Below are positions 1 to 64,000 of a stretch of 64,000 nucleotides of DNA, piece after piece. Every line of letters begins with the position of its first letter. Positions within the stretch are counted from its first letter, which is position 1. Made by a program: the position numbers and the translations under genes. Origin of the DNA: Frigoribacterium endophyticum (GTDB lineage: Bacteria > Actinomycetota > Actinomycetes > Actinomycetales > Microbacteriaceae); NCBI RefSeq assembly GCF_011759585.1, contig NZ_JAAOYV010000002.1:369510-433509 (forward strand), in the 5' to 3' direction. The notes beneath the pieces were generated by a model. The model searched no databases and was not told the origin of the DNA. It was given only the letters and a program-made list of their open reading frames with translations.

Positions 1-146
1 CGGAGGGTCAGGTCGACGCCCCGCACGGCGTCGACGTAGCCCGCCTGGGTCTTGAAGCCGATCTTGAGGCCCTTGATCTCGAGCAGCGGAGCCGTCGAGG
101 TGGAGGCGCCGGGCGCGCCCTCGGGGCGGGTGGAGGTGGACGTCAT
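1..146 (-). CDS. ABC transporter ATP-binding protein, peptide/nickel class (N-terminal fragment; 3' end off window)
   Basis: Only the first 48 codons are inside the window, read leftward from an ATG at 146. The visible protein is a Ser/Thr/Pro-rich leader of about 20 residues, then LLEIKGLKIGFKT and VDAVRGVDLTL, which is the standard opening of an OppD/DppD-type nucleotide-binding domain just before Walker A. Its ATG overlaps the TGA of the preceding permease (ATGA, 143-146), so it is the fourth gene of the binding protein-permease-permease-ATPase operon. It should supply ATP hydrolysis for peptide import. The Walker motifs lie beyond the edge, so the class rests on the N-terminus and the gene order. 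Confidence 0.85.
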   Translation of the reverse strand, partial: MTSTSTRPEGAPGASTSTAPLLEIKGLKIGFKTQAGYVDAVRGVDLTL

Positions 147-1099
147 CGACGGGCCCTCGCCTTCGGGTCGAGGGCGTCGCGCACGACGTCGCCCATCATG
201 AGGAACGACAGCACCGTGATCGACAGCGCGGCCGCGGGCCAGAACAGGGTCATCGGAGCCGTGCGGATGGAGACGCTCGCCTGGCTGATGTCGTTGCCCC
301 ACGACATGGTGCCGCTGGGCAGGCCGATGCCGAGGAAGCTCAGCGTCGCCTCGGCGACGATGAACGTGCCGAGCGAGACGGTGGCGACGACGATGACCGG
401 GGTGATGGCGTTGGGCACGACGTGGCGGAGCAGGATGCGGAACCGCGAGACGCCGAGCGCGAGGCTCGCCGTCACGTAGTCGCTGCTCTTCGCGCCGAGC
501 ACGGAACCGCGCATGATGCGCGCGATCTGGGGCCAGGCGAAGAGCGACAGCACCAGGGCCACCGTGAGGGGCGTGCGGGAGGGCAGCACCGACATGAGGA
601 CGATGGCGCCGAGCACCGTGGGGATGGCGAAGAAGATGTCGCCGATCCGCGAGACGACCGCGTCGAGCCAGCCGCCGTAGAAGCCGGCCAGCGAACCCAC
701 GATGATGCCGATGATCGTGACGATGACGGTCGCGAGCAGGCCCACCGTGAGGGAGGCGCGGGTGCCGTAGACGACGCGGGCGAAGACGTCGAGGCCCTGA
801 CGGGTGAAGCCCATCGGGTGGCCGGCCTCCGGGCCCTCGTTGCTCGACTGCAGGTCGGCGCCGCTCGTCGGGGAGGTGTGGGTGAACAGCCCGGGGAAGA
901 CCGCGACGACGACCACGAGCAGGATGAGAGCCGCGGAGATCCAGAACAGCGGGCGGGACTTCATGCTGTCCCAGGCGTCGTCCCAGCTGCTGCGGGGCTT
1001 CTCGGACTCGTCGACGGCGTCGACGGCCTTGACGGGCGTCTCCTCGAGGTCGGCGACGAAGTGGTCGGCCGACAGGGGCGATGAGGCGTTACTTGGCAT
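143..1099 (-). CDS. Peptide/nickel-class ABC transporter permease, DppC/OppC type
   Basis: This 318-residue inner-membrane protein has a hydrophilic N-terminus of about 45 residues, one membrane segment near 50-70, an extracytoplasmic loop, and five further segments. The permease loop (about 195-230) carries the EAA-type signature around GVSRFRILLRHVVPNA, which contacts the ATPase. SFLGIG and WGNDI are typical of the DppC half. The start ATG has GAGGA 7 nt upstream and overlaps the stop of the DppB-type gene by 11 bp. It pairs with the upstream permease to form the channel of a peptide importer. The substrate (di- or oligopeptide, nickel or glycoside) cannot be read from sequence. Confidence 0.93.
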   Translation of the reverse strand: MPSNASSPLSADHFVADLEETPVKAVDAVDESEKPRSSWDDAWDSMKSRPLFWISAALILLVVVVAVFPGLFTHTSPTSGADLQSSNEGPEAGHPMGFTRQGLDVFARVVYGTRASLTVGLLATVIVTIIGIIVGSLAGFYGGWLDAVVSRIGDIFFAIPTVLGAIVLMSVLPSRTPLTVALVLSLFAWPQIARIMRGSVLGAKSSDYVTASLALGVSRFRILLRHVVPNAITPVIVVATVSLGTFIVAEATLSFLGIGLPSGTMSWGNDISQASVSIRTAPMTLFWPAAALSITVLSFLMMGDVVRDALDPKARARR

Positions 1100-2018
1100 A
1101 GCGGATCCTCGGGTCGAGAACGGCGTAGAGCAGGTCGACGAGCAGGTTGGCCAGCATGAAGATGATGACCATCACGGCCACGAACGACACGACGGTGGGG
1201 CCCTCGCCGAGCTGGATGGCCTTGTAGACGGTGCCGCCGACGCCCTGGATGTTGAAGATGCCCTCGGTGACGATGGCACCGACCATCAGCGATCCGATGT
1301 CGACGCCGAGGTAGGTGATGACCGGCACGAGCGAGTTGCGGAGGATGTGCACGCCGACGACACGGCGGCGGGTGAGGCCCTTCGCCGTGGCGGTGCGCAC
1401 GAAGTCGGCGCTCATGTTCTCCGAGACGGAGGCGCGGGTCAGTCGCACGATGTACGCGAACGACACGGAGGCCAGCACCAGGGCCGGCAGCACCAGCTCG
1501 TTCCACGGGGCCTGTGAGCTGACCGTGGTGCGGAAGATGCCGAGGTTGATGGCGAAGACGTACTGCAGCACGAAGCCGACGACGAAGATCGGCACGGAGA
1601 TGAGCAGCAGGCTCACGACGAGCGCGCTCGTGTCGAAGATCTTGCCCTTGCGGAGACCGGCGACCAGACCGACGATGATGCCGGCGACGGCCTCGAAGAC
1701 GAGGGCCAGCATCGCGAGGCGGAAGGTGATGGGGAAGGCGCGCGTCAGCTCGGACAGCACGGGACGACCGGAGAAGGTCGTGCCGAGGTCGCCCGTGAAC
1801 AGTCCGCCGATGTAGAGCAGGTACTGGACGATGAAGGGCTTGTCGAGGTTGTACTGAGCCCTGATCTGCTCGAGGACCTGGGGGCTCGGCTGCTTGTCGC
1901 CGAAGAGAGCCGCCACGGGGTCGCCCGGCACGGCGAAGACCATGAAGTAGATGAGGAACGTCGCCCCGAAGAAGACGGGGATCAATTGGAGGAGCCGTCG
2001 ACCGGTGTACCAGAGCAT
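1089..2018 (-). CDS. Peptide/nickel-class ABC transporter permease, DppB/OppB type
   Basis: This 309-residue integral membrane protein opens with the DppB hallmark RRLLQLIPVFFGATFLIYF and then VPGDPVAAL, and has about six membrane segments. The EAA-like loop is around KGLTRRRVVGVHILRNSL, and the C-terminus LDPRIRY is typical of the family. The ribosome site GAGGAGG lies a few nt before the ATG. It is the second cistron of the operon, separated from the binding-protein gene by 133 bp holding a strong hairpin (2081-2120), and it overlaps the DppC-type gene downstream. Normal length for the family. Confidence 0.94.
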   Translation of the reverse strand: MLWYTGRRLLQLIPVFFGATFLIYFMVFAVPGDPVAALFGDKQPSPQVLEQIRAQYNLDKPFIVQYLLYIGGLFTGDLGTTFSGRPVLSELTRAFPITFRLAMLALVFEAVAGIIVGLVAGLRKGKIFDTSALVVSLLLISVPIFVVGFVLQYVFAINLGIFRTTVSSQAPWNELVLPALVLASVSFAYIVRLTRASVSENMSADFVRTATAKGLTRRRVVGVHILRNSLVPVITYLGVDIGSLMVGAIVTEGIFNIQGVGGTVYKAIQLGEGPTVVSFVAVMVIIFMLANLLVDLLYAVLDPRIRYAK

Positions 2019-2080
2019 CAGGCCTCCTCGGTGTCGTGCGTGAGCATAGGTCGCAATCGTGTGGGTGGTGGACGCCCGCG

Positions 2081-2120
2081 GAGGGGGTCCGCAGCAGATC
2101 GCTCTGCTCCGGACCCCCTC
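2081..2120 (-). promoter_or_regulatory. Intercistronic stem-loop between binding-protein and permease genes
   Basis: An 11-bp perfect stem (GAGGGGGTCCG / CGGACCCCCTC) continues, after one C-C mismatch, into six more pairs closing on a 4-nt TCGC loop. It lies 31 bp past the stop of the binding-protein gene and 62 bp before the permease start, with no U-run. In ABC operons such hairpins typically protect the binding-protein mRNA or attenuate read-through, giving excess binding protein over permease. That role here is inferred. Confidence 0.7.
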
Positions 2121-2151
2121 GTGGACGGTGAGGCTGGTCGCCTCTCCGCTG

Positions 2152-3777
2152 CTAGTTCTTGGTGACCTCGTAGTACAGGGGCACCGAGTTCCAGCCGAAC
2201 TGGACGTTGCTCACCGTGTCGGCGTAGACGCCGGTCACGTTGGAGTACCACAGCGGGACGACGGGGAGGTCCTTGAAGAGGACCTCCTGAGCGTCCTGGA
2301 ACTTGGCGTTCGCGTCGTCGACGCTCGTGGCCTGGCTGCCCTCCTTGAGGAGGCTGTCGAACTCGTCGCTGGTGTAGCGGCCGTAGTTCGAGCCCGCACC
2401 GGACTGGTACAGCGGGGCGAGGAAGTTGTAGAGCGACGGGTAGTCGGCCTGCCATCCGGAACGGAAGGCACCGGTCATCGCGTCGTTCTCTTCTTCGTCG
2501 AGCAGGCCCTTGAAGTCGGGGTACGACTTGCCCTCGGCCTTGATGCCGAGCGTGTCGGCGATGCTGTTCGCTGCCGCGTCGACCCAGGCCTGGTGGCCAC
2601 CGTCAGCGTTGTAGGCGATGGAGAAGACGGTGTCGCCGTAGGGCGCGATCGCGTCGGCTTCCTTCCAGAGCTTCTGGGCCTCGTCCTCGTTGTACGAGAG
2701 GACGTCCGAGCCGTCGAGGTCGTCCGAGTAGCCGTCGATGACGGGCGACGTGAAGTCCTTGGCGGGGGTGCGGGTGTCCTGGAAGATCACCTTGGTGATG
2801 TCGTCGCGGTTGATCGCCATCGAGATGGCCTGGCGGCGGAGCTTGCCCTCCTCCGTCGTGCCGTCGAAGTGCTCGAGGTACTGGGGGATGGTGAACGACT
2901 GGAAGATCGCGGCCGCCTGGTTGACGTTGCGGTCCGGGAAGTCGTCCTTGTAGGTCTCGAAGGCGCTGTCGGGGACGGCGTCGAGGATGTCCAGCACACC
3001 CGACTGGGCGTCGGCGTAGGCCGCGTCCTGCGTCGTGTAGAACGTGATGGTCAGGCCGCCGTTCTTGGGCGTGCGCGGGCCGTCGTAGTCCTCGTTGGTG
3101 ACGAGCTTGATGTCCTGGTTGTGCGTCCAGGCGCCCTCGCCGTCGAGCTTGTACGGGCCGTTGCCGATCGGGTTCTCGCCGAAGGCCGCCGTGTCGGCGT
3201 AGAACGCCTCGGGCAGCGGGACGAACGCCGAGTAGCCGAGGCGCAGGGGCCAGTCGGCCTCGGGCGCGCTGAGCTGGACGGTGAACTCGGTGGGGCTGAC
3301 GACCTCGAGCGCGAGCTCGCTGTCGGCGTCGTAGCTGAAGCCCTCGATGTCGTCGAAGAAGTAGCTGCCGCCCTGGGCGTTGCTGAGCTGCGCCGCCCAG
3401 TTCCAGGCCTTCGTGAACGACTCGGCCGTCACGTCGGTGCCGTCGGTGAACGTCAGGCCCTCGCGGATCTTGACGTCCCACTTCTGGTTGTCGTCGGAGG
3501 TGATGCTCTCGGCCACGTCGTTGACGGGCTCGCCCTTGGCGTCGTACGAGACGAGGCCCGCGAACACGGAGTCGATGATCTTGCCGCCGCCGACCTCGGT
3601 GGTGTTCGAAGGGATCAGCGGGTTCTGCGGCTCGTTGCCGTTCGTCGTGATGACGGCCGACGAGTCGCCCGAGGCGCTGTCGCCCGAGTCGTCGCTGCCG
3701 CTGGCGCAGCCCGTGAGGACGAGTGCTGCCGTCCCCACGACGGCGATGGCCCCGAGGCCCGTGCGCGTCTTCTTCAA
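2152..3777 (-). CDS. Peptide/nickel-class ABC transporter substrate-binding lipoprotein (SBP family 5)
   Basis: This is a 541-residue secreted lipoprotein. The signal peptide has KK-R charges, a hydrophobic core and lipobox LTGC (Cys about 24), followed by a Ser/Asp-rich linker. The body fits the family 5 pattern of DppA/OppA proteins: an N-terminal NEPQNPLIPSNT region, PLPEAFYADTAAFGENPIGNGPY near the middle, and RRQAISMAINRDDI. The start is TTG at 3777, chosen because AGGAGG lies 4 nt upstream and the signal peptide begins at once. It is the first gene of the left-edge operon; it captures the ligand outside the membrane for the DppB/C-type permeases. Ligand unknown. Confidence 0.93.
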   Translation of the reverse strand: MKKTRTGLGAIAVVGTAALVLTGCASGSDDSGDSASGDSSAVITTNGNEPQNPLIPSNTTEVGGGKIIDSVFAGLVSYDAKGEPVNDVAESITSDDNQKWDVKIREGLTFTDGTDVTAESFTKAWNWAAQLSNAQGGSYFFDDIEGFSYDADSELALEVVSPTEFTVQLSAPEADWPLRLGYSAFVPLPEAFYADTAAFGENPIGNGPYKLDGEGAWTHNQDIKLVTNEDYDGPRTPKNGGLTITFYTTQDAAYADAQSGVLDILDAVPDSAFETYKDDFPDRNVNQAAAIFQSFTIPQYLEHFDGTTEEGKLRRQAISMAINRDDITKVIFQDTRTPAKDFTSPVIDGYSDDLDGSDVLSYNEDEAQKLWKEADAIAPYGDTVFSIAYNADGGHQAWVDAAANSIADTLGIKAEGKSYPDFKGLLDEEENDAMTGAFRSGWQADYPSLYNFLAPLYQSGAGSNYGRYTSDEFDSLLKEGSQATSVDDANAKFQDAQEVLFKDLPVVPLWYSNVTGVYADTVSNVQFGWNSVPLYYEVTKN

Positions 3778-3843
3778 TGTTCCTCCTGATGCAAGAAAGG
3801 ACGCAGCACAGCCCCCATGAGCCGTGCCGCGTTGGATGCAAGT

Positions 3844-3873
3844 ACCCTAAGCACCGCCCGGAGGCATCACCAA
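3844..3873 (-). promoter_or_regulatory. Candidate promoter of the left-edge peptide transporter operon
   Basis: Read on the minus strand, TTGGTG (3873-3868) and TAGGGT (3849-3844) are separated by 18 bp and lie about 70 bp upstream of the TTG start. Both hexamers are 4/6 matches to the housekeeping consensus. The call is by eye only. Confidence 0.35.
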
Positions 3874-3915
3874 ACCTCACGGAGAACGGTTACACGACGG
3901 AAACCAACTCGCCGA

Positions 3916-3943
3916 TTCGTTGCGTCGACGCACGGTTCGTTGC
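3916..3943. repeat. Palindrome with flanking direct repeats in a divergent promoter region
   Basis: The 12-bp perfect palindrome TGCGTCGACGCA (3920-3931) is overlapped and followed by two copies of TTCGTTGCG (3916-3924 and 3935-3943). It lies between the divergently transcribed binding-protein gene and the CPBP protease gene, so an operator for an unidentified regulator is plausible. Nothing else recognisable was seen in the 273-bp gap apart from candidate -10 boxes (TATCAT at 3999, TACGAT at 4037) for the protease gene. Confidence 0.35.
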
Positions 3944-4050
3944 GCGTGGGGCCTGCATCTCGCATGGATCTGCTGCGAGGAATCCCCGAGGCTGCCGCTA
4001 TCATCCCTGGCCCCGCACGACAGGTGTGGCCGTCCCGTACGATCAGCCGC

Positions 4051-4854
4051 GTGAGCGACGTGACGAGGGCCCGGCTGGCGGACGACGGCGTGGTGCCCTC
4101 CCGAGGGCGCGTGCGGGCCGAGATCGCGATCGTCCTCGCCCTGTCGCTCGGCGCCTCCGCGGTGTACTCGCTCCTGTCGCTGGCGAACCGGCTGACCCGC
4201 GACGTCGCCCTCTCGCAGCAGACCGCGACGCTGAACTCGTCGCTCAGCGACCGGCCGGTCTTCGACCTGCTCTACCAGCTGATGGGCATCGCGGTCGACC
4301 TCGTGCCGGTGCTGCTGGTGGCCTTCCTGCTCTGGCGGGAGGCCCGGCCGCACCTCGGTCGCCTCGGGGTCGACTTCTCGCGCGCGGGCCGCGACGTCGC
4401 GGGCGGAGCGGGCATCGCCCTGGCGATCGGCGTGCCGGGCATCGGCCTCTACCTCGTCGGGAAGGCCCTCGACCTCACGGTGACCGTGGTGCCCACCGAC
4501 CTCGCGCAGCACTGGTGGACGGTGCCGGTGCTGCTGCTCTCGGCGCTGCGCGCCGGCGTCACCGAGGAGGTCATCGTCGTCGCCTACCTCTTCGCGCGCC
4601 TCCGCGACCTCGGCTGGCGGACCTGGCCGATCATCGTCACGGCGGCCCTGCTCCGGGGCACGTACCACCTGTACCAGGGGTTCGGCGCGTTCGTCGGCAA
4701 CCTCGTGATGGGGCTGGCCTTCGGCTGGCTGTACGCGCGCACCGGCCGCGTGCTGCCGCTCGTCGTCGCGCACGTGCTGATGGACGCCGCGGTCTTCGTG
4801 GGCTACCCGTGGGCCGCCGCGACCTTCCCCGCGTTCTTCGGCCTGCCGAGCTGA
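4051..4854 (+). CDS. CPBP-family intramembrane metalloprotease (Abi/CAAX-type)
   Basis: The protein has 267 residues with about eight hydrophobic segments. The three CPBP motifs are visible: TEEVIVVAYLF (motif 1, EE present), GTYHLYQG (motif 2, zinc-ligand His) and AHVLMDA (motif 3, His and Asp). In motif 1 the Arg of the EExxxR consensus is replaced, a variant I believe is common among actinobacterial members. The GTG start at 4051 removes an upstream extension that reads through the divergent promoter region and lacks a membrane-protein character. Family members cleave near membrane boundaries; many work in protein maturation or bacteriocin self-immunity, but no target is indicated here. 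It faces gcvP across a shared terminator. Confidence 0.85.
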   Translation: MSDVTRARLADDGVVPSRGRVRAEIAIVLALSLGASAVYSLLSLANRLTRDVALSQQTATLNSSLSDRPVFDLLYQLMGIAVDLVPVLLVAFLLWREARPHLGRLGVDFSRAGRDVAGGAGIALAIGVPGIGLYLVGKALDLTVTVVPTDLAQHWWTVPVLLLSALRAGVTEEVIVVAYLFARLRDLGWRTWPIIVTAALLRGTYHLYQGFGAFVGNLVMGLAFGWLYARTGRVLPLVVAHVLMDAAVFVGYPWAAATFPAFFGLPS

Positions 4855-4855
4855 C

Positions 4856-4903
4856 GACGGCGCCCCGGCCGCTCCGCTCTCGCGGGGCGGCCGGGGCGCC
4901 GTC
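4856..4903. terminator. Bidirectional hairpin between CPBP protease and gcvP
   Basis: Two perfect 17-nt arms (4856-4872 and 4887-4903; GACGGCGCCCCGGCCGC and its complement) enclose a 14-nt loop that can form four further pairs. It begins 2 nt after the protease stop codon and ends 32 bp from the convergent gcvP stop, so it can serve both genes. There is no clear T-run, as is usual at this G+C content. Confidence 0.85.
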
Positions 4904-4935
4904 CATCGGTTCGCCGTCCGTCGGGGGCACGCGGC

Positions 4936-7869
4936 CTAGGCGAACGCCTCCACCGGCGGGCAGGCGCAGAACAGGTTGCGGTCGCCCCAGGCCTGGTCGA
5001 TGCGGCGCACCGGCGGCCAGTACTTGCCGCGCACGAGCGACCGGACGGGGTAGACGGCCTCGTCGCGGGTGTAGTCGCGGGACCACTCCCCCGAGATGAC
5101 CGACTCCGCCGTGTGCGGCGCTCCGCGCAGCGGGCTCTCCTCCACCGACCAGCGACCGGCGGCGACCTGGTCGGCCTCCGCCCTGATGGCGATCATCGCG
5201 TCGACGAAGCGGTCGATCTCGGCGAGGTCCTCGCTCTCGGTCGGCTCGACCATCAGCGTGCCGGCGACCGGGAACGACATCGTCGGCGAGTGGAAGCCGT
5301 AGTCGACCAGGCGCTTCGCGACGTCGTCGACCGTCACGCCGGTGGCGTCGCGGAGCGGGCGCAGGTCGAGGATGCACTCGTGCGCCACGAGGCCGTTCTC
5401 GCCCGAGTACAGCACCGGGTAGTGCTCGCGCAGGCGGGCGGCGACGTAGTTCGCGGCGAGCACGGCGGCGCCGGTCGCGGCGGTGAGGCCCTCCGTGCCC
5501 ATCATCCGGACGTAGGTCCAGCTGATCGGCAGGATGCTCGGCGACCCGTAGGGGGCGCTCGAGACGGGGACGCCCCCGTGCGCGAGGCGCTCGCCCGCAC
5601 CGGCGGCGGAGGCACCGGTGCGGCGGTCGGCCTGCTGCGCGAGCGGGTGGCCGGGCAGGAACGGCGCGAGGTGCGCCTTGGCCGCGACCGGCCCGACCCC
5701 GGGGCCGCCGCCGCCGTGGGGGATGCAGAACGTCTTGTGGAGGTTGAGGTGCGAGACGTCGCCCCCGAACTCGCCGAAGCGCGCGACGCCGAGCAGGGCG
5801 TTGAGGTTCGCCCCGTCGACGTAGACCTGGCCGCCGGCCGCGTGGACGGCGTCGGTCACCTCGCGGATGTCGTGCTCGTAGACGCCGTGCGTCGACGGGT
5901 ACGTGATCATCAGCGCGGCGAGGTCGTCGGCGTGCTCGGCGACCTTGGCCCTCAGGTCGGCGAGGTCGACGTCGCCCTGCTCGTTGCAGGCGACGACGAC
6001 GACGCGGAGGCCCGCGAGGACGGCGCTGGCGGCGTTCGTGCCGTGCGCGCTCTGCGGGATGAGGCAGACCGTGCGGTCGAGGTCGCCGTTCGCGCGGTGG
6101 TACCCGCGGATCGCGAGGAGGCCGGCGAGCTCGCCCTGGCTGCCCGCGTTCGGCTGCAGCGAGACGGTGTCGTAGCCGGTGACCTCCGCGAGCCAGCCCT
6201 CGAGCTGGCCGATCATCTCGAGGTAGCCCTCGACGTCGGAGGCCGGGGCGAACGGGTGGACCCCGGCGAACTCGGGCCAGGTCACCGCGGCCATCTCGGT
6301 CGCGGCGTTGAGCTTCATCGTGCAGCTGCCGAGGGGGATCATTCCGCGGTCGAGCGCGTAGTCCTTGTCGGCGAGGTGCTTGAGGTAGCGCATCATGCTG
6401 GTCTCGCTGCGGTGGGTGCGGAAGACCGGGTGCGTCAGGTAGTCGGAGGTGCGGAGGGCCGCCTCGGGCAGGACCTCGACCCGGGCCGCCGCGTCGAGCG
6501 GGGGCAGCGTGACGCCGAGCACGTCGGCCACCACCGCGACGTCGTCGCGCGTGGTCGTCTCGTCGAACGAGAAGCGCACGCAGTCGTCGTCGACGGCCCA
6601 GAGCAGGTAGCCGCGCTCGTGGGCGCTCGCGACGACCTCCCGGGCCCGGCCGGGCACGAAGACCTGCAGGGTGTCGAAGAACGTGTCGCGCTCGAGCTCG
6701 AGGTCGCTGGCCGTGATCGCCGCGGCGAGGTCGACGGCGTGGTCGTGCACGCGCCCGGCGATGTGCCGGAGGCCCCAGGGGCCGTGGTACACCGCGTACA
6801 TCGAGGCCATCACGGCGAGCAGCACCTGGGCGGTGCAGATGTTCGAGGTCGCCTTCTCGCGGCGGATGTGCTGCTCGCGCGTCTGGAGGCTGAGCCGGTA
6901 GGCGGGGTGCCCCTCGGCGTCCTGCGAGACGCCGACGAGGCGCCCGGGCAGCTGACGCTCGAGCCCGGTGCGGACGGCCATGTAGCCCGCGTGCGGCCCC
7001 CCGAAGCCCATCGGCACGCCGAAGCGCTGGCTCGTGCCGACGGCGACGTCGGCGCCGAACTCGCCGGGCGCCCGCAGCAGGGTCATCGCGAGCAGGTCGG
7101 CGGCGACGACCGCGAGGCCCCCGGCCGCGTGCGCGGCCTCGACGACGGGCTCAGGGTCCCACACGGCGCCCGAGGCGCCCGGGTACTGCACGAAGACGCC
7201 GAAGGCGGCCGGCAGGTCGGCGGGCGCGGTCGTCGCGAGGTCGAGCTCGACGATCTCGACGCCGACGGCCTCGGCCCGGCCGGCCAGCAGCGCCTTGGTC
7301 TGCGGCAGTGCGTCCGCGTCGACGACGAAGACGTCGCTCGGCGCCTTCGACGCGCGGCGAGCGAGCAGCATGCCCTCGACGACGGCCGTGCCCTCGTCGA
7401 GCATCGACGCGTTGGCGGTCGTCAGGCCGGTCAGCTCGGAGACCATGGTCTGGAAGTTGATCAGGGCCTCGAGGCGGCCCTGCGAGATCTCGGGCTGGTA
7501 CGGCGTGTAGGCCGTGTACCAGCTCGGGTTCTCGAGCACGTTGCGGCGGATCACGGCCGGGGTCACGGTGTCGTGGTACCCGAGGCCGATCATGCTGCGG
7601 GAGGCGCGGTTGCGGTCGGCGAGCCCGCGGAGCTCGGCCAGCGCCTCCTCCTCGCCGATCGGGGCGGGCAGCACCGAGCCCTCGACGGCGGACGCGTGGA
7701 TGCTGTCGGGCACCGCGGCGCTCACGAGCGAGGCGACGCTGTCGTGCCCCAGCACGTCGAGCATGGCGCGCTGCTCGGCCGTGGTCGTGCCGACGTGGCG
7801 GTCGACGAAGCCGGTCGCGGCGCGGTCGGACCAGTCGCCGAACACGCTGCCCTCGGTCACGGCGCTCAT
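4936..7869 (-). CDS. gcvP: Glycine dehydrogenase (decarboxylating), glycine cleavage P-protein
   Basis: The 977-residue protein is of the usual single-chain P-protein length. It decarboxylates glycine with pyridoxal phosphate and passes the aminomethyl group to lipoylated GcvH. The N-terminal half has [43 protein letters not shown] (split here as family marks) and the second half has [16 protein letters not shown] and the PLP-lysine segment [17 protein letters not shown]. The ATG at 7869 overlaps the gcvH stop (ATGA), so the two are translationally coupled. It is the last gene of the riboswitch-controlled gcvT-gcvH-gcvP operon. No missing catalytic motif was noticed. Confidence 0.97.
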
Positions 7870-8243
7870 TCGGCGGTCAGGGCGACGTACTCGTCGCGAG
7901 AGAGGAGGCCGACCTGGTCGCTCGACGACAGGGTGATCTTGATCAGCCAGCCCTCGCCGAACGGGTCGCTGTTGACGAGGTCGGGGCTGTCGACGACGGC
8001 CTGGTTCGCCTCGAGCACGGTGCCGAGCGCCGGGGCGAAGAGCTCGCCGACCGACTTGGTCGACTCGATCTCGCCGACGACCTTGCCGGTCTCGACCTCG
8101 GTGCCCTCGGCGGGCAGGTCGACGTAGACGACGTCGCCGAGCTTGTCGGCCGCGTAGTCGGTGATGCCGACGGTGGCGGTGTCGCCGTCGATGAGCAGCC
8201 ACTCGTGCTCGGAGGTGTACTTCAGGGCGGTGAGGTCGGTCAT
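7866..8243 (-). CDS. gcvH: Glycine cleavage system H protein (lipoyl carrier)
   Basis: The 125-residue protein is the normal length for GcvH. The lipoyl-lysine motif [12 protein letters not shown] places the modified lysine at about residue 63, and [27 protein letters not shown] and [11 protein letters not shown] are family signatures. It shuttles the aminomethyl intermediate among P, T and L proteins in the cytoplasm. The ATG at 8243 has a modest purine-rich stretch upstream; the stop overlaps the gcvP start. It lies 119 bp downstream of gcvT, and that gap holds a copy of the GGAGGCGCGG element and a small hairpin. Confidence 0.97.
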
Positions 8244-8320
8244 GGCCGGGCCTTTCGTGGGGGCCGTCGTGCGACGGAGGCAGGGGCTGGGGTCGTGGGG
8301 GCGGTGCAGGGAGGGCGGTG

Positions 8321-8352
8321 CGGGAGGCGCGGTGCCGGCCGGGCGGGCCGGC
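8321..8352. repeat. GGAGGCGCGGTGCCGG element and hairpin between gcvT and gcvH
   Basis: The sequence GGGAGGCGCGGTGCCGG is followed by GCCGGCC-N5-GGCCGGC (8334-8352), a 7-bp perfect stem. It is one of several intergenic copies of the same core (see also 14113, 35057, 44688 and 48599), but its right arm is degenerate, so it does not form the long stem seen in the full copies. Confidence 0.55.
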
Positions 8353-8362
8353 CGCGGCCGGG

Positions 8363-9682
8363 CTAGGAGCGCTTGTAGAACGGCAGCGGGACGACCGCCG
8401 CCGGGATCGCCGTGCCGCGCACGTCGACGGCGAGGCCGGGGCCCCGCTCGACGACCTCGGGGTCGACGAACGCCATGGCGACGGGGTGGCCGAGGGTCGG
8501 CGAGAGCGCCCCCGAGGTGACCTCGCCGACGACCGTGCCGTCGTCGGTGACCACCGGGTAGCCGGCGCGGGCGGCACGACGGCCCTCGAGCGCGAGGCCG
8601 ACGAGCACGCGGGCGTCGGGCGCGGGCTCGACGCCGGCCTTGCCGACGAACTCCTTCGAGGTGTCGACGACGCGGCCGAGCCCGGCCTGGGCGGGTCGCA
8701 CGTCGAGGCCGAGCTCGTGCCCGTAGAGCGGCATGCCGGCCTCGAGGCGGAGGGTGTCGCGGCTGGCGAGGCCGGCGGGGACGACGCCGCGGGGCGCGCC
8801 GGCCTCGGCGAGCGCCGCCCACAGCTCAGGTGCGGTCTCGGGGGCGAGGTAGAGCTCGAAGCCGTCCTCGCCGGTGTAGCCGGTGCGGGCGATCAGCACG
8901 GGGGCGTCGTCGAAGGTGGCCTGCAGCACGCGGTAGTAGCGGAGGGTCGACAGCGGCGCGTCGGGCTGGAGGCGGTCGCTCGTGACCAGCTCGTCGAGGA
9001 CGCCCTCGGCCTCGGGCCCCTGGATCGCGATCAGCGCGGTGTCGTCGCTCTCGTCGTCGACCGTGACGTCGAAGCCGGAGGCGCGGGTCGCGAGGGCGGA
9101 GAAGGCCGCGTCGCGGTTCGACGCGTTCGCCACGACGAGGAAGTCGTCGTCGTCGAGCCGGTACACGACCAGGTCGTCGACGATGCCGCCCTCGGCGCTG
9201 AGCAGCAGCGAGTACTTCGCGCGGCCGACCGCGATGGTCGAGAGGGTGCCGGCCAGCGCCCGGTCGAGGAAGGCCCCGGCCTCGGGGCCGGAGACGGCGA
9301 TCTCGGCCATGTGCGAGAGGTCGAAGAGGCCGGCGGCGGTGCGCACGGCGTGGTGCTCGGCGAGGTCGGAGCTGTAGCGGACGGGCATCTGCCAGCCGGC
9401 GAAGTCGGTGAAGCTCGCGCCCGCGGCGACGTGGACGTCGTGCAGCGGGCTCAGGCGCTCGTCGGGCTCGTCGGCGGCGAGCGCCTCGGCCTCCGCGCCG
9501 TCGACGACGTCGAGGTCGCCGGCGCCCGGGCCGGTCGCGACCCCCTCGGTGCCGTCGTCGCCGGTGACGACGTCGCCGACCGCCTCGGTGGCCGCGGGGG
9601 CCTCGGGCTCGAGCTCGTCGTCGACGAGGTCGGCGTCGGTGGGGCCGGGGGCGGCGGGCAGGTTCGAGGACGCGTCGGACAT
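8363..9682 (-). CDS. gcvT: Aminomethyltransferase, glycine cleavage T-protein, with acidic N-terminal extension
   Basis: The 439-residue protein transfers the one-carbon unit from lipoylated GcvH to tetrahydrofolate and releases ammonia. Core motifs are [44 protein letters not shown] and [18 protein letters not shown]. The start at 9682 has AGGAG 4 nt upstream (AGGAGTCCG). The first 75-80 residues are an Ala/Glu/Asp/Gly-rich, probably disordered segment absent from typical GcvT (about 365 residues). An alternative upstream start at 9802 would lie inside the riboswitch and is rejected. It is the first gene of the operon, about 105 bp below the riboswitch. Confidence 0.95.
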
Positions 9683-9701
9683 CGGACTCCTGGAGGGACG
9701 G

Positions 9702-9751
9702 CCCGGCCGCGGGTGTCGCCGGCCGGGAGCGATGCCGTGCAGCACCTGCAC
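9702..9751 (-). promoter_or_regulatory. Two hairpins between the glycine riboswitch and gcvT
   Basis: Reading toward gcvT, the first is GTGCAG-GTG-CTGCAC (9751-9737) and the second CCCGGCCG-N10-CGGCCGGG (9727-9702), whose foot lies about 10 nt from the Shine-Dalgarno sequence. They sit where an expression platform is expected. Which of them is alternative to the aptamer cannot be decided by eye. Confidence 0.5.
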
Positions 9752-9787
9752 GACGGGGTGGGCAGCGGCCAGCGTCGCTGGTCGCGG

Positions 9788-9998
9788 CTCCCCCTCTGTC
9801 ATGGGCCTGAGAGCTTCACCGACCGAGGTCGGCTTTCACCGTGGGCGAGGAGGACGTCGGCCGACCTGACGACGGCGCGGTGCCTCCTGCTTTTCAGAGT
9901 GGCCAGTCCGTCGCGGTACGCGTACCTGAGAGATTGGCGGGGAGCTTGCTCCTTCGGTGCCCGGTCGGCGCAGCATCTGCGCACCGGAGCTCTCCCGC
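9788..9998 (-). promoter_or_regulatory. Tandem glycine riboswitch (two aptamers)
   Basis: The transcript starts GCGGGAGAGCTCCGG (9998-9984) and contains CACCGAAGGAGCAAGCTCC and AATCTCTCAGG, the core of the first glycine aptamer. A linker follows, then CACGGTGAAAGCCGAC and AAGCTCTCAGG, closing with GACAGAGGGGGAG (about 9800-9788). These are the conserved cores of the two aptamers of the glycine class. It lies directly upstream of gcvT, the standard location, and should activate the cleavage operon when glycine is abundant. The region 10000-10080 upstream should hold the promoter; TAGGCT on the minus strand is the best -10 I see. Confidence 0.93.
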
Positions 9999-10080
9999 GA
10001 CGTGTTCGTGGCCCGATGTTCGGTTGTGGGGGCAGCCTACAGGCGGCGTGTGACGAGCAGGTTTCGTGAGGGCGAGCGGC

Positions 10081-11472
10081 TCAGCCGAGCCGAGCGGCCA
10101 GCCAGCGCACCGCGCCGGCCTCGTCGACGTAGGCCTCGTCGTCCTCCGCCGCCGCCGCGGCCCGGAGCGTCTCGCGGAACACCGGCCCGGGCGTCAGCCC
10201 CGCGTCGATGAGGTGGCGCCCCGTGAGCAGGCCGCGCCCCGGCGTCCGCGGCGTCGCCGCGGAGACCTCGCGCCAGGCGTCGGCGGCCCCCCGACGGGAC
10301 GCCCCGGCCCGCCCGGCCGCGTCGGCGTCGACCACCCGCGCCCAGTCGTCGAGCCCGGCCGGCGCGAGCCGTCGGCGCAGCCGTCGCACGGCGGGGCCGG
10401 AGGGACGCCCCGGCACCGAGACGTGGGTCATGTGCTCGCGGACGACCGGCAGCACCCGCTCCACGACGGCGCGGGGCGCCCCCATCGCGGCGAGCGTGCG
10501 CCGGGCGGGGTCGACCCCGGCCTCGGCGTGCCCGAGCGACCGCACGCGCCCGTCGTCGCCGAGCTGCGTGTGCGTGGCCTTGCCGAGGTCGTGCAGCAGG
10601 GCCCCGAGCACGGCCACCTCACGGTCGGCCGGGTCGGTGCCCTCCTCCTCGGCGGCCGTGGCCGCGGCGCGGGCCGCCAGCCCGAGGTGGGTCCACACGT
10701 CGCCCTCGGGGTGCCAGGCCGGGTCCTGCGGCACGTCGCGCACGGCCGCGAGGTCGGGCCACCGCGCGAGCCAGCCGGTCTGCTCCAGGGCGACCAGCGC
10801 CTCCGGCCAGTGGACCGCCCGGCGGGCGAGCTTCCGCCACTCGGCCCAGATCCGCTCGACGGGCAGGTCGGCCGCGGCGGGCAGCAGCTCGCGGCAGAGG
10901 GCGGCGGTCTCCGCGGCGACCGCGAAGCCGAGCCGGCCGGCCAGCTGCACGACGCGGAGGCCGCGCAGCGGGTCGTCGCCGAAGTGCTCGGAGACGTGCC
11001 TCAGCACGCCGCGCGCGAGGTCGGCCTCGCCGCCGTGCGGGTCGACGAGCTCGTGCGAGACCGGGTCCCAGGCGATGGCGCCGACGGTCAGGTCGCGACG
11101 GGCGGCGGCGGCTCGGTCGGCCTCGGCGACGCTCCGGCCCGCCACGAGCGGCTCGACCGACACCTCGACCTCCTCGCCGTCGACGACGACCGAGACGACG
11201 AGGAAGGCCGCGCCGCGGACGGCGACGGGGCCGAGCGGGGCGAGCGCGGCCCCGAGCACCTCGGTCGACACGTCGCCGTGCGCCTCGAGGTCGAGGTCGC
11301 GGGGAGGCTCGGGCGGCAGGCCGCGCCGCTCGGCGAGCAGCGCGTCGCGCACGGTGCCGCCCACCACGAGGGGGCGGAGGCCGAGGTCCGTCAGCACGCC
11401 GACGACGGCCGAGGAGGCGCGGGTCGGCACGACGAGGCCCGGTGCGGCCCGGCGGCCGCCCGCGTCGGTCAC
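10081..11472 (-). CDS. CCA-adding tRNA nucleotidyltransferase-type protein with HD domain
   Basis: This 463-residue protein has the nucleotidyltransferase-class-II head: VVGGTVRDALL (flexible loop GG..RD), PRDLDLEAHGD (metal-binding Asp pair), RRDLTVGAIAWD, and the RNA/SrmB-like segment DPLRGLRVVQLAGRLGF. It is followed by an HD phosphohydrolase-like domain with LLHDLGKATH and VREHMTH. These proteins add or repair the 3' CCA of tRNA, and the HD part hydrolyses 2',3'-cyclic phosphates or nucleotides. The GTG at 11472 overlaps the preceding stop (GTGA). Actinobacteria usually carry another CCA enzyme near oriC, so this could be a specialised paralogue. Confidence 0.8.
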   Translation of the reverse strand: MTDAGGRRAAPGLVVPTRASSAVVGVLTDLGLRPLVVGGTVRDALLAERRGLPPEPPRDLDLEAHGDVSTEVLGAALAPLGPVAVRGAAFLVVSVVVDGEEVEVSVEPLVAGRSVAEADRAAAARRDLTVGAIAWDPVSHELVDPHGGEADLARGVLRHVSEHFGDDPLRGLRVVQLAGRLGFAVAAETAALCRELLPAAADLPVERIWAEWRKLARRAVHWPEALVALEQTGWLARWPDLAAVRDVPQDPAWHPEGDVWTHLGLAARAAATAAEEEGTDPADREVAVLGALLHDLGKATHTQLGDDGRVRSLGHAEAGVDPARRTLAAMGAPRAVVERVLPVVREHMTHVSVPGRPSGPAVRRLRRRLAPAGLDDWARVVDADAAGRAGASRRGAADAWREVSAATPRTPGRGLLTGRHLIDAGLTPGPVFRETLRAAAAAEDDEAYVDEAGAVRWLAARLG

Positions 11473-11960
11473 GCCAGGGGGCCGGTGAAGCGGCCGGGGA
11501 ACGGCACCGGCACGTCGTCGCGCTCGTCGGCCGCGAGCACCGCGTCGCGCACGTGCGCCATGAGCACGGCGATGTCGGGCGGGAGCTGGGCCTGCGAGGC
11601 GCCCCCGTCGTCGACGACCTCGTCGAGCACGAGCACGCGCACCCCGGCGAGCAGCTCGGGCGGCGAGGGCACGGCCACGTACGTCGTGCCCGGCAGCAGC
11701 AGCCACTCACGCTGCCAGGGCTGCGACGAGAGCGCCGAGAGGTCGCGGCCCGTGCGCGTGACGACGGCGACGAGCGTCGGCCAGCCGAGGTTGTCGGAGG
11801 CCACCAGCGGGTCGAGGCTCGCGGGCGTCGGCACCGTGACGCGGAGCGGCGTCGCGGGCAGCGCCTCCTCCGCGCTCGAGCGGAAGACGACCGCGGGCGA
11901 CGGGGGCATCGCGAGGGCGGCGGAGACGACGTCGGTGGGCTGCGGCGTGGCGGAGGTCAT
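11469..11960 (-). CDS. Hypothetical protein, translationally coupled to the CCA-type gene
   Basis: This is a 163-residue soluble protein with no signal peptide or membrane segment. I do not recognise it firmly. A run around LLLPGTTYVAV after RTGRDLSALSSQ recalls the strand pattern of ADP-ribosyltransferase-like (exoenzyme) folds, but the catalytic triad is not evident. The ATG at 11960 starts it; its stop overlaps the GTG of the CCA-type gene, so the two are probably co-expressed. Composition matches its neighbours. Confidence 0.65.
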   Translation of the reverse strand: MTSATPQPTDVVSAALAMPPSPAVVFRSSAEEALPATPLRVTVPTPASLDPLVASDNLGWPTLVAVVTRTGRDLSALSSQPWQREWLLLPGTTYVAVPSPPELLAGVRVLVLDEVVDDGGASQAQLPPDIAVLMAHVRDAVLAADERDDVPVPFPGRFTGPLA

Positions 11961-11983
11961 GGTGCGCCGATCCTGCCACGGAC

Positions 11984-12017
11984 GACGCCCCGGCCGCGGG
12001 GTCGCGGTCGGGGCGTC
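11984..12017 (-). terminator. Hairpin after the SseB-like gene
   Basis: GACGCCCCG (11984-11992) pairs perfectly with CGGGGCGTC (12009-12017) around a 16-nt loop. It lies in the 137-bp gap between the SseB-like gene and the downstream hypothetical gene, both minus strand, and is a plausible terminator or attenuator. Confidence 0.55.
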
Positions 12018-12097
12018 GGGGAGGTCGGGCGGGGCGGGGTCGAGCTCGCGGCCGATCCGGGTGGGCGATCGAGACGCGGCGCGGTCGAGCCGGGGCG

Positions 12098-12556
12098 TCA
12101 GGCCTGGGCGGGCGTGCCGGGCTGACCGGGCTCGGGCGAGCCGGCGGCCTGGTGGGCCGCCACCAGCGCGCGCACGTCGCCGGCGAGCTGGGCCACGCCC
12201 TCGGGCAGCATCTCGAAGCCCTCGGCGTTGCCGGGGTTCACGACGAGGCCGGTCTGGGCCGGGATGGCCTGCACGAGCTCGGCGGCGGGCAGCACGGCCG
12301 TGAACTGCGCCACGCCCTTCACCTGCTCGCCGACCATGTCGACGTGGGTGAAGGCGGCGAGCATCGGCGTGCCCTCGCGGTCGAACAGCACGGGCTGCAG
12401 GTCGTTCAGGGACTCCTGGGCGTCGGTCGCGGTGGGCACCACGACCTGCGAGTTGACGAACTCGGCGAGGACGGAGTTCATGTCTCCCTCCCCTGCCTGG
12501 CCCTTGCTGATGGCCTGCTCGAGGGCGGTGGGTTCGCGGTTCTCCGTAGCGGTCAT
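12098..12556 (-). CDS. SseB-family protein
   Basis: The 152-residue protein resembles the SseB N-terminal domain family: a helical start (ALEQAISKGQAGEGDMNSVLAEFVNSQVVVP), then PVLFDREGTPMLAAFTH, and a C-terminal half with TGLVVNPGNAEGFEMLPEG. The function of this family in actinobacteria is unknown; the domain often occurs as a small stand-alone cytoplasmic protein. The C-terminus is Pro/Gly/Ala-rich. The start at 12556 has only a weak purine stretch, so a slightly downstream start is possible. Confidence 0.75.
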   Translation of the reverse strand: MTATENREPTALEQAISKGQAGEGDMNSVLAEFVNSQVVVPTATDAQESLNDLQPVLFDREGTPMLAAFTHVDMVGEQVKGVAQFTAVLPAAELVQAIPAQTGLVVNPGNAEGFEMLPEGVAQLAGDVRALVAAHQAAGSPEPGQPGTPAQA

Positions 12557-12607
12557 CCGTCGATCCTGCCCGCTCGACCTCCGAGTCGGCTCCGTGGGGT
12601 CGGCGCG

Positions 12608-13426
12608 TCAGCCGACCCGCGCCTCCGCCCGGCCCACGACGACCGTCGCGTCGCGGTCGTCGTCGCGGTGCACGCGGGTCGCCAGGCCGGCGGCGGCCAG
12701 CAGGGCCTCCGTGGCGTCGGCCTGCGCCTCGCTCGTCTCGACCAGGAGGCTGCCGCCGGGGGCGAGCCAGGCCCGCGCCTCCCCCGCGATCCTCCGGTGC
12801 AGGTCGAGGCCGTCGGCGCCGCCGTCGAGGGCGAGCACGGACTCGTGGAGGCGCGCCTCGGGCGGCATCGTCGCGATCGCGCTCGTCGGGACGTACGGCG
12901 CGTTGGCGACCAGCACGTCGACCCGGCCGAGGAGGCGCGGGGGCAGCGGCCGGAACAGGTCGCCCTCGAGCACGGACGCGCGGTCGCCGAGGGTGCGCCG
13001 GGCACGGCCGACCGCGGCGGGGTCGAGGTCGGCCGCCACGAGGTCGAGGGCGGGGCGGCGGTGCAGCAGGGCCGCGGAGACGGCGGCGACGCCGCAGCAG
13101 AGCTCGACGACGACGGGGCGGACGGGCGCGCCGGGGCCCGCGGCACGGAGGAGGGCGTCGGCGACGTCGACGAGCAGCTCGGTGCGGCGACGCGGGACGA
13201 ACACGCCCGGCACGACGGGGACGCGCAGGCCGTCGAACGAGGCCCAGCCGAGCACCTGCTCGAGGGGCTCGCCCGCGACGCGGCGACGGACCATCGCCTC
13301 CCGTTCGCTGCCGGTCGCGGCCTCGACGAGCAGCCGGGCCTCGTCCTCCGCGAAGACACAGCCGGCGGCGCGCAGGCGCTCGACGACGTGCTGCTCGTCG
13401 CCCTGCCCCGCCCGCTGCTCGACCAC
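12608..13426 (-). CDS. PrmC-like N5-glutamine/SAM-dependent methyltransferase
   Basis: The protein has 272 residues from the GTG at 13426, the first start after the upstream intergenic repeat. A helical N-terminal domain (RRRVAGEPLEQVLGWASFDGLRVPVVPGVFVPRRRTE) matches the substrate-binding domain of PrmC/HemK, and the SAM-binding fold shows VVELCCGVAAVSAAL and DLDPAAVGRARR. The catalytic NPPY of true PrmC, which modifies release-factor glutamine, is NAPYVP here. That change, and the divergent PLEQVLG region, suggest a paralogue with a different target rather than the housekeeping PrmC. Cytoplasmic; no partner gene adjacent. Confidence 0.8.
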   Translation of the reverse strand: MVEQRAGQGDEQHVVERLRAAGCVFAEDEARLLVEAATGSEREAMVRRRVAGEPLEQVLGWASFDGLRVPVVPGVFVPRRRTELLVDVADALLRAAGPGAPVRPVVVELCCGVAAVSAALLHRRPALDLVAADLDPAAVGRARRTLGDRASVLEGDLFRPLPPRLLGRVDVLVANAPYVPTSAIATMPPEARLHESVLALDGGADGLDLHRRIAGEARAWLAPGGSLLVETSEAQADATEALLAAAGLATRVHRDDDRDATVVVGRAEARVG

Positions 13427-13447
13427 GCCGCCAGCGTAGGCCCGGGT

Positions 13448-13513
13448 GCGGCGGGTCGCCGTCCTCCCCGGCGGGCCGGCGCGGGCCCGCCCACGAGGAC
13501 AGGGACCCGCCGC
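13448..13513. repeat. Imperfect 19-bp inverted repeat in a divergent intergenic region
   Basis: The arms 13448-13466 and 13495-13513 match at 17 of 19 positions (left arm begins GCGGCGGGTC, right arm ends GACCCGCCGC) with a 28-bp GC-rich spacer. It lies between the divergent PrmC-like and FBP genes, so it cannot be a simple gene-end terminator. It may be an operator, an extragenic palindrome or a leader hairpin. Confidence 0.5.
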
Positions 13514-13611
13514 ATCGGCACGGCACGGCACCCGCACCGCACCAGGCCCACGCCCGGCGGCGGCGGAGCCGGGCCGCGTAGGCTCGCAGCACCGACGGCA
13601 CGAGGGAGAAC

Positions 13612-14094
13612 ATGAAGCCGCTGACCGAGTCCGACATCCGCGAGTCGTTCGTCAACGCCCTGCCGGGCGACCTGGACCGCCTGCCCATCCCCGGCCTGCA
13701 CGAGATGCTCTGGAGCGAGCGCGAGTTCCTCGGCTGGCGCGACCCGCAGGCCCACCAGCGCGGCTACATCGTGCACTGGGTCGACGACCGCCCGGTGGGC
13801 CTCGTCGTGCGCTCCTCCGGCGCCTCGCTCCGCCCCGGCATCGCGGCGATGTGCTCGCTCTGCCACTCCCCCCAGCCGGCCACGCAGGTGCGGCTCTTCA
13901 CGGCGCCGAAGGCGGGCGAGGCGGGAGCCAACGGCGACACCGTCGGCACCTACATCTGCGAGGACCTCGCGTGCTCGCTGCTGATCCGGGTCGCGCCGCC
14001 GCACCTCAACCCGCCCGAGCAGATCGACCGCCGGGCCGCGGGCCTCACCGAGCGCGTCCGAGGATTCACGGCGAACGTCCTGAAGACGGCCTGA
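13612..14094 (+). CDS. FBP (treble-clef zinc finger) domain protein
   Basis: This 160-residue cytoplasmic protein has a helical N-terminus (residues 1-60) and a treble-clef finger: C-x2-C in MCSLCHSP near residue 84 and C-x4-C in YICEDLAC near 120. This is the pattern of the FBP domain, the C-terminal zinc finger of the FusB-type EF-G-binding proteins that rescue EF-G stalled by fusidic acid. Actinobacterial homologues are common and mostly uncharacterised. GGGAG lies 7 nt before the ATG. Involvement in ribosome or EF-G recycling is an inference from the family. Confidence 0.85.
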   Translation: MKPLTESDIRESFVNALPGDLDRLPIPGLHEMLWSEREFLGWRDPQAHQRGYIVHWVDDRPVGLVVRSSGASLRPGIAAMCSLCHSPQPATQVRLFTAPKAGEAGANGDTVGTYICEDLACSLLIRVAPPHLNPPEQIDRRAAGLTERVRGFTANVLKTA

Positions 14095-14165
14095 CCACCG
14101 CCCTATCGTCGAGGAGGCGCGGTGCCGGTCGGCACCCCGCCCCACGAACCGCAGAGGGAGACCCC

Positions 14166-14480
14166 GTGTCCGTCGTCAAGATCAACGCCATCCACGTGCC
14201 CGAGGGGGCCGGCTCCGAGCTGGAGTCGCGCTTCGCCGCCCGTAAGCACTCGGTCGACGGGGCCCCCGGCTTCGAGGGGTTCCAGCTGCTCCGCCCCGTC
14301 GCGGGCGAGTCGCGGTACTTCGTCGTCACGACCTGGGCCGACGAGGAGTCGTTCCGCGCGTGGTCCGAGACGGGCGCGAAGGCAGCCCACGCCGGGCCTC
14401 CCGCGGACGGTGCCGACGCCCCGCGCCGGCCCGTCGCCTCGGGCGCCGACCTGCTCGAGTTCGAGGTCGTCGAGCTCTAG
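14166..14480 (+). CDS. Antibiotic biosynthesis monooxygenase (ABM) domain protein
   Basis: The protein has 104 residues from a GTG at 14166, preceded by GAGGGAGA. It is a single ferredoxin-like ABM domain: VVKINAIHVPEGAGSELESRFAAR, GFEGFQLLRPV and YFVVTTWADEESFRAW. The closest described class is the HmoA/IsdG-like heme-degrading or quinone monooxygenases, but the residues that define heme degradation are not certain here. It lies 71 bp after the FBP gene. A copy of the GGAGGCGCGGTGCCGG element (14113-14136) lies in the gap. Confidence 0.8.
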   Translation: MSVVKINAIHVPEGAGSELESRFAARKHSVDGAPGFEGFQLLRPVAGESRYFVVTTWADEESFRAWSETGAKAAHAGPPADGADAPRRPVASGADLLEFEVVEL

Positions 14481-14490
14481 CCCGCGCCTG

Positions 14491-14553
14491 GGGAACCCCG
14501 TCGTCACCCCGGAACCCTGCCGCGGCGGGGTTCCCGGGCGAGGACGGGGTTCC
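14491..14553 (+). terminator. Nested alternative hairpins after the ABM gene
   Basis: One left arm, GGGAACCCCGTC (14491-14502), can pair with either of two right arms: CGGGGTTCCC (14526-14535) or GACGGGGTTCC (14543-14553). Both pairings are perfect over 10-11 bp. It begins 10 nt after the stop codon and probably terminates the ABM transcript. The rest of the 199-bp gap up to 14680 shows no gene; it should hold the promoter of the exported protein that follows. Confidence 0.6.
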
Positions 14554-14679
14554 TCTGCGAGAGCGGGTGCCTCGACGTCGAAGTGCCGTGCCCCGCGTCC
14601 CCAGTGGACTCCAGGCTTCCCGCGTACCCTGCTGCCCAGTCGCCGACCCGTCCGGGTCGACCCGAGAGGTGTCGTCACC

Positions 14680-15804
14680 ATGAAGAAGTCCGCCCGCTGG
14701 ATCACCGCCGCGGCCGTCCCGGTCGCCGTCGTCGCCGCCGGGGTCGTCGTGCCCGCCGTCTCGGCGAACGCCGAGGTCTCGCTGCCCGACAAGTCGGCGT
14801 CGCAGATCCTCCAGATGATCGCGGGCAGCTCCGACGCCGCGTTCTCCGGCACCGTCGAGCAGACCAGCGACCTGGGCCTGCCCGAGCTGCCGGCCTCGGC
14901 CTCGCGCGGGGGCTCGGGCGACTCCGTCTCGCAGGCCCTCGAGCTGCTGACCGGCAGCCACACCGCCCAGGTCTTCGTCGACGGGCCGTCGAAGCAGCGC
15001 GTCCAGGTCGTGGAGGACCTCGCCGAGCGCGACGTCGTGCGCGACGGCGACAGCGTCTGGGCCTGGGACAGCAGCACCAAGGAGGCGACGCACGCCACCC
15101 TGCCGGAGCACGAGGCCCGCGAGCTGCCGAGCACGCTGCCCGACGGCACCGCGGTGCCGCAGACGCCCGCCGAGCTGGCCGACGCGCTCGTGGCCGCCGT
15201 CGAGCCCAGCACGACCGTGACCACGAGCGACGACGTCTCCGTCGCCGGCCGTGACGCGTACCAGATCGTCCTCACCCCCGACGACGCCTCGACGCTCGTC
15301 GGCAGCGCCACGCTCACCGTCGACGCCGAGACCGGCGTGCCCCTCAAGGTCGTCGTGGCCGCGAAGGGCCAGGCCGACCCGGCCTTCTCGGTGGGCTTCA
15401 CCGACGTGGACTTCCGGGCCCCCGACTCCGACGTGTTCGACTTCACGGCGCCCGCCGGGGCCGACGTCACCGAGGTCACGCCGCCCGCCGAGGGCACCGG
15501 CCACGACGGCCACGGCTCCGACGCCCAGGGCGAGCGCCCGACCGTCGTGGGGTCGGGCTGGAGCACCGTCGTCGGCCTGCCGGCCTCGACGTCGACGGAC
15601 GCAGCGGTGGGCGGCCAGCCCGCTGACCAGGCCGAGGGAGACGCCGGCGACGCCGCCGCGCTGCTCGACCAGGTGACCACCGCCGTCGACGGGGGCCGCG
15701 TGCTGCAGACCTCGCTGGTGAGCGTCTTCCTGGCCGACGACGGCCGGGTGTGGGTGGGGTCCGTGGACGCCGACGCCCTCCGCACCGCCGCCGTCGGCCG
15801 GTGA
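14680..15804 (+). CDS. Exported LolA/RseB-like protein (DUF2092 type)
   Basis: The protein has 374 residues with a cleavable signal peptide (KKSARW, a hydrophobic core to about residue 27, VSANA before the mature AEVSLPDKSA). The mature part alternates strands as in LolA/RseB/MucB-type beta sheets: SDAAFSGTVEQTSDLGLPELP, HTAQVFVDGPSKQRVQVV, VWAWDSSTKEATHATLP and DVFDFTAPAGADV. There is no lipobox Cys. In Gram-positives such proteins are annotated as outer-membrane lipoprotein carrier-like, but the role is unknown; they often precede an ABC exporter, as here, where its TGA overlaps the ATPase GTG. It may sense or bind a hydrophobic ligand for that exporter. Confidence 0.8.
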   Translation: MKKSARWITAAAVPVAVVAAGVVVPAVSANAEVSLPDKSASQILQMIAGSSDAAFSGTVEQTSDLGLPELPASASRGGSGDSVSQALELLTGSHTAQVFVDGPSKQRVQVVEDLAERDVVRDGDSVWAWDSSTKEATHATLPEHEARELPSTLPDGTAVPQTPAELADALVAAVEPSTTVTTSDDVSVAGRDAYQIVLTPDDASTLVGSATLTVDAETGVPLKVVVAAKGQADPAFSVGFTDVDFRAPDSDVFDFTAPAGADVTEVTPPAEGTGHDGHGSDAQGERPTVVGSGWSTVVGLPASTSTDAAVGGQPADQAEGDAGDAAALLDQVTTAVDGGRVLQTSLVSVFLADDGRVWVGSVDADALRTAAVGR

Positions 15805-16802
15805 CCGACAGCCCGGTGACCGAGGCCGCCGCCGAGGCCCCCGCCGACGACGCCCTGGCGATCGAGACGCGGGGGCTCAGCAAGGCCTTCGGCCGGCAGC
15901 GCGCCGTGGCCGACGTCGACCTCGCGGTGCCGCGCGGCAGCGTCTACGGGTTCCTCGGGCCGAACGGCTCGGGCAAGACGACCACCATCCGCATGCTCCT
16001 CGGCCTCACCTCCGCGACCGACGGCCAGGCGCGCGTGCTCGGCGAGTCGATGCCCGAGCGGTCGCGCGACGTCCTGCCCCGCGTCGGCGCGCTCGTCGAG
16101 GGCCCGGCCTTCTACCCCTTCCTCTCGGGCCGGGCGAACCTCGCCCGCCTCGACTCGGGCGACCGGAGCGCGCCGTCGGCGACCCGCCGGGCCCGCGTCG
16201 GCGCCGCGCTCGACCGTGTCGGCCTCGGCCACGCCGCCGACAAGAAGGCCCACGCCTACTCGCTCGGCATGAAGCAGCGCCTCGGCCTCGCCGCCGCCCT
16301 GCTCATGCCGCGCGACCTGCTCGTGCTCGACGAGCCGAGCAACGGACTCGACCCGCAGGGCACGCGCGAGGTGCGTGGCCTCATCCGCTCCCTGGCCGAC
16401 GAGGGCACGACGGTCTTCGTCTCGAGCCACCTCCTCGCGGAGGTCGAGCAGATGTGCACCCACATCGGCGTGATGAGCGCCGGTCGCCTGCTCACGCAGG
16501 GCACGCTCGACGACCTGCGAGCCCTCGGCGCCCACCGGGTGCGGCTGCTGACCCCCGACCCCGGGCCGGCCCGCGAGGTGCTCACGCGCCTGGGCCTCGC
16601 GCCCGACCCGGTCGGCACGGCGCCCGGCACCGGGCCGACGCACGTCGAGGCCGAGCTGCCGCAGCCGGGCCCCTCGCCCGAGTCGATCGTCGCCGCCCTC
16701 GTGGCGGCCGACGTGCGCGTGCGCGGCTTCGAGGTCGCCGGCGCCAGCCTGGAGGACCGCTTCGTCGACCTGACCGGGGAGGGCTTCGATGTCGCCGGCT
16801 GA
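15801..16802 (+). CDS. ABC transporter ATP-binding protein (drug/lipid exporter class)
   Basis: The protein has 333 residues from GTG 15801, which overlaps the previous stop (GTGA). One nucleotide-binding domain: Walker A GPNGSGKTTT, signature YSLGMKQRLGLAAALL, Walker B LLVLDEPSNGLD and H-loop VSSHLL. The C-terminal 90 residues form the extra domain of CcmA/NatA-type ATPases. It should energise the permease encoded next, whose ATG overlaps its end by 14 bp. The three-gene unit (exported protein, ATPase, permease) is typical of actinobacterial exporters of unknown substrate. Confidence 0.92.
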   Translation: MTDSPVTEAAAEAPADDALAIETRGLSKAFGRQRAVADVDLAVPRGSVYGFLGPNGSGKTTTIRMLLGLTSATDGQARVLGESMPERSRDVLPRVGALVEGPAFYPFLSGRANLARLDSGDRSAPSATRRARVGAALDRVGLGHAADKKAHAYSLGMKQRLGLAAALLMPRDLLVLDEPSNGLDPQGTREVRGLIRSLADEGTTVFVSSHLLAEVEQMCTHIGVMSAGRLLTQGTLDDLRALGAHRVRLLTPDPGPAREVLTRLGLAPDPVGTAPGTGPTHVEAELPQPGPSPESIVAALVAADVRVRGFEVAGASLEDRFVDLTGEGFDVAG

Positions 16803-17649
16803 CGCCCCCGCCCGCCCCGCCCGCCGGGGCAGCGGCCTCGCGCTGCTCGGCAGCGAGGTCGCCGTGCTCTTCCGGCGCGTGCGCACGATCGCGCTGCTCG
16901 CGGCCCTCGCGCTCATCCCCGTGCTGCTCGCCGTCGCCGTGCGCGTCACGACCGACGGGTCGGAGGGCGGCGGCGACGGCCCGGCCTTCCTCGGCGACAT
17001 CACCCAGAACGGCCTCTTCGTGTCGCTGACGGCGCTCACGGTGGCGATCCCGCTCTTCCTGCCGCTCACCGTGGGCGTGGTCGCCGGCGACACCGTCGCC
17101 GGCGAGGCGAGCCTCGGCACCCTGCGCTACCTCCTCGTGACGCCCGTGGGGCGGGTGCGCCTGGTGCTCGTCAAGTACGCCGGGGCGGCCCTCTTCTGCC
17201 TGGTGGCCACCCTCGTCGTCGTCGTCTTCGGCGCGATCGCCGGCGCGGCGCTCTTCCCCGTCGGGCCGGTCACCCTGCTCTCGGGGCAGACCATCGGCGT
17301 GGGCGACTACGTCGGCCGCCTGCTGCTGATGGCGCTCTACGTGACGATCTCGCTGCTCGGCCTCAGCGCGATCGGCCTCTTCGCGTCGACGCTGACGAGC
17401 GTGCCGGTGGGCGCCATGGCCGCGACCATCGTGCTCTCGACCGTGGCCCAGATCGTCGACGCCCTGCCGCAGCTCGACGCCCTCGACCCCTGGCTGTTCA
17501 CCCACTACTGGCTCGGCTTCGCCGACCTGATGCGCGACCCCGTCTCGTGGGGGAACTTCGCCGACAACGCCCTGCTGCAGGCGGGCTACGTCGCCGTGTT
17601 CGGCGCGCTCGCGCTCGGCCGCTTCACCACGAAGGACGTCCTCAGCTGA
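16789..17649 (+). CDS. ABC-2-type transporter permease
   Basis: This 286-residue membrane protein has about six hydrophobic segments: one near 30-50 followed by an extracytoplasmic stretch, then paired segments around 80-110, 135-165, 180-215 and a final one at 260-280. GEASLGTLRYLLVTPVGRVRLVLVKY is the typical coupling region of ABC-2 permeases. The start overlaps the ATPase gene. Substrate unknown. Its stop is followed after 21 bp by the convergent acetamidase gene with no strong terminator in between. Confidence 0.9.
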   Translation: MSPADAPARPARRGSGLALLGSEVAVLFRRVRTIALLAALALIPVLLAVAVRVTTDGSEGGGDGPAFLGDITQNGLFVSLTALTVAIPLFLPLTVGVVAGDTVAGEASLGTLRYLLVTPVGRVRLVLVKYAGAALFCLVATLVVVVFGAIAGAALFPVGPVTLLSGQTIGVGDYVGRLLLMALYVTISLLGLSAIGLFASTLTSVPVGAMAATIVLSTVAQIVDALPQLDALDPWLFTHYWLGFADLMRDPVSWGNFADNALLQAGYVAVFGALALGRFTTKDVLS

Positions 17650-17670
17650 GCTGAGCTGGTGGGGCACCGC

Positions 17671-18597
17671 TCAGAGGCCGAGGGCCCCGGTCGGCAGCAC
17701 GGCGTGGACGCCCCAGGTCTGGTTCGCGACCTGCGTGACGCGGAGGTCGACGACGGCGCTGGCGAAGGCCAGGGCCGTCGCCCGGTCGACGTCGAGCAGC
17801 ACGGCGAGCCAGGTCACCATCGCGTCGAGCGCGTCGCCGGTCGCGACGTCGAGGTCGGCATCGAACCCGAAGGTGACGCGCCCGGCCGGGGTCTCGGCGT
17901 GGATCCCGTCGAGCGGGCGGTCGTCGACCAGGTCGACCCGCACCTCCGTCGTCATGGGGCACTCCACCGCGGTGCCGCCGACCTCGCCGTCGCCCTGCGC
18001 CGCGTGGCCGTCGCCGAGGTAGAGCAGGGCGTCGTCGACCTGCACGGGCAGGTAGAGGACGGAGCCCGCGACGAGCTCGCGGCAGTCGATGTTGCCGCCG
18101 GCCGTGGCGCGCGGCGGCGTCGTCGCGTGCTCGCCCGGCTCGGCGGGCGCCACCCCGGTGACGCCGAGGAAGGGCGCCGTCGGCACGGTGAGGCCCCGGC
18201 TCTCGGTGGCCGTGCCGGCGTCGGCGTCGATCTCCCACAGCAGCCAGGAGGGCTCGACGTCGGCGAGGCCGAGGCGGGTGGTCACGGGGGTCTCGCGGCC
18301 GCCGGCGACCGTCCAGCCCCACTCGCCGGGCCGCAGGTCGACGAAGGTGACGGCGAGCACCTGGCCGGGGCGCGCGCCGCGGACGGCCACGGGGCCGGTG
18401 AGGGCGTGGCCGCGGGCGGGCTCGAACAGGCGCGGGCGGAGCTCGCCCGGCGTCGTCTGCCGTTCGAGGTGGCCCGAGGCGTCGAGCGAGCCCACGACGA
18501 CGGTGTCGCCGGGGTCGACCGTGAGCACGGGCCGGTGGTCGCGCGAGTAGACGTCGTTCGTCGTCTCGCGCGTGGGGTCGAGGCGGTGGGCGGTCAC
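17671..18597 (-). CDS. Acetamidase/formamidase family protein
   Basis: The protein has 308 residues, the family's short form. Motifs: HLERQTTPGE, PARGHALTGPVAVRGARPGQVLAVTF, HATTPPRATAGGNIDCREL (family core with NIDCREL) and LYLGDGHAAQGDGEVGG. These enzymes are metal-dependent amidases that release ammonia from formamide, acetamide or related small amides. The GTG at 18597 overlaps the stop of the GntR gene (GTGA). It is the last gene of the minus-strand run that starts with the binding protein at 26469, so its amide substrate may come from the compound that transporter imports. Confidence 0.9.
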   Translation of the reverse strand: MTAHRLDPTRETTNDVYSRDHRPVLTVDPGDTVVVGSLDASGHLERQTTPGELRPRLFEPARGHALTGPVAVRGARPGQVLAVTFVDLRPGEWGWTVAGGRETPVTTRLGLADVEPSWLLWEIDADAGTATESRGLTVPTAPFLGVTGVAPAEPGEHATTPPRATAGGNIDCRELVAGSVLYLPVQVDDALLYLGDGHAAQGDGEVGGTAVECPMTTEVRVDLVDDRPLDGIHAETPAGRVTFGFDADLDVATGDALDAMVTWLAVLLDVDRATALAFASAVVDLRVTQVANQTWGVHAVLPTGALGL

Positions 18598-19382
18598 GCG
18601 GCGCCCTCCCCCACGACGGGCGCGGGCGTGGCCCGGGCCGAGGCGGCCACCGCCGTCGCGCCTCCGACCGCGGTGGCGCGCGCCGGGACGACCACGGGCG
18701 GCGTCGCCCGGAGCTCGTCGACGACCTCCGCCGGGGCCGTCCGGCTGAGGTAGCCGATGCGCGACTCGCGGACGTGCCAGCCCATCAGCTCGGCGGCCCG
18801 GTCGGCGTCGCCGGCGTCGATCGCCGAGAGGATGACCCGGTGGTCGGGCCAGAGCCGCTTGCCGCGCGAGAACGTGTCGAGGGCGTAGAGCCACTCGATC
18901 TTGCGCGAGAGCTGCCGCAGCAGGGTCGCCAGCGTCATGCTGCCGCTCAGCTCGGCCACCCCGATGTGGAACCGCTCGTTGAGCTCGACGAGCCGGTCGA
19001 GGTCGCCGACCTCGATCGCGGCGTCGCCGTCGTCGAGCAGCTGCTCGAGGCTGCGTCGCACCCGCTGCCAGTCGTCGGCCGGCTCGTCGCGCGTGAAGAG
19101 CTGGCGTGCCCGGGCCGCGGCCCGCCGCGCGGTCGAGATCTCGAGGGCCTCCCGCACCGCGAAGAGGTCGTCGGCCTCGTCGACGGGGATCTCGGCGACC
19201 CGCGACCCGACGTTCGGCCGTGACTCGACGAACCCCTCCGCCTCGAGGCCGCGCAGGGCCTCGCGCACCGGCACGCGCGACACCCCGTAGCGCTCGGCGA
19301 GCGCCGCCTCGGTGATGCGCGTGCCGGGCTGGAGGGCCCCGGCGACGATGTCGGCGCGCACGGCGTCGACGATGCTCAGCAC
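18594..19382 (-). CDS. GntR-family transcriptional regulator, FCD/FadR subfamily
   Basis: The protein has 262 residues. The N-terminal winged helix shows RITEAALAERYGVSRVPVREALRGLEAEGFVESRPNVG (split family signature), followed by an all-helical FCD ligand domain with DLFAVREALE, ERFHIGVAELSG (metal-binding His) and DHRVILSAIDAGD. The last 35 residues are Ala/Val/Pro-rich. It is inside the transporter-GGT-amidase operon (30 bp after the ATPase gene, overlapping the amidase gene), so it likely controls that operon. A candidate site, TTGTATACGA, close to the FadR-type consensus, overlaps the putative promoter upstream of 26469. Confidence 0.92.
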   Translation of the reverse strand: MLSIVDAVRADIVAGALQPGTRITEAALAERYGVSRVPVREALRGLEAEGFVESRPNVGSRVAEIPVDEADDLFAVREALEISTARRAAARARQLFTRDEPADDWQRVRRSLEQLLDDGDAAIEVGDLDRLVELNERFHIGVAELSGSMTLATLLRQLSRKIEWLYALDTFSRGKRLWPDHRVILSAIDAGDADRAAELMGWHVRESRIGYLSRTAPAEVVDELRATPPVVVPARATAVGGATAVAASARATPAPVVGEGAA

Positions 19383-19412
19383 GACGCCCCCGCTCGGGCG
19401 TGCGTCAGGGGG

Positions 19413-21101
19413 TCAGACGGCCAGGCTGGCACCGGGGATCGCTCCTAGGAGGTGGTGGGTGTACTCGTCGGTCGGCGAGAGGAAGACGTCGTCGACGCTG
19501 CCCCGCTCGACGATGCGGCCGCGCCGCATCACCACCACACTATGGGCGATCTGCCGCACCACCGCGAGGTCGTGCGTGATGAAGAGGTAGCTCAGGCCCA
19601 GGCGCCCCTGCAGCTCGGCGAGCAGCTCGAGGATCTGCTCCTGCACGAGCACGTCGAGGGCGGAGACGGCCTCGTCGCAGATGAGCAGCTCGGGCTCGAG
19701 CGCGAGCGCCCGGGCGATCGCCACCCGTTGTCGCTGGCCGCCCGACAGCTCGCCGGGCCGGCTCTGCGCCACCGAGCGGGGCAGGGCGACCTGGTCGAGC
19801 AGCTCGGCCACGCGTGCCCGACGCGACGCGCGGTCGCCGACGCCGAAGACGCGCAGGGGCTCGTCGACCAGCCGCTCGACGCTGTAGGTCGGGTCGAGCG
19901 AGCCGTACGGGTCCTGGAAGACGGGCTGCACCCGTCGTCGGAGGGCCCGACGCGCGGCTCCCCGGCTGGCGGTGATGCCCTCGCCGTCGATCAGCGCGGT
20001 GCCCGAGGTGGCCGGCTCGATGCCGAGCACGATGCGCGAGAGCGTCGTCTTGCCCGAGCCCGACTCGCCCACCACCGCGGTCGTGGTGCCCCGCGGCACC
20101 TCGAACGAGATGCCGTCGACGGCGCGGACGGTCTCGCCGCGGCGACCCCGCAGGCGGTACTCCTTGACCAGGTCGCGGACCACGAGGATGGGGTCGGCCC
20201 GCGCCTCCTGCCCCTCCTGGCCCACGGGCTCCTCGGCCCGCAGCGCGGCGGCGGCCGCGACGGTCGGCGCGGCCGCCACGAGGCGCTTCGTGTACTCGTG
20301 CTGGGGGTCGAGCAGGATCTGGCGCGGCGTGCCCTGCTCGACGACGCGGCCGTCGAGCATGACGACGATGCGGTCGGTGCGGTCGGCCGCGACGCCGAGG
20401 TCGTGCGTGATGAAGAGCAGCGACGTGCCGTGGGCGTCGACGAGGGTCTGCAGGTGGTCGAGGATCTGCCGCTGCACCGTGACGTCGAGCGCGCTGGTCG
20501 GCTCGTCGGCGATCAGCAGCTCGGGGTCGCGGGCCAGGGCCACCGCGATCAGCACGCGCTGGCGCATGCCGCCCGAGAACTCGTGCGGGTACTGCCCCGA
20601 CCGGCGGTCGGCGTCGGGGATGCCCGCCTCGGTCATCAGCTCGACGACGCGGCGGGCGACCGTGGCCCGGCCGCGCGCTCCCCCGGCGCGGAGGGCGTCG
20701 GCGACCTGCGCGCCGACGGTCATCGACGGGTTGAGGTTGGTCGACGGGTCCTGCGGGACGAGGCCGATGCGCGCCCCGCGCACGGAGCGCATGCGCGCCT
20801 CGCCCGCCCCGGTCAGCTCGTCGCCGCCGAGGTGCACGCTGCCCCCGGTGACGTGGCCGGCGCCGGGCAGCAGCTGCAGCACCGCGGCGACGACGGTCGA
20901 CTTGCCCGAGCCGGACTGGCCGACGATGGCGACCCGCTCGCCGCGGGCGACGTCGAGGTCGACGCCGTGCACGACGTCGCGGTCGCCGAACGCGACCCGC
21001 AGCCCGCGCACGGCGAGCAGGGGCTCGGCGGGCGAGGCGGGCGCAGCGGGCGGGCCCGCGGTGCCGGTCGGGGTGGTCACGCGGTCAGCGTCCTGCGGCA
21101 T
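19413..21101 (-). CDS. Dual-domain peptide/glutathione-class ABC transporter ATPase (DppD-DppF fusion, GsiA type)
   Basis: This 562-residue fusion of two nucleotide-binding domains has Walker A GQSGSGKST in the first and GESGSGKTT in the second, and signatures FSGGMRQRV and LSGGQRQRV. Walker B motifs LLIADEPTSALD and LLICDEAVSALD are both intact. It powers the permease pair encoded upstream at 22982-24813. Its start overlaps the GGT gene by 17 bp. A single fused ATPase is the arrangement of the glutathione importer Gsi and of many actinobacterial peptide importers. Confidence 0.94.
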   Translation of the reverse strand: MPQDADRVTTPTGTAGPPAAPASPAEPLLAVRGLRVAFGDRDVVHGVDLDVARGERVAIVGQSGSGKSTVVAAVLQLLPGAGHVTGGSVHLGGDELTGAGEARMRSVRGARIGLVPQDPSTNLNPSMTVGAQVADALRAGGARGRATVARRVVELMTEAGIPDADRRSGQYPHEFSGGMRQRVLIAVALARDPELLIADEPTSALDVTVQRQILDHLQTLVDAHGTSLLFITHDLGVAADRTDRIVVMLDGRVVEQGTPRQILLDPQHEYTKRLVAAAPTVAAAAALRAEEPVGQEGQEARADPILVVRDLVKEYRLRGRRGETVRAVDGISFEVPRGTTTAVVGESGSGKTTLSRIVLGIEPATSGTALIDGEGITASRGAARRALRRRVQPVFQDPYGSLDPTYSVERLVDEPLRVFGVGDRASRRARVAELLDQVALPRSVAQSRPGELSGGQRQRVAIARALALEPELLICDEAVSALDVLVQEQILELLAELQGRLGLSYLFITHDLAVVRQIAHSVVVMRRGRIVERGSVDDVFLSPTDEYTHHLLGAIPGASLAV

Positions 21102-22995
21102 AGGCCTGTGCTCCTCGGGGGTTGGCGGCGGCGCCCAGCACGCCGTTCGCGGGGTCTCGGGTGACGCTCGACAGCCGGCCGAGCGACCAGTCGCCGGCGC
21201 GGGTGACGACGTGGCCCCGACGCTCGAGCTCGGCGATGACGTCGTCGCCGAGGCGGTCCTCGACGACGACGCCGCCGGGCGTCCAGGTGCGGGGCCAGAA
21301 CGAGCCGGGGAAGGCGGTGGTGTGCAGCGCGGGCGCGTCGATCGCCTGCTGCGGGGTCCAGCCGCCGACGAGGGTGCGCAGCAGCCAGAGCAGCTGCCAC
21401 TGGTCCTGCTGGTCGCCGCCGGGCGAGCCCAGCGCCGCGACCGGCTGGCCGTCGCGCAGCACGAGCGTGGGCGTCAGCGTGGTGCGGGGGCGGCGGCCGG
21501 GCTCGAGCGTCGAGGCCGTGCCCTCCTCCAGCCACGACATCTGCAGGCGGCTGCCGAGGCAGAAGCCGAGCTCGGGGATCGTCGGCGACGACTGCAGCCA
21601 GCCCCCCGACGGCGTCGCCGAGACGATGTTGCCCCAGCGGTCGACGACGTCGATGTGGCACGTGTCGCCGCGCGTCTCGCCGGTCGGCGCGACGTCGGGC
21701 TCGGCGCCCGGCTGACGGGCGTCGTCGGCGGGCACCGCGGCGAACGAGCCGACGGTGGGCTCGCCGACGCCGCTGGCCGTGGTCTCGTGGTCGGTGCGCA
21801 GCGTCGGCAGCCGACCCGCGACTCCTGCTCCTCCGGGGTCGCCCGGCCGCAGCTCGAGCGAGGCGGCCGGGCCGATCAGGGCGCGGCGCTCGGCCGCGTA
21901 CCCGGGCGACAACAGCCGGTCGAGCGGCACGTCGCGGTCGCCGTACCAGGCCTCCCGGTCGGCCATCGCGAGCTTCTGGGCCTCGATGATCGTGTGCGCG
22001 CCGTCGGCGGTCGACGGGTCGAGCAGCTCGTCGGGCAGCGGCTCGAGCATCGTGAGCACCTGCAGCAGCGCCGGCCCCTGGCCCCACGCGCCGGTCTTCG
22101 CGACGACGTGGCCGCGGAACTCGACGGTCGCCGCCTCCTCCGTCGAGGCCCGGAAGGCCGCGAGGTCGGAGGCGCGGATCACGCCGGCGTGGTCGGTCCC
22201 GGTCGAGTGCCGGTGCGGGGCCCGCACGAACGCGTCGACCGAGCGCGCGACGAGGCCCTCGGCCCACTCGGTGCGGGCGGCGTCGACGCGGGCGCGACGG
22301 GCGGCCTCCCCGGCGGCGGGGCCGGAGCCCTCCCCGGCGACCGGCACCGCGCCTCCCGCGCTCACCAGCCCGTCGAGCACCCGGGCGTACGCCTCGTTGG
22401 TCACCAGCGAGCCCGGCTCGGGCGGGGCGCCGTCGACGAGCCAGCGGTCGGCCGACGTGGGCCAGTGCTCGGTGAAGAGGTCGGTGACGGCCGCGATGGT
22501 CTCGCTGACGCGGGCGGTGAGCGGGTGGCCGTCGCGGGCGTAGCCGATCGCGTAGGCGAGCACGTCGGCGAGCTCCCACGTGCCGTGGTCGCGGAGCAGC
22601 AGCAGCCACGCGTCGACGGCGCCGGGCACGGCGGCGGCGAGGGCGCCCGAGCCGGGCACGAGGTCGAGGCCCTCGGCGCGGTAGTGCTCGACCGTCGCGG
22701 CGGCGGGCGCGGGGCCCTGCCCCATCAGCACGACGGGGCGGCCGGGCTCGTCGGCGGTCGCGAAGACCGCCGTCATGTCGCCGCCGGGGCCGTTGAGGTG
22801 CGGCTCGACGACGTGCAGCACGAAGGCGCCGGCGACGGCGGCGTCGAAGGCGTTGCCGCCGCGCTCGAGCACCGACTGGGCCGAGGCCGTCGCGAGCCAG
22901 TGGGTCGAGGCCGTCATGCCGACGGTGCCCCGCAGGTCGGGCCGGGTGGTGAACGCCGGAGGCGCGGTGTAGGTCACGGGGTCAGTTCCGTTCAC
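21085..22995 (-). CDS. Gamma-glutamyltransferase family protein
   Basis: The 636-residue protein is of the Ntn-hydrolase family that self-cleaves before a catalytic Thr. The nucleophile segment GDTCHIDVVDRWGN puts that Thr at about residue 445, and GGNAFDAAVA, VEPHLNGPGGD, PGAVDAW, RRPRTTLTPTLV and GSPGGDQQ are family marks. There is no signal peptide, so it should act in the cytoplasm on imported gamma-glutamyl compounds. Residues about 215-245 are an Ala/Gly/Pro-rich insert whose DNA includes a copy of the GCGGGAGGCGCGGTGCCGG motif (22339-22359). It overlaps both the permease (14 bp) and the ATPase gene, so it belongs to the transport operon. Confidence 0.92.
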   Translation of the reverse strand: MNGTDPVTYTAPPAFTTRPDLRGTVGMTASTHWLATASAQSVLERGGNAFDAAVAGAFVLHVVEPHLNGPGGDMTAVFATADEPGRPVVLMGQGPAPAAATVEHYRAEGLDLVPGSGALAAAVPGAVDAWLLLLRDHGTWELADVLAYAIGYARDGHPLTARVSETIAAVTDLFTEHWPTSADRWLVDGAPPEPGSLVTNEAYARVLDGLVSAGGAVPVAGEGSGPAAGEAARRARVDAARTEWAEGLVARSVDAFVRAPHRHSTGTDHAGVIRASDLAAFRASTEEAATVEFRGHVVAKTGAWGQGPALLQVLTMLEPLPDELLDPSTADGAHTIIEAQKLAMADREAWYGDRDVPLDRLLSPGYAAERRALIGPAASLELRPGDPGGAGVAGRLPTLRTDHETTASGVGEPTVGSFAAVPADDARQPGAEPDVAPTGETRGDTCHIDVVDRWGNIVSATPSGGWLQSSPTIPELGFCLGSRLQMSWLEEGTASTLEPGRRPRTTLTPTLVLRDGQPVAALGSPGGDQQDQWQLLWLLRTLVGGWTPQQAIDAPALHTTAFPGSFWPRTWTPGGVVVEDRLGDDVIAELERRGHVVTRAGDWSLGRLSSVTRDPANGVLGAAANPRGAQAYAAGR

Positions 22996-23860
22996 GGGAG
23001 GTCGGGTCGAGGGCGTCGCGGAGCGCGTCGCCGACGAGGTTGAAGCCGAGGCAGATGACGGCGATGGCGAGGCCCGGCACGACGGCGGCGAACGGGGCGT
23101 TCGAGAGGTACTGCTGCGCGTCGGAGAGCATGATGCCCAGACTGGCCGTCGGCGGCTGGATGCCGAGCCCCAGGAACGACAGCAGCGCCTCCCCGATCAC
23201 CGCGACGGGCATGATCACGGTCGCCTGGACGATGATCGCCGAGACGCAGTTCGGCAGCACGTGCGTGAAGATCACGCGGAGCCCGGTGGCGTCCATGGTG
23301 CGGGCGCTCAGCACGAAGTCGCTCGAGCGGATGCGCAGCGTCTCGCCGCGCACCACGCGGATCATCGTCGGGATCTGCGCGATGCCGAGCGCGACCACGG
23401 CGTTGCCGAGGCTCGGCCCGCTGATGGCGGCGAGCGCCACCGCGATGATGAGGAAGGGGAAGGCGAGCATGACGTCGGTGAGCCGCGAGACGATCGCGTC
23501 GAGCCAGCGCCAGTACCCGGCGACGAGGCCGAGCGGGGTGCCGACGACGACCGCGAGCAGCACGCTGAGCACGCCGACGACGAGCGAGACGCGGATGCCG
23601 TAGACGGTGCGCGAGAGGATGTCGCGACCGAGGTCGTCGGTGCCGAGCAGGAACCCGACGGTGCCGGGCAGCTGGAAGGGCGTGTCGAAGTGCACCTCGG
23701 CGGGGCCGTAGGGCGCGATCACCGGGGCGAGCACGCCGGCCACGACGACGACGAGCAGCATCACGGCGCCCGCGACGCCGAGCTTGTTGCGCCGCAGCTG
23801 GCCCCAGACGCGACCGCGGGCCGAGCCGAGCTCGTGGGTGGTGGGCACGAGGACGGTCAT
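22982..23860 (-). CDS. Peptide-class ABC transporter permease, DppC type
   Basis: The protein has 292 residues and six predicted membrane segments. GTDDLGRDILSRTVYGIRVSL is the DppC hallmark, and the ATPase-contact loop is at ATGLRVIFTHVLPNC. SFLGLGIQPP and the LDPTSRE C-terminus fit the family. The ATG at 23860 shares one base with the stop of the upstream permease (TGATG). It is the second permease of the transporter feeding the GGT and amidase. Confidence 0.93.
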   Translation of the reverse strand: MTVLVPTTHELGSARGRVWGQLRRNKLGVAGAVMLLVVVVAGVLAPVIAPYGPAEVHFDTPFQLPGTVGFLLGTDDLGRDILSRTVYGIRVSLVVGVLSVLLAVVVGTPLGLVAGYWRWLDAIVSRLTDVMLAFPFLIIAVALAAISGPSLGNAVVALGIAQIPTMIRVVRGETLRIRSSDFVLSARTMDATGLRVIFTHVLPNCVSAIIVQATVIMPVAVIGEALLSFLGLGIQPPTASLGIMLSDAQQYLSNAPFAAVVPGLAIAVICLGFNLVGDALRDALDPTSRERN

Positions 23861-24813
23861 CAGGAGGCTCCTCCGACTCGGATGCGCGGGTTCAGGACGC
23901 TGTAGAGCACGTCCACCACGAGGTTGATGAGGATGTAGCCGAGGGTGATGACGAGCACGACGGCCTGCACCACCGGGTAGTCGCGGGTGAAGACCGCGTC
24001 GAGGGTGAGCTTGCCGAAGCCCGGCAGCGCGAAGATGCGCTCGGTGACGACGGCGCCCGAGATGAGCCCGCCGAGCTGCAGGCCGACGATCGTCACGACG
24101 ACGATCATCGAGTTGCGCAGCCCGTAGCGGAGCAGCACGCGGCCGCGGCCGAGGCCCTTCGCCCGGGCGGTGCGGACGTAGTCGGTCGTCATCGTCTCGA
24201 TCATCGACGCCCGCGTCTGCCGCATGATCACGGCGGCGAGCGACGTGCCCAGGATGAGCGCCGGCAGCGTCAGGTGCACGAGCGCCTGCCACGGGTCGTC
24301 GCTGACGGGCACGTAGCCGGAGGCGGGGAAGAGCCCCAGCCCGACGGCCAGCCACAGGATGGCCAGGATGCCGAGCCAGAAGTTCGGCACGCTGAGCCCG
24401 ACGAGGGCGGCGGCGTTGGCCATCCACTCGGGCCAGCGGCCGCGCCAGCGCTCGGCGACGACGCCCAGGGCGACCCCGACGACGACGGCCACGACGATCG
24501 CGTAGAGCGCCAGCCACAGGGTCACCGGCAGGGTCGCCCCGATCAGCTCGGTGACCGGCGTCCCCGTGCGGGTGGACTGCCCGAGGTCGCCGCGGAGGAA
24601 GGCGCCGGCGAAGCGCAGGTACTGCACGACGAGCGAGTCGTCGAGCCCGAGGTCGGCGCGGATGGCCGCGACCTGCTCCGGGCTCGCCTCCTCACCCGCG
24701 AGGGCGAGGGCCGGGTCGCCCGGCAGCTGCCGCACGCCGAGGAAGACGACGACCGAGGCGAGCACGAGCGTCACGGCCGACTGCCACAGGCGGGTGAGGA
24801 GGTAGCGCGTCAT
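23860..24813 (-). CDS. Peptide-class ABC transporter permease, DppB type
   Basis: The protein has 317 residues. It opens RYLLTRLWQSAVTLVLASVV, then RQLPGDPALAL, with the loop KGLGRGRVLLRYGLRNSM and C-terminus LNPRIRVGG. About six membrane segments. It starts 3 bp after the stop of the binding-protein gene, with no hairpin in between, unlike the other two transporters in this window. Partner of the DppC-type permease at 22982. Confidence 0.93.
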   Translation of the reverse strand: MTRYLLTRLWQSAVTLVLASVVVFLGVRQLPGDPALALAGEEASPEQVAAIRADLGLDDSLVVQYLRFAGAFLRGDLGQSTRTGTPVTELIGATLPVTLWLALYAIVVAVVVGVALGVVAERWRGRWPEWMANAAALVGLSVPNFWLGILAILWLAVGLGLFPASGYVPVSDDPWQALVHLTLPALILGTSLAAVIMRQTRASMIETMTTDYVRTARAKGLGRGRVLLRYGLRNSMIVVVTIVGLQLGGLISGAVVTERIFALPGFGKLTLDAVFTRDYPVVQAVVLVITLGYILINLVVDVLYSVLNPRIRVGGAS

Positions 24814-24816
24814 GGC

Positions 24817-26469
24817 TCAGTCGGCCTCGACGAACGCGGCGGTGCTGAGGCGGACGACGCCGTCGGCGTAGGTCGACACCCCGGCGATGTCGTTCGACAG
24901 AGCGGTGAGGCTGCGCACGCGGTACAGGTAGATGATCGGGTCGTCCTCCTGCACCTTCTCGACGACCTGGCCGTAGAGCTCGGCGCGCTCGTCGACGTCG
25001 GTCGTCGAGGCGGCGTCGCCGAGCAGCTCGTCCACCTCGTCGTCGCTGTAGCCGCTGTAGTTGTTGCCGGCGCCCGTCGACATGAAGTTGAACATGTTGC
25101 CGTTCGGGTCGATGCGGCCCGACCAGCCGAGCTGCAGCGCCTCGAAGTCGCCCTGCGTCTGCACGTCGAGCAGCGTCGAGTACTCGACGGGCGTGATGGT
25201 CAGCTCGAAGCCGCCGTCGGCGACCTGCGCCTGCAGCGCCTGGGCGAAGCGGACGGTGTCCGGGTTGTTGCTGACCTGCATGTCGATGGCGAGGGGCGTG
25301 TCGACGCCCTCGTCCTCCAGCATCTGCTTCGCGGCCTCGGGGTCGTAGTCGGGGCAGGCGTCGCTGGCGTCGGTGGCGAAGGGGCTGCTCGGCGAGATCG
25401 GCGAGCAGGCCGGGTCGTAGAGGCCGCCGAAGACGGTCTTCACGAGCGCTTCGCGGTCGATCGACATCGAGAGGGCCTGGCGCACGACGGCGTTGCTCGC
25501 GAGCGGGGTGTCGATCTGGACGGGCTCGGTGCCGATGCCGTCCTGGTTGCCGATGTTGACGGTGAGGCCCTGGTAGCCGAGCGAGCCGACCTCGAGCACC
25601 GTCAGCGAGTCGTCCTCCTTGAGCGTGCCGACGTCCTGGGTCGACATCGAGTCGGCGACCTGCACGTCGCCCGACTGCAGGTTGGCAGCACGGATGCTCG
25701 CGTCGGTGATGATGCGGTACGTGATGGTGTCGAAGTGGGCCGACTCCGCGTCGTAGTAGAGCGGGTCGCGCTCGACGGTGATCGAGGTCTGCGGCACGCG
25801 TTCGACGAACTTGTACGGGCCGACGCAGACGGGCGCGTCGCCGAAGGCGTCGCCGGCCGAGGCCAGCGCGGTGGGCGACATGACCATGCCGGCACGGTCG
25901 GCGAGGGCGGCCGTCAGCGGGGCGAAGGGCTCGGAGTAGGTGACCTCGACGGTCGAGTCGTCGACCGCGCTGATGCCCGTGATCGGGCCGAGCTCACTGC
26001 GCCGCGACGAGTCGTCCTTGTCGAGGCCGCGCTGCAGGGTCGTGACGACGGCGGCCGCGTCGAGGGGCGTGCCGTCGGCGAAGACGGCGTCGGTGCGCAC
26101 CGGGAAGGTCACCGTCAGGCCGTCGTCGCTGACCTCGGGCAGCTCGGTCGCGAGCATCGGGACGATCTGCCCCTCCGCGTCGATGTCGTAGAGCTTCTGG
26201 CACATCGTCTCCATCACGTAGCGCGTGTAGAGCGACGAGGAGGTGGTGGGGTCGAGCCGGTCGGGCTCGGCCGACAGCGCCATGACGAGGTCGCCGCCCT
26301 CGACGATCGTCGAGTCGCCGATGGGCGCGGTCGACACGTCCTCACGGCTGCCGGCGGACGGGGTGTCGGTGGTCTGGACCTGCTGGCACCCGGTCACCGC
26401 GAGGGCGAGACCGAGGGCGGCGGCCGGCAGCGCGAGCGCGCGTCGCCGGGGGAACGAGGTGCGAGGCAT
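24817..26469 (-). CDS. Peptide-class ABC transporter substrate-binding lipoprotein (SBP family 5)
   Basis: The 550-residue lipoprotein has an RRR signal start, Ala/Leu core and lipobox VTGC (Cys about 28). Family 5 features: VMALSAEPDRLDPTTSSS, GPYKFVERVPQTSITVERDP, VVRQALSMSIDREALVKTVFGGLYDPA and the late TGAGNNYSGYSDDEVDELL. The start at 26469 gives a proper signal peptide; the ribosome site is weak. It leads the seven-gene operon ending at 17671. The linked GGT suggests gamma-glutamyl peptides or glutathione-like ligands, but the ligand is inferred from context only. Confidence 0.93.
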   Translation of the reverse strand: MPRTSFPRRRALALPAAALGLALAVTGCQQVQTTDTPSAGSREDVSTAPIGDSTIVEGGDLVMALSAEPDRLDPTTSSSLYTRYVMETMCQKLYDIDAEGQIVPMLATELPEVSDDGLTVTFPVRTDAVFADGTPLDAAAVVTTLQRGLDKDDSSRRSELGPITGISAVDDSTVEVTYSEPFAPLTAALADRAGMVMSPTALASAGDAFGDAPVCVGPYKFVERVPQTSITVERDPLYYDAESAHFDTITYRIITDASIRAANLQSGDVQVADSMSTQDVGTLKEDDSLTVLEVGSLGYQGLTVNIGNQDGIGTEPVQIDTPLASNAVVRQALSMSIDREALVKTVFGGLYDPACSPISPSSPFATDASDACPDYDPEAAKQMLEDEGVDTPLAIDMQVSNNPDTVRFAQALQAQVADGGFELTITPVEYSTLLDVQTQGDFEALQLGWSGRIDPNGNMFNFMSTGAGNNYSGYSDDEVDELLGDAASTTDVDERAELYGQVVEKVQEDDPIIYLYRVRSLTALSNDIAGVSTYADGVVRLSTAAFVEAD

Positions 26470-26537
26470 GTGTGATCCGATGCTCGAGGGTGCGGGAGGG
26501 AGTGGATTGAATGCAATCAGCCGCACAGGCTCGGTTT

Positions 26538-26565
26538 CGTATACAACGCGTTACGACCATGTAAA
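26538..26565 (-). promoter_or_regulatory. Candidate promoter with overlapping palindromes upstream of the GGT-transport operon
   Basis: On the minus strand, TTTACA (26565-26560; 5/6 of TTGACA) and TATACG (26543-26538) are 16 bp apart. The spacer contains the palindrome AACGCGTT (26545-26552). The -10 lies in TTGTATACGA, close to the FadR-type GntR consensus. A repressor bound here would block polymerase directly. The GntR protein at 18594 is the obvious candidate. Confidence 0.55.
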
Positions 26566-26599
26566 ACGTGCCCCGGACGAGGGGGGCGGGAGGCGCGGG

Positions 26600-26637
<38 letters not shown>

Positions 26638-26640
26638 GGA

Positions 26641-27651
26641 TCAGGCCGTCCCGCGCACGACCATCTCGGTCGGCAGGGTGATCGTCGCCGGCTTCTCGCC
26701 CGCGATGACCTGCAGCAGCAGCCGCACCATCTCGGCGCTGATCCGGTCGAACGGCTGCCGCATCGTCGTCAGCGGCGGCTCGGTCTGCGCCGCCACGCTC
26801 GAGTCGTCGAAGCCGCCGACGGCGACGTCGTCGGGCACGCGCCGCCCGAGGTCGCGCAGGGCGTCGAGGGCGCCCGCGGCCATCCGGTCGTTCGCGGCGA
26901 AGACGGCGTCGAGGTCGGGGTGCACCGCGAGCAGCTCGCGCATCGCCGCGTCGCCGCTGGCCCGGCTGTAGTCGCCGTGCGCGACGAGGGTCGGGTCGTA
27001 CTCGTCGCCGAGCTCGGCCCGGTAGCCGTCGAGGCGGATCAGCCCGCCCGGGGTGTCGGCCGGCCCCGTGATCGTCGCGACGCGGCGCCGCCCCCGCGAG
27101 CGCAGGTAGGCGACCATGTCGCGGGCGCCCTGCTCGTCGTCGGCCCCGACGTGCCCGAGTTTCTTCTCGTAGCCGAGCGGGATGCCGCAGGCGATCGCGG
27201 GCACCCCCGCCGCGACGACGTCGGCGAGCAGGCGCTGGCCGCTGTGGGCCGAGACGAGCAGCACGCCGTCGACGTGGCCCGCCTGGATGTACGCCACCGC
27301 TCGCTCCTGCTCGGCGACCGTGCCGGCCATGATCAGCACGAGCGACTTCTCGGCCGCCGCGAGGGCCGCCGCGGTGCCCTTGAGCAGCGCGGAGAAGTTC
27401 GGGTCCTCGAAGAGCTGCTGGTGGTCCTCGGTGAGGAGGAAGGCGACCGAGTCGGTGCGGTTCGTCGCGAGGCTGCGGGCGTGGGGGTTGACGCGGTAGC
27501 CGGTCTGCTTGATGGCCCGGTCGACCGCCTCCTTGGCGTCGGGGCTCACCCAGCGGCCCCCGTTGAGCACCCGCGAGACGGTGCCGCGCGAGACGCCGGC
27601 GGCGGTCGCGACGTCGTCGATCGTCGGTCGCCGGCCCGTCGCGCTGCTCAC
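26641..27651 (-). CDS. LacI-family regulator of the galactan locus
   Basis: The protein has 336 residues from GTG 27651; another GTG at 27687 would add 12. The helix-turn-helix is PTIDDVATAAGVSRGTVSRVLNGGRWVS, followed by the hinge (NPHARSLATNRT) and a periplasmic-binding-like sugar domain ending GGFDDSSVAAQTEPPLTTMRQP. It lies 46 bp after the second permease gene and is probably the last gene of the binding protein-permease-permease-regulator operon. It likely represses that operon and the divergent glycosidases through the operator TGTGAGCGGTTACA at 31066, which has the central CG of LacI-family sites. The inducer is presumably a galactan breakdown product. Confidence 0.9.
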   Translation of the reverse strand: MSSATGRRPTIDDVATAAGVSRGTVSRVLNGGRWVSPDAKEAVDRAIKQTGYRVNPHARSLATNRTDSVAFLLTEDHQQLFEDPNFSALLKGTAAALAAAEKSLVLIMAGTVAEQERAVAYIQAGHVDGVLLVSAHSGQRLLADVVAAGVPAIACGIPLGYEKKLGHVGADDEQGARDMVAYLRSRGRRRVATITGPADTPGGLIRLDGYRAELGDEYDPTLVAHGDYSRASGDAAMRELLAVHPDLDAVFAANDRMAAGALDALRDLGRRVPDDVAVGGFDDSSVAAQTEPPLTTMRQPFDRISAEMVRLLLQVIAGEKPATITLPTEMVVRGTA

Positions 27652-27697
27652 GCGGGACAGCCTAGGGGCGACCGCCCCGCCCGCCACGCCCCGCCGC

Positions 27698-28648
27698 CTA
27701 CTTGACCGCGCCGGCGGCGAGGTCCACGCGCCAGAAGCGCTGCAGCACCAGGAAGATCGCGATCAGCGGGATGACCGAGAGCAGCGCTCCGGTGATGACG
27801 AGCGTGTACAGCGCCGGTGCCGAGGCCCCCTGGTTGAGCAGCCCGTTGAGGCCGACCGTGAGGGGGAAGAGCGAGTCGTCGCCGAGCATGATGTACGGCA
27901 GCATGAAGTTGTTCCAGATGGCGACGAACTGGAACAGGAAGATCGTGACGAGCCCGGGCAGCAGCATCGGCACGGCGATCTTCGAGAAGATGCCCATCTC
28001 GGTCGCGCCCTCGGTGCGGGCGGCCTCGATGACGTCGGTCGGCACGGCCGCCGCGGCGTAGATGCGGGCCAGGTAGATGCCGTAGGGGCTGATGATCTGG
28101 GGCAGCAGCACGCCCCAGAACGTGTTGGTCAGGCCGACGTTCGCGAGCAGGAAGTACTGCGGGATCGCGAGGATCACGCCGGGCACGAGCACGCCCATGA
28201 GCAGCACGTTGAAGACGACCTTCTTGCCGGGGAACTCGAACTTCGCCAGCACGTAGCCCGAGAGCGCCGACACGTAGGTCGAGGCGATCGCCCCGATGCC
28301 CGCGTAGAGCGCGGTGTTGAGCATCCATCGCCAGAACAGACCGTCGCGGTACTGCGTGAGCGCGACGACGTTGTCGATCAGGTGGCCGCTCGGCGCCAGG
28401 GTGAAGGTCGAGAACAGCTCGCCGCCGTCCTTGGTCGAGGCCATGACCACCCACAGCACGGGGAAGAGGCAGTAGACGGCGCCCATCAGCAGCAGCACGG
28501 TCGAGACGACGCTCGGTCGCTCGGCGTGCAGGCGCGGGGCGGAGGGGTCGCGGCGCGGCCGCGCGGGAGCGACGGGGCGAGCGCCGGAGGCGCGGGTCGG
28601 GTCGGCCGGGGAGGCCGCGGCCTCGGGGGCGGTGTCGAGGGTGGTCAT
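27698..28648 (-). CDS. ganQ: Sugar ABC transporter permease, MalG/GanQ type
   Basis: The protein has 316 residues: about 45 Ala/Pro/Arg-rich cytoplasmic residues, then six membrane segments. The EAA loop is DVIEAARTEGATEMGIFSKIAVPMLLPG (EAA---G---------I-LP pattern) and PYGIYLARIYA precedes it. The ATG at 28648 lies 2 bp after the stop of the MalF-type gene with AGGACT upstream. It forms the channel with the gene at 28651. The gene symbol is by analogy to the Bacillus galactan importer GanSPQ and rests on the neighbouring GH42 and GH53 enzymes. Confidence 0.88.
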   Translation of the reverse strand: MTTLDTAPEAAASPADPTRASGARPVAPARPRRDPSAPRLHAERPSVVSTVLLLMGAVYCLFPVLWVVMASTKDGGELFSTFTLAPSGHLIDNVVALTQYRDGLFWRWMLNTALYAGIGAIASTYVSALSGYVLAKFEFPGKKVVFNVLLMGVLVPGVILAIPQYFLLANVGLTNTFWGVLLPQIISPYGIYLARIYAAAAVPTDVIEAARTEGATEMGIFSKIAVPMLLPGLVTIFLFQFVAIWNNFMLPYIMLGDDSLFPLTVGLNGLLNQGASAPALYTLVITGALLSVIPLIAIFLVLQRFWRVDLAAGAVK

Positions 28649-28650
28649 GG

Positions 28651-29604
28651 TCAGTCCTCCTGGCCGAAGGCTCGCTTCTGCACGACCCGGAGGAAGAAGA
28701 AGGAGACGATGAAGGTGGCGAGGGCGATGACGACCGAGGTCGCCGCCGCGGAGTAGATGTCGTCGCGGGTGAACGCGTCGCGGTACACGAGCATCAGCGG
28801 CGACCAGCTGGTCGAGAGGCTGTTCGTCAGCGGGCGGAGGGTGGTCGGCTCGGCGAAGACCTGCAGCGTCGCGACCATCGAGAACAGGCCCGTCATGACG
28901 AGCGCCGGCGCGACCATGGGGATCTTGATGCGCAGGGCGATCTGGACCTCGCTCGCGCCGTCGAGGCGGGCGGCCTCGTAGACGTCGCTCGGCACGGCCC
29001 GGAGCGACGTGTAGATGACGATCATGTTGAAGCCGACGCCGCCCCAGAGGGCGATGTTGGCGATCGCGAACAGGACGGTGCCGGAGCCGAGCACGCTGTC
29101 GACGTCCCAGCCGAGGCGGTCGAACACCCAGTAGAACGGGCTCACCGCGGGCAGGTACAGGAAGCCCCAGAGCAGCGAGCTGATCACGGCGGGCACGGCG
29201 TAGGGCAGGAAGATCGAGACGCGCGAGAAGGTCACCGCGCGGGTGCGGCGCGAGTCGAGCAGCAGGGCGAAGAGCAGCGCCAGGCCGAGCATGCACGGGA
29301 TGAGCACGACGCCGTAGAGCAGCACGCGCCCGACGCTGGCCCCGAACTCGGGGTCGGTCAGCGTGCCGACGTAGTTCTCGAGGCCGGCGAAGGCCGTGGT
29401 CTGGCCGCCCGAGCCGAGGCCGAGCCCGATGACCTGCTTCTTCTGGAAGCTGAGGAAGACCGTGTAGACGATCGGCGCGGCCATGAAGAGGACGAACAGC
29501 ACGATGCCGGGGGCGAGCATCGCGTAGGGCGTGATCACCCGGCTGCGGACGCTGCCGGGTCGTCGACCGGTCGCCGGTCGGGTGGGGGTGAGCGTGTCGG
29601 CCAT
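28651..29604 (-). CDS. ganP: Sugar ABC transporter permease, MalF/GanP type
   Basis: The protein has 317 residues with six membrane segments. MLAPGIVLFVLFMAAPIVYTVFLSF is the usual first segment, and the EAA loop is DVYEAARLDGASEVQIALRIKIPMVAPA. It lies 79 bp below the binding-protein gene with a perfect 12-bp hairpin in the gap. It acts with the MalG-type permease. No ATPase is encoded in this locus, so a shared MsmX/MsiK-type ATPase encoded elsewhere is expected, which is normal for carbohydrate importers in actinobacteria. Confidence 0.88.
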   Translation of the reverse strand: MADTLTPTRPATGRRPGSVRSRVITPYAMLAPGIVLFVLFMAAPIVYTVFLSFQKKQVIGLGLGSGGQTTAFAGLENYVGTLTDPEFGASVGRVLLYGVVLIPCMLGLALLFALLLDSRRTRAVTFSRVSIFLPYAVPAVISSLLWGFLYLPAVSPFYWVFDRLGWDVDSVLGSGTVLFAIANIALWGGVGFNMIVIYTSLRAVPSDVYEAARLDGASEVQIALRIKIPMVAPALVMTGLFSMVATLQVFAEPTTLRPLTNSLSTSWSPLMLVYRDAFTRDDIYSAAATSVVIALATFIVSFFFLRVVQKRAFGQED

Positions 29605-29645
29605 GCCGGTCCTGGTTCCTCGTGGGGGCGGTGCGGGTGCGGGGC

Positions 29646-29673
29646 GGGAGGGGCGGCCGGGGCCGCCCCTCCC
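29646..29673 (-). promoter_or_regulatory. Intercistronic stem-loop after the sugar-binding protein gene
   Basis: GGGAGGGGCGGC (29646-29657) and its exact complement (29662-29673) form a 12-bp stem with a 4-nt CGGG loop. It lies 10 bp past the stop of the binding-protein gene and 41 bp before the permease start. Same position and probable role as the hairpin at 2081-2120. Confidence 0.8.
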
Positions 29674-29683
29674 GGGTGGTCGG

Positions 29684-30991
29684 CTACTTGACCGAGAAGC
29701 CGCTCTTGGTCAGGTCGTCGAGCGTGATCTCCTGCATGGCGTCGACGGCGTCCTCGAACGCGGACTGCGTCCGGGCGTCGGCGGCCTTCGCGAACTCGTC
29801 GTTGTAGGCGCTGAAGGCGACGTTGACGTTCGGCCCGTAGGTGAAGGGCTGCACGGCGTCGGAGGACGCCGCGGCGATGTCGTAGAAGTCGGCCTGCTGG
29901 CTGAAGAACTCCGGCGGGGTCGTCAGCGCGTCGGACGCCGCGTCGGTGGCGGCCGGGTAGACGCCGGAGATGTCGGCGAGCGCGGCGACGGCCTCGGGGT
30001 CGGTGTTCAGCCACGTCGCGAACTCGACCGCCGCCTCCTTCTTGGTCGACTGGGTCGTGACGGCCGTGGTCGAGCCGCCCCAGTTGCCGTCGGTCGGCTC
30101 CGAGGCGTCCCACTGCGGCACGGGCGCGGCCGTCCACTTGCCGGCCGTGTCGGGCGCGTTGCCGCTCAGCACGCCGGGGGCCCAGACCGAGCTGATCCAG
30201 CCGACCTGCGAGCCGTCGTTGAGGCCGGCGTTCCACTCGGGCGTGTACATCGGCGCGTTGTCGATCGCGCCGCTCTCGACGAGGCCGCCCCAGTACGAGG
30301 CGACCTTCTCGGTCGGGTCCTCCGCGATGTCGACGCTCCAGCTCTCGCCGTCGTTGGACCACCAGGAGGCGCCCGCCTGCTGGGCGAGGCCGGCGAACCA
30401 GCCGGCGTCGTTCGCCGAGAAGGTGCCGAGGTACTTGGTCGGGTCGGCCGCGTGCAGCGCCTCGGCGACCTGCGCGTACTCGTCCCACGTGGTCGGCACG
30501 GAGAGGCCGTACTGCGCGAGGACGTCCTCGCGGTAGTACGCCATCATCGGGCCGGAGTCCTGCGGGATGGCGTAGACGCCGTCGCCGCCGAGGGTGACCG
30601 ACGACCAGGTGCCGGCCGAGAAGTCGCCCTCGAGGTCGCCGGCGCCCTGCTCGCTGATGTCGGCGAGCGCGTCGGAGGCGACGAGCGTCGGGATCTTCTG
30701 GTACTCGGCCTGGATGAGGTCGGGCGCGCCGCTGCCGGCCTTGATGGCCGTGAGCAGCTTGGTGATGGCGGGGTCGCCGCCGTCCTGCTTGTTGACCGTG
30801 ACCTGGATGTCGGGGTTCTGGTCGTTCCAGATGTCGACGACCTTGTCGAGGTTCGGGGCCCAGGCCCAGTACGTGAGCTCGACGGGGCCGCCGTCGGCGG
30901 AGTCCCCGCCGGAGGCGGAGCAGCCGGCGGTGAGCAGAAGTGCGGCCGTGGCGAGGGTGGCGACGCCGAGACGGCGGGATGAGCTGCGCAT
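29684..30991 (-). CDS. ganS: Sugar ABC transporter substrate-binding lipoprotein (family 1)
   Basis: The protein has 435 residues: signal peptide with SSSRR start, Leu/Ala core and lipobox TAGC (Cys about 25), then ELTYWAWAPNLDKVVDIWNDQNPDIQVTV, which is the classic opening of MalE-type binding proteins. GDGVYAIPQDSGPMMAYYREDVL, NWGGSTTAVTTQSTKKEAAVEFATWL and the Trp-rich segment ASWWSNDGESW fit sugar binding. AAGGAGG lies 5 nt before the ATG at 30991. It probably binds galacto-oligosaccharides released by the GH53 enzyme encoded divergently; the ligand is inferred from context. Confidence 0.9.
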   Translation of the reverse strand: MRSSSRRLGVATLATAALLLTAGCSASGGDSADGGPVELTYWAWAPNLDKVVDIWNDQNPDIQVTVNKQDGGDPAITKLLTAIKAGSGAPDLIQAEYQKIPTLVASDALADISEQGAGDLEGDFSAGTWSSVTLGGDGVYAIPQDSGPMMAYYREDVLAQYGLSVPTTWDEYAQVAEALHAADPTKYLGTFSANDAGWFAGLAQQAGASWWSNDGESWSVDIAEDPTEKVASYWGGLVESGAIDNAPMYTPEWNAGLNDGSQVGWISSVWAPGVLSGNAPDTAGKWTAAPVPQWDASEPTDGNWGGSTTAVTTQSTKKEAAVEFATWLNTDPEAVAALADISGVYPAATDAASDALTTPPEFFSQQADFYDIAAASSDAVQPFTYGPNVNVAFSAYNDEFAKAADARTQSAFEDAVDAMQEITLDDLTKSGFSVK

Positions 30992-31065
30992 TCGTCCTCC
31001 TTGAGGAAAGCAAGAGCTGGGGTGGGGCGGCGCAGCAGTGCTTCGGAGAACCACGTCGCTGTGCC

Positions 31066-31107
31066 TGTGAGCGGTTACAGTTATGCACAGCCGAAATGGC
31101 TTGTCAA
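31066..31107 (-). promoter_or_regulatory. Promoter and LacI-type operator of the galactan importer operon
   Basis: On the minus strand, TTGACA (31107-31102) and CATAAC (31085-31080) are 16 bp apart. Immediately downstream, at the expected transcription start, lies TGTAACCGCTCACA (31079-31066), an imperfect 14-bp palindrome (5 of 7 pairs) with the central CG of LacI-family operators. Repression by the LacI protein at 26641 is the simplest reading. Confidence 0.7.
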
Positions 31108-31109
31108 CT

Positions 31110-31133
31110 GTGCGTCAGATGCGGATGACGCAC
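31110..31133. promoter_or_regulatory. Perfect 8-bp inverted repeat with 8-bp spacer in the galactan divergent promoter
   Basis: GTGCGTCA (31110-31117) and TGACGCAC (31126-31133) are exact complements. The site is about 65 bp upstream of the GH42 start and just upstream of the importer's -35 box, the position of an activator or second repressor. It does not resemble the LacI operator beside it. A weak -10 for GH42, TAGAAC, is at 31159. Confidence 0.6.
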
Positions 31134-31195
31134 TATTTCGGCGGGGTGACCGTGTGCTAGAACTGGGAGCGCACACAGTCAAAGGAGATCACCGC

Positions 31196-33247
31196 ATGTC
31201 ACTCGAGCTCGAGACCCCGCCCGCCGCGCAGCCCGGCCAGCAGACCGGCGCCTCGCGCGTCCCCGGCCGTGCGGAGATCCGCTACGGCGGCGACTACAAC
31301 CCCGAGCAGTGGCCCCGCGAGACCTGGCTCGAGGACATCGCGCTCATGGAGCAGTCGGGCGTCAACCTCGTCAGCGTCGGCATCTTCTCGTGGGCGCTGC
31401 TCGAGCCCCGCGAGGGCGAGTACGACTTCACCTTCCTCGACGACATCATCGGCCTGCTGCACGAGGCCGGCATCGACGTCGACCTCGCCACGCCCACGAC
31501 GGTGCCGCCGGCCTGGTTCTGGGCCGCCTACCCCGAGTCGCACCCCGTCACCCGCGAGGGCACCGTCCTCGGCCGCGGCTCGCGCGGCATGGTCAGCCCG
31601 AGCTCGCCCGAGTACCGCCGCGCGGCCACGGCGATCACCGAGCAGCTCGCGAAGCGCTACGGGCAGCACCCGGCCGTCGTCATGTGGCACGTGCACAACG
31701 AGTACGGCGCCCCGATCAGCGAGGACTACGGCCCGCACTCGGTCGTCGCCTTCCGCCGGTGGCTGCAGGCGCGCTACGGCACCCTCGACGCCCTCAACGC
31801 GGCCTGGGGCACGCTCTTCTGGGGCCAGGTCTACGGCGAGTGGGAGCACATCGACGCGCCCCGCGTCTCGGCCACCGTCGTCAATCAGACGCAGCGCCTC
31901 GACTTCGCCCGCTTCACCTCCGACGCCCTGCTCTCGCTCTACGTCGCCGAGCGCGACGTCATCAAGGCGCACTCGCCGGGCCGCCCCGTCACGACCAACT
32001 TCATGTCGAGCAACTGCCCGTCGATCGACTACTGGGCCTGGGCCCGCGAGGTCGACGTCGTGGCGAACGACCACTACCTCGTCGCCGAGCGCCCCGACAA
32101 CCACGTGCTGCTCGCGCTCGACGCCGACCTGACCCGCAGCTTCGCGCAGGGCCGGCCGTGGATGCTCATGGAGCACTCCACCTCCGCCGTCAACTGGCAG
32201 CCCCGCAACATCGCGAAGCGCCCGGGCGAGCTGGCCCGCAACAGCCTGTCGCACCTGGGCCGCGGGGCCGACGCGGTGATGTTCTTCCAGTTCCGCGCCT
32301 CCCGCTACGGCGCGGAGAAGTTCCACTCGGCGATGCTCCCCCACGCGGGCGCCTCGAGCCGCGTCTGGCAGGAGGTCGTGCGCCTCGGCGGCGACCTCGG
32401 CAAGCTGGCGGGAGTGCGTGACAGCCGGGTGGAGGCGCGGGTCGCGATCCTCTGGGACATCGAGTCGTTCTGGGCCCACGACCTCGAGTGGCGCCCCTCC
32501 GTCGAGCTCGACCACCGCGAGCGCGTCGTCGCGTACTACACGGCGCTCTGGCAGCTCGGCGTCACCGTCGACTTCCGCCACCCGCACGACGACCTGTCGG
32601 GCTACGACCTCGTGCTCGCCCCGTCGCTCTACCTCGTCGACGACCGCTCGACGGAGAACCTGACCGGCTTCGTCCGCGGCGGCGGCACCTTCCTGGCGTC
32701 GTACTTCTCCGGCGTGGTCGACGAGAACGACACGGTGCACGAGGGCGGCGCCCCCGGCGCGCTCCGCGAGGTGCTCGGCCTCTCGGTGCCCGAGTTCCTG
32801 CCCCTGCACGCCGACGAGCTCGTCTCGCTCGACGACGGCTCGACGGGCGCCGGCTGGTCGGACGACGTCGTGCTCGAGGGCGCGACCGCCGTCGCGAGCT
32901 ACACGACCGGCCCCGCGGCCGGCGGCGCCGCCGTGACCCGCAACGCCCTCGGCGAGGGCTCGGCCTGGTACGTCTCGACCCGCGTCGAGGGCGGCGACCT
33001 CGAGCGTCTCGTGCAGCAGGTGCTGGCCGACGCCGGCGTCGCCGAGCGCGAGGGCCGCGTCGCGGGCGTCGAGGTCGTCGAGCGCCGCTCGGACGACGCG
33101 CTGTTCACCTTCTGGCTGAACCACACCGACGCCGAGGTCGCCGTCGTCGCCCCGGTCGGCACCGAGCTGCTCACCGGCGAGGCCGTCGACGGCACGGTGA
33201 CGCTCGCCGCCGGCGGCGTCGCCGTGGTCCGCAGCGACCGGCGCTGA
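31196..33247 (+). CDS. ganA: Beta-galactosidase, glycoside hydrolase family 42
   Basis: The protein has 683 residues with no signal peptide, so it is intracellular. The TIM barrel starts IRYGGDYNPEQWP; acid/base Glu169 is in VMWHVHNEYG and nucleophile Glu325 in MLMEHSTSAVNW. GRGADAVMFFQFRASRYGAEKFHSAMLPHAG marks the barrel end, followed by the trimerisation (A4-like) domain and a small beta domain. It should hydrolyse beta-1,4-galacto-oligosaccharides to galactose after import. AAAGGAGAT lies upstream of the ATG. It is divergent from the importer operon and followed by the GH53 gene; all residues needed for catalysis are present. Confidence 0.95.
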   Translation: MSLELETPPAAQPGQQTGASRVPGRAEIRYGGDYNPEQWPRETWLEDIALMEQSGVNLVSVGIFSWALLEPREGEYDFTFLDDIIGLLHEAGIDVDLATPTTVPPAWFWAAYPESHPVTREGTVLGRGSRGMVSPSSPEYRRAATAITEQLAKRYGQHPAVVMWHVHNEYGAPISEDYGPHSVVAFRRWLQARYGTLDALNAAWGTLFWGQVYGEWEHIDAPRVSATVVNQTQRLDFARFTSDALLSLYVAERDVIKAHSPGRPVTTNFMSSNCPSIDYWAWAREVDVVANDHYLVAERPDNHVLLALDADLTRSFAQGRPWMLMEHSTSAVNWQPRNIAKRPGELARNSLSHLGRGADAVMFFQFRASRYGAEKFHSAMLPHAGASSRVWQEVVRLGGDLGKLAGVRDSRVEARVAILWDIESFWAHDLEWRPSVELDHRERVVAYYTALWQLGVTVDFRHPHDDLSGYDLVLAPSLYLVDDRSTENLTGFVRGGGTFLASYFSGVVDENDTVHEGGAPGALREVLGLSVPEFLPLHADELVSLDDGSTGAGWSDDVVLEGATAVASYTTGPAAGGAAVTRNALGEGSAWYVSTRVEGGDLERLVQQVLADAGVAEREGRVAGVEVVERRSDDALFTFWLNHTDAEVAVVAPVGTELLTGEAVDGTVTLAAGGVAVVRSDRR

Positions 33248-33252
33248 CGCCC

Positions 33253-33288
33253 GGCCCGGGTCGCCGCCCACCGGGCGCGACCCGGGCC
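33253..33288 (+). terminator. Perfect 12-bp hairpin after the beta-galactosidase gene
   Basis: GGCCCGGGTCGC (33253-33264) pairs exactly with 33277-33288 around a 12-nt loop, 5 bp after the stop codon. It may terminate or stabilise the GH42 mRNA. The GH53 gene 97 bp further on could be transcribed by read-through. Confidence 0.7.
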
Positions 33289-33301
33289 CCCTGACCGCAC
33301 C

Positions 33302-33346
33302 ACCAGCACCGCCGCACCACCACCGCACGACCAGCACCGCCGCACC
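33302..33346. repeat. Direct repeat of 17 bp in a CACCGC-rich leader
   Basis: ACCAGCACCGCCGCACC occurs at 33302-33318 and 33330-33346, within a 75-bp low-complexity tract (33291-33365) of ACC/GCC triplets. It lies just ahead of the GH53 ribosome site. The transcript here would be C- and A-rich and unstructured. No gene is seen. Confidence 0.7.
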
Positions 33347-33384
33347 GCCACCGCACCGCCCGCAGATCGTCAAGGAGGACGACC

Positions 33385-35031
33385 ATGGCTCGACCCGCAC
33401 CCCACCCCGCCCCCGGCGGCCGACGGAGGGCGCGGCTCGCCCTCACCGGCGGCGTCGCCGTCGCGGTCGTCGCCCTCGGCGGCGGCCTCCTGCCGACGAG
33501 CGGGGCCCTCGCCGCGTCGCCGACCGCGGTCGTGAGCGACCCCGGCTTCGAGCAGGGCGCCTCCGGCTGGGTCAGCAAGGGCTCGGGCACGACGTCGCTC
33601 GAGGCGGGCGGGCACGACTCCCCCACGCGCCTGACGCACTGGCTGCCCGCCGCCGGCGAGGCGGTCACCACGCAGAAGGTCAAGAAGGTGACGCCGGGCT
33701 GGTGGACGTTCAGCGCCTGGGTGAAGAGCGGCGGCGGGCTCGACGCGAGCGCGCTCGAGCTCGCCGGCTGCGGCCAGGGCTCGAGCCGGGCCGTCGCGGC
33801 GTCGACCGCGGTGCCCTCGACCGAGGCGGACGACGGCTGGGTGCGCCTCGCGGTATCGGCCGAGGTCTCGCACAGCCAGTGCACCCTGACCTTCCTCACG
33901 ACGGGCGCCGCGGGCGCCTGGGCGAGCATCGACGACGTGCAGTTCACGCCCGGCCGCGTCACCCGCGACGTGCGCGGGGCCGACGTGTCGGGCCTGCTGC
34001 GCAACGAGGACGAGGGGGCGGTGTACCTCGACGCGGCTGGTCAGCCGACCGACGCGATCCAGCAGCTCGCCGACCACGGCGCGACGATGGGCCGCCTCAA
34101 GGTCTGGGTCGACCCGAGCGACGGCTACAACGACCTCGACGACGTCGTGGCGAGCGCGAAGCGGATCGACGCCGCCGGCATGCAGCTGCTCGTCGACTTC
34201 CACTACTCCGACCGCTGGACGGACCCGGGCGCGCAGACGATGCCGAGGGCGTGGAAGGGCTTCACGGCCCCGCAGGTCGCCCAGGCGATCCACGACCACA
34301 CCCGGGCGGTGCTCGACGCGCTGGCCGCCGAGGGCATCACCGCCGACGCCGTCCAGGTCGGCAACGAGATCAACCCCGGCATGGTCTGGCCGCTCGGCCA
34401 GACCTGGGACGTCGACCCGAGCGACGGCGTGACGGGCGCGCAGTGGGAGAACCTCGCGAGCTTCCTCACCGCGGGGGCCACGGCCGTCCGCGAGGTGTCG
34501 CCCGAGACGAAGGTCGTGCTGCACCTGACCAACATCAACGCCGGCGTCGACGGCCTCACCTGGTGGTTCGACGAGGTCAGCGCGCGCGGGGTGCCGTTCG
34601 ACCTGATCGGCCTCTCGTACTACTCGTACTGGCACGGCAGCCTCGCCGACCTGCAGGGCGCCGTCAGCACCCTCTCGGAGCGCTACGACCGCGACGTGCT
34701 GATCGTCGAGACCTCCTACCCGTGGACCCTCGCCGACGACCCCGACCACGTGTGGGAGAACGTCGTGGCGCAGGCCTCGATGCTGACCCCCGGCTACCCG
34801 GCCACCCCCGAGGGGCAGGCCGCGAACTTCCGCGCCGTGCAGGACGTCGTGGCCGCCGCCCCCGGCGGGCGCGGCATCGGCGTCGTCGCGTGGGAGCCCA
34901 CCTGGACGGCCGTCGACGGCGCCGGCTGGGACCCTGACGACCCGACCTCCGGCAACGCGTGGGAGAACCAGGCGATGTGGGACCACGACGGCCGCCCGCT
35001 GCCCGCGCTCGACGAGTACGCGGCCGACTAG
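33385..35031 (+). CDS. ganB: Secreted arabinogalactan endo-beta-1,4-galactanase, glycoside hydrolase family 53
   Basis: The protein has 548 residues. A long signal peptide (RRRAR, hydrophobic to about 40, then GALAAS) is followed by a beta-sandwich, probably carbohydrate-binding module (residues about 45-190: DPGFEQGASGWVSKG, WWTFSAWVKS, IDDVQFTPG). The GH53 barrel (about 195-540) has RGADVSGLL, LLVDFHYSDRWTDPG, acid/base Glu328 in QVGNEINPG and nucleophile Glu442 in LIVETSYPW. It cuts pectic beta-1,4-galactan outside the cell, producing oligosaccharides for the importer. AAGGAGGA precedes the ATG. There is no sorting signal, so it is released. Confidence 0.95.
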   Translation: MARPAPHPAPGGRRRARLALTGGVAVAVVALGGGLLPTSGALAASPTAVVSDPGFEQGASGWVSKGSGTTSLEAGGHDSPTRLTHWLPAAGEAVTTQKVKKVTPGWWTFSAWVKSGGGLDASALELAGCGQGSSRAVAASTAVPSTEADDGWVRLAVSAEVSHSQCTLTFLTTGAAGAWASIDDVQFTPGRVTRDVRGADVSGLLRNEDEGAVYLDAAGQPTDAIQQLADHGATMGRLKVWVDPSDGYNDLDDVVASAKRIDAAGMQLLVDFHYSDRWTDPGAQTMPRAWKGFTAPQVAQAIHDHTRAVLDALAAEGITADAVQVGNEINPGMVWPLGQTWDVDPSDGVTGAQWENLASFLTAGATAVREVSPETKVVLHLTNINAGVDGLTWWFDEVSARGVPFDLIGLSYYSYWHGSLADLQGAVSTLSERYDRDVLIVETSYPWTLADDPDHVWENVVAQASMLTPGYPATPEGQAANFRAVQDVVAAAPGGRGIGVVAWEPTWTAVDGAGWDPDDPTSGNAWENQAMWDHDGRPLPALDEYAAD

Positions 35032-35056
35032 GCCACGGGGCCGGGCGGAGCCCCGG

Positions 35057-35092
35057 GGAGGCGCGGTGCCGGTCGGTCGGCACCGCGCCTCC
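35057..35092. terminator. Perfect 15-bp hairpin built from the GGAGGCGCGGTGCCG element
   Basis: The arms 35057-35071 (GGAGGCGCGGTGCCG) and 35078-35092 are exact complements with a 6-nt GTCGGT loop, 25 bp past the GH53 stop. It is a strong terminator candidate. The stem sequence is the same as at 44688-44728 and as half-copies elsewhere in the window. Confidence 0.85.
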
Positions 35093-35203
35093 TGCCTGTC
35101 CGGGGAGCGCGTGCTCGGCCCCGCCGGGGGCGTCGTGGAGGCGGCCCGCACCTCCTGGGGGCATGATCGTGGGTGGACCCCCGACCGGATTGGACACGCC
35201 TCC

Positions 35204-35698
35204 GTGAGCACCAGCGACGAAGTCGACCTGATCATCGACGCGTGGGCGCGCGTGCGCCCCGACATCGACTTCGCGGCGCTCGACGTCTTCTCACGGCTGC
35301 GACGCGTGTCGCGGCGCCTCGACCGCGTGCGCTCCGAGGCGTTCAGCCACTCCGGCCTCGAGATCTGGGAGTTCGACGTGCTCTCGACGCTCCGCCGTGC
35401 GGGCGAGCCGTTCGAGCTCAGCCCGAAGGAGCTCGTCGCGGCGACCATGGTCACGAGCGGCACGATGACGAACCGCCTCGACCGCCTGGTCGAGCGTCGG
35501 CTCGTCGAGCGCCGGGCCGACCCGCGCGACGGCCGCGCCGCCCGCATCTGCATCACCCCGGCCGGCATCGAGCGCGTCGACGCGGCCATGCTCGACCTGC
35601 TCGCCGCGGAGGAGTCGCCGCTCAGCTCGCTCGACCGCGCCCAGCAGGCGCAGCTCGCCGACCTCCTCCGGGTGCTCGGCGCCGAGTTCCCCAGCTAG
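35204..35698 (+). CDS. MarR-family transcriptional regulator
   Basis: The protein has 164 residues from a GTG at 35204. The winged helix shows SGLEIWEFDVLSTLRRAG, LSPKELVAATMVTSGTMTNRLDRLVERRLVERRADPRDGRA (split family core) with the DPRDGR wing, flanked by dimerisation helices. MarR proteins usually repress nearby detoxification or efflux genes in response to small aromatics. The convergent SDR gene is the only close neighbour and may or may not be its target. No palindromic operator is obvious in the leader. Confidence 0.92.
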   Translation: MSTSDEVDLIIDAWARVRPDIDFAALDVFSRLRRVSRRLDRVRSEAFSHSGLEIWEFDVLSTLRRAGEPFELSPKELVAATMVTSGTMTNRLDRLVERRLVERRADPRDGRAARICITPAGIERVDAAMLDLLAAEESPLSSLDRAQQAQLADLLRVLGAEFPS

Positions 35699-35729
35699 TC
35701 CCCGCTCGCGGCGACCAGCCGGGAGGCGC

Positions 35730-36410
35730 TCAGAACGCCGTGCTCGGCAGGTCCTTCTCGCCGTCGACGATCGCCCGCACGATGCGGGCCGCGACCGCGT
35801 CGGGGTCGAGAGCCGCGCCGAACGCCGGGGCGCTGCCCGCGATCGGGTGCTCGGAGAGCGCCGTGCCGGTGTGGCCCGGCCGCGCGTCGACCAGGCGGAC
35901 GCCGCGGCGCCGGAACTCCCGGGAGGCAGCGCTCACGTACGCGGCGAGGCCCGCCTTGGCCGCGGAGTACGCGGCCATGCCCGCGGTCGGCGACTCGGCC
36001 ACGACGCCGCTGATCGTCACCACGAACGGGTCGCGGCCCTCCGCGGCCGACGCGGCCAGCGCCTCCGCACCGTCGCGCAGCAGTCGGATCGGCGCGAGCA
36101 GGTTCGTGTCGACCAGCTCGGCGAGGGTGTCGTCGGCGACGGCGTCGGCCGGGCCGAAGGCGACGACCCCGGCCGCGACCACGACGCCGTCGAGGCGCCC
36201 GTGGGCCTGGAGGGCGGCGGCGACCAGCGAGGCCGCCCCGGTCGGCTCGCGGAGGTCGGCGACGTAGGCGCCCGGGCCCTGGAGGCTGCCGCCGGCTCGG
36301 CCGGCGCGCACCACGACGGCCCCCCGCTCGGTGAGCTGGGCGGCGAGGCGCGAGCCCAGCCCGCCCGAGGCTCCGGTCACCAGGACGACGGCACCACGCA
36401 GTTCGGTCAT
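35730..36410 (-). CDS. Short-chain dehydrogenase/reductase (SDR)
   Basis: The 226-residue classical SDR has the nucleotide-binding TGASGGLGS, ADLREP (acidic adenine-site residue), VVAAGVV in place of the usual NNAG, TISGVVAESPT with the catalytic Ser region, and YSAAKAG with catalytic Tyr and Lys. ARPGHTGTAL is the late cofactor segment. It is a cytoplasmic NAD(P)-dependent oxidoreductase of unknown substrate, convergent to the MarR gene (31 bp apart). Its promoter would lie around the inverted repeat at 36458-36519. Confidence 0.9.
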   Translation of the reverse strand: MTELRGAVVLVTGASGGLGSRLAAQLTERGAVVVRAGRAGGSLQGPGAYVADLREPTGAASLVAAALQAHGRLDGVVVAAGVVAFGPADAVADDTLAELVDTNLLAPIRLLRDGAEALAASAAEGRDPFVVTISGVVAESPTAGMAAYSAAKAGLAAYVSAASREFRRRGVRLVDARPGHTGTALSEHPIAGSAPAFGAALDPDAVAARIVRAIVDGEKDLPSTAF

Positions 36411-36457
36411 GCGGCGGAGCGTACCCGCGACGGCTGGGCCCGCCGCCGGGCCGCCGA

Positions 36458-36519
36458 TGAACCGCGTTCCGTGCGATGGACCGCGCTCGAGGGCAGTTCA
36501 CCGCACGGAACGCGGTTCA
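36458..36519. repeat. Perfect 18-bp inverted repeat overlapping the iron-ATPase stop codon
   Basis: TGAACCGCGTTCCGTGCG (36458-36475) is repeated in exact complement at 36502-36519, with a 26-bp spacer that contains degenerate copies of the same words. The right arm covers the stop codon of the ATPase gene (36517-36519). As RNA it is a long hairpin that can end the iron-uptake transcript. It also lies where the SDR promoter should be. Confidence 0.85.
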
Positions 36520-37347
36520 CGCCGAGGGGCGACGTCGGCGCGGGACGACGAGGGGCGTGCCGGTGACCGGGTCGGGCACGACGACGCACGGCAGGTCGAA
36601 GACCCGCTCGACGAGCTCGGCGGTGAGCACGTCGGCCGGGGCGCCCGTCGCGACCACCTCGCCGTCGCGCATCACGATCAGGTCGGTCGCGTACCGGGCC
36701 GCCTGGGCGAGGTCGTGCAGCACCGCCACCACGGTGGTGCCCCGCTCGTGCAGCCGGCCGAACAGGTCGAGCAGGTCGTACTGGTGGGCGACGTCGAGGA
36801 AGGTCGTCGGCTCGTCGAGCAGCAGCACCGAGGTCTGCTGCGCCAGCGCCGTCGCCACCCAGACGCGCTGCCGCTGCCCGCCCGACAGCTCGTCGACCGG
36901 CACGTCGACGAGGTCGACGAGGTCGGTCTCGGCGAGCGCGCCGTCGACGGCCTCGCGGTCGGCCTCCGACCACTGGCGGAAGAGGCCCTGGTGCGGGTAG
37001 CGCCCGCGCGCCACCAGCTCGCCGACGGTGATGCCCTCGGGGGCCGTCGACGACTGGGGCAGCAGGCCCACGGTGCGCGCCGCCTCCTTCGCGGGCACGC
37101 CGGCCAGCTCGCGGCCGTCGAGCAGCACGCTGCCCGACCGGGGCTTCAGGAGGCGCGCGAAGGCCCGCAGGAGGGTCGACTTGCCGCAGGCGTTCGGCCC
37201 GACGATGACCGTGAACGAGCCGTCGCGGACGCTCGCGTCGATCGACCGCGACACGGTGCGCCGGTCGTAGGCGAGGTGCGCGGCGCGGGCGGCCAGGCGG
37301 GGCGTGGCGGGCTGGCCGGGCGTGGCGGGCGGCTGGGGCGTGGTCAC
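36517..37347 (-). CDS. Iron-siderophore ABC transporter ATP-binding protein (FecE/FepC type)
   Basis: The protein has 276 residues from GTG 37347, overlapping the upstream permease stop (GTGA). Walker A is GPNACGKST (the Ala-Cys variant typical of FecE/FhuC), signature LSGGQRQRVWVATALAQQ, Walker B LLLDEPTTFLD and H-loop VLHDLAQAARY. YPHQGLFRQWS is characteristic of ferric-siderophore ATPases. It energises the two FecCD permeases encoded upstream. Last gene of the minus-strand half of the iron locus. Confidence 0.93.
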   Translation of the reverse strand: MTTPQPPATPGQPATPRLAARAAHLAYDRRTVSRSIDASVRDGSFTVIVGPNACGKSTLLRAFARLLKPRSGSVLLDGRELAGVPAKEAARTVGLLPQSSTAPEGITVGELVARGRYPHQGLFRQWSEADREAVDGALAETDLVDLVDVPVDELSGGQRQRVWVATALAQQTSVLLLDEPTTFLDVAHQYDLLDLFGRLHERGTTVVAVLHDLAQAARYATDLIVMRDGEVVATGAPADVLTAELVERVFDLPCVVVPDPVTGTPLVVPRRRRPSA

Positions 37348-38435
37348 GACGACCTTCGGGATTCTCCGACGAGCAGCGAGACGAGGTAGGCGCCGCCGAT
37401 CACGAGGGTGACGAGGCCGACGGGCACGGGCGAGGTGGTGACGTGCTGGGCGACGACGTCGGCGACGAGCAGCAGCAGGGCCCCGGCGAGCGCCGCCGCG
37501 CCGAGCGGCACGCCCGCCGAGCGCACGAGGCGCCGGGCGAGCTGGGGCGCCGCGAGGGCGACGAACACGATCGGCCCTGTGCTCGCCGTGACGACCGCGG
37601 TCAGCGCGACCCCGACGACGACGAGCGCGAGGCGGGCCGGCTCGGTGCGCAGGCCGTGCGAGCGCGCGGCGTCGTCGCCGAGCTCGAGCTGGCGCAGCGG
37701 TCGCGAGAGCACGGCGACCGCGACGCCGAGCAGCGCGAGCAGCGCCGCCGCGGGCACGAGCTCCGACCAGCTGACGAGCGCGAGGGTGCCGGCGCCCCAG
37801 AACGACGCCGTCAGCGCGACCTCGGCCTGGGCACGCAGCAGCAGCCAGCTGTTGACCGAGTGCAGCACGGCGGTGACGCCGATGCCGACGATGATGAGCC
37901 GCAGCCCCTGCACGCCGCCGCGCCAGGCCAGCAGGTAGACCACGAGGGCCGTGCCGAGCCCGCCGACGAGCGCCCCGGCGGCGGTGCCGACGGTCGAGGT
38001 CGCGCCTGAGACGATCACGACGATCGCGCCGGTGTAGGCGCCGGTCGAGAAGCCGATGACGTCGGGCGAGCCGAGCGGGTTGCGCGTCAACGACTGGAAG
38101 ACCGCCCCGGAGGCGCCCAGCGCGGCCCCGAAGACGAGCGCGGCCAGGACCCGCGGCAGCCGCCAGCCCAGCACGATCGTCGAGGCGGGGCCGTCGCCGC
38201 CGCCGAGGGCGCGCAGCACCTCGAGCGGGCTGAGCGGGTAGTCGCCGAGGCCGAGCGCGACGAGTCCGACGACGAGGGCGACGAGGGCGATCGCGGCGGT
38301 CGCCGTGACCCGGCGGCGGCGGAGGGCCGAGCGTGGACGCGGGGCACGGGCGGGCGACGCCCCCGGCGTCGTCGACCCCGTGCCGGTGCCCGTGCCCCTG
38401 CCCGCACCCGTGCCCGTGCCCGTGCCCGCGGTCAC
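37344..38435 (-). CDS. FecCD-family iron-siderophore permease (second)
   Basis: The protein has 363 residues from GTG 38435 (GTGA overlap with the first permease). After an N-terminal Gly-Thr repeat tail (residues about 3-20, encoded by GGGCAC hexamers) come about ten membrane segments. FecCD marks: LGWRLPRVLAALVFGAALGASGAVFQSLTRNPLGSPDVIG, GSNxx-type region, and IVFVALAAPQLARRLV. The symmetrical permease pairs with the one at 38432. The repeat tail is unusual and may vary in length between strains. Confidence 0.92.
   Translation of the reverse strand: MTAGTGTGTGAGRGTGTGTGSTTPGASPARAPRPRSALRRRRVTATAAIALVALVVGLVALGLGDYPLSPLEVLRALGGGDGPASTIVLGWRLPRVLAALVFGAALGASGAVFQSLTRNPLGSPDVIGFSTGAYTGAIVVIVSGATSTVGTAAGALVGGLGTALVVYLLAWRGGVQGLRLIIVGIGVTAVLHSVNSWLLLRAQAEVALTASFWGAGTLALVSWSELVPAAALLALLGVAVAVLSRPLRQLELGDDAARSHGLRTEPARLALVVVGVALTAVVTASTGPIVFVALAAPQLARRLVRSAGVPLGAAALAGALLLLVADVVAQHVTTSPVPVGLVTLVIGGAYLVSLLVGESRRSS
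38380..38430. repeat. Hexanucleotide (GTGCCC) repeat encoding the Gly-Thr tail of a FecCD permease
   Basis: About seven imperfect copies of GTGCCC, some changed to CTGCCC or GCACCC, read on the minus strand as alternating Gly-Thr with one Ala and one Arg. The period is a multiple of three, so slippage would change the length of the tail without a frameshift. Confidence 0.7.
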
Positions 38436-39505
38436 CGAGCCCCTCCCGCCGCGCGACGACGGGCCACGAGCACGAGCACCGGCGCCCCGAGGGCGGCGGT
38501 GACGAGGCCCGCGGCGAGCTCGCCGGGCGGGGCGGCGACGCGGCCGAGCACGTCGGCGAGCAGCAGCAGCACGGGGCCGAGCACGGCGCTGAGGCCGATC
38601 GTCCACGGCTGGCTCGCACCGACGACGCCGCGGGCGGCGTGCGCGACCATGAGGCCCAGGAAGGCGACCGGGCCGACCACGGCGGTGGCGCCTCCGGCCA
38701 GCAGCGTGACGACGACGAGCGCGGCGACGCGCACGAGCGGCACCGAGACGCCGACCGACGAGGCGTGGTCGTCGCCGAGGGCGACCGCGTCGAGGGGCCG
38801 CGCGGCGACGAGGGCGACGACGACGCCCGCGACGACGAACGGCGCCACGGTCACGACCGGCGCCCAGCCGCGGTCGGCGAGGCTGCCGACCTCCCAGGCG
38901 CGGACCGCGTCGAAGCGCCGGGGGTCGGCGAGCACGATGGCCGAGGTCAGGCCGCTCAGCACAGCGCCGAAGGCGATGCCCGCCAGCGTCAGGCGCGCGG
39001 GGCTGCCGCCCGAGCGGCCGGCGCCGCCGATCAGCGAGACGGCGACGGTCGCGACCGCGGCGCCCAGCAGGGAGGGCCACACCCACCCGCTGGCCGCCGT
39101 GACCCCGGCGAACCCCACGGCGAGGGCGACGGCGAAGGCGCTGCCGGAGGTGACCCCGAGGAGGCCCGGGTCGGCCAGCGGGTTCCGGGTCACCGCCTGC
39201 GCGACGGCGCCGGCGACCCCGAGCCCGGCGCCCGCGACGATCGCCGCGACCGTGCGCGGCAGCCGCAGGTCGACGACGGCGGTCGCGTCGCCCGCGTCGG
39301 GGGCCGCCGTCGAGCCGGTCGGGCTCCAGCCCGTGAGCAGCTGCACGACGACGTCGGGCGGCACCGGCCGTGCGCCGACGGCGAGGCTGAGGAGCACGGC
39401 CACGACGAGCAGGCCCAGGCCGGCGAGCAGCCAGGCGAGCCGCGTGCGGGTGCGGCGCACCACCCGGGTCGCCCGGACGTCGCCGGGCCGGGTGCTGATG
39501 GCCAT
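38432..39505 (-). CDS. FecCD-family iron-siderophore permease (first)
   Basis: The protein has 357 residues with about ten membrane segments. DLRLPRTVAAIVAGAGLGVAGAVAQAVTRNPLADPGLLGVTSGSAFAVALAV is the FecCD hallmark block (given in parts: LRLPRTVAAI, TRNPLADPGLLG). GPVAFLGLMVAHAAR is the second. The ATG at 39505 leaves only 10 bp to the iron box, so transcription of this operon either starts inside the box or the protein starts slightly downstream. It is the first gene of the minus-strand iron operon. Confidence 0.92.
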   Translation of the reverse strand: MAISTRPGDVRATRVVRRTRTRLAWLLAGLGLLVVAVLLSLAVGARPVPPDVVVQLLTGWSPTGSTAAPDAGDATAVVDLRLPRTVAAIVAGAGLGVAGAVAQAVTRNPLADPGLLGVTSGSAFAVALAVGFAGVTAASGWVWPSLLGAAVATVAVSLIGGAGRSGGSPARLTLAGIAFGAVLSGLTSAIVLADPRRFDAVRAWEVGSLADRGWAPVVTVAPFVVAGVVVALVAARPLDAVALGDDHASSVGVSVPLVRVAALVVVTLLAGGATAVVGPVAFLGLMVAHAARGVVGASQPWTIGLSAVLGPVLLLLADVLGRVAAPPGELAAGLVTAALGAPVLVLVARRRAAGGAR

Positions 39506-39515
39506 GCTGAGGAGC

Positions 39516-39534
39516 TTAGGCTAGCCTTCCCTGA
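39516..39534. promoter_or_regulatory. DtxR/IdeR-type iron box
   Basis: TTAGGCTAGCCTTCCCTGA matches the 19-bp DtxR/IdeR consensus (TWAGGTTAGSCTAACCTWA) at 14 of 19 positions, with the left half TTAGG-TAG nearly perfect. It is placed between the divergent permease operon (start 39505) and the binding-protein gene (start 39645), so one bound dimer pair could repress both when iron is sufficient. Confidence 0.75.
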
Positions 39535-39644
39535 GTTCGACTCCGAGCGCCGCGCCCCCACCCCAGCGGGCCCGCCGGAGCGACTCCCCCGCACCCTGCA
39601 CCGCACCCCCTCTCCCCTGCCCCGCCCCCGACTCCGAGGACCCC

Positions 39645-40649
39645 ATGCGCACCCCCCTGAAGCTCGCCGCCCTCCTGGCCGCCGCCGCCGTCGCCCTGAC
39701 CGGCTGCGCGGCCGGCAGCGCCTCCGACGACGCGACCGCCACCTCCTCCGCCGCCCCGGCCGCCGACTCCTTCCCCGTCAGCGTCGACACGAAGTTCGGC
39801 GAGGTGACCGTCGACCAGCAGCCCGAGCGCGTCGTCGCGCTCGGCTGGGGCGACGCCGAGACGGCGCTCGCGCTCGGCGTGCAGCCGGTCGGCGCCTCCG
39901 ACTGGCTGGCGTTCGGCGACGACGTCGACGGCGTGGGCCCGTGGGCCCAGGGCCTCTACGACCAGTCGCCGGAGATCATCGGCACGCTCGACCCCTCCTA
40001 CGAGGCGATCGCCGCGCTGCAGCCCGACCTCATCCTCGACACGAAGTCGTCGGGCGACCAGGACCGCTACGACCGCCTGTCGGGCATCGCCCCGACGATC
40101 GGCGTGCCCGAGGGCGGCGACAGCTACCTGACCACCTTCGAGCAGCAGATGGACCTCGTCTCGACGGCCCTCGGGCAGTCCGCGAAGGGCGACGAGCTCG
40201 TCGCGCAGAGCGAGGCCGAGGTCGAGGCCGCCGCCGAGGCGCACCCCGAGTGGAAGGGCCTCACCGTGACGGCCGCCACCAAGACCAGCGAGGGCTGGGG
40301 CGCCTACGTCGCCGGCTCGGAGCGCGTCAGCCTGCTCGAGTCGCTCGGCTTCGAGCAGAACCCGGAGGTCGCCGCCCTCGACGCGAACTCGGGCGGCTTC
40401 TCGGTGAGCATCTCGTCGGAGAACCTCGACGTGATCGACGCCGACGTGATCGTCGCCTTCCCGATCTACATCGACACCGCGCAGATCACCGACGACCCGC
40501 AGTGGCAGGCCCTGCCGGCCGTCGAGGCCGGGCACGACGTCGTCATCGACGGCGACGTCTCGTCGGCGTACTCGCTCGGCACCTCGCTCTCGCGCAGCTA
40601 CGCCCTCGACGCCCTCGTGCCGCTGCTCGAGACGGCGACGAAGAGCTGA
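39645..40649 (+). CDS. Iron-siderophore substrate-binding lipoprotein (FecB/FepB type)
   Basis: The protein has 334 residues: signal peptide, lipobox LTGC (Cys about 22), Ser/Thr/Ala linker, then the type III binding fold. QQPERVVALGWGDAETALALGVQPVG is the usual first motif; LDPSYEAIAALQPDLIL and VEAGHDVVIDGD are family marks. It captures ferric siderophores outside the membrane. GAGGA precedes the ATG. It is divergent from the permease-ATPase genes and followed after 14 bp by a siderophore-interacting protein gene. The siderophore type cannot be told. Confidence 0.93.
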   Translation: MRTPLKLAALLAAAAVALTGCAAGSASDDATATSSAAPAADSFPVSVDTKFGEVTVDQQPERVVALGWGDAETALALGVQPVGASDWLAFGDDVDGVGPWAQGLYDQSPEIIGTLDPSYEAIAALQPDLILDTKSSGDQDRYDRLSGIAPTIGVPEGGDSYLTTFEQQMDLVSTALGQSAKGDELVAQSEAEVEAAAEAHPEWKGLTVTAATKTSEGWGAYVAGSERVSLLESLGFEQNPEVAALDANSGGFSVSISSENLDVIDADVIVAFPIYIDTAQITDDPQWQALPAVEAGHDVVIDGDVSSAYSLGTSLSRSYALDALVPLLETATKS

Positions 40650-40663
40650 CCGGGAGCGACCCC

Positions 40664-41527
40664 GTGAGCCCGACCGACGCCTCCCCCGCCCGCTCCCCGC
40701 GCCCGGTGCGCGCGCAGCACGTCTTCGTCGTCGAGCGCACCGAGCGCCTGACGCCGCACCTCGTGCGCGTGCACCTCGGCGGCGACGCCTTCGACGGCTT
40801 CGTCGAGGCCGGCGCCGCTCAGCTCGCCGAGAGCGACCGCTACGTCAAGCTGCTGCTCGCCCGCCCCGGGCTCGGGCTGCAGCCGCCGTTCGACCTCGAG
40901 CGGCTGCGCGACGAGCTCGCCCCCGACGACCTGCCCGTGCGCCGCACGTACACGGTGCGCTCGGTCGACCACGACGCCCGCACGATCGCCGTCGACTTCG
41001 TCGTGCACGGCGACGAGGGCGTGGCCGGCCCGTGGGCCGTCGCGGCCCGGCCCGGCGACCGGCTGCAGATGTCGAGCCCGGGCGGCGGCTGGTCGCCCTC
41101 CTCCGACCCCGCGGTGCCGAACCTGCTGCTCGCCGACGACTCCGCCGTGCCCGCCGTCGCGTCGGCCCTCGAGGCGATGGGCCCCGACGCCCGGGGCCTC
41201 GCGCTCGTCGAGGTCGCGGGCCCCGACGACGAGGTCGCCCTGACCCCGCCCGCCGGGCTCGAGCTGCGCTGGCTGCACCGCGGCGAGGGCGCACCCGGCA
41301 GCGCGCTCCTCGCCGCCCTCGGGGCCCTCGAGCCGCCGGTCGGCCCGGTCACCGTCTTCGCCCACGGCGAGCGCGGGGCCGTGAAGGAGGCGCGGGTCGT
41401 GCTCCACGACCGCTGGGGCCTCGATCGGGCGTCGCTGTCGATCAGCGCCTACTGGGCGCTCGGTCGCGTCGAGGACGCCTTCCAGGCCGAGAAGCGCGAG
41501 CCGGTCGGCGCGATCTTCGCCGACTGA
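40664..41527 (+). CDS. Siderophore-interacting protein (SIP family FAD-dependent ferric reductase)
   Basis: The protein has 287 residues from GTG 40664 with GGGAG upstream. The FAD-binding barrel has LPVRRTYTVRSVD (RxYT motif) and VDFVVHGDEGVAGPWA, followed by the NAD(P)-binding half with LLADDSAVPAVASALEAM and a C-terminal RASLSISAYWALGRVEDAF. Family members reduce the iron of imported siderophores so that it is released in the cytoplasm. Its position right after the binding-protein gene completes the uptake pathway. Confidence 0.94.
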   Translation: MSPTDASPARSPRPVRAQHVFVVERTERLTPHLVRVHLGGDAFDGFVEAGAAQLAESDRYVKLLLARPGLGLQPPFDLERLRDELAPDDLPVRRTYTVRSVDHDARTIAVDFVVHGDEGVAGPWAVAARPGDRLQMSSPGGGWSPSSDPAVPNLLLADDSAVPAVASALEAMGPDARGLALVEVAGPDDEVALTPPAGLELRWLHRGEGAPGSALLAALGALEPPVGPVTVFAHGERGAVKEARVVLHDRWGLDRASLSISAYWALGRVEDAFQAEKREPVGAIFAD

Positions 41528-41560
41528 CGCGGCGCGGCGCCGCCGCCGACGTCGCGTCAT

Positions 41561-41617
41561 CGAGGCGACGCGTCCTGGGCCCTCGCCGTCGACGAGGGCC
41601 CGGGACGGGTCACCTCG
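41561..41617. repeat. 57-bp palindromic element (copy 1), probable terminator
   Basis: The arms 41561-41585 and 41593-41617 match at 22 of 25 positions, with a 7-nt loop. The inner 9 bp (GGGCCCTCG / CGAGGGCCC) are perfect. It starts 33 bp after the siderophore-interacting gene. A second copy with the same arm sequence (CGAGGYGACCCGTCC at the ends) is at 55169-55226. It looks like an extragenic palindrome family that also ends transcripts. Confidence 0.8.
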
Positions 41618-41639
41618 ACGGCCCCGGTAGCCTGTCCCG

Positions 41640-41912
41640 GTGAGGTTCTGCAGCAGGTGGGTCGTGCGTGGCCAGTGGCACGAGGTCTGCCTCTACGAGG
41701 ACTTCTTCCTGTACCGCACCCGCCCGGCCGACAGCACCGCGCCTGCGGAGGAGCACCGCGTCGAGAACGGCGACATCGCCGACATCGGGGTCGACCGCGA
41801 GGGGCCGCTCTGGGGCATCACGCTCACGGTGACGAGCGGGGAGTCGCGCACGGTGCCGTGCCCGGCGACGATCGCCGCGCCGCTGCTGCTGCGCTGGCAC
41901 ACCCGCGACTGA
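41640..41912 (+). CDS. Small hypothetical protein
   Basis: The protein has 90 residues from a GTG at 41640, no signal or membrane segment. The sequence is rich in aromatic residues at the N-terminus (FCSRWVVRGQWHEVCLYEDFFLYRT), then alternating strands (VENGDIADIGVD, WGITLTVTSGESRTVPCP). I do not recognise it. It is squeezed between the palindrome and the ABC-F gene (12 bp apart, convergent). It could be a small beta-barrel. Its codon use resembles the neighbours. Confidence 0.6.
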   Translation: MRFCSRWVVRGQWHEVCLYEDFFLYRTRPADSTAPAEEHRVENGDIADIGVDREGPLWGITLTVTSGESRTVPCPATIAAPLLLRWHTRD

Positions 41913-41924
41913 GACCCCCCGGCG

Positions 41925-43550
41925 CTACGCGGCGCCCACCAGCAGCTCGCCGGGCTCGGCCCCCTCGGCGCCGAACTCGATGCGCCGGTTCGCGACCTTC
42001 TCGCTGAAGAACCGGTCGTGGCTGACGACGACGACCGCCCCGGGGAAGTGCACGAGGGCCCGCTCCATCACCTGCGTGCTGGCCATGTCGAGGTGGTTCG
42101 TCGGCTCGTCGAGCAGCAGCACGGAGGCGCCGGAGAGCAGGCACTGCGCCATCGCCACGCGGGCGCGCTGGCCGCCGGAGAGCGCGCCGATGCGCTGCTG
42201 GAGGTCGGCCTCGGAGAACTGGAACATGGCCAGGAAGCGCGCGACCGACTTCCGGGTGGCCTTCAGGGCCAGGCTGTCGGGCATCGCGTTGACCGAGTGC
42301 GTCACCGTGTCGGCGTCGTCGAGCTCGGCGAGCACCTGGTTGTACGAGACGACCTTGGCGCCGCCGGCCCAGTCGACCCGGCCGCGGTCGGCCGCCTCGG
42401 TGCCCTCGAGCACCCGCAGCAGCGTGCTCTTGCCGCTGCCGTTCGAGCCCACGACGACGATGCGGTTGCCCCTGCGCACCTCGAAGCCGAGGTCGTCGAA
42501 GAGCGTCTTCTCGCCGTAGGCCTTGCCGAGCCCCTCGACGCGGCAGAGCACGTCCTTCACGTGCAGCCCGCCGTAGATCTCGGTGATGATCTGGTCGACG
42601 GGCCGAGGGGTGCGCTGCTTCTTGATCTTGGCGAGGTCCTTCGTGAGGCCGCCCGCGCCTCCCTGCTTCTGCGCCTTCGCGGCCTTGACGGCCTCGCGAC
42701 GGTCGCTGATGCCCTCGGCCTCGAAGGCGAGCAGCTCGTTCTCGTGCGCGAACTGCTGCTCGAGGGTCTTCAGCCGGAACTGCTTCTGCACGACGTACTC
42801 GGCGAAGGCGCCGGGGTACTCGTGCAGGTGGAAGTTCTCGACCTCGACGATGCGGGTGACGACCGCGTCGAGGAACTGCCGGTCGTGCGAGACGACGATC
42901 GCGGCGCCGCGGAAGTCGCGGAACCACTGCTCGAGCCACTCGACGCCGGCCACGTCGAGGAAGTTCGTCGGCTCGTCGAGCAGCAGCACGTCGGGCGCCT
43001 CGAGGACGATCTTCGCGAGGGCCGCGCGGTTGCGCCAGCCGCCGCTCAGGGCGTCGATCGGGCTGGTGCGGTGCGCCGCGTCGAAGCCGAGCACGGTGAG
43101 GGCGGTGTCGACGTGACGGCGATACTCCCAGCCGTCGAGCCGGTCCATCTCGGCGAAGAGCTCGGACTGCCGCTCGATCAGGCGCGTCAGCTCGTCGCCC
43201 TGGTCGGGGTCGACGGCGACGACCGCGATCGCGGCGTCGATCTCGGCGAGCTCGGCCTCCATGGCGCGGACGTCGTCGAAGAGGCCCTCGAGCACCTCGG
43301 TGACGGTGGCGGTGCCGTCGAGCTCGCTGAACTGCGAGAAGTAGCCGAGCCGCAGGCCGTCGTCGACGGTGACCGTGCCCTCGTCGGGCTGCACCTGGTC
43401 GAGGGCGAGCTTCAGCAGGGTCGACTTGCCCGAGCCGTTGCGCCCGATCAGGCCGACGCGGTCGCCGGGCTCGAGGCGGAAGAAGGCCTCGCGCAGCACC
43501 GGCCGCTGCTCGTAGCGCACGGTGACGTCGTTCAGGCGGATGAGGCTCAT
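41925..43550 (-). CDS. ABC-F family ATPase (ribosome-associated translation factor type)
   Basis: The protein has 541 residues, two nucleotide-binding domains without membrane segments: Walker [10 protein letters not shown] and GSNGSGKST, signatures [13 protein letters not shown] and [13 protein letters not shown], Walker [12 protein letters not shown] and [11 protein letters not shown]. The linker between them (about 245-330, with [22 protein letters not shown]) is the helical P-site-tRNA interaction motif region. Such proteins act on the ribosome (EttA/Uup type) or protect it from antibiotics; which one cannot be told. ATG at 43550, divergent from msrBA. Confidence 0.93.
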
Positions 43551-43661
43551 GCCCACCAGTCTCGCAGCCTGCGTCGGAACACTGGACCGGGCCGGGGCGT
43601 TGCACCCCCCGGAGCCGTGCGCACCACTCCGGGTGCGTCCCCGCTCCGAACTGGAGGCACC

Positions 43662-44654
43662 ATGACCACCGAAGACCACGACCACGCACCCACCCCCGAC
43701 GCCCTCGCCCGCCTGACGCCCGAGCAGCGCCGCGTCACCCAGGGCGGCGGCACGGAGCCCGCGTTCCGCAACGAGTTCTGGGACTCCCACGAGGCGGGCA
43801 TCTACGTCGACGTGGTCAGCGGCCAGCCGCTCTTCGCCTCCGTCGACAAGTTCGACAGCCGCACCGGCTGGCCGAGCTTCACCCGGCCGATCGACGCCGA
43901 GAACGTCGTCGAGCGCCGCGAGGGCATGTTCTTCGCGCGCCGCACCGAGGTCAGCTCGGCGGGCGCCGGCAGCCACCTCGGCCACGTCTTCCCCGACGGC
44001 CCCACCGCGACGGGCGGCCTCCGCTACTGCATCAACTCGGCGGCCCTCCGCTTCGTCCCCCTCACCGCACTCGAGACCGAAGGATACGGTTCGTACATGA
44101 CGCTCTTCTCCCCTGAGTCCACCCCCGCCCCCAGCGGAACGACCGAGACCGCGATCCTCGCGGGCGGCTGCTTCTGGGGCGCGCAGCAGCTGCTCCGCCG
44201 CCGACCGGGCATCGTCTCGACCCGTGTCGGCTACTCCGGCGGCCACGTCGCGAACGCGACGTACCGCAACCACGGCGGCCACGCCGAGGCCGTGGAGATC
44301 GTGTTCGACCCGGGCGTGACCTCGTACCGCGAGGTGCTCGAGTTCTTCTTCCAGATCCACGACCCGTCGACGAAGGACCGCCAGGGCAACGACATCGGCG
44401 ACTCGTACCGCTCGGCGATCTTCTACACCTCCGACGAGCAGCGCGAGACCGCCCTCGACACCATCGCCGACGTCGACGCGTCGGGTCTCTGGCCCGGCAA
44501 GGTCGTCACCGAGGTCACCGCCGCCGGCGACTTCTGGGAGGCCGAGGAGGAGCACCAGGACTACCTCGAGAAGCTCCCCAACGGCTACACCTGCCACTTC
44601 GTGCGACCCGGCTGGGTGCTGCCGAAGCGCGAGCAGGCCGTCAGCGCGAGCTGA
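43662..44654 (+). CDS. msrBA: Bifunctional methionine sulfoxide reductase, MsrB-MsrA fusion
   Basis: The 330-residue fusion has an MsrB domain (about 15-135: [33 protein letters not shown] with catalytic Cys123) and an MsrA domain (about 160-315: [10 protein letters not shown] with catalytic Cys170, [33 protein letters not shown]). They reduce the R and S forms of methionine sulfoxide in oxidised proteins. The four zinc-binding Cys of standard MsrB are missing, placing it in the zinc-free class. GGAGG lies before the ATG. The domain order is B-A, and no signal peptide is present, so it is cytoplasmic. Confidence 0.94.
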
Positions 44655-44660
44655 GCCCGG

Positions 44661-44728
44661 GCCCCGCGGTGCGGGGCCGCAGGTCTGCGGGAGGCGCGGT
44701 GCCGGTCGTGCCGGCACCGCGCCTCCCG
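44661..44728. terminator. Double hairpin between msrBA and the M28 peptidase gene, with an 18-bp GGAGGCGCGG-type stem
   Basis: GCCCCGC-GGT-GCGGGGC (44661-44677) is followed by a perfect 18-bp stem (44688-44705 with 44711-44728; left arm CGGGAGGCGCGGTGCCGG) around a 5-nt loop. It lies between convergent genes and can terminate both. The long stem is the same element as at 35057. Confidence 0.88.
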
Positions 44729-44743
44729 TGCGTCCGGGGCCCG

Positions 44744-45946
44744 TCAGAGGAAGTCGGGCGCGGGCGAGCGCGGCGGCCGGCGCAGCGTGGCCACGACCCG
44801 CTCGACGAGCGGCACCGTCCACACGACGTTGGCGGCGATGCCCTCGTTCGGCTCGTCGTCGGGCTGGTGCAGGCGGTGCAGGTCGTTGAACGTCACGAAC
44901 GCGCTCGGCACCCCCGCGTGCAGGAACGACGCGTCGTCGGTGCCGCTCGTCGCGGGGAACCTCGTCACGAGCTCGAGCCCCGGCCGCGTCTCCGCCGCGT
45001 GGTCGAGCACTGCCTGGCGGAACGCCGTCGAGAACGCCTCGGGTGACGCGAACGCCTCGAGGAACGACCCCCGGCCGAGCCCGTCGACGTTGACGACGAA
45101 GTCGAGCGCGTCGAGCTCGTCGGCCGACGCCTGTGCCACGTGGTGCCGCGAGCCGCCGAGGTGCCACTCCTCGGCCGTGAAGAACACCAGGCGCACCGAC
45201 CGCTCCGGCGGCGCGGCCGCCCAGCGCTCGGCGAGGTGCAGCAGGGCGACGGTGCCGCTGCCGTTGTCGTACGCGCCGACCGTGTTGAAGAAGCTGTCGT
45301 AGTGGGCGCAGACGAGCACCCGCCCCTCGCCGGTGCCCGGCAGGTCGACGACGAGGTTGTCGCTGACGGCGGCGTCGACGGGGCCGCTGTCGACCTCGAG
45401 CTCGACCTCGACCCGGCGCCCGTCGCCGAGCCACTCGGTGAGCTGCAGGCCGTCGAGGCGGCCGATCGCCACGTGCGCCACCTCGCGGTCGGAGCCCGCC
45501 GGCAGGGGCTGTGGGGCGGCGGGGCCGCCGTCGCGGGCGTGCAGGTAGCCGAGCACGAGCCCGGCGTCGTCGCGCACGACGAACTTCTGCCAGACCATCG
45601 AGTCGCCCCACAGGCCCTGCGGGCCGACGGCCTCGACCGTGCCGGTCACCGCCCCCGCCGTCGCCCCCGACCACAGCATGGGCCAGGCCGGCAGGAGGCG
45701 CGGGACGGGAGCGAGGACGCCCACGCGGTGCACCGTGCCGGGCTGCCACCCCGGCAGCGAGACCGCCTCGCGGGCGACGGGCAGGCCGACCGCGGCGAGC
45801 CGGCCCTCGAGCCAGTCGGCGGCGGCGGCGATGCCGGCGGTGCCGTGGAACCGCGGGCCGTGGGCGACGAGGGCCTCGAGGTCGGCCAGCGCGGTCGCCA
45901 CGAGGTCGGGGTCGGCGGGCGTGGGGGCGGGGGCGTCGGGGGTCAC
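44744..45946 (-). CDS. M28-family metallopeptidase
   Basis: The protein has 400 residues from GTG 45946 (GTGA overlap). Zinc-site motifs of M28 are present: VCAHYDSFF (His, Asp), AYDNGSGTVALLHLAE (bridging Asp), FFTAEEWHLGGS (Glu-Glu) and TDDASFLHAG (Asp). An inserted PA-like stretch (about 100-170) precedes the catalytic part. No signal peptide is seen, so it likely acts on an imported compound. Relatives are aminopeptidases, carboxypeptidases or glutaminyl cyclases. Last gene of the eight-gene LacI-associated cluster, suggesting it cleaves an amide or peptide bond in the transported substrate. Confidence 0.9.
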   Translation of the reverse strand: MTPDAPAPTPADPDLVATALADLEALVAHGPRFHGTAGIAAAADWLEGRLAAVGLPVAREAVSLPGWQPGTVHRVGVLAPVPRLLPAWPMLWSGATAGAVTGTVEAVGPQGLWGDSMVWQKFVVRDDAGLVLGYLHARDGGPAAPQPLPAGSDREVAHVAIGRLDGLQLTEWLGDGRRVEVELEVDSGPVDAAVSDNLVVDLPGTGEGRVLVCAHYDSFFNTVGAYDNGSGTVALLHLAERWAAAPPERSVRLVFFTAEEWHLGGSRHHVAQASADELDALDFVVNVDGLGRGSFLEAFASPEAFSTAFRQAVLDHAAETRPGLELVTRFPATSGTDDASFLHAGVPSAFVTFNDLHRLHQPDDEPNEGIAANVVWTVPLVERVVATLRRPPRSPAPDFL

Positions 45947-47124
45947 GGGGTGGTCCTCTCGTCGGGAGCGGGCGCGGGAGCTGGGGCCGGGGCCGGGGCC
46001 GGGGCGGGCGTCGAGCACGCCGCGGCGACGGCGGCGGCCGGCACGCCGACCAGCATCTCGACGACGAGGGCGACGTCGTCGGGGGCTCCGCGGAACCACC
46101 AGCTGGCGAAGGTGTCGGTGACCGCCTCGGGGGCGGGGCCGACGACGGGGGTGCCCCGCGCCTCCACCTCGGCGAAGCCGCCGAGGCCGCCGTCGTCGTC
46201 GTAGAGGTGCAGGCCGTCGCCGCGCACGCCGGGCGACGCGTCGGGCTCCTCCGAGTACTCGGCGGAGGGGTCGACGGGGCTCGACCGGACGAAGGCCAGC
46301 GCGCGCCCGTCGGGCAGGGCCCGCACGTGCGCGACCCGGCCGGTGACCTGGGGCGCGGCGACGCCGATCTTGAAGCGGGCGTCGCCGGGCAGCGCGACGG
46401 CCACGCCGCCGACCACCTCCGTGAGCAGCTCGCCGACCGGCTCGTAGTAGTCCGTGACCTGCACGCCCGGGGTGGCGGCGACGAAGGCCGTGCCGCCGCC
46501 CGGCACCTGGTCGAGCAGCCACGACTCGGCCTCCTGCCGGCCCTCCGAGGTGAACCGCAGCCGCACCTCCGTCCGGTACCCGGCGTAGTCGACGGCGTCG
46601 ACCCGGCGACGGTCGTCGGCGCGGAGCCGGAGGTGGCGGAGGGGGTGCGCGGCCGCCGAGACCCGCAGGCGGAGGTCGGCGGTGGCGGCCCCCTCCGGCG
46701 GCGTGTGCGCGTGCAGGGTCGCCGTGCGCCGCAGCTCGGCGACGCCGTCGACGAGGTCGAGCTCGTGCTCGCCGGGGTCGAGCGAGGGCGGCATCGCGTA
46801 GCTGCCCCAGTAGTCGTCGCGGTCGGCGATCATGTACGCGATCTCGGGGCCGACCCACACGCGGTCGCCGCCGACGTTCCAGGCGCCGCTCGCCACGAGC
46901 GCGCGGAGGGCGTCGACGTCGCCGAACTCCGGCGGCAGCCAGTTGGCCGGGGCGCCGCCGTCGAAGAACGGGCCGTAGACGCGCCCGCCCCAGCTCGAGA
47001 CGACGACGTGGGCGCCGGGGCCCACCTCGAGCCGGTGCGCCGGCACGTCGGCCGCGGCGAGGTGGCGCTCGACGAGGTCGAGGTCGAGGACGGCGAGGAG
47101 GCGCGGGTCGGCGGGGCCGGTCAC
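45943..47124 (-). CDS. Unrecognised protein with mutarotase-like features and Ala-Pro tail
   Basis: The protein has 393 residues from GTG 47124, overlapping both neighbours by 4 bp. I cannot assign it. The N-terminal part VVVSSWGGRVYGPFFDGG and NVGGDRVWVGPEIAYM recalls galactose-mutarotase-like beta-sandwich proteins of unknown function (DUF4380/DUF6786 kind), which bind or epimerise sugars. The body is all-beta in character. The C-terminus is an Ala-Pro dipeptide run (APAPAPAPAPAPAP region) encoded by GGGGCC-type repeats (about 45965-46012). Being locked between TenA-type and peptidase genes, it probably works in the same pathway. Confidence 0.75.
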   Translation of the reverse strand: MTGPADPRLLAVLDLDLVERHLAAADVPAHRLEVGPGAHVVVSSWGGRVYGPFFDGGAPANWLPPEFGDVDALRALVASGAWNVGGDRVWVGPEIAYMIADRDDYWGSYAMPPSLDPGEHELDLVDGVAELRRTATLHAHTPPEGAATADLRLRVSAAAHPLRHLRLRADDRRRVDAVDYAGYRTEVRLRFTSEGRQEAESWLLDQVPGGGTAFVAATPGVQVTDYYEPVGELLTEVVGGVAVALPGDARFKIGVAAPQVTGRVAHVRALPDGRALAFVRSSPVDPSAEYSEEPDASPGVRGDGLHLYDDDGGLGGFAEVEARGTPVVGPAPEAVTDTFASWWFRGAPDDVALVVEMLVGVPAAAVAAACSTPAPAPAPAPAPAPAPDERTTP

Positions 47125-47819
47125 GACGCCGCCCCCGCCCCGACGAGGGGGCTCGCGTGGAACTCGTCCTCCGCGGCGAGCATGGCCCGGAACCACCCGT
47201 CGAGCTCGTCGTCGGTGACCGGCGCGGGCAAGGTGTCGACGACCTCGGCGAGGAAGGCCACCTGGGCCCGGAAGCCCGGGGTCACGTGCAGGTCGATCCA
47301 CTCCTGGACGTCGTCGGGCCGGTCGACGGGCGTCGCCGCCGCCACGGAGCACCACCGCAGGTAGAGGGTCTCGGCGGCGAGCAGGCTCGTGACCACGGCG
47401 GGGTACCCGCCCGTGACGAGCACGCGCTCGACCTGCTGCCGGAGGGCCGCGGCCCGGTCGAGCACGACGTCGAGGTCGCCCTCGACCGGCCACCGCGCGG
47501 CGAGCGCCGCGAAGTACGCCGACTGCGGCCCGACCAGGTCGGCGACGGCCGCGGCGTGCCGCTCGGCCAGTTCCCACTCGGGCTGCTGCCAGAGGCACCA
47601 CCCCGCCACCCGCGCCGCGGTGCGCACGAAGTCCCGCTCGACCACGAGGTAGCGGGCGAAGACCTCGCCGGCCACCGTGCCGTCGGCGAGCTGCGTCAGC
47701 AGCGGCACGGCCGCCGAGGCGTCGAGGGCGTCGGCGCAGCGCGCCACGAGGGCGTCGGCGCGCGAGGGCCGCGCCCGGTCGACGGGCCGCCCGGGCAGCC
47801 CGGGCCGCCCGGCCGTCAC
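47121..47819 (-). CDS. TenA/THI-4 family protein
   Basis: The protein has 232 residues from GTG 47819 (GTGA overlaps at both ends). All-helical TenA fold: VARCADALDASAAVPLLTQLADG, FARYLVVERDFVRTAARVAGW, YFAALAARWPVE, ETLYLRWCSVA and EWIDLHVTPGFRAQVAFL. Classic TenA hydrolyses aminopyrimidine derivatives in thiamine salvage, but many homologues serve other pathways. No thiamine genes or TPP riboswitch are nearby, so a role in breaking a C-N bond of the cluster's substrate is more likely. The exact reaction is unknown. Confidence 0.85.
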   Translation of the reverse strand: MTAGRPGLPGRPVDRARPSRADALVARCADALDASAAVPLLTQLADGTVAGEVFARYLVVERDFVRTAARVAGWCLWQQPEWELAERHAAAVADLVGPQSAYFAALAARWPVEGDLDVVLDRAAALRQQVERVLVTGGYPAVVTSLLAAETLYLRWCSVAAATPVDRPDDVQEWIDLHVTPGFRAQVAFLAEVVDTLPAPVTDDELDGWFRAMLAAEDEFHASPLVGAGAAS

Positions 47820-48565
47820 CGGCTGGTCAGCCACGAGACGAGCCCCTGGAAGACCCGGGCGTAGCCGGGCCACTCCTCGCAGAACGCCGGGGGCGCCCAG
47901 TGCGGCGAGCAGTCGCTCGTGAAGACGGCGGTGCGCCCCTCGCCGGCCTCGCCCACGACGACCAGCGGGTCACCGCCGACGCGGGCGAGCTCGACGGCGC
48001 CGGGCTTCACGACCGTGCGGTTGTAGCCGAGCAGGGCCGGCCACTCCCCCTCGGCGCCGCCGAGCGCCGGGTGCGCGGCGTCGACGACGGTCGCGACGAC
48101 CCCCGCCGGGCGCTCCACGCGGTCGTCGCCGACGAGCAGCTCGACCGGCAGCACGGCCTCGATCTCGGTGCGGGCGAAGCCCGCGCGGCCCTGCCAGCCC
48201 GAGAACGACAGGTACCCGCCGATCATCAGCAGCGCGCCTCCGGCCCGCACCCAGCTCGCGAGCTCCTGCACGCGGTCGCGGCCGGGCACGCTGTGCTCGA
48301 AGACGCCGGGCGAGAGCTGCAGCGAGTTGACGCCGATGTCGGAGAGCACGACGACGTCGTACTCGCCGAGCTGCTCGGGGGTCTCGGGGAACTGCGTCGA
48401 GACGAGGTGGGCGGGCAGGTGCACGACCTCGTGCCCCCCGGCCTCGAGGGCCGTGCGCAGCTGCGCGACGCCCTCGGTGTACGAGTGGGCGGTGAACTCG
48501 TCGACGCCCTTGGTGTGGGTCGTCGCGGTGATCCAGCTCTCGCCGGCGATCAGGATGCGGGACAT
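47816..48565 (-). CDS. Glutamine amidotransferase-like protein (GATase1-like, PF07090 type)
   Basis: The protein has 249 residues. RILIAGESWITATTHTKGVDEF opens a flavodoxin-like GATase1 fold, with DVVVLSDIGVNSLQL, WVRAGGALLMIGGYLSFSGWQGRAGF and VFTSDCSPHWAPP. The Cys-His-Glu triad of true amidotransferases is not evident in the usual nucleophile elbow (GGYLS instead of GxCxG), so a non-amidotransferase role is likely. Similar folds act as middle domains of GH42 enzymes and in ThuA-like proteins. It is coupled to the TenA gene downstream; a 50-bp gap with a GGAGGCGCGGTGCCGGTC copy separates it from the hydrolase gene upstream. Confidence 0.8.
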   Translation of the reverse strand: MSRILIAGESWITATTHTKGVDEFTAHSYTEGVAQLRTALEAGGHEVVHLPAHLVSTQFPETPEQLGEYDVVVLSDIGVNSLQLSPGVFEHSVPGRDRVQELASWVRAGGALLMIGGYLSFSGWQGRAGFARTEIEAVLPVELLVGDDRVERPAGVVATVVDAAHPALGGAEGEWPALLGYNRTVVKPGAVELARVGGDPLVVVGEAGEGRTAVFTSDCSPHWAPPAFCEEWPGYARVFQGLVSWLTSR

Positions 48566-48615
48566 GGTGGTGCCTTTCTGGTGGAGACGGAGACAGCGAG
48601 GAGGCGCGGTGCCGG

Positions 48616-49704
48616 TCAGCCGGCCGCGGCCGCGCTCTCGAAGAGGTCGCGCACGTTGCGCGTGCCGAGGCCCGCGACGACGTCGGGGTCGACGCCCGCG
48701 TCGCGCAGCCGGTCGAGGAAGACCGCGGGCACGTACGACAGGCCGTTGCCGCCGTGGCGGCGGAGCATGCTCTTGAGGAAGAGGTCGTGGCTGACCAGCA
48801 GCCGGCGGCCGAACCCGGCGTCGACGAGCCGGCCGACGGCCGCGACCGTCTCGGTCGGCGAGGGCGACTGGCCCTCCCCCGGCAGCGAGAAGCGGTAGGG
48901 CATGCCGACCATGTCGAACTCGAGCCAGACGCCGCGCTCGGCGAGGCTGCGCTGGTAGTCGGGGTCGCCGCCCGACGGGTCCATGTGGCAGAGCACGACG
49001 GCCGTGGGGTCGACGCCCTCGTCGCGGAGGACGACGTCGAGCACGCGCCCGCCGTGGCGGACGAAGCCGGGCAGGTGCACGAACATCGGCAGGCCGGTCT
49101 CGCGCTGCAGCCGGCACGCGGCGCGCAGCGAGCGCTCCTCGCGGGCGGTGAAGCCGGGCGAGACGCCGATCTCGCCGATCACGCCCGAGCGGGGCGTGCC
49201 CGTCTCGGCGGGGTCGGCGCGGTACTGCTCGACGAGGCGAGCCGCGAGGGCGTCGACCGGGTCGGAGGCGGTGGCCCCGGGGTGGAAGCGCTCCAGGTAC
49301 CAGCCGCCGCCGGTGACGACGCCGACGCCGCTCCTCCTCGAGATCTCGGCGAGGCGGCGCGGGTCGCGCCCCTGGCCGTCGCTCGTGAGCTCGATGACGG
49401 TGCCGCCGCCGAGCCCGCGGAAGGCGACCAGCTCGTCGACCGCGTCGTCGTCGCTGTCGAGCACGCAGTTGTCGCGGCAGGCGAGCGGGCGGTCGCGCAG
49501 CAGCCAGGCGATGTCGGGCGTCACGGGCACGTCGAACAGCTCGGGGAACTGCGGGTCGGGCTCGAGCCCGCCCTCCTCGATGCTGTTGATCAGGTGCTCG
49601 TGCGGCAGCACGTATCCGAGGGAGTCGCTCGCCACCGGGCCGAGGACGGTCTGCACGTCGACCACCGCCGTCGGCTCGGTGCCGAACCCGCCGACGCGGC
49701 TCAC
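48616..49704 (-). CDS. Phosphotriesterase-family metal-dependent hydrolase
   Basis: The protein has 362 residues from GTG 49704 (GTGA overlap with the permease). Metal-site motifs: GYVLPHEHL (HxH), VIGEIGVSPGFTAREERSLRAA, where Glu stands in the place of the carboxylated Lys of true phosphotriesterase, FVHLPGF, VLCHMDPS and LLVSHDLF. This Glu variant groups with PHP-type and lactonase-like members rather than organophosphate hydrolases. Substrates in the family are lactones, esters or phosphoesters. It is the first enzyme after the transporter genes, so probably performs the first cytoplasmic step. Confidence 0.88.
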   Translation of the reverse strand: MSRVGGFGTEPTAVVDVQTVLGPVASDSLGYVLPHEHLINSIEEGGLEPDPQFPELFDVPVTPDIAWLLRDRPLACRDNCVLDSDDDAVDELVAFRGLGGGTVIELTSDGQGRDPRRLAEISRRSGVGVVTGGGWYLERFHPGATASDPVDALAARLVEQYRADPAETGTPRSGVIGEIGVSPGFTAREERSLRAACRLQRETGLPMFVHLPGFVRHGGRVLDVVLRDEGVDPTAVVLCHMDPSGGDPDYQRSLAERGVWLEFDMVGMPYRFSLPGEGQSPSPTETVAAVGRLVDAGFGRRLLVSHDLFLKSMLRRHGGNGLSYVPAVFLDRLRDAGVDPDVVAGLGTRNVRDLFESAAAAG

Positions 49705-50735
49705 TGGGTCACCCGGCGGCGCAGCAGCTCGGTCATCGAGCCGCCCCGGAGGTTGATCCAGATCACGATGATCAGGAGGCTGCCCGTGACGATCGGCACG
49801 AGGTAGGGGCTCAGGCCGAGCAGGGTCAGGCCGTTGGTGATGACGCCGGTCAGCACGGCGCCGATGGCGGTGCCGATCACGCTGCCCTTGCCGCCGAGCA
49901 GGTTCGTGCCGCCGATCACGACGGCGGTGATGACCGTCATGGCGAAGTCGACGCCGGAGTTGGCGTCGCCCGAGCCGAGGCGGGCGGCGGTGATGACGCC
50001 GGCCGCGCCCGCGGCGGTGCCGGTGAGCACGAGGGCCATCATCTTGACGAAGCGCGTGTCGACGCCGGCCCGGCGCACCGACTCCTCGTTCGAGCCGATG
50101 CCGGTGACGTACTGGCCGAAGCGCATCCGCTGCAGGGCGACGATGCCGACGACGACCGCGACGAGCGCGAGCCACGCCGGGTAGCCGATGCCGAGCAGGC
50201 GGCCCTGCCCGATCTGCGCGAAGACGAGGCCCGACCCGATGGCGATCGAGTAGCCCTTCGTCATCAGCAGCGCGATGCCGCGCACGATCGACATCGTCGC
50301 GAGCGTCACGATGAACGACGGGATGCCCTGGTAGCTCGAGAACCACCCGTTCACCGCGCCGCAGGCCGCGCCGACGGCGAGGCAGATGACGACGACGAGC
50401 ATCGACTGCATGCCGGTGCGCAGCAGCGTCGCCCCGACGACCGAGACGAGCGCGAGCGTCGAGCCGACGGAGAGGTCGATCATGCCCGCGGTGATGACGA
50501 AGGTCATCGCGACGGCCACGATCGCGGCCGGGGCGACCTGCACGGCGACGTTCCGGAGGTTGGTGCCGGTGAGGAAGGTCGGCGTGCCGATCGAGAACCC
50601 GATGATGACGACGAGGGTCACGACGAGCATCAGCAGCGTCGACTTGTTGACGCGCTGCAGCGCCTCCCAGCGGCGCTGGCGCTCGGCGGCGGCGGGCGGG
50701 GCGGGCGGGGCGGTCTTCGAGGTCGCGGCGGTCAT
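49701..50735 (-). CDS. Ribose/xylose-class ABC transporter permease (RbsC type)
   Basis: The protein has 344 residues and about ten membrane segments after a Pro/Ala-rich cytoplasmic start. ITAGMIDLSVGSTLALVSV and QGIPSFIVTLATMSIVRGIALLMTKG are the RbsC hallmarks, with TAVVIGGTNLLGGKGSVIGTAIGAVLTGVITNGL near the end. Overlaps the ATPase gene by 4 bp (ATGA). Forms the homodimeric channel of the importer. Substrates of this subfamily include pentoses, hexoses, nucleosides, autoinducer-2 and polyols. Confidence 0.94.
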   Translation of the reverse strand: MTAATSKTAPPAPPAAAERQRRWEALQRVNKSTLLMLVVTLVVIIGFSIGTPTFLTGTNLRNVAVQVAPAAIVAVAMTFVITAGMIDLSVGSTLALVSVVGATLLRTGMQSMLVVVICLAVGAACGAVNGWFSSYQGIPSFIVTLATMSIVRGIALLMTKGYSIAIGSGLVFAQIGQGRLLGIGYPAWLALVAVVVGIVALQRMRFGQYVTGIGSNEESVRRAGVDTRFVKMMALVLTGTAAGAAGVITAARLGSGDANSGVDFAMTVITAVVIGGTNLLGGKGSVIGTAIGAVLTGVITNGLTLLGLSPYLVPIVTGSLLIIVIWINLRGGSMTELLRRRVTQ

Positions 50736-51532
50736 GCGGCGGCGCTCCCTTCTCGCGTGATCATGCCGACCAGCGACTCGATGGTGAGGTCGTCGATGCG
50801 GGCGTCGTCGACGCTGCGGCCCTCGTACATGACGGTGATGCGGTCGCAGACGCGGAAGAGGTCCTGCAGGCGGTGGGTGATGAGGATCACGCCGACGCCG
50901 CGGGCGGCGACCTCCTTCACGAGCCGGAGCACCGACTCCACCTCGGTCACCGCGAGGGCGGCGGTGGGCTCGTCGAGGATGAGGATGTCGGGGTCGACCG
51001 AGGCCGCCCGCGCGATGGCGACCGACTGGCGCTGGCCGCCGGAGAGCTGCGAGATCAGCTGGTGGGTCGAGGTGACCCGCACGCCGAACTCCTTCAGCAC
51101 GCCGGCTGCCTCGTCGTGCATGCGCCCCGTGCGGAGGAAGGGCCCGACCCGCGGCTCGCGGCCGAGGAAGAGGTTGGCGGCCACGTTGAGGCTGTCGCAG
51201 AGCGCGAGGTCCTGGTAGACGATGCCGATGTCGCGGGCCTGGGCGTCCGAGGGCGACTGGAACCGCGCCTCCTCGCCCTTGATGCGGATCGTGCCGCCGT
51301 CGTGCTGCACCGAGCCGGCCAGCACCTTCATCAGGGTCGACTTGCCCGCGCCGTTGTCGCCGACGAGGCCGAGCACCTCGCCGCGCGCGAGCGTCAGGTC
51401 GACGCCGCGCAGCACGTCGACGGCGCCGTACGACTTGCGGATGCCGCTCAGCTCGACGAGCGGAGCCGAGGAGTCGGGGGCCGGGTGCGCCGACGCCTCA
51501 CGGGTCGCGCCGGGTCGGGTGGTGTCGCTCAT
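50732..51532 (-). CDS. Ribose-class ABC transporter ATPase, single domain
   Basis: The protein has 266 residues. Walker A GDNGAGKST and MKVLAG are typical of the RbsA/FrcA class; signature LSGGQRQSVAIARA, Walker B LILDEPTAALAVTE and H-loop ILITHRL. Unlike RbsA (about 500 residues, two domains), only one domain is present, as in the fructose FrcA-type systems. The ATG shares one base with the binding-protein stop (TGATG). It energises the permease at 49701. Confidence 0.94.
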   Translation of the reverse strand: MSDTTRPGATREASAHPAPDSSAPLVELSGIRKSYGAVDVLRGVDLTLARGEVLGLVGDNGAGKSTLMKVLAGSVQHDGGTIRIKGEEARFQSPSDAQARDIGIVYQDLALCDSLNVAANLFLGREPRVGPFLRTGRMHDEAAGVLKEFGVRVTSTHQLISQLSGGQRQSVAIARAASVDPDILILDEPTAALAVTEVESVLRLVKEVAARGVGVILITHRLQDLFRVCDRITVMYEGRSVDDARIDDLTIESLVGMITREGSAAA

Positions 51533-52575
51533 CAGCCCTCCAGGTAGTACGAGAAGTCGGCCAGGTTGTCGGGCGTGACGATCGTGATCGGCACGTCGAT
51601 CGTGCTCGGCACGTCGGCGGTGCCGCAGGCGAGGTTCAGGGCCGCCTTCGCCGCCTCCTGGCCGAAGCCGAAGGTGTCCTGCTGGATGACGTCGGTCACG
51701 TAGCCGGCGTTGAGGCCCTCGACGGCGCTGGCCGAGAGGTCCCAGCCGACGATGGTCACGCGGTCCTGCGCGCCCTGGCTCTTGACGGCCGCGACGGCGC
51801 CGTTCAGCGCGGGCTCCCCGGTCGCGTAGATGTACTCCAGGTCGGGGCTGCCGGTGAGCAGGTTCTCGGCCGCGGTCTGGGCGTCCTCGTTGACGTTGTG
51901 GCCGTCGACGACGGTGCCGATCGTCATGCCGCCGGCCTCGACCGCGTCGGTGAAGCCGTCCTGGCGCTGGATCTGGATGGCGCTGTTCAGCGCCCCGACA
52001 ACCCCGATCTCGCCCTCGCCGCCGGTGCGCTCGAGGAAGGCCTCGCCGAGCTGGGCGCCGCCCTCGACGTTGGCGGTGCCGACGTAGGCGTCGATCGCGG
52101 TCGTGTCGTCGACCGAGCCGTCGGCCGCGACGACCGGGATGCCCGCGGCCTTCGCGGCCTTGAGCGCCGGCACGAGGGCCGTGGCGTCGACCGGGTCGAC
52201 GATGATCGCGTCGACGCCCGAGGCGACGAGGTTCTCGACCGCGGTGACCTGCGTGGCGCTGTCGTTGTCGCCGCTGACGATCTGCAGGTCGGCGCCCGCG
52301 GCGTCGGCGACGTCCTGCACGCCCTGGTTCATCTGCGTGAAGAAGGCGGTCTGCTCGTTGATGTCGACCATGCCGAGCTGGAAGGCGCCGCCGTCGTCGG
52401 GCGTGCACGCCGTCGGCACGTCGGTGGGCGTGGGGCGCGCGGCCGAGGCGCCGGAGCCGGAGCTGGAGCCGCCGGACGCGGAGCCGGTGGAGGCGGCGGA
52501 GTCGCAGCCGGCGAGGGCGCCGACGACGAGGACGCCGAGCGCGAGGGCGGCGACGGAGGAGCGGGTCGAGACCAT
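51532..52575 (-). CDS. Ribose-class ABC transporter substrate-binding lipoprotein
   Basis: The protein has 347 residues: signal peptide, lipobox LAGC (Cys about 23), then a Ser/Gly/Ala/Pro linker and a periplasmic-binding type 1 fold (FQLGMVDINEQTAFFTQMNQGVQDVADAAGADLQIVSGDND in parts; LVASGVDAIIVDPVDATALVPALKAAKAAGIPVVAAD). GWDLSASAVEGLNAGYVTDVIQQDTFGFGQEA is the usual third segment. AGGAAGG lies before the ATG at 52575. First gene of the eight-gene cluster. The ligand should be a sugar or sugar-like molecule; nothing in the sequence fixes it. Confidence 0.93.
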   Translation of the reverse strand: MVSTRSSVAALALGVLVVGALAGCDSAASTGSASGGSSSGSGASAARPTPTDVPTACTPDDGGAFQLGMVDINEQTAFFTQMNQGVQDVADAAGADLQIVSGDNDSATQVTAVENLVASGVDAIIVDPVDATALVPALKAAKAAGIPVVAADGSVDDTTAIDAYVGTANVEGGAQLGEAFLERTGGEGEIGVVGALNSAIQIQRQDGFTDAVEAGGMTIGTVVDGHNVNEDAQTAAENLLTGSPDLEYIYATGEPALNGAVAAVKSQGAQDRVTIVGWDLSASAVEGLNAGYVTDVIQQDTFGFGQEAAKAALNLACGTADVPSTIDVPITIVTPDNLADFSYYLEG

Positions 52576-52665
52576 GGGAGAGCCTTCCTGGGGTGGATGC
52601 AGGTGACGTGCGGGAGCGGTGCGGGCGGGGTGCCCGAGGGGCGGGTCCGGCGGGCCGGTCGTGTC

Positions 52666-52679
52666 GGCAATCGATTTCC
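52666..52679. promoter_or_regulatory. LacI-type operator upstream of the ribose-class operon
   Basis: GGCAATCGATTTCC is a 14-bp imperfect palindrome (6 of 7 pairs) with a central CG, 91 bp upstream of the binding-protein start. It matches the site at 52765 (shared pattern GGCAANCGNTTNCC). A TTGACA (52725-52720, minus strand) lies about 40 bp upstream; the -10 is unclear. Confidence 0.7.
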
Positions 52680-52764
52680 CTGGTGGGGTGCACCTAGAGT
52701 GCCGCTCTCGTGTTACGGCTGTCAACGCCCCCGTGTTTCCGATGTGTAAATCCCCACACCGGGG

Positions 52765-52798
52765 GGCAAACGGTTGCCGACCGTGGCCGGGCTACGAT
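52765..52798 (+). promoter_or_regulatory. LacI-type operator and -10 box of the lacI-type gene
   Basis: GGCAAACGGTTGCC (52765-52778), 6 of 7 pairs with a central CG, lies just upstream of a good -10 hexamer TACGAT (52793-52798), so a bound repressor would cover the -35 region. It implies autoregulation by the LacI protein at 52847. Confidence 0.7.
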
Positions 52799-52846
52799 GA
52801 TCGGACCGCCCACGGCGCACCGCGCCGGGCCCGGTCAGAGGAGTCC

Positions 52847-53878
52847 ATGAACGCCGTCACCCTCTCCGACGTCGCCGCGCACGCCGGCGTCTCGCCCGCG
52901 ACCGTCTCGCGGGTGCTCTCGGCGTCCCGGCCCGTCGGCCGCGAGGTCGAGGCCCGGGTGCGGCGGGCCGCGGAGGAGCTCGGCTACGCCGGCAACGGCA
53001 TCGCCCGCGCGCTCCGCACCCGGCGCACCGACACCGTCGGCATGGTCGTGCCGAGCATCCTCAACCCGTTCTTCACGGCGCTCGTCGACAGCATGGAGAA
53101 CGCGCTGCACGCCGAGGGCAAGCACCTCTTCCTCTGCGACTCCCGGCACAGCGCCGCCGTCGAGGCCGAGCACCTGCGGTCGCTCATCGAGCGCCACGTC
53201 GACGGCATCGTGGTCAGCCCCGTGCACGACGCCGACAGCGCCCCGGCGGTCGAGCGGTCGGCCCGCTCGGTGCCGCTCGTCCAGCTCGACCGCCGGGTCG
53301 ACGTGCCGGGCACCGACTGGATCGGCCTCGACGACATCGAGGCCATGAAGCTCGTGCTGACCCACCTGGCGGCCACCGGCGTGCGGAGCGCCGCGTTCGT
53401 GACGTCCGAGCTGACCAACTCGTCGACCTCGCTGCGCCTCGAGGGGTTCCGTCGCTGGACGGCGGCCCTCGGCATCCGCGTCGTCGCCGACGGCGTCGTG
53501 CTCGGCGACTTCGCCGTCGACAGCGGAGACGCGGCCGGCCGTCGGCTGCTCGACTCCGACGACCGGCCCGACGCGGTCGTCTGCGCCGACGACCTCATCG
53601 CGATCGGCGTGCTGCGGGCCGCGAGGGACCGCGGCGTGGCGGTGCCGGGCGAACTGCAGGTGACGGGCATCGACGACATCGTCTTCGCGTCGTACGTCAC
53701 GCCGGCCCTCACCACCCTGGCCCAGCCCACCGACCGGATGGCGGCGGAGGCCCTCCGCCTCCTCTCGCGGCGCGCCGACGCGCCCCGCGGCGAGGGCGGC
53801 GGCGCGCGCGTGTCGTTCGCGCCGCGGCTCGTGGTGCGGCAGAGCACCGCCGAGGTGCCGGGGGCGGGGCCGGCCTAG
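52847..53878 (+). CDS. LacI-family regulator of the ribose-class operon
   Basis: The protein has 343 residues. The helix-turn-helix VTLSDVAAHAGVSPATVSRVLSASRPVGREVEARV leads into a hinge and a sugar-binding core: VGMVVPSILNPFFTALVDSMENAL, HVDGIVVSPV, DAVVCADDLIAIGVLRAARDRG and TGIDDIVFASYVTPALTTLAQP. AGAGGAG precedes the ATG. It is divergent from the eight-gene cluster with two matching operators in between, so it very likely controls the cluster and itself. The end of the gene runs into the triplicated repeat at 53869. Confidence 0.94.
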   Translation: MNAVTLSDVAAHAGVSPATVSRVLSASRPVGREVEARVRRAAEELGYAGNGIARALRTRRTDTVGMVVPSILNPFFTALVDSMENALHAEGKHLFLCDSRHSAAVEAEHLRSLIERHVDGIVVSPVHDADSAPAVERSARSVPLVQLDRRVDVPGTDWIGLDDIEAMKLVLTHLAATGVRSAAFVTSELTNSSTSLRLEGFRRWTAALGIRVVADGVVLGDFAVDSGDAAGRRLLDSDDRPDAVVCADDLIAIGVLRAARDRGVAVPGELQVTGIDDIVFASYVTPALTTLAQPTDRMAAEALRLLSRRADAPRGEGGGARVSFAPRLVVRQSTAEVPGAGPA

Positions 53879-53946
53879 GGGGTCGGGGCCGGGGCCGGGG
53901 CCGGGGCCGGCCTAGCGGGTCGGGGTCGGGGCCGGGGCCGGCCTAG
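53869..53946. repeat. Triplicated junction between convergent genes (GCCGGCCTAG unit)
   Basis: GCCGGCCTAG occurs at 53869, 53906 and 53937, each followed by GGGTCGGGG-type sequence. The first copy supplies the TAG of the LacI gene and the third the stop of the convergent M20 gene. The middle copy would end both reading directions as well. This looks like a recent slippage or tandem duplication of the gene-end region. Confidence 0.8.
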
Positions 53947-55145
53947 CGGGTCGGGGTCGGGTCGAGGTCGGCCTGGTGGCTCGGCTCCCCGGGCGCCGCG
54001 TCGCCGCGGGCCCAGGCCGTGCCCGCCGCGACGAAGCTCGCCACGCTCTCGTGCACGGCCGCCGTCGGCACCGACTCGTCGACGGAGTGCACGGCCGTCG
54101 GGTCGCCCGGGCCCCAGACCACCACGGGCACGTCGCTCGGCAGGGCGCGCACGAGCACGCTGGCGTCAGTGAAGTACGCGGCCGGCCGCTCGGCGACGGG
54201 GGCCCCGAGGCCGGCGAGCCAGGGGTGGTCGCGACGCGTCCAGACCGCGCCGAGGTCGAGGTCGACCGTGACGTCGGTCACCTCGGGCTGCGACCGCCAC
54301 CACGCGACGATCGCGGAGACGTCGGTCGATACGACGCGGTGGTCGACGCGGACGGAGCACTGGTCGGGCACGATGTTCGGCACCGAGCCGCCCGAGACGA
54401 CGCCGACGTTGACGCTCTCGCGGCCGAGCTCGGCGTGGTCGCGGAGCGGCAGCCCGTCGAGCCGGCCGAGCACGGCGACCATGTCGAGGACGGCGTTGTG
54501 GCCGCGCTCGGGGGTGCTGCCGTGCGCCGCGACGCCCGCCGTCGACACGGTCAGCCAGAGCGCGCCGCGGTGGCCGAGCACGACCTCGCCGGCGGTCGAC
54601 TCCGGCACGACGACGGCCCCGACGGCCCGCCCCTCGAGCAGGGCCACGAGGGCGGGCGCCCCGAGGCAGCCGACCTCCTCGCCGGTGGTCACGGCCAGCG
54701 CCACGGCGGCCCCGTCACGGAGCAGCCGCCGCACGGCGACGACGGCCGCCGCGAGCCCCGACTTCATGTCGGAGCTGCCGCGGCCCACGAGCCGATCGCC
54801 GACCTCGGTCAGCGTGAAGGGCGGCGAGGACCACGCGGAGGCGCGGGTCGCCGGCACGACGTCGGCGTGCGCCGCGAAGACGAGCAGCGGGGCCCCGGGC
54901 GGGAGCGCGGCGGGGGCGACGAGGAGCGCCGTCGCGCGACCGTCGGGGTCGTGGGCCCACTCGACCCGCGCCTCCGGCACGACCTCGGGCCCCGCCCCGC
55001 CGGGGCCTGCCGCGTGGGCCCGCGTGCCGTCGAACTCGGCGGCCACGCGCCGGAGCACCTCGGCCTCGCCCGGCGAACCGGTGGTCGAGTCGATCGCGAC
55101 GAGGTCACGGAGCAGGGCCAGGACGTCGGGGGCGGGCTGCGTCAT
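53943..55145 (-). CDS. M20-family metallopeptidase/deacylase (ArgE/DapE-like)
   Basis: The protein has 400 residues from ATG 55145. Di-zinc motifs: LLVFAAHADVVP (His-x-Asp), [22 protein letters not shown] (bridging Asp), AVTTGEEVGCLGA (Glu-Glu) and VVPESTAGEV. The dimerisation insert is at AAHGSTPERGHNAV, and VPNIVPDQCSVRVDHRV is typical of ArgE/DapE. HSVDESVP near the end carries the last ligand. It is cytoplasmic and hydrolyses an N-acyl amino acid or dipeptide. It is not co-directional with a pathway that would fix the substrate. Confidence 0.92.
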   Translation of the reverse strand: MTQPAPDVLALLRDLVAIDSTTGSPGEAEVLRRVAAEFDGTRAHAAGPGGAGPEVVPEARVEWAHDPDGRATALLVAPAALPPGAPLLVFAAHADVVPATRASAWSSPPFTLTEVGDRLVGRGSSDMKSGLAAAVVAVRRLLRDGAAVALAVTTGEEVGCLGAPALVALLEGRAVGAVVVPESTAGEVVLGHRGALWLTVSTAGVAAHGSTPERGHNAVLDMVAVLGRLDGLPLRDHAELGRESVNVGVVSGGSVPNIVPDQCSVRVDHRVVSTDVSAIVAWWRSQPEVTDVTVDLDLGAVWTRRDHPWLAGLGAPVAERPAAYFTDASVLVRALPSDVPVVVWGPGDPTAVHSVDESVPTAAVHESVASFVAAGTAWARGDAAPGEPSHQADLDPTPTR

Positions 55146-55168
55146 CGGGTCAGCGTAGCGAGCACCGT

Positions 55169-55226
55169 CGAGGCGACCCGTCCCGGGCCCCCGCCGGCGG
55201 CCGGGAGCCCAGGACGGGGCACCTCG
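55169..55226. repeat. 58-bp palindromic element (copy 2)
   Basis: The arms 55169-55193 and 55202-55226 match at 21 of 25 positions. The arm sequence (CGAGGCGACCCGTCCCGGG at the left) is the same as in the element at 41561-41617, apart from a few changes, many of them compensated in the opposite arm. Here it lies between divergent genes, so it is not only a gene-end terminator. Confidence 0.78.
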
Positions 55227-55276
55227 TCGAGCGCGGCCGCGCAGCGACCGCCGCCGCACCTGGTAAGCAGGGGGGC

Positions 55277-56485
55277 ATGCCCCTCGACGTCGCCGCCCTC
55301 CGCTCCGCCTTCCCCTCGCTCCGCTCGGGCATCGCCCACTTCGACGGCCCGGGGGGCACCCAGACCCCGCTCGTCGTCGGCGAGGCCATCGCCCGCGCCA
55401 TGACCGGTCCCACGTCGATCCGCGGCACGAGCACCCTCGGCGAGCGCAACAGCGAGGCCACGGTCCAGGCGTTCCGTGCCGCCTACGGCGACCTGCTCGG
55501 CGTGCCGGCCCGCGGCGTCGTCCACGGCCGGAGCGCGACGCAGCTCACCTACGACTTCTCGCGCCACCTGTCGGCCGGCTGGGGCCCGGGCGACGAGGTC
55601 GTCGTCTGCCGGCTCGACCACGACTCGAACGTCCGGCCCTGGGTGCAGGCCGCCGAGGCCGTCGGCGCGACGGTCCGCTGGATCGAGTTCGACCCCGCCA
55701 CCGGCGAGCTCGACCACGCCTCGGCCGCCGTCGCGATCACCGACCGCACCCGCGTCGTGGCCCTGACCGCCGCCTCCAACCTGCTCGGCACGCAGCCCGC
55801 CGTCCGGGCGATCGCCGACCGCGCGCACGCCGCGGGCGCGCTCGTCTGGGTCGACGCCGTGCACTTCGCGGCGCACGAGGTCGTCGACCGCGAGGCCCTC
55901 GGCGCGGACTTCGTCGTCTGCTCGCCCTACAAGTTCTACGGGCCGCACTGCGGCGTGCTCGGTGCCGACCCCGAGCTGCTGGAGGGCCTCAGGCCCGCGA
56001 AGCTCCTGGCGTCGACCGACGTGGTGCCCGAGCGGTACGAGTTCGGCACCCTGCCCTACGAGCAGCTCGCCGGGGCCACGGCCGCCGTCGACTTCCTCGC
56101 CGCGATCGCCCCGGGCGACGCCACGACCCGCCGCGAGGCGATCGTGGCGTCGATGCGGGCCTGCCACGAGCACGAGGGCGAGCTGCGCGCCCGGCTGGAG
56201 GCGCGCCTCCTCGCCGTCCCCGGCCTGACGCTGCACTCGCGGGCGGCGCGGCGCACGCCGACCCTCTACGTCACGATCGCCGGGCGCCGCATGCGCGAGC
56301 TGTCGGCGCACCTCGCGACGCGCGACGTGCTGGCGCCGTCGGGGCACTTCTACGCGATCGAGGCCTGGCGCGCGATGGGCCTCGACGACGAGACCACCGG
56401 GCTGCGGATCGGGCTCGCGGCCTACACGGACGACACCGACGTCGACCGGCTGCTCGCCGGCATCGAGGAGTTCGTCGCGGCCTGA
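55277..56485 (+). CDS. Cysteine desulfurase-like class V aminotransferase family protein
   Basis: The 402-residue PLP enzyme opens FPSLRSGIAHFDGPGGTQTP; the PLP-binding Asp193 is in VWVDAVHFAAH and the Schiff-base Lys219 in CSPYKFYGPHCG. RLDHDSNVRPW and LTAASNLLGTQPAV are family marks. True IscS/SufS have an active-site Cys loop that is not evident here, and no iron-sulfur genes are adjacent, so the substrate may not be cysteine. It is divergent from the M20 gene and followed by a large inverted repeat. Confidence 0.88.
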   Translation: MPLDVAALRSAFPSLRSGIAHFDGPGGTQTPLVVGEAIARAMTGPTSIRGTSTLGERNSEATVQAFRAAYGDLLGVPARGVVHGRSATQLTYDFSRHLSAGWGPGDEVVVCRLDHDSNVRPWVQAAEAVGATVRWIEFDPATGELDHASAAVAITDRTRVVALTAASNLLGTQPAVRAIADRAHAAGALVWVDAVHFAAHEVVDREALGADFVVCSPYKFYGPHCGVLGADPELLEGLRPAKLLASTDVVPERYEFGTLPYEQLAGATAAVDFLAAIAPGDATTRREAIVASMRACHEHEGELRARLEARLLAVPGLTLHSRAARRTPTLYVTIAGRRMRELSAHLATRDVLAPSGHFYAIEAWRAMGLDDETTGLRIGLAAYTDDTDVDRLLAGIEEFVAA

Positions 56486-56609
56486 CGCTACTCACGCCCG
56501 CCGCGCCTGTCCAGGCCGGTGGGCGGGCGTGTTCGACACCGACGGGCCGTCGTGCACGCCCGGCCGTGTCGGACTCGCCCGCCCGACGAAGAGCGGGAGG
56601 CGAGTAGCG
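56486..56609. repeat. Nested imperfect inverted repeat after the aminotransferase gene
   Basis: Outer arms CGCTACTC (56486-56493) and GAGTAGCG (56602-56609) are exact complements. Inside, GGGCGGGCGTGTTCGACAC (about 56521-56539) is 17/19 complementary to the segment at about 56566-56584. The element starts one base after the stop codon. It could be a terminator or a mobile-type extragenic palindrome. Confidence 0.55.
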
Positions 56610-56618
56610 CGACGGCCG

Positions 56619-56780
56619 TCAGCGCGAGGCGACTCCCCCGGGCGGGCGACGGGTCGGGGCCGCGGCGGCGCGGCGCTTGTCGACGACGGCGGTCACGGCC
56701 GAGCCGAGCAGCAGGACGAGGATGCCCAGGGTGACGACGGCGGCCCCCAGGACGATGAGCGCGATGATGAACGTTTCCAC
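56619..56780 (-). CDS. Small single-span membrane protein
   Basis: The protein has 53 residues from a GTG at 56780. A hydrophobic segment of about 25 residues (FIIALIVLGAAVVTLGILVLLLG) is followed by VVDKRR and a Pro/Arg-rich cytoplasmic tail. The G-rich ribosome site overlaps GGGGGG. Such tiny proteins are common in actinobacteria, and the reading frame has clear coding bias. Function unknown; a longer start at 56816 is possible but adds only a charged leader. Confidence 0.5.
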   Translation of the reverse strand: METFIIALIVLGAAVVTLGILVLLLGSAVTAVVDKRRAAAAPTRRPPGGVASR

Positions 56781-56850
56781 CCCCCGATCCTGACGGAGTC
56801 GCGGGCGCCGCGGCAAGGACCCGCGGCGGATGCCCAGGCCGACCGGCCCC

Positions 56851-58149
56851 TCAGGGCCCGCAGGCCGAGGTGGCCGACAGGCTGAGCCCCTCCGCCGTCC
56901 CGCGGATGGTCGCGCCGGCGACGCCCGACGCCCCGCTCCCCTGCGTCGCCCAGATGTCGAGGCCGAGCGCCCGGTCGACCGGGCGCAGGCCCTGGTCGGT
57001 CCAGCTCGCCGTGACGGCGTCGAAGGGAACCTGGGCGTCGTCGACGTGGAGGAACACCGGCGCGACGACCCAGCCCCGCACGCGGACCCGCAGCGAGCCC
57101 TCGCACTGCTCGCGGCCGTCGACGGCGACGACCGCCTCGACGCCGGTGAGCGCGACCGAGGCGTCCAGGAACGCCCGCACCGCCGCCTCCTCCTCCGTCA
57201 GGTCGACGGCCTGCAGCTCGGCCTCGGTCAGCGGCGCGGGAGGGGCGTCGGGCGTGATCCGCGGGACGGTGGGCGGCGGAGGCGACCCGAGCGGGAGGCC
57301 CAGCCAGCCGTCCACGTCGCGGTCGACGCCGGCCACGCCCGGCGGGGAGACGGTGAAGCCGGTGCGGTCGCGGGTGCCGGCGTCGGCCTCCTCGTCGGTG
57401 GTCGCGGCGAGCTCGTCGGCGACCGACACGACCTCACGGGTCTCGACCCAGAGCGTCGGGCCGACGGGCCCGGCCACGGGGTCGGCGACGGAGAGGCTCA
57501 GCGACGTGAGACGACCCGCCGCCAGCTGGGCGTCGAGACGGTCGAGCAGAGCCGGCCCGGGGCTCGTCCGCCCCACCCCCAGGTACGCGGAACCGCGGGT
57601 CAGGCTGGTGCGCAGCCCGTCCACCAGCGGCCGTACCGCGTCGACCGAGGCGCGGAGGCTCGCGGAGGCGGCGACCGTGACCTGGGCGGAGGACCGGTCG
57701 ACGACGACCGACTCGACCTCCGGCACGCGTCGGAGCTCGTCGGCGAGGGTGACGGAGGCGGCGTCCAGGACGTCGAGGGTGGCGGCCGAGGTGCCCTCGC
57801 CCGCGGGCAGGTGCAGGTCGAGCACGAGCGCCGCCCGCGTCACGCCCCCGAACGCGGCGCCGTCGAGGTCGTCGGCGAGGTCGATGTCCGGCCCGTCGGC
57901 CGTCACGGCGACCCTGGCGATCCAGTGGTGGGGGTCGTCCTTGGCGTCGACCTGCGAGAGGTCGGTCTCGACGCCGGCGACGCCGTCCACCGCGCGGAGA
58001 CGGTCGGCGAGGGCGGCGAGCGACTCCTCCGAGCCCTCCGGCGGCGGCACGAGCAGCAGCGAGCAGGCGCTCAGCGAGGCTGCGACGAGGGCCACGCCGA
58101 CGGCCCCGGCGAGGGCGCGGCGAGCACGACGGAGGCGGGGCAGCGGCAT
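56851..58149 (-). CDS. Putative lipoprotein of unknown function
   Basis: The protein has 432 residues. RRARRALAGAVGVALVAASLSACSLLL gives an Arg-rich signal peptide and lipobox LSAC (Cys about 29). The mature protein shows two alpha/beta units of similar spacing (ALADRLRAVDGVAGVETDLSQV and LADELRRVPEVESVVVDRSSAQVTV), like repeated ferredoxin-like or BON-like domains, then a Pro-rich stretch (about 300-320) and a C-terminal domain with one Cys pair (Cys about 355 and 430). I do not recognise a family. Surface-exposed by inference. Confidence 0.75.
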   Translation of the reverse strand: MPLPRLRRARRALAGAVGVALVAASLSACSLLLVPPPEGSEESLAALADRLRAVDGVAGVETDLSQVDAKDDPHHWIARVAVTADGPDIDLADDLDGAAFGGVTRAALVLDLHLPAGEGTSAATLDVLDAASVTLADELRRVPEVESVVVDRSSAQVTVAASASLRASVDAVRPLVDGLRTSLTRGSAYLGVGRTSPGPALLDRLDAQLAAGRLTSLSLSVADPVAGPVGPTLWVETREVVSVADELAATTDEEADAGTRDRTGFTVSPPGVAGVDRDVDGWLGLPLGSPPPPTVPRITPDAPPAPLTEAELQAVDLTEEEAAVRAFLDASVALTGVEAVVAVDGREQCEGSLRVRVRGWVVAPVFLHVDDAQVPFDAVTASWTDQGLRPVDRALGLDIWATQGSGASGVAGATIRGTAEGLSLSATSACGP

Positions 58150-58187
58150 CGCCTCAGCCTAGGAAGACGCGGGCCGCCCCTCGTCGC

Positions 58188-58217
58188 CCGGGAGGAGGAC
58201 GGGCGTCCCCCTCCCGG
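58188..58217 (-). terminator. Hairpin after the patatin gene
   Basis: CCGGGAGGAGGAC (58188-58200) pairs with GTCCCCCTCCCGG (58205-58217) with one mismatch and a 4-nt loop, 13 bp past the patatin stop and 38 bp before the lipoprotein start. It is a probable terminator, making the two genes separate units. Confidence 0.7.
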
Positions 58218-58230
58218 TGGAGCGTCGGGC

Positions 58231-59103
58231 TCAGCCCCGCCAGAACTCCCGCACGGCGTCGAGCACGGCCTCGGCCTGGCGCCGCCCCGCCTCGGCCGCG
58301 GGGCCGCGGGTCGCGCCGGAGAGGGAGTTCGCGCCGAACGCCGCGAGCGCCGCGTCGTCGGCCTGGATCACCATGACCTCGCGACCGGCCGCCTGCCGCG
58401 CCGCGACGACGCCCGGCAGGGTCGGCCCGAGCGGCGACTGCGCCAGCTCGGGGCCGCACGACAGCACGAGCACGCGCTCGGCGGCGTCCGCGACGTCGGC
58501 GTTGGTGCCGGAACGCACGCCGCCGTCCATCGTCGGGCGGCCGTCGACCTCGACGGTCGGCCAGACCAGCGGCACCGAGCAGCTGGCCGCGACGGCCACG
58601 TGCAGGGCGACGCCGGAGTCGCGGGTCAGCACCCGGAACTCGCCGTCGGTCGCGTCGACGGTGCAGACCGCCAGGTCGCCCGCGGGCCACGGGGTGTCAG
58701 CACCGAGCCGCTCGCGCATGGTCGTCACCAGCTCGGGCTCGTCGCCGGTGACGGGCACCTGCCGGGCGAGCGCGCCCAGGCGGGCCCGCGCCTCCTCGGG
58801 GCTGGTGGCGCCGGCGACGGCCTGGCCGACGCGGTCCAGGAAGTCGCCGCCGTCGAGGGCGGCCTCGGGGGTCGCGCCGGCCGGCAGCAGCTGCTCGCGG
58901 TAGGCGTCGGCGACGCCGCCCAGGCGGAGCGTCGTGCCGACGACCGAGCCGGCGGAGGTGCCGACGACGAGGTCGGCGTCGGCGAGGGGCACGCCGGCCT
59001 CGAGCAGGCGGGCGAGCACGCCGACCTCCCACGCGATGCCGGTGATGCCGCCGCCGCCGAGGACGAGGGCGGTGCGGGGGGTCGAGGGTGCGGTGTCGGT
59101 CAC
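58231..59103 (-). CDS. Patatin-like phospholipase family protein
   Basis: The protein has 290 residues. The patatin fold marks are the oxyanion loop LVLGGGGITGIAWEVGVL, nucleophile Ser50 in VVGTSAGSVVG (GxSxG) and the catalytic Asp in TMDGGVRSGTNADVAD. These cytoplasmic lipid acyl hydrolases cleave phospholipids or other acyl esters; bacterial members often lack a known substrate. Normal length. The ATG at 59103 follows a GGAG stretch. Flanked by terminators on both sides, so probably monocistronic. Confidence 0.92.
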   Translation of the reverse strand: MTDTAPSTPRTALVLGGGGITGIAWEVGVLARLLEAGVPLADADLVVGTSAGSVVGTTLRLGGVADAYREQLLPAGATPEAALDGGDFLDRVGQAVAGATSPEEARARLGALARQVPVTGDEPELVTTMRERLGADTPWPAGDLAVCTVDATDGEFRVLTRDSGVALHVAVAASCSVPLVWPTVEVDGRPTMDGGVRSGTNADVADAAERVLVLSCGPELAQSPLGPTLPGVVAARQAAGREVMVIQADDAALAAFGANSLSGATRGPAAEAGRRQAEAVLDAVREFWRG

Positions 59104-59210
59104 GGGGCTCCTCCAGACGATGACGGGGTCGCCGTCACGTTACGACCCCCGGCCGAGGAGCGCTCCCAGCGAACGCGACCGGGCGACCCCGAGACGGCCC
59201 CGGGTGCACC

Positions 59211-59274
59211 GGAGGGGGCCGGGCCACCCGAGGCCCGACCCCCTCCGGGCCTGTCAGCGCCCTGCGGGGCGCTG
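59211..59274 (-). terminator. Two successive hairpins after the nucleotide-sugar dehydrogenase gene
   Basis: CAGCGCCC-TGCG-GGGCGCTG (59255-59274) is extended by GTCAG/CTGAC outside a bulge. It is followed, in the direction of transcription, by a 15-bp stem with one mismatch (59211-59225 and 59232-59246) and a 6-nt loop. They begin 23 bp past the stop codon. The remainder of the 194-bp gap is the promoter region of the patatin gene. Confidence 0.75.
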
Positions 59275-59297
59275 CTGACGAACCCCCCGAAGGGCCG

Positions 59298-60713
59298 TCA
59301 GACCGTCACCTCGTCCCGCAGGTCGGAGGCGAGGGCGACCGTGCGGGACTGCGCCGGGCGACCCAGCGCCCGGAACTCCCAGCCCTTCGCACGGTAGTCG
59401 TCGGCGTCGAGGGCGTGGCGCCCGTCGACGACGCGTCGGTGGCGCACGAGCTGCGCCAGGTCGTCGGGGTCGGCGTCGCGGAAGACCTGCCACTCGGTGA
59501 GCAGGGCGACGGCGTCGGCGTCGACGACGCAGGCCATCATGCTCGACGCGTAGGTGAGGTCCGGGTAGAGGCGGTGCGCGTTCTCGTTCGCCTCGGGGTC
59601 GTAGACCGTGACGGTCGCCCCCTCGAGGTAGAGCATGCGCGCCACGTCGAGCGCCGGGGCGTCGCGGACGTCGTCCGAGTTGGGCTTGAACGCGGCGCCG
59701 AGGCAGGCGATGCGCTTGCCGGCGAGGTCGCCACCGACCATCTCGCGGATGAGGTCGACCGTGCGCACGCGGCGACGGTTGTTGATGCTGTCGACCTCCT
59801 TGAGGAAGGAGACCGCCTGGCCCACTCCGAGCTCGTCGGCGCGGTGCGCGAAGGCGCGGATGTCCTTCGGCAGGCAGCCGCCGCCGAAGCCGAGGCCCGG
59901 CTTGAGGAAGCGGCCGCCGATGCGGGAGTCGTACGAGAGCGACTGCGCGAGCAGGTTGACGTCGGCGCCCGTGGTCTCGCAGACCTCGGCCATCGCGTTG
60001 ATGAACGAGATCTTCGTGGCGAGGAACGAGTTCGCGGCGACCTTGACGAGCTCGGAGGTCGCGAGGTCGGCGACGACCAGGGGCGTGCCCTCCTCGAGCA
60101 CGGGCGCGAAGGCCGCGGAGAGCTGGCGCTCGGCCCACTCCGACTGCACGCCGAAGACGAGGCGGTCGGGGTGCATGGTGTCCTGCACGGCGAAGCCCTC
60201 GCGGAGGAACTCGGGGTTCCAGGCGAGCTCGAGCTCGGCGCCGAGCGGCGAGAGCGACTGCACGAGCTCGGTGAGGCGGCTCGCGGTGCCGATCGGCACC
60301 GTCGACTTGCCGACGAGGAGCGCCTTGCGGGTGATGCGCTTGGCGAGCTCGCCGAAGGCCGAGTCGACGTAGCGCATGTCCGCGGCCATCGAGCCGGGCG
60401 TCTGCGGGGTGCCGACGCAGATGAAGTGCACGTCGCCGAACTCGGCGGCGGCGTCGAAGTCGGTCGTGAAGGTGAGGCGGCCGCTGTCGAGCGCCTCGCG
60501 GAGCTTCTCGGGCAGGCCGGGCTCGTAGAACGGCACGGTGCCGGCGGCGAGGGCCTCGACCTTGGCGACGTCGACGTCGACGCCCATGACCTCGTAGCCG
60601 AGGACGGCCATGCAGATGGCGTGGGTGGCGCCGAGGTAGCCGGTGCCGACGACGGTCAGGCGGGGCTTCTCGACGATGGGCAGCGGGGCGGAGCGGGTGA
60701 TCGGGTCGGACAA
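59298..60713 (-). CDS. UDP-glucose/GDP-mannose dehydrogenase family protein, most like UDP-glucose 6-dehydrogenase
   Basis: The protein has 471 residues from a TTG at 60713 with GGAGG 6 nt upstream. NAD-binding GTGYLGATHA (about 23-32), TVPIGTASRL, the catalytic Lys224 in ELVKVAANSF, active-site Cys280 in GFGGGCLPKDIRAF, and GAAFKPNSDDVRDAP in the UDP-binding C-terminal domain. It oxidises a nucleotide sugar twice to a uronic acid, probably UDP-glucose to UDP-glucuronate. A final 20-residue tail is extra. Its neighbours are exported beta-helix proteins, so the uronic acid probably feeds a secreted polysaccharide. GDP-mannose as substrate cannot be excluded. Confidence 0.9.
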   Translation of the reverse strand: MSDPITRSAPLPIVEKPRLTVVGTGYLGATHAICMAVLGYEVMGVDVDVAKVEALAAGTVPFYEPGLPEKLREALDSGRLTFTTDFDAAAEFGDVHFICVGTPQTPGSMAADMRYVDSAFGELAKRITRKALLVGKSTVPIGTASRLTELVQSLSPLGAELELAWNPEFLREGFAVQDTMHPDRLVFGVQSEWAERQLSAAFAPVLEEGTPLVVADLATSELVKVAANSFLATKISFINAMAEVCETTGADVNLLAQSLSYDSRIGGRFLKPGLGFGGGCLPKDIRAFAHRADELGVGQAVSFLKEVDSINNRRRVRTVDLIREMVGGDLAGKRIACLGAAFKPNSDDVRDAPALDVARMLYLEGATVTVYDPEANENAHRLYPDLTYASSMMACVVDADAVALLTEWQVFRDADPDDLAQLVRHRRVVDGRHALDADDYRAKGWEFRALGRPAQSRTVALASDLRDEVTV

Positions 60714-60968
60714 GGGGTGCCTCCAGGCGGGTGTGGGTGAGCGGACCGTGCCGGGCGGTTCAGGTGCCCGGCAGGGTCACAGGAGGACGCCGTCGCCGGG
60801 CGTTCAGGGCGCCCGGCGGGGCGCGGTGCTGCGTTTCGGGCGCAGCGGGGGTGCATCGCAGGTGCGGTGCGGGTGGAGCACGGTGATCCGTGGTGCGGGT
60901 GATCGGGTGGTGCGGTCGGTGGCCCGTGGGGGCGGGGAGGGGCCGGGGCCCCGGAGGCGCGGGCAGGG
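60714..60968. repeat. 255-bp non-coding leader with two near-identical hairpins (60750-60772, 60796-60816)
   Basis: GCCGGGC-N9-GCCCGGC at 60750-60772 and CCGGGCG-N7-CGCCCGG at 60796-60816 share GCCGGGCGTTCAGG-type sequence and form a tandem pair about 45 bp apart, just upstream of the dehydrogenase ribosome site. The rest of the gap is G-rich with several GGTGCGGGTG-type words and one GGAGGCGCGG. I see no credible gene in it. Confidence 0.55.
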
Positions 60969-62078
60969 TCAGCGCGCGCACTCCACGTTCCAGTCGCCCT
61001 CGCCGGCGCCGGAGACGGTGTTGTCGCACATCACGCGGTTGCCGAGCTCGGGGGTGAGCGAGAAGCCGAAGCCGGGCCCGTCGACCGCGGCCGTGTTGCC
61101 GCTGAAGACGTTGTCGGTGCCCCAGCCCTCGAGGAGCTCGTGGGTCTGGAAGCCGTCCATCGACGACGCGGTGCCGGTGTTGCCCTCGATGGTCCAGCCG
61201 TTGCCCTTGACGTCGACCCAGGAGTCGCCCTCGGTCAGCGAGGCGCCGTCGAAGCTGTTGCCGCGGACGACGCCGCCCGTGGTCCCCTCCTTGATGTCGA
61301 TGTTCTCGGCCGTCGTGTCGGAGATGGTGTTGCCCTCGATGACGTTGCGGTCGGAGGTGTCGGGGTCGCCGCCGGTGATCTCGCCCCAGTTGTTCTTCGA
61401 GGAGCCGATGTAGATGCCCTCGCCGAACTTCTCCTTGCGGTTGCCGGTGTCGCTGATGGTGTTCGACGACACGACGTTGTCGGTGCTGCCGTCGCGGAGG
61501 TGGACGGCCTCGTCGCCGATGTGGTTCACGGTGAGGCCGGTGATCGTGCTGCCCACGGTGCCGTCGGCCATCAGGCCCTTCTGGCCGTTCGTGATCGTGA
61601 ACCCCTCGAGGTGCCAGTACTCGGCGCCGTCGAGGTGCATCACGTAGCCCTTCTCGACGTCGTCGCCGTCGAGCACGGCGTCGGCCGAGCCGCAGAGCGC
61701 GATCGGCTGGTCGGCCGTGCCCGACTCCGACGCGACGAAGTTGCCGACGTAGGTGCCCGGCTCCAGCTGGATCACGTCGCCGGGGGCGGCGTCGGTCAGC
61801 GCCGAGGTGAGCTCGTCCGCCGAGGCGACCGAGACGGTCGCGTCCTGGCAGACGTCGCTCGCCGTGGCCGGAGCGGCCGGGGCGCGGGTGGCGCTCGGGG
61901 TGGGCGTCGCCTCCTCGAGGGGCGCCGAGGTGGCGCCGGCGGACGGAGCCCGTGACGCGCCTCCCTCGTCGTCACGACCGACGCCGATCGCCGTCACCGC
62001 GACTCCTCCCACGATCACGCCGGCCAGCACGAGGCCGGTCGCGGTCAGGGCGGGGTGCTTGCGGAACAGGTCGATCAT
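60969..62078 (-). CDS. Membrane-anchored right-handed parallel beta-helix protein
   Basis: The 369-residue protein has an N-terminal signal anchor (about 12-37), a Ser/Thr/Pro/Ala spacer to about 85, then a right-handed beta-helix. The start is ATVSVASADELTSALTDAAPGDVIQLEPGTYVGNF (given in parts), the classic chondroitinase-B/alginate-lyase opening (PGDVIQLEPGTY). GFTITNGQKGL, NRKEKFGEGIYIGSS and DRNVIEGNTISDT continue the coil repeats. Such proteins are polysaccharide lyases, epimerases or binding proteins. The ATG overlaps the stop of the upstream beta-helix gene (ATGA). A role on an exopolysaccharide made with the adjacent dehydrogenase is inferred. Confidence 0.85.
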   Translation of the reverse strand: MIDLFRKHPALTATGLVLAGVIVGGVAVTAIGVGRDDEGGASRAPSAGATSAPLEEATPTPSATRAPAAPATASDVCQDATVSVASADELTSALTDAAPGDVIQLEPGTYVGNFVASESGTADQPIALCGSADAVLDGDDVEKGYVMHLDGAEYWHLEGFTITNGQKGLMADGTVGSTITGLTVNHIGDEAVHLRDGSTDNVVSSNTISDTGNRKEKFGEGIYIGSSKNNWGEITGGDPDTSDRNVIEGNTISDTTAENIDIKEGTTGGVVRGNSFDGASLTEGDSWVDVKGNGWTIEGNTGTASSMDGFQTHELLEGWGTDNVFSGNTAAVDGPGFGFSLTPELGNRVMCDNTVSGAGEGDWNVECAR

Positions 62079-64000
62079 GCGGTGCTTCCTCGAGGGGTGG
62101 AGGGCGGGCCGACCTCGTCGCGCGAGGCCTCCCCGCGGGTGAAGGTCGACAGCGGCGCGAGGTTCGCGTAGGGGTGGACGAACCCGCGGCGGTTGCGGCC
62201 GACGCTGGTGATGGCCGTGACGAGCAGGATGAGGCCGAGGCTCAGCCACATGATGGTCAGCGGCTGGAAGATCGACCGCAGGATCACGCTGAGCGGCTTG
62301 GTGCTCCGCCAGTCGCTGTCGTCGTTGTCGGCACGGACGGCGCCCTCGGTTCGGGCGGTGTCGATGGCGCTCGGGCCGCGGCCCGACACGACGTTGTCGC
62401 TGATGCTCGACCGGCCGGTGTCGCCGATGAGGGTGATGGCGTGGTTGCCGACGTCCTCGACGGTGTTGCGCGAGATCGTCGCGCCGGCGTCGCGGAGGTA
62501 GATGCCGATGTCGCCGCCGGAGATCGTGTTGCCCTTGATCGTGCCGCCGGTGCCCGCGTCGCGGAGCGCGATGCCCTGCAGCGCCGACTCCTCGATGGTG
62601 TTGTCGGTCAGGGCGACCTTCTCGGCGCCCTGGCCCACGACGATGCCGACCTCGTTGCCCGTCAGCGTGTTGCCGTCGACCTCGATGTCGGTGCCGCCGA
62701 TGACCTCGACGCCGTAGCGGGCGTTGTCGCTCGACTTGCTGTTCGACAGCGAGTTGTTGCCGTAGACGCCGGTGGGCATGCCCGTCGCGCTCGGGCCCTC
62801 GGCGAGGGCGCGGCCGTTCATCGTGATGCCGTTGTGGCCGTTGCCGGTCGCCGTGAGGCGTTCGAGCACGATGCCCGAGGAGGCGCGGTTCACGTCGAAC
62901 CCGTCGAGCGCGTTCCCGGTCGAGGTCGTGTTCTCGACCTCGCTGTTCGACACGTTGCGGTGGAAGACCATGCCGTCGACGAGGCTGTCCTTGATGGCGC
63001 TGTCGCGGACCACGACGCCGTCGGCGCTGGTGACGAACAGCCCGAAGGCGTTGCCGTCGAAGGTGACGTCGCGGACCATGGCCGAGACGTAGCTGTAGCC
63101 GCTGAGGTCGGGGTCCATGTCGAGCACGCTGGCCTCGTCGGTCGGCAGCAGCTCGGTGCCGAAGACCTCCGTGCTGGCGTCCTCCTCCGCGGCGGCCGCG
63201 GCGGCCGCCTCGTCGCTCGCGCTGGCGTTGGTGCCCTTGCGGGCCAGGGTGTCGGTGCCCTTGTCGGGGATGTCGGTGCCCGTCATCGAGACGCCGCCCG
63301 TCATGCCGCTCCAGAAGCCGAGGTCGGTGAAGAACGCCTTGCTCAGCTCGGCGCGCCCGCCGACGACGCGGATGTAGGCGCGGCCGTCGGAGGTGTCGGT
63401 GTCGACCGCCCCGGCGTCCGGGTCCCAGCTGCTGATGCGCGTGGGCTCGTCGTAGGTGCCGGCCACGACGAGGGAGCCGCCGAGGGTCACGATCGACGTG
63501 AACGCCTCCGAGTTCGACTGCAGGTGCAGCGTCAGGCCGTCCTTGTCGCTGAGGTCGAGCGTGGCGCCGTCCTCGACGACGATGTTCTCGCTGAGCAGCC
63601 AGCTGCCGTCGGGCTCGCGGCGGAACGTGCGGGGCGCCAGCTCCTCCAGGTCGCTGAGCGTGTAGGGAGCGTCACGGGCGACGAGCACCAGCGTGTAGAG
63701 GTTGCCGGTGGCGAGGCGGTACGGCTTGTAGTGCGCGACGCCGCTCCAGTCGGCGGCGTTCGCGATGGCCCGCACCTCGATGAGGCGGCGGTCCTCGGTG
63801 GCGGAGACCTGCGCCTCCGCCTCCGGGTCGCCCTCGTACGACTCGACGCCGCTGGCGTCCAGGCGCTCGGAGGTCGGCTCGGACGAGCTCGACGAGCTCG
63901 GCTCGGGCGACGCGGCGGAGGCGGTGCCCGCGCCGGTGAGGGCGATGCCGCCCGCCACGACGGCGGTGACGAGGACGGCGGAGGCGCAGCTCAGCACGGT
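62075..64000 (-). CDS. Large beta-helix (NosD-like) protein with C-terminal membrane anchor (5' end at or beyond the window edge)
   Basis: At least 640 residues are visible. A signal-type segment (VTAVVAGGIALTGAGTASAAS) and a Ser/Glu linker are followed by a first domain (about 60-290) and parallel beta-helix turns with the repeated N-xxI/G-N pattern (VRDSAIKDSLVDG, NSEVENTTSTGNALDG, ATGNGHNGITMNG, GNTLTGNEVGIVVG, KGNTISGGDIGIYLRDA). A transmembrane helix (IMWLSLGLILLVTAITSVG) lies near the C-terminus, followed by a 50-residue cytoplasmic tail. A GTG at 63997 could be the start, but the frame is open to the edge. It is coupled to the smaller beta-helix gene and probably belongs to a polysaccharide export or modification locus. 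Confidence 0.85.
   Translation of the reverse strand, partial: TVLSCASAVLVTAVVAGGIALTGAGTASAASPEPSSSSSSEPTSERLDASGVESYEGDPEAEAQVSATEDRRLIEVRAIANAADWSGVAHYKPYRLATGNLYTLVLVARDAPYTLSDLEELAPRTFRREPDGSWLLSENIVVEDGATLDLSDKDGLTLHLQSNSEAFTSIVTLGGSLVVAGTYDEPTRISSWDPDAGAVDTDTSDGRAYIRVVGGRAELSKAFFTDLGFWSGMTGGVSMTGTDIPDKGTDTLARKGTNASASDEAAAAAAAEEDASTEVFGTELLPTDEASVLDMDPDLSGYSYVSAMVRDVTFDGNAFGLFVTSADGVVVRDSAIKDSLVDGMVFHRNVSNSEVENTTSTGNALDGFDVNRASSGIVLERLTATGNGHNGITMNGRALAEGPSATGMPTGVYGNNSLSNSKSSDNARYGVEVIGGTDIEVDGNTLTGNEVGIVVGQGAEKVALTDNTIEESALQGIALRDAGTGGTIKGNTISGGDIGIYLRDAGATISRNTVEDVGNHAITLIGDTGRSSISDNVVSGRGPSAIDTARTEGAVRADNDDSDWRSTKPLSVILRSIFQPLTIMWLSLGLILLVTAITSVGRNRRGFVHPYANLAPLSTFTRGEASRDEVGPPSTPRGSTA

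Follow-up and report, generated by a model that had tools for sequence, protein, structure and literature searches.

A conserved LacI-linked gene cluster in Frigoribacterium endophyticum combines a ribose-class importer with several hydrolases

The cluster genes form a single conserved unit with its own operator

We analysed a 64,000-nucleotide stretch of Frigoribacterium endophyticum DNA (the window) that carries eight minus-strand genes encoding a substrate-binding protein (SBP), an ABC ATPase, a permease, a phosphotriesterase-family enzyme (PTE), a GATase1_like protein, a TenA-family protein, a mutarotase-like protein and an M28-family hydrolase. Each reading frame is open with no internal stops and, together with the Pfam matches, this bears out the gene content, strand and order proposed by an earlier sequence-only reading. 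Start codons were picked manually for the eight genes, with GTG used in four. The SBP and ATPase genes overlap by 1 bp, and 4-bp overlaps occur at the ATPase/permease, permease/PTE, GATase1_like/TenA, TenA/mutarotase-like and mutarotase-like/M28 junctions; thus, six of the seven junctions overlap, as that reading had described, the exception being a 50-bp gap between PTE and GATase1_like.

A LacI-family regulator (52847–53878, plus strand; PF00356 and PF13377) is divergent from the cluster, as it is in loci L011–L015. Two operator-like palindromes lie between LacI and SBP, in agreement with the matching operators claimed previously. The first, upstream of SBP (52666–52679; GGAAATCGATTGCC, minus strand), is a putative LacI operator and the sole GGCAATCGATTGCC site with ≤1 mismatch in the 3.32-Mb genome. 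The second, upstream of LacI (52765–52778; GGCAACCGTTTGCC, minus strand), has 2 mismatches from the consensus and is therefore absent from the genome scan, which allowed up to 1. Comparable upstream palindromes were found in L011–L014, L098 and L114, and none was seen in L057 or L060. A kinase in the same regulon was considered and rejected, as the scan gave no other operator at ≤1 mismatch. We likewise rejected an RNA element or riboswitch, as nothing in 44000–56000 reached the gathering score of an Rfam model.

Convergent with LacI is an M20-family hydrolase of the ArgE/DapE type (53943–55145, minus strand; PF01546, 1e-21), a gene missing from the list in the sequence-only reading. Its start is uncertain, with alternatives including 55145 and 55259, and its TIGR01910 score (162 bits) is under the cut-off of 217.6. 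M20 adjoins LacI in 13 loci (the window, L011–L014, L018, L050, L051 and L053–L057) and is probably an extra member of the module. In these comparisons, L003, L004, L006 and L007 were judged by position to come from the same contigs as L011, L012, L014 and L013 and were counted once.

The cluster genes occur together outside this strain and their order is kept in another genus which, with the uniqueness of the first palindrome, places the cluster beyond chance. Moreover, split operons share the same operator, and the divergence of cluster members co-varies. It is thus barely credible that unrelated metabolic genes form an accidental run here without a common pathway, although the tail of the cluster varies among genera and L114 has GATase1_like, TenA and M28 beside LacI and an M20 relative 7 kb away, with no importer or PTE found in that stretch. 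The conservation data count against such a run. Conserved order, dedicated operator and correlated divergence, together with the shared altered ribose-type pocket described below, give good support to a single pathway that is dedicated to a modified sugar and controlled by LacI, as the sequence-only reading had suggested.

A ribose-class importer with an altered binding pocket

The SBP (51532–52575, minus strand; PF13407, Peripla_BP_4, 1.3e-52) is a ribose-class substrate-binding lipoprotein whose nearest solved chain is 5hsg_A (9e-70), a Klebsiella relative; near its N terminus is VGALAGCD, which we take to be lipobox-like. The ATPase (50732–51532, minus strand; PF00005, ABC_tran, 2.8e-33), of the ribose/galactofuranose class, is 266 aa long and has one ABC domain. 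Its best NCBIfam models, YtfR and RbsA, matched in their first half alone and under cut-off, and it is not a tandem double ATPase as RbsA is. Since single-domain CUT2 ATPases such as FrcA exist, this form is compatible with the class. The permease (49701–50735, minus strand; PF02653, BPD_transp_2, 4.4e-37) is of the ribose/arabinose class, with AraH/RbsC-like NCBIfam matches under cut-off. With both a Peripla_BP_4 binding protein and a BPD_transp_2 permease present, the claim of a ribose-class (CUT2) ABC importer with a single-domain ATPase stands.

We scored the SBP pocket against the positions that we take to contact ribose in RbsB. Six of these (F15, F16, D89, R141, D215 and Q235) are retained, while N13, N64, R90, F164, N190 and F214 are altered, both in the window SBP relative to E. 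coli RbsB and across all binding proteins compared (23/23, leaving out the LacI rows of the same alignment). Position 132 shifted between alignments and was excluded. Judged by these residues, the SBP does not appear to have the pocket of an RbsB-type D-ribose importer. E. coli rbsDACBKR resembles the window in having a ribose-class importer and a LacI-family regulator; it differs in its tandem RbsA ATPase and lack of hydrolases, where the window has a single-domain ATPase and hydrolases.

The core genes (SBP, ATPase, permease, PTE and GATase1_like) are homologous gene for gene in Rhizobium, Agrobacterium, Shinella, Roseivivax, Paracoccus and Pantoea. In seven such loci (L019–L021, L025 and L029–L031, including Agrobacterium vitis), these five genes are ordered as in the window, apart from a displaced Pantoea SBP, and the pocket signature equals that of the window SBP. 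A TenA relative is present in four of the seven. These loci carry BtpA/SgcQ (7/7) and an annotated PfkB-type kinase (6/7), where the window instead has the mutarotase-like protein and M28, and LacI is co-oriented in L020 and L029–L031 as opposed to divergent in the window.

Many linked kinases of related clusters look ribokinase- or ribose-type (29 loci entered the comparison, yielding 28 kinase rows, all counted, and none for L018), and L060 has a ribose-type binding protein. In F. endophyticum itself, eight PfkB matches were found, all outside the window. BtpA elsewhere in the genome was rejected as the missing step, with no match obtained.

Enzymes of the cluster

The PTE (48616–49704, minus strand; PF02126, 1.5e-38) has the solved relatives 3rhg/4qsf (Pmi1525; 2.7e-79). 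H35, H37, E178, H210, H240 and D307 are conserved in 22/22 sequences, fitting the pattern which we take to define the Glu-bridged PHP/PTER/Pmi1525 branch: HxH, a bridging Glu in place of a carboxylated Lys, two His and Asp. In the accessible text on mouse PTER, a member of the same family, the metal residues include H26, H28 and E169 and the enzyme is an amide hydrolase (PMC11374699). Pmi1525, the nearest solved relative, is reported as an esterase in the part of the source available (PMC5341072).

The last report sits poorly with the use of PTE as a lactonase in a system that imports and destroys a signalling lactone, as do the ribose-type pocket, the ribokinase-type partners and the M20 and M28 hydrolases, none of which suits a pure lactone. 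Lactone scavenging is accordingly improbable, even though GATase1_like in L022 adjoins a metallo-beta-lactamase whose annotation is N-acyl homoserine lactonase family and there are metallo-beta-lactamase matches at ~30% identity in L052, L058, L091 and L102.

The GATase1_like protein (47816–48565, minus strand; PF07090, 4.8e-86) has as solved relatives 2gk3 (9.1e-60), among the best and presumably STM3548 from the description of the Salmonella rikA locus, and 3soz (STM1381; 1.1e-59). Class I glutamine amidotransferases carry a catalytic cysteine at the nucleophile elbow. Here the expected elbow reads GGYxSF, and no cysteine was found in columns ≥90% conserved among 23 sequences, so the protein appears to lack the catalytic hallmark of that class.

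The TenA-family protein (47121–47819, minus strand; PF03070, TENA_THI-4, 6.6e-07) has Ala149 in the Cys column in 12/12 sequences, where Helicobacter TenA (2rd3) aligns a Cys; Glu61, Glu150, Tyr153 and Glu217 are invariant. The catalytic cysteine of thiaminase II (TenA_C) is Cys135 of B. subtilis, and its loss calls for caution in inferring function from TenA. Salvage of base-degraded thiamin proceeds through ThiXYZ-YlmB-TenA with an upstream TPP riboswitch, and like the window it pairs an ABC importer with an M20 deacylase and TenA. A route that salvages or degrades a thiamin-like pyrimidine, with the importer taking up formylaminopyrimidine or its riboside, could thus explain the retained TenA residues and the co-occurrence of M20 and TenA in 8 of 23 module loci (the window, L011–L014, L025, L053 and L057). 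However, this too is a long shot: the other 15 have only one of the two annotated or found, the importer is ribose-class, control is by LacI, the catalytic position is Ala and, with no Rfam matches in 44000–56000, no TPP riboswitch was found.

The M28-family metallo-hydrolase (44744–45946, minus strand; PF04389, 5.7e-31) has a peptidase/amidase fold, with columns conserved across eight sequences.

The mutarotase-like protein (45943–47124, minus strand) was unrecognised in the sequence-only reading and indeed has no Pfam match. It appears to be a divergent DUF6786 relative: the window protein itself did not match DUF6786 (PF20583) up to E 10, while 5/8 members of A1 did (best 1.5e-07) and its L060 relative scored 32.8 bits against a cut-off of 27. 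A first AlphaFold model (8 sequences) reached a pLDDT of 48.1 and was discarded; a second, with two more distant sequences added, reached 76.8, and a galactose mutarotase-like fold (GalM/YeaD beta-sandwich) is predicted. H306, E319 and E321 are invariant and are candidates for the catalytic His/Glu of an aldose 1-epimerase. Its profile gave a best E of 0.2 against PDB sequences, and plasmids gave no match. PF20583 had 0 matches in 346 genomes of the phylum and likewise 0 in control genomes, making that search uninformative.

A possible route for ribose conjugates

No homologous cluster with an assigned pathway was found in searches of the open-licence PMC literature, in keeping with the earlier statement that no described route matches. 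The nearest published relative, and the only related locus that these searches brought up, is Salmonella rikA-STM3548-STM3549-STM3550, which the accessible text presents as possibly forming a route for a substrate not yet known (PMC13432705, 2026). As in the window, where PF07090 and PF02126 proteins occur together, the locus as described there combines GATase1_like-type and phosphotriesterase-type proteins. It differs in having a linked RikA kinase and in relying on a DMT-family transporter where the window has an ABC importer; neither the kinase nor the DMT transporter was found by Pfam among the window cluster genes; TenA, M28, mutarotase-like and M20 proteins are not named in the available part of the source (PMC13432705).

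The sequence-only reading had favoured an amide- or amine-bearing sugar. Its amide part is still plausible given M20, M28 and TenA, whereas an amino sugar is not supported. A non-ribose, amide-bearing sugar (an N-acyl amino sugar, glycosylamine or Amadori compound) stripped of acyl or amino groups by PTE, TenA, M28 and M20 is, in our view, rather unlikely. Several C-N hydrolase families near the core or GATase1_like (several M20 types, M28, TenA, nitrilase and M24), a pocket seemingly roomier than that of RbsB and the amide hydrolysis reported for PTER would suit such a substrate. Yet amino-sugar or Amadori use typically involves a deacetylase, deaminase or deglycase (NagA, NagB and FrlB), and none is among the Pfam matches of the cluster proteins. 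The ribokinase-type kinases, the L060 binding protein and Salmonella RikA instead favour a ribose-like sugar.

The cluster probably imports a ribose-like compound with an ester or amide group and then dismantles it. Tentatively, we read it as a LacI-repressed catabolic operon for a ribose-like ring bearing an ester- or amide-linked group. Because its pocket keeps the ribose-type polar contacts and the surrounding side chains appear smaller, the SBP may bind a larger sugar derivative, brought in via the CUT2-type importer. PTE, as a dinuclear metal hydrolase, would cut the ester or amide, and GATase1_like may process the sugar part, not as a glutamine amidotransferase. The Cys-less TenA and M28, probably with M20, could hydrolyse C-N bonds and so take off nitrogenous or acyl groups. 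The mutarotase-fold protein might convert the released or remaining sugar to the usable anomer, a role that could match that of the E. coli pyranase RbsD, and a ribokinase encoded elsewhere in the genome (linked in other species) would channel it into the pentose phosphate pathway. In the versions from proteobacteria and in two from actinobacteria, an altered-pocket kinase and BtpA/SgcQ seem to replace the anomer-conversion and ribokinase steps, which would put phosphorylation ahead of cleavage.

It is possible, if less assured, that this is a widespread route, undescribed in the literature searched, for one group of ribose conjugates such as acyl-ribosides, ribosylated amino acids or ring-opened nucleosides. 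Its front end (importer, PTE and GATase1_like) would be constant, and two back ends would be exchangeable. In one, the mutarotase-fold protein and M28 would serve cleavage followed by phosphorylation of the free sugar; in the other, the altered-pocket kinase and BtpA/SgcQ would serve phosphorylation followed by cleavage. If true, this would provide first functions for PF07090, DUF6786, the Cys-less TenA branch and BtpA/SgcQ, all tied to a single importer. The module occurs in numerous bacteria associated with soil and plants. As the pocket signature is equal in Actinobacteria, Alphaproteobacteria and Gammaproteobacteria, learning what a single SBP binds could indicate the substrate of the module as a whole, and perhaps that of the unexplained Salmonella rikA locus.

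Gene cluster and its occurrence in relatives

All eight minus-strand genes described in the sequence-only reading were present without internal stops: those for a ribose-class substrate-binding lipoprotein (SBP), ATPase, permease, phosphotriesterase-family hydrolase (PTE), GATase1_like protein (GAT, PF07090), TenA, mutarotase-like protein and M28 peptidase. Pfam named seven of the eight proteins. As that reading had stated, the junctions are tight, with overlaps of 1 or 4 bp at 6 of 7 and a 50-bp gap only between PTE and GAT. The divergent LacI gene was likewise confirmed, with its start at 52847, and the interval separating it from the SBP gene contains two operator-like palindromes read on the minus strand, GGAAATCGATTGCC (52666-52679) and GGCAACCGTTTGCC (52765-52778). 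Outside the originally described cluster, an M20 hydrolase gene (53943 to about 55145) is convergent with LacI. Elsewhere in the window, the last third of a long plus-strand ORF (42018-44654) encodes SelR (MsrB) and PMSR (MsrA) domains, msrA also being annotated near GAT in L020, L021 and L022, and another ORF (38333-41527, plus strand) encodes siderophore-interacting FAD-binding domains towards its 3' end.

Conservation outside this strain, suggested as a check on the original reading, was found: the nine genes including LacI, together with M20, are collinear in four other Frigoribacterium clusters (L011-L014), and all nine are collinear in L015, which belongs to a different genus of the family, at identities of 36% (TenA) to 73% (ATPase). 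M20 adjoins LacI in 13 loci (the window, L011-L014, L018, L050, L051 and L053-L057); it was not found in L015, nor beside LacI in L098 or L114. The mutarotase-like gene is present in 6 of the 15 other Frigoribacterium genomes searched, and the cluster is therefore patchy within the genus. A strong match also came from G032, another genome of the family. When 248 genomes of the order were searched with the mutarotase-like profile, only the window's own genome and G180, from another family, matched.

Rearranged versions were also found. In L098 (genome G826, 8370-18875) the cluster is split into LacI and GAT-TenA-mutarotase-like-M28, followed 1.8 kb on by SBP-ATPase-permease-PTE. L114 (genome G777) groups LacI, GAT, TenA and M28; an M20 relative (41%) lies roughly 3.5 kb past M28, and the stretch has neither importer nor PTE. 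In L060 (G180, 3236-17057) a minus-strand run connects M28-PTE-mutarotase-like-GAT-PfkB with two other importers, and LacI is also present; TenA was not found there.

Operator-like sites and the regulator

With up to one mismatch allowed, the own genome (3.32 Mb) has a single GGCAATCGATTGCC site, which is at the cluster. The motif was found at the cluster in 7/7 cluster-bearing Frigoribacterium genomes searched and was absent from the 4 searched among 9 cluster-free ones; the same pattern read backwards gave no match in any of the 16 genomes. All three sites in G826 fall within L098 and serve both operons, the importer operon having a second copy with one mismatch, and the lone site in G777 is located in the GAT-LacI interval. 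Upstream of the G032 cluster, the palindrome is flanked differently (ACGTAATCGATTACGT), and the only GGCAATCGATTGCC match of this genome is elsewhere; G548 has two matches, neither on the cluster contig, and G526 has no site at this threshold. Because these three genomes deviate, the operator evidence applies only to the close group, where the regulator appears to serve this cluster alone.

The wider module and other GATase1_like contexts

From 192 plasmid records with a GATase1_like protein we examined 14, picked for diversity. SBP, ATPase, permease, PTE and GAT occurred together in 7 of them: Shinella, Rhizobium (two), Pantoea (SBP displaced), Roseivivax, Agrobacterium vitis and Paracoccus. 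All seven carry BtpA/SgcQ, and a PfkB-type kinase is annotated in six (the exception is L021, whose table has a gap at this point); TenA and an M20-type hydrolase are each found in four, Pantoea having both. The other plasmids comprised Streptomyces (M20, LacI, GAT, DMT transporter, PTE), Monoglobus (ribokinase, two LacI, GAT, lactonase-like, ribose-type importer), Rhodococcus and Arthrobacter (GAT-LacI-kinase), Klebsiella (GAT, nitrilase, M24), E. coli (kinase-GAT) and Halorussus (GAT with none of these partners). On the Arthrobacter crystallopoietes plasmid pLDW-10 (L024, 8977-12928), GATase1_like-LacI-ribokinase is followed by a ribose-phosphate pyrophosphokinase, with a nucleoside hydrolase and a nicotinate phosphoribosyltransferase in the vicinity. 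An alternative context, with M24 peptidase and nitrilase genes beside GATase1_like and other importers, is seen in L026 (7075-10665) and L097 (5379-10400).

Among 345 genomes of the class, 14 including the own genome exceeded the PF07090 cut-off, and 7 of the other 13 contain the full SBP-ATPase-permease-PTE-GAT run (L050, L051, L053-L057). In the family, 28 of 299 genomes exceeded it, including the own genome and G032. Stretches around the match in the remaining 26 contained the complete five-gene core in three (L098, L110, L112), where PTE exceeds 40% identity, and a more distant PTE (30-31%) in three (L094, L103, L104); PTE was not seen in the other 20, so PF07090 by itself is no marker of the module. 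Across 21 loci, the five core proteins vary together in identity (r 0.85-0.95). The front end (importer, PTE and GATase1_like) appears constant and the tail variable, and the window cluster is a variant that has mutarotase-like and M28 genes.

Binding pocket, enzymes and proposed substrate class

Binding proteins were aligned to E. coli RbsB and compared at what we take to be its ligand-contact residues. All 23 module proteins, which were found by mutual similarity so that some sharing is expected, keep RbsB F15, F16, D89, R141, D215 and Q235, share N164, G190, W214 and a small residue (Ala, Gly or Ser) at 90, and lack Asn at 13 and 64. The window SBP is 39-85% identical to the proteins compared. 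The combination of N164, G190 and W214 did not occur in any of the 13 binding proteins of other GAT-adjacent importers, although about half of these align poorly; the solved Klebsiella protein 5hsg has the same signature in the alignment. This pattern suggests that the same type of ligand is likely bound in Actinobacteria, Alphaproteobacteria and Gammaproteobacteria, one with a ribose-type core, and that there is space for a substituent.

PTE keeps all expected metal ligands in 22/22 sequences, with Glu178 at the bridge position; in this it resembles PTER, whose metal residues include H26, H28 and E169 (PMC11374699). Its nearest solved relative is Pmi1525, for which metal-stimulated esterase activity is reported (mentioned in PMC5341072). 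GATase1_like has no conserved cysteine (23 sequences). TenA has Ala149 at the position of the Helicobacter TenA Cys, invariant Glu61, Glu150, Tyr153 and Glu217 (12 sequences), and an AExxY pattern in common with its best solved relatives, 1z72 and 2a6b (spr0628). The mutarotase-like protein had been called unrecognised; its predicted model has a galactose-mutarotase fold, and it is identifiable as a putative divergent DUF6786 relative.

A LacI-controlled ribose-class importer with catabolic enzymes is an already known kind of system. No assigned substrate for the module was found in the literature searched; the Salmonella form was touched on in 2026, in an account which describes RikA as a ribose kinase whose gene adjoins GATase1_like and PTE relatives (PMC13432705). 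L060 unites window-type enzymes with a ribokinase-type kinase and a ribose-type binding protein (RbsB-like pocket, N F F N D R I R Y N I D Q). Because of RikA and L060, we prefer by analogy a ribose-like conjugate containing an ester or amide moiety as the candidate substrate. The weakest points of this reading are the lack of a kinase in the window cluster and the view of the RikA authors that ribose is possibly off-target (PMC13432705). The module represents a clear, testable orphan pathway rather than a new category.

For BtpA, G526 and G548 gave a single match each, and the own genome, G005, G032, G180, G203 and G546 gave none. Its absence from the four tested genomes with the mutarotase-like gene is a lead from few independent cases. 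When 28 PfkB genes from GAT-bearing stretches were compared with RbsK, 19 retained RbsK-like Asp16, GGKGxN, Glu143 and Asp255, six, the proteobacterial, BtpA-linked ones, had Asn at 143, and three were more divergent (L053 and L057, BtpA-linked, and L089, with a weak BtpA match of 26%). In the actinobacterial L053 (14430-15152) and L057 (from 14404), GGMxAN and Arg replace the ribokinase GGKGxN and Glu143, and these kinase-like genes may possibly encode a different kinase type.
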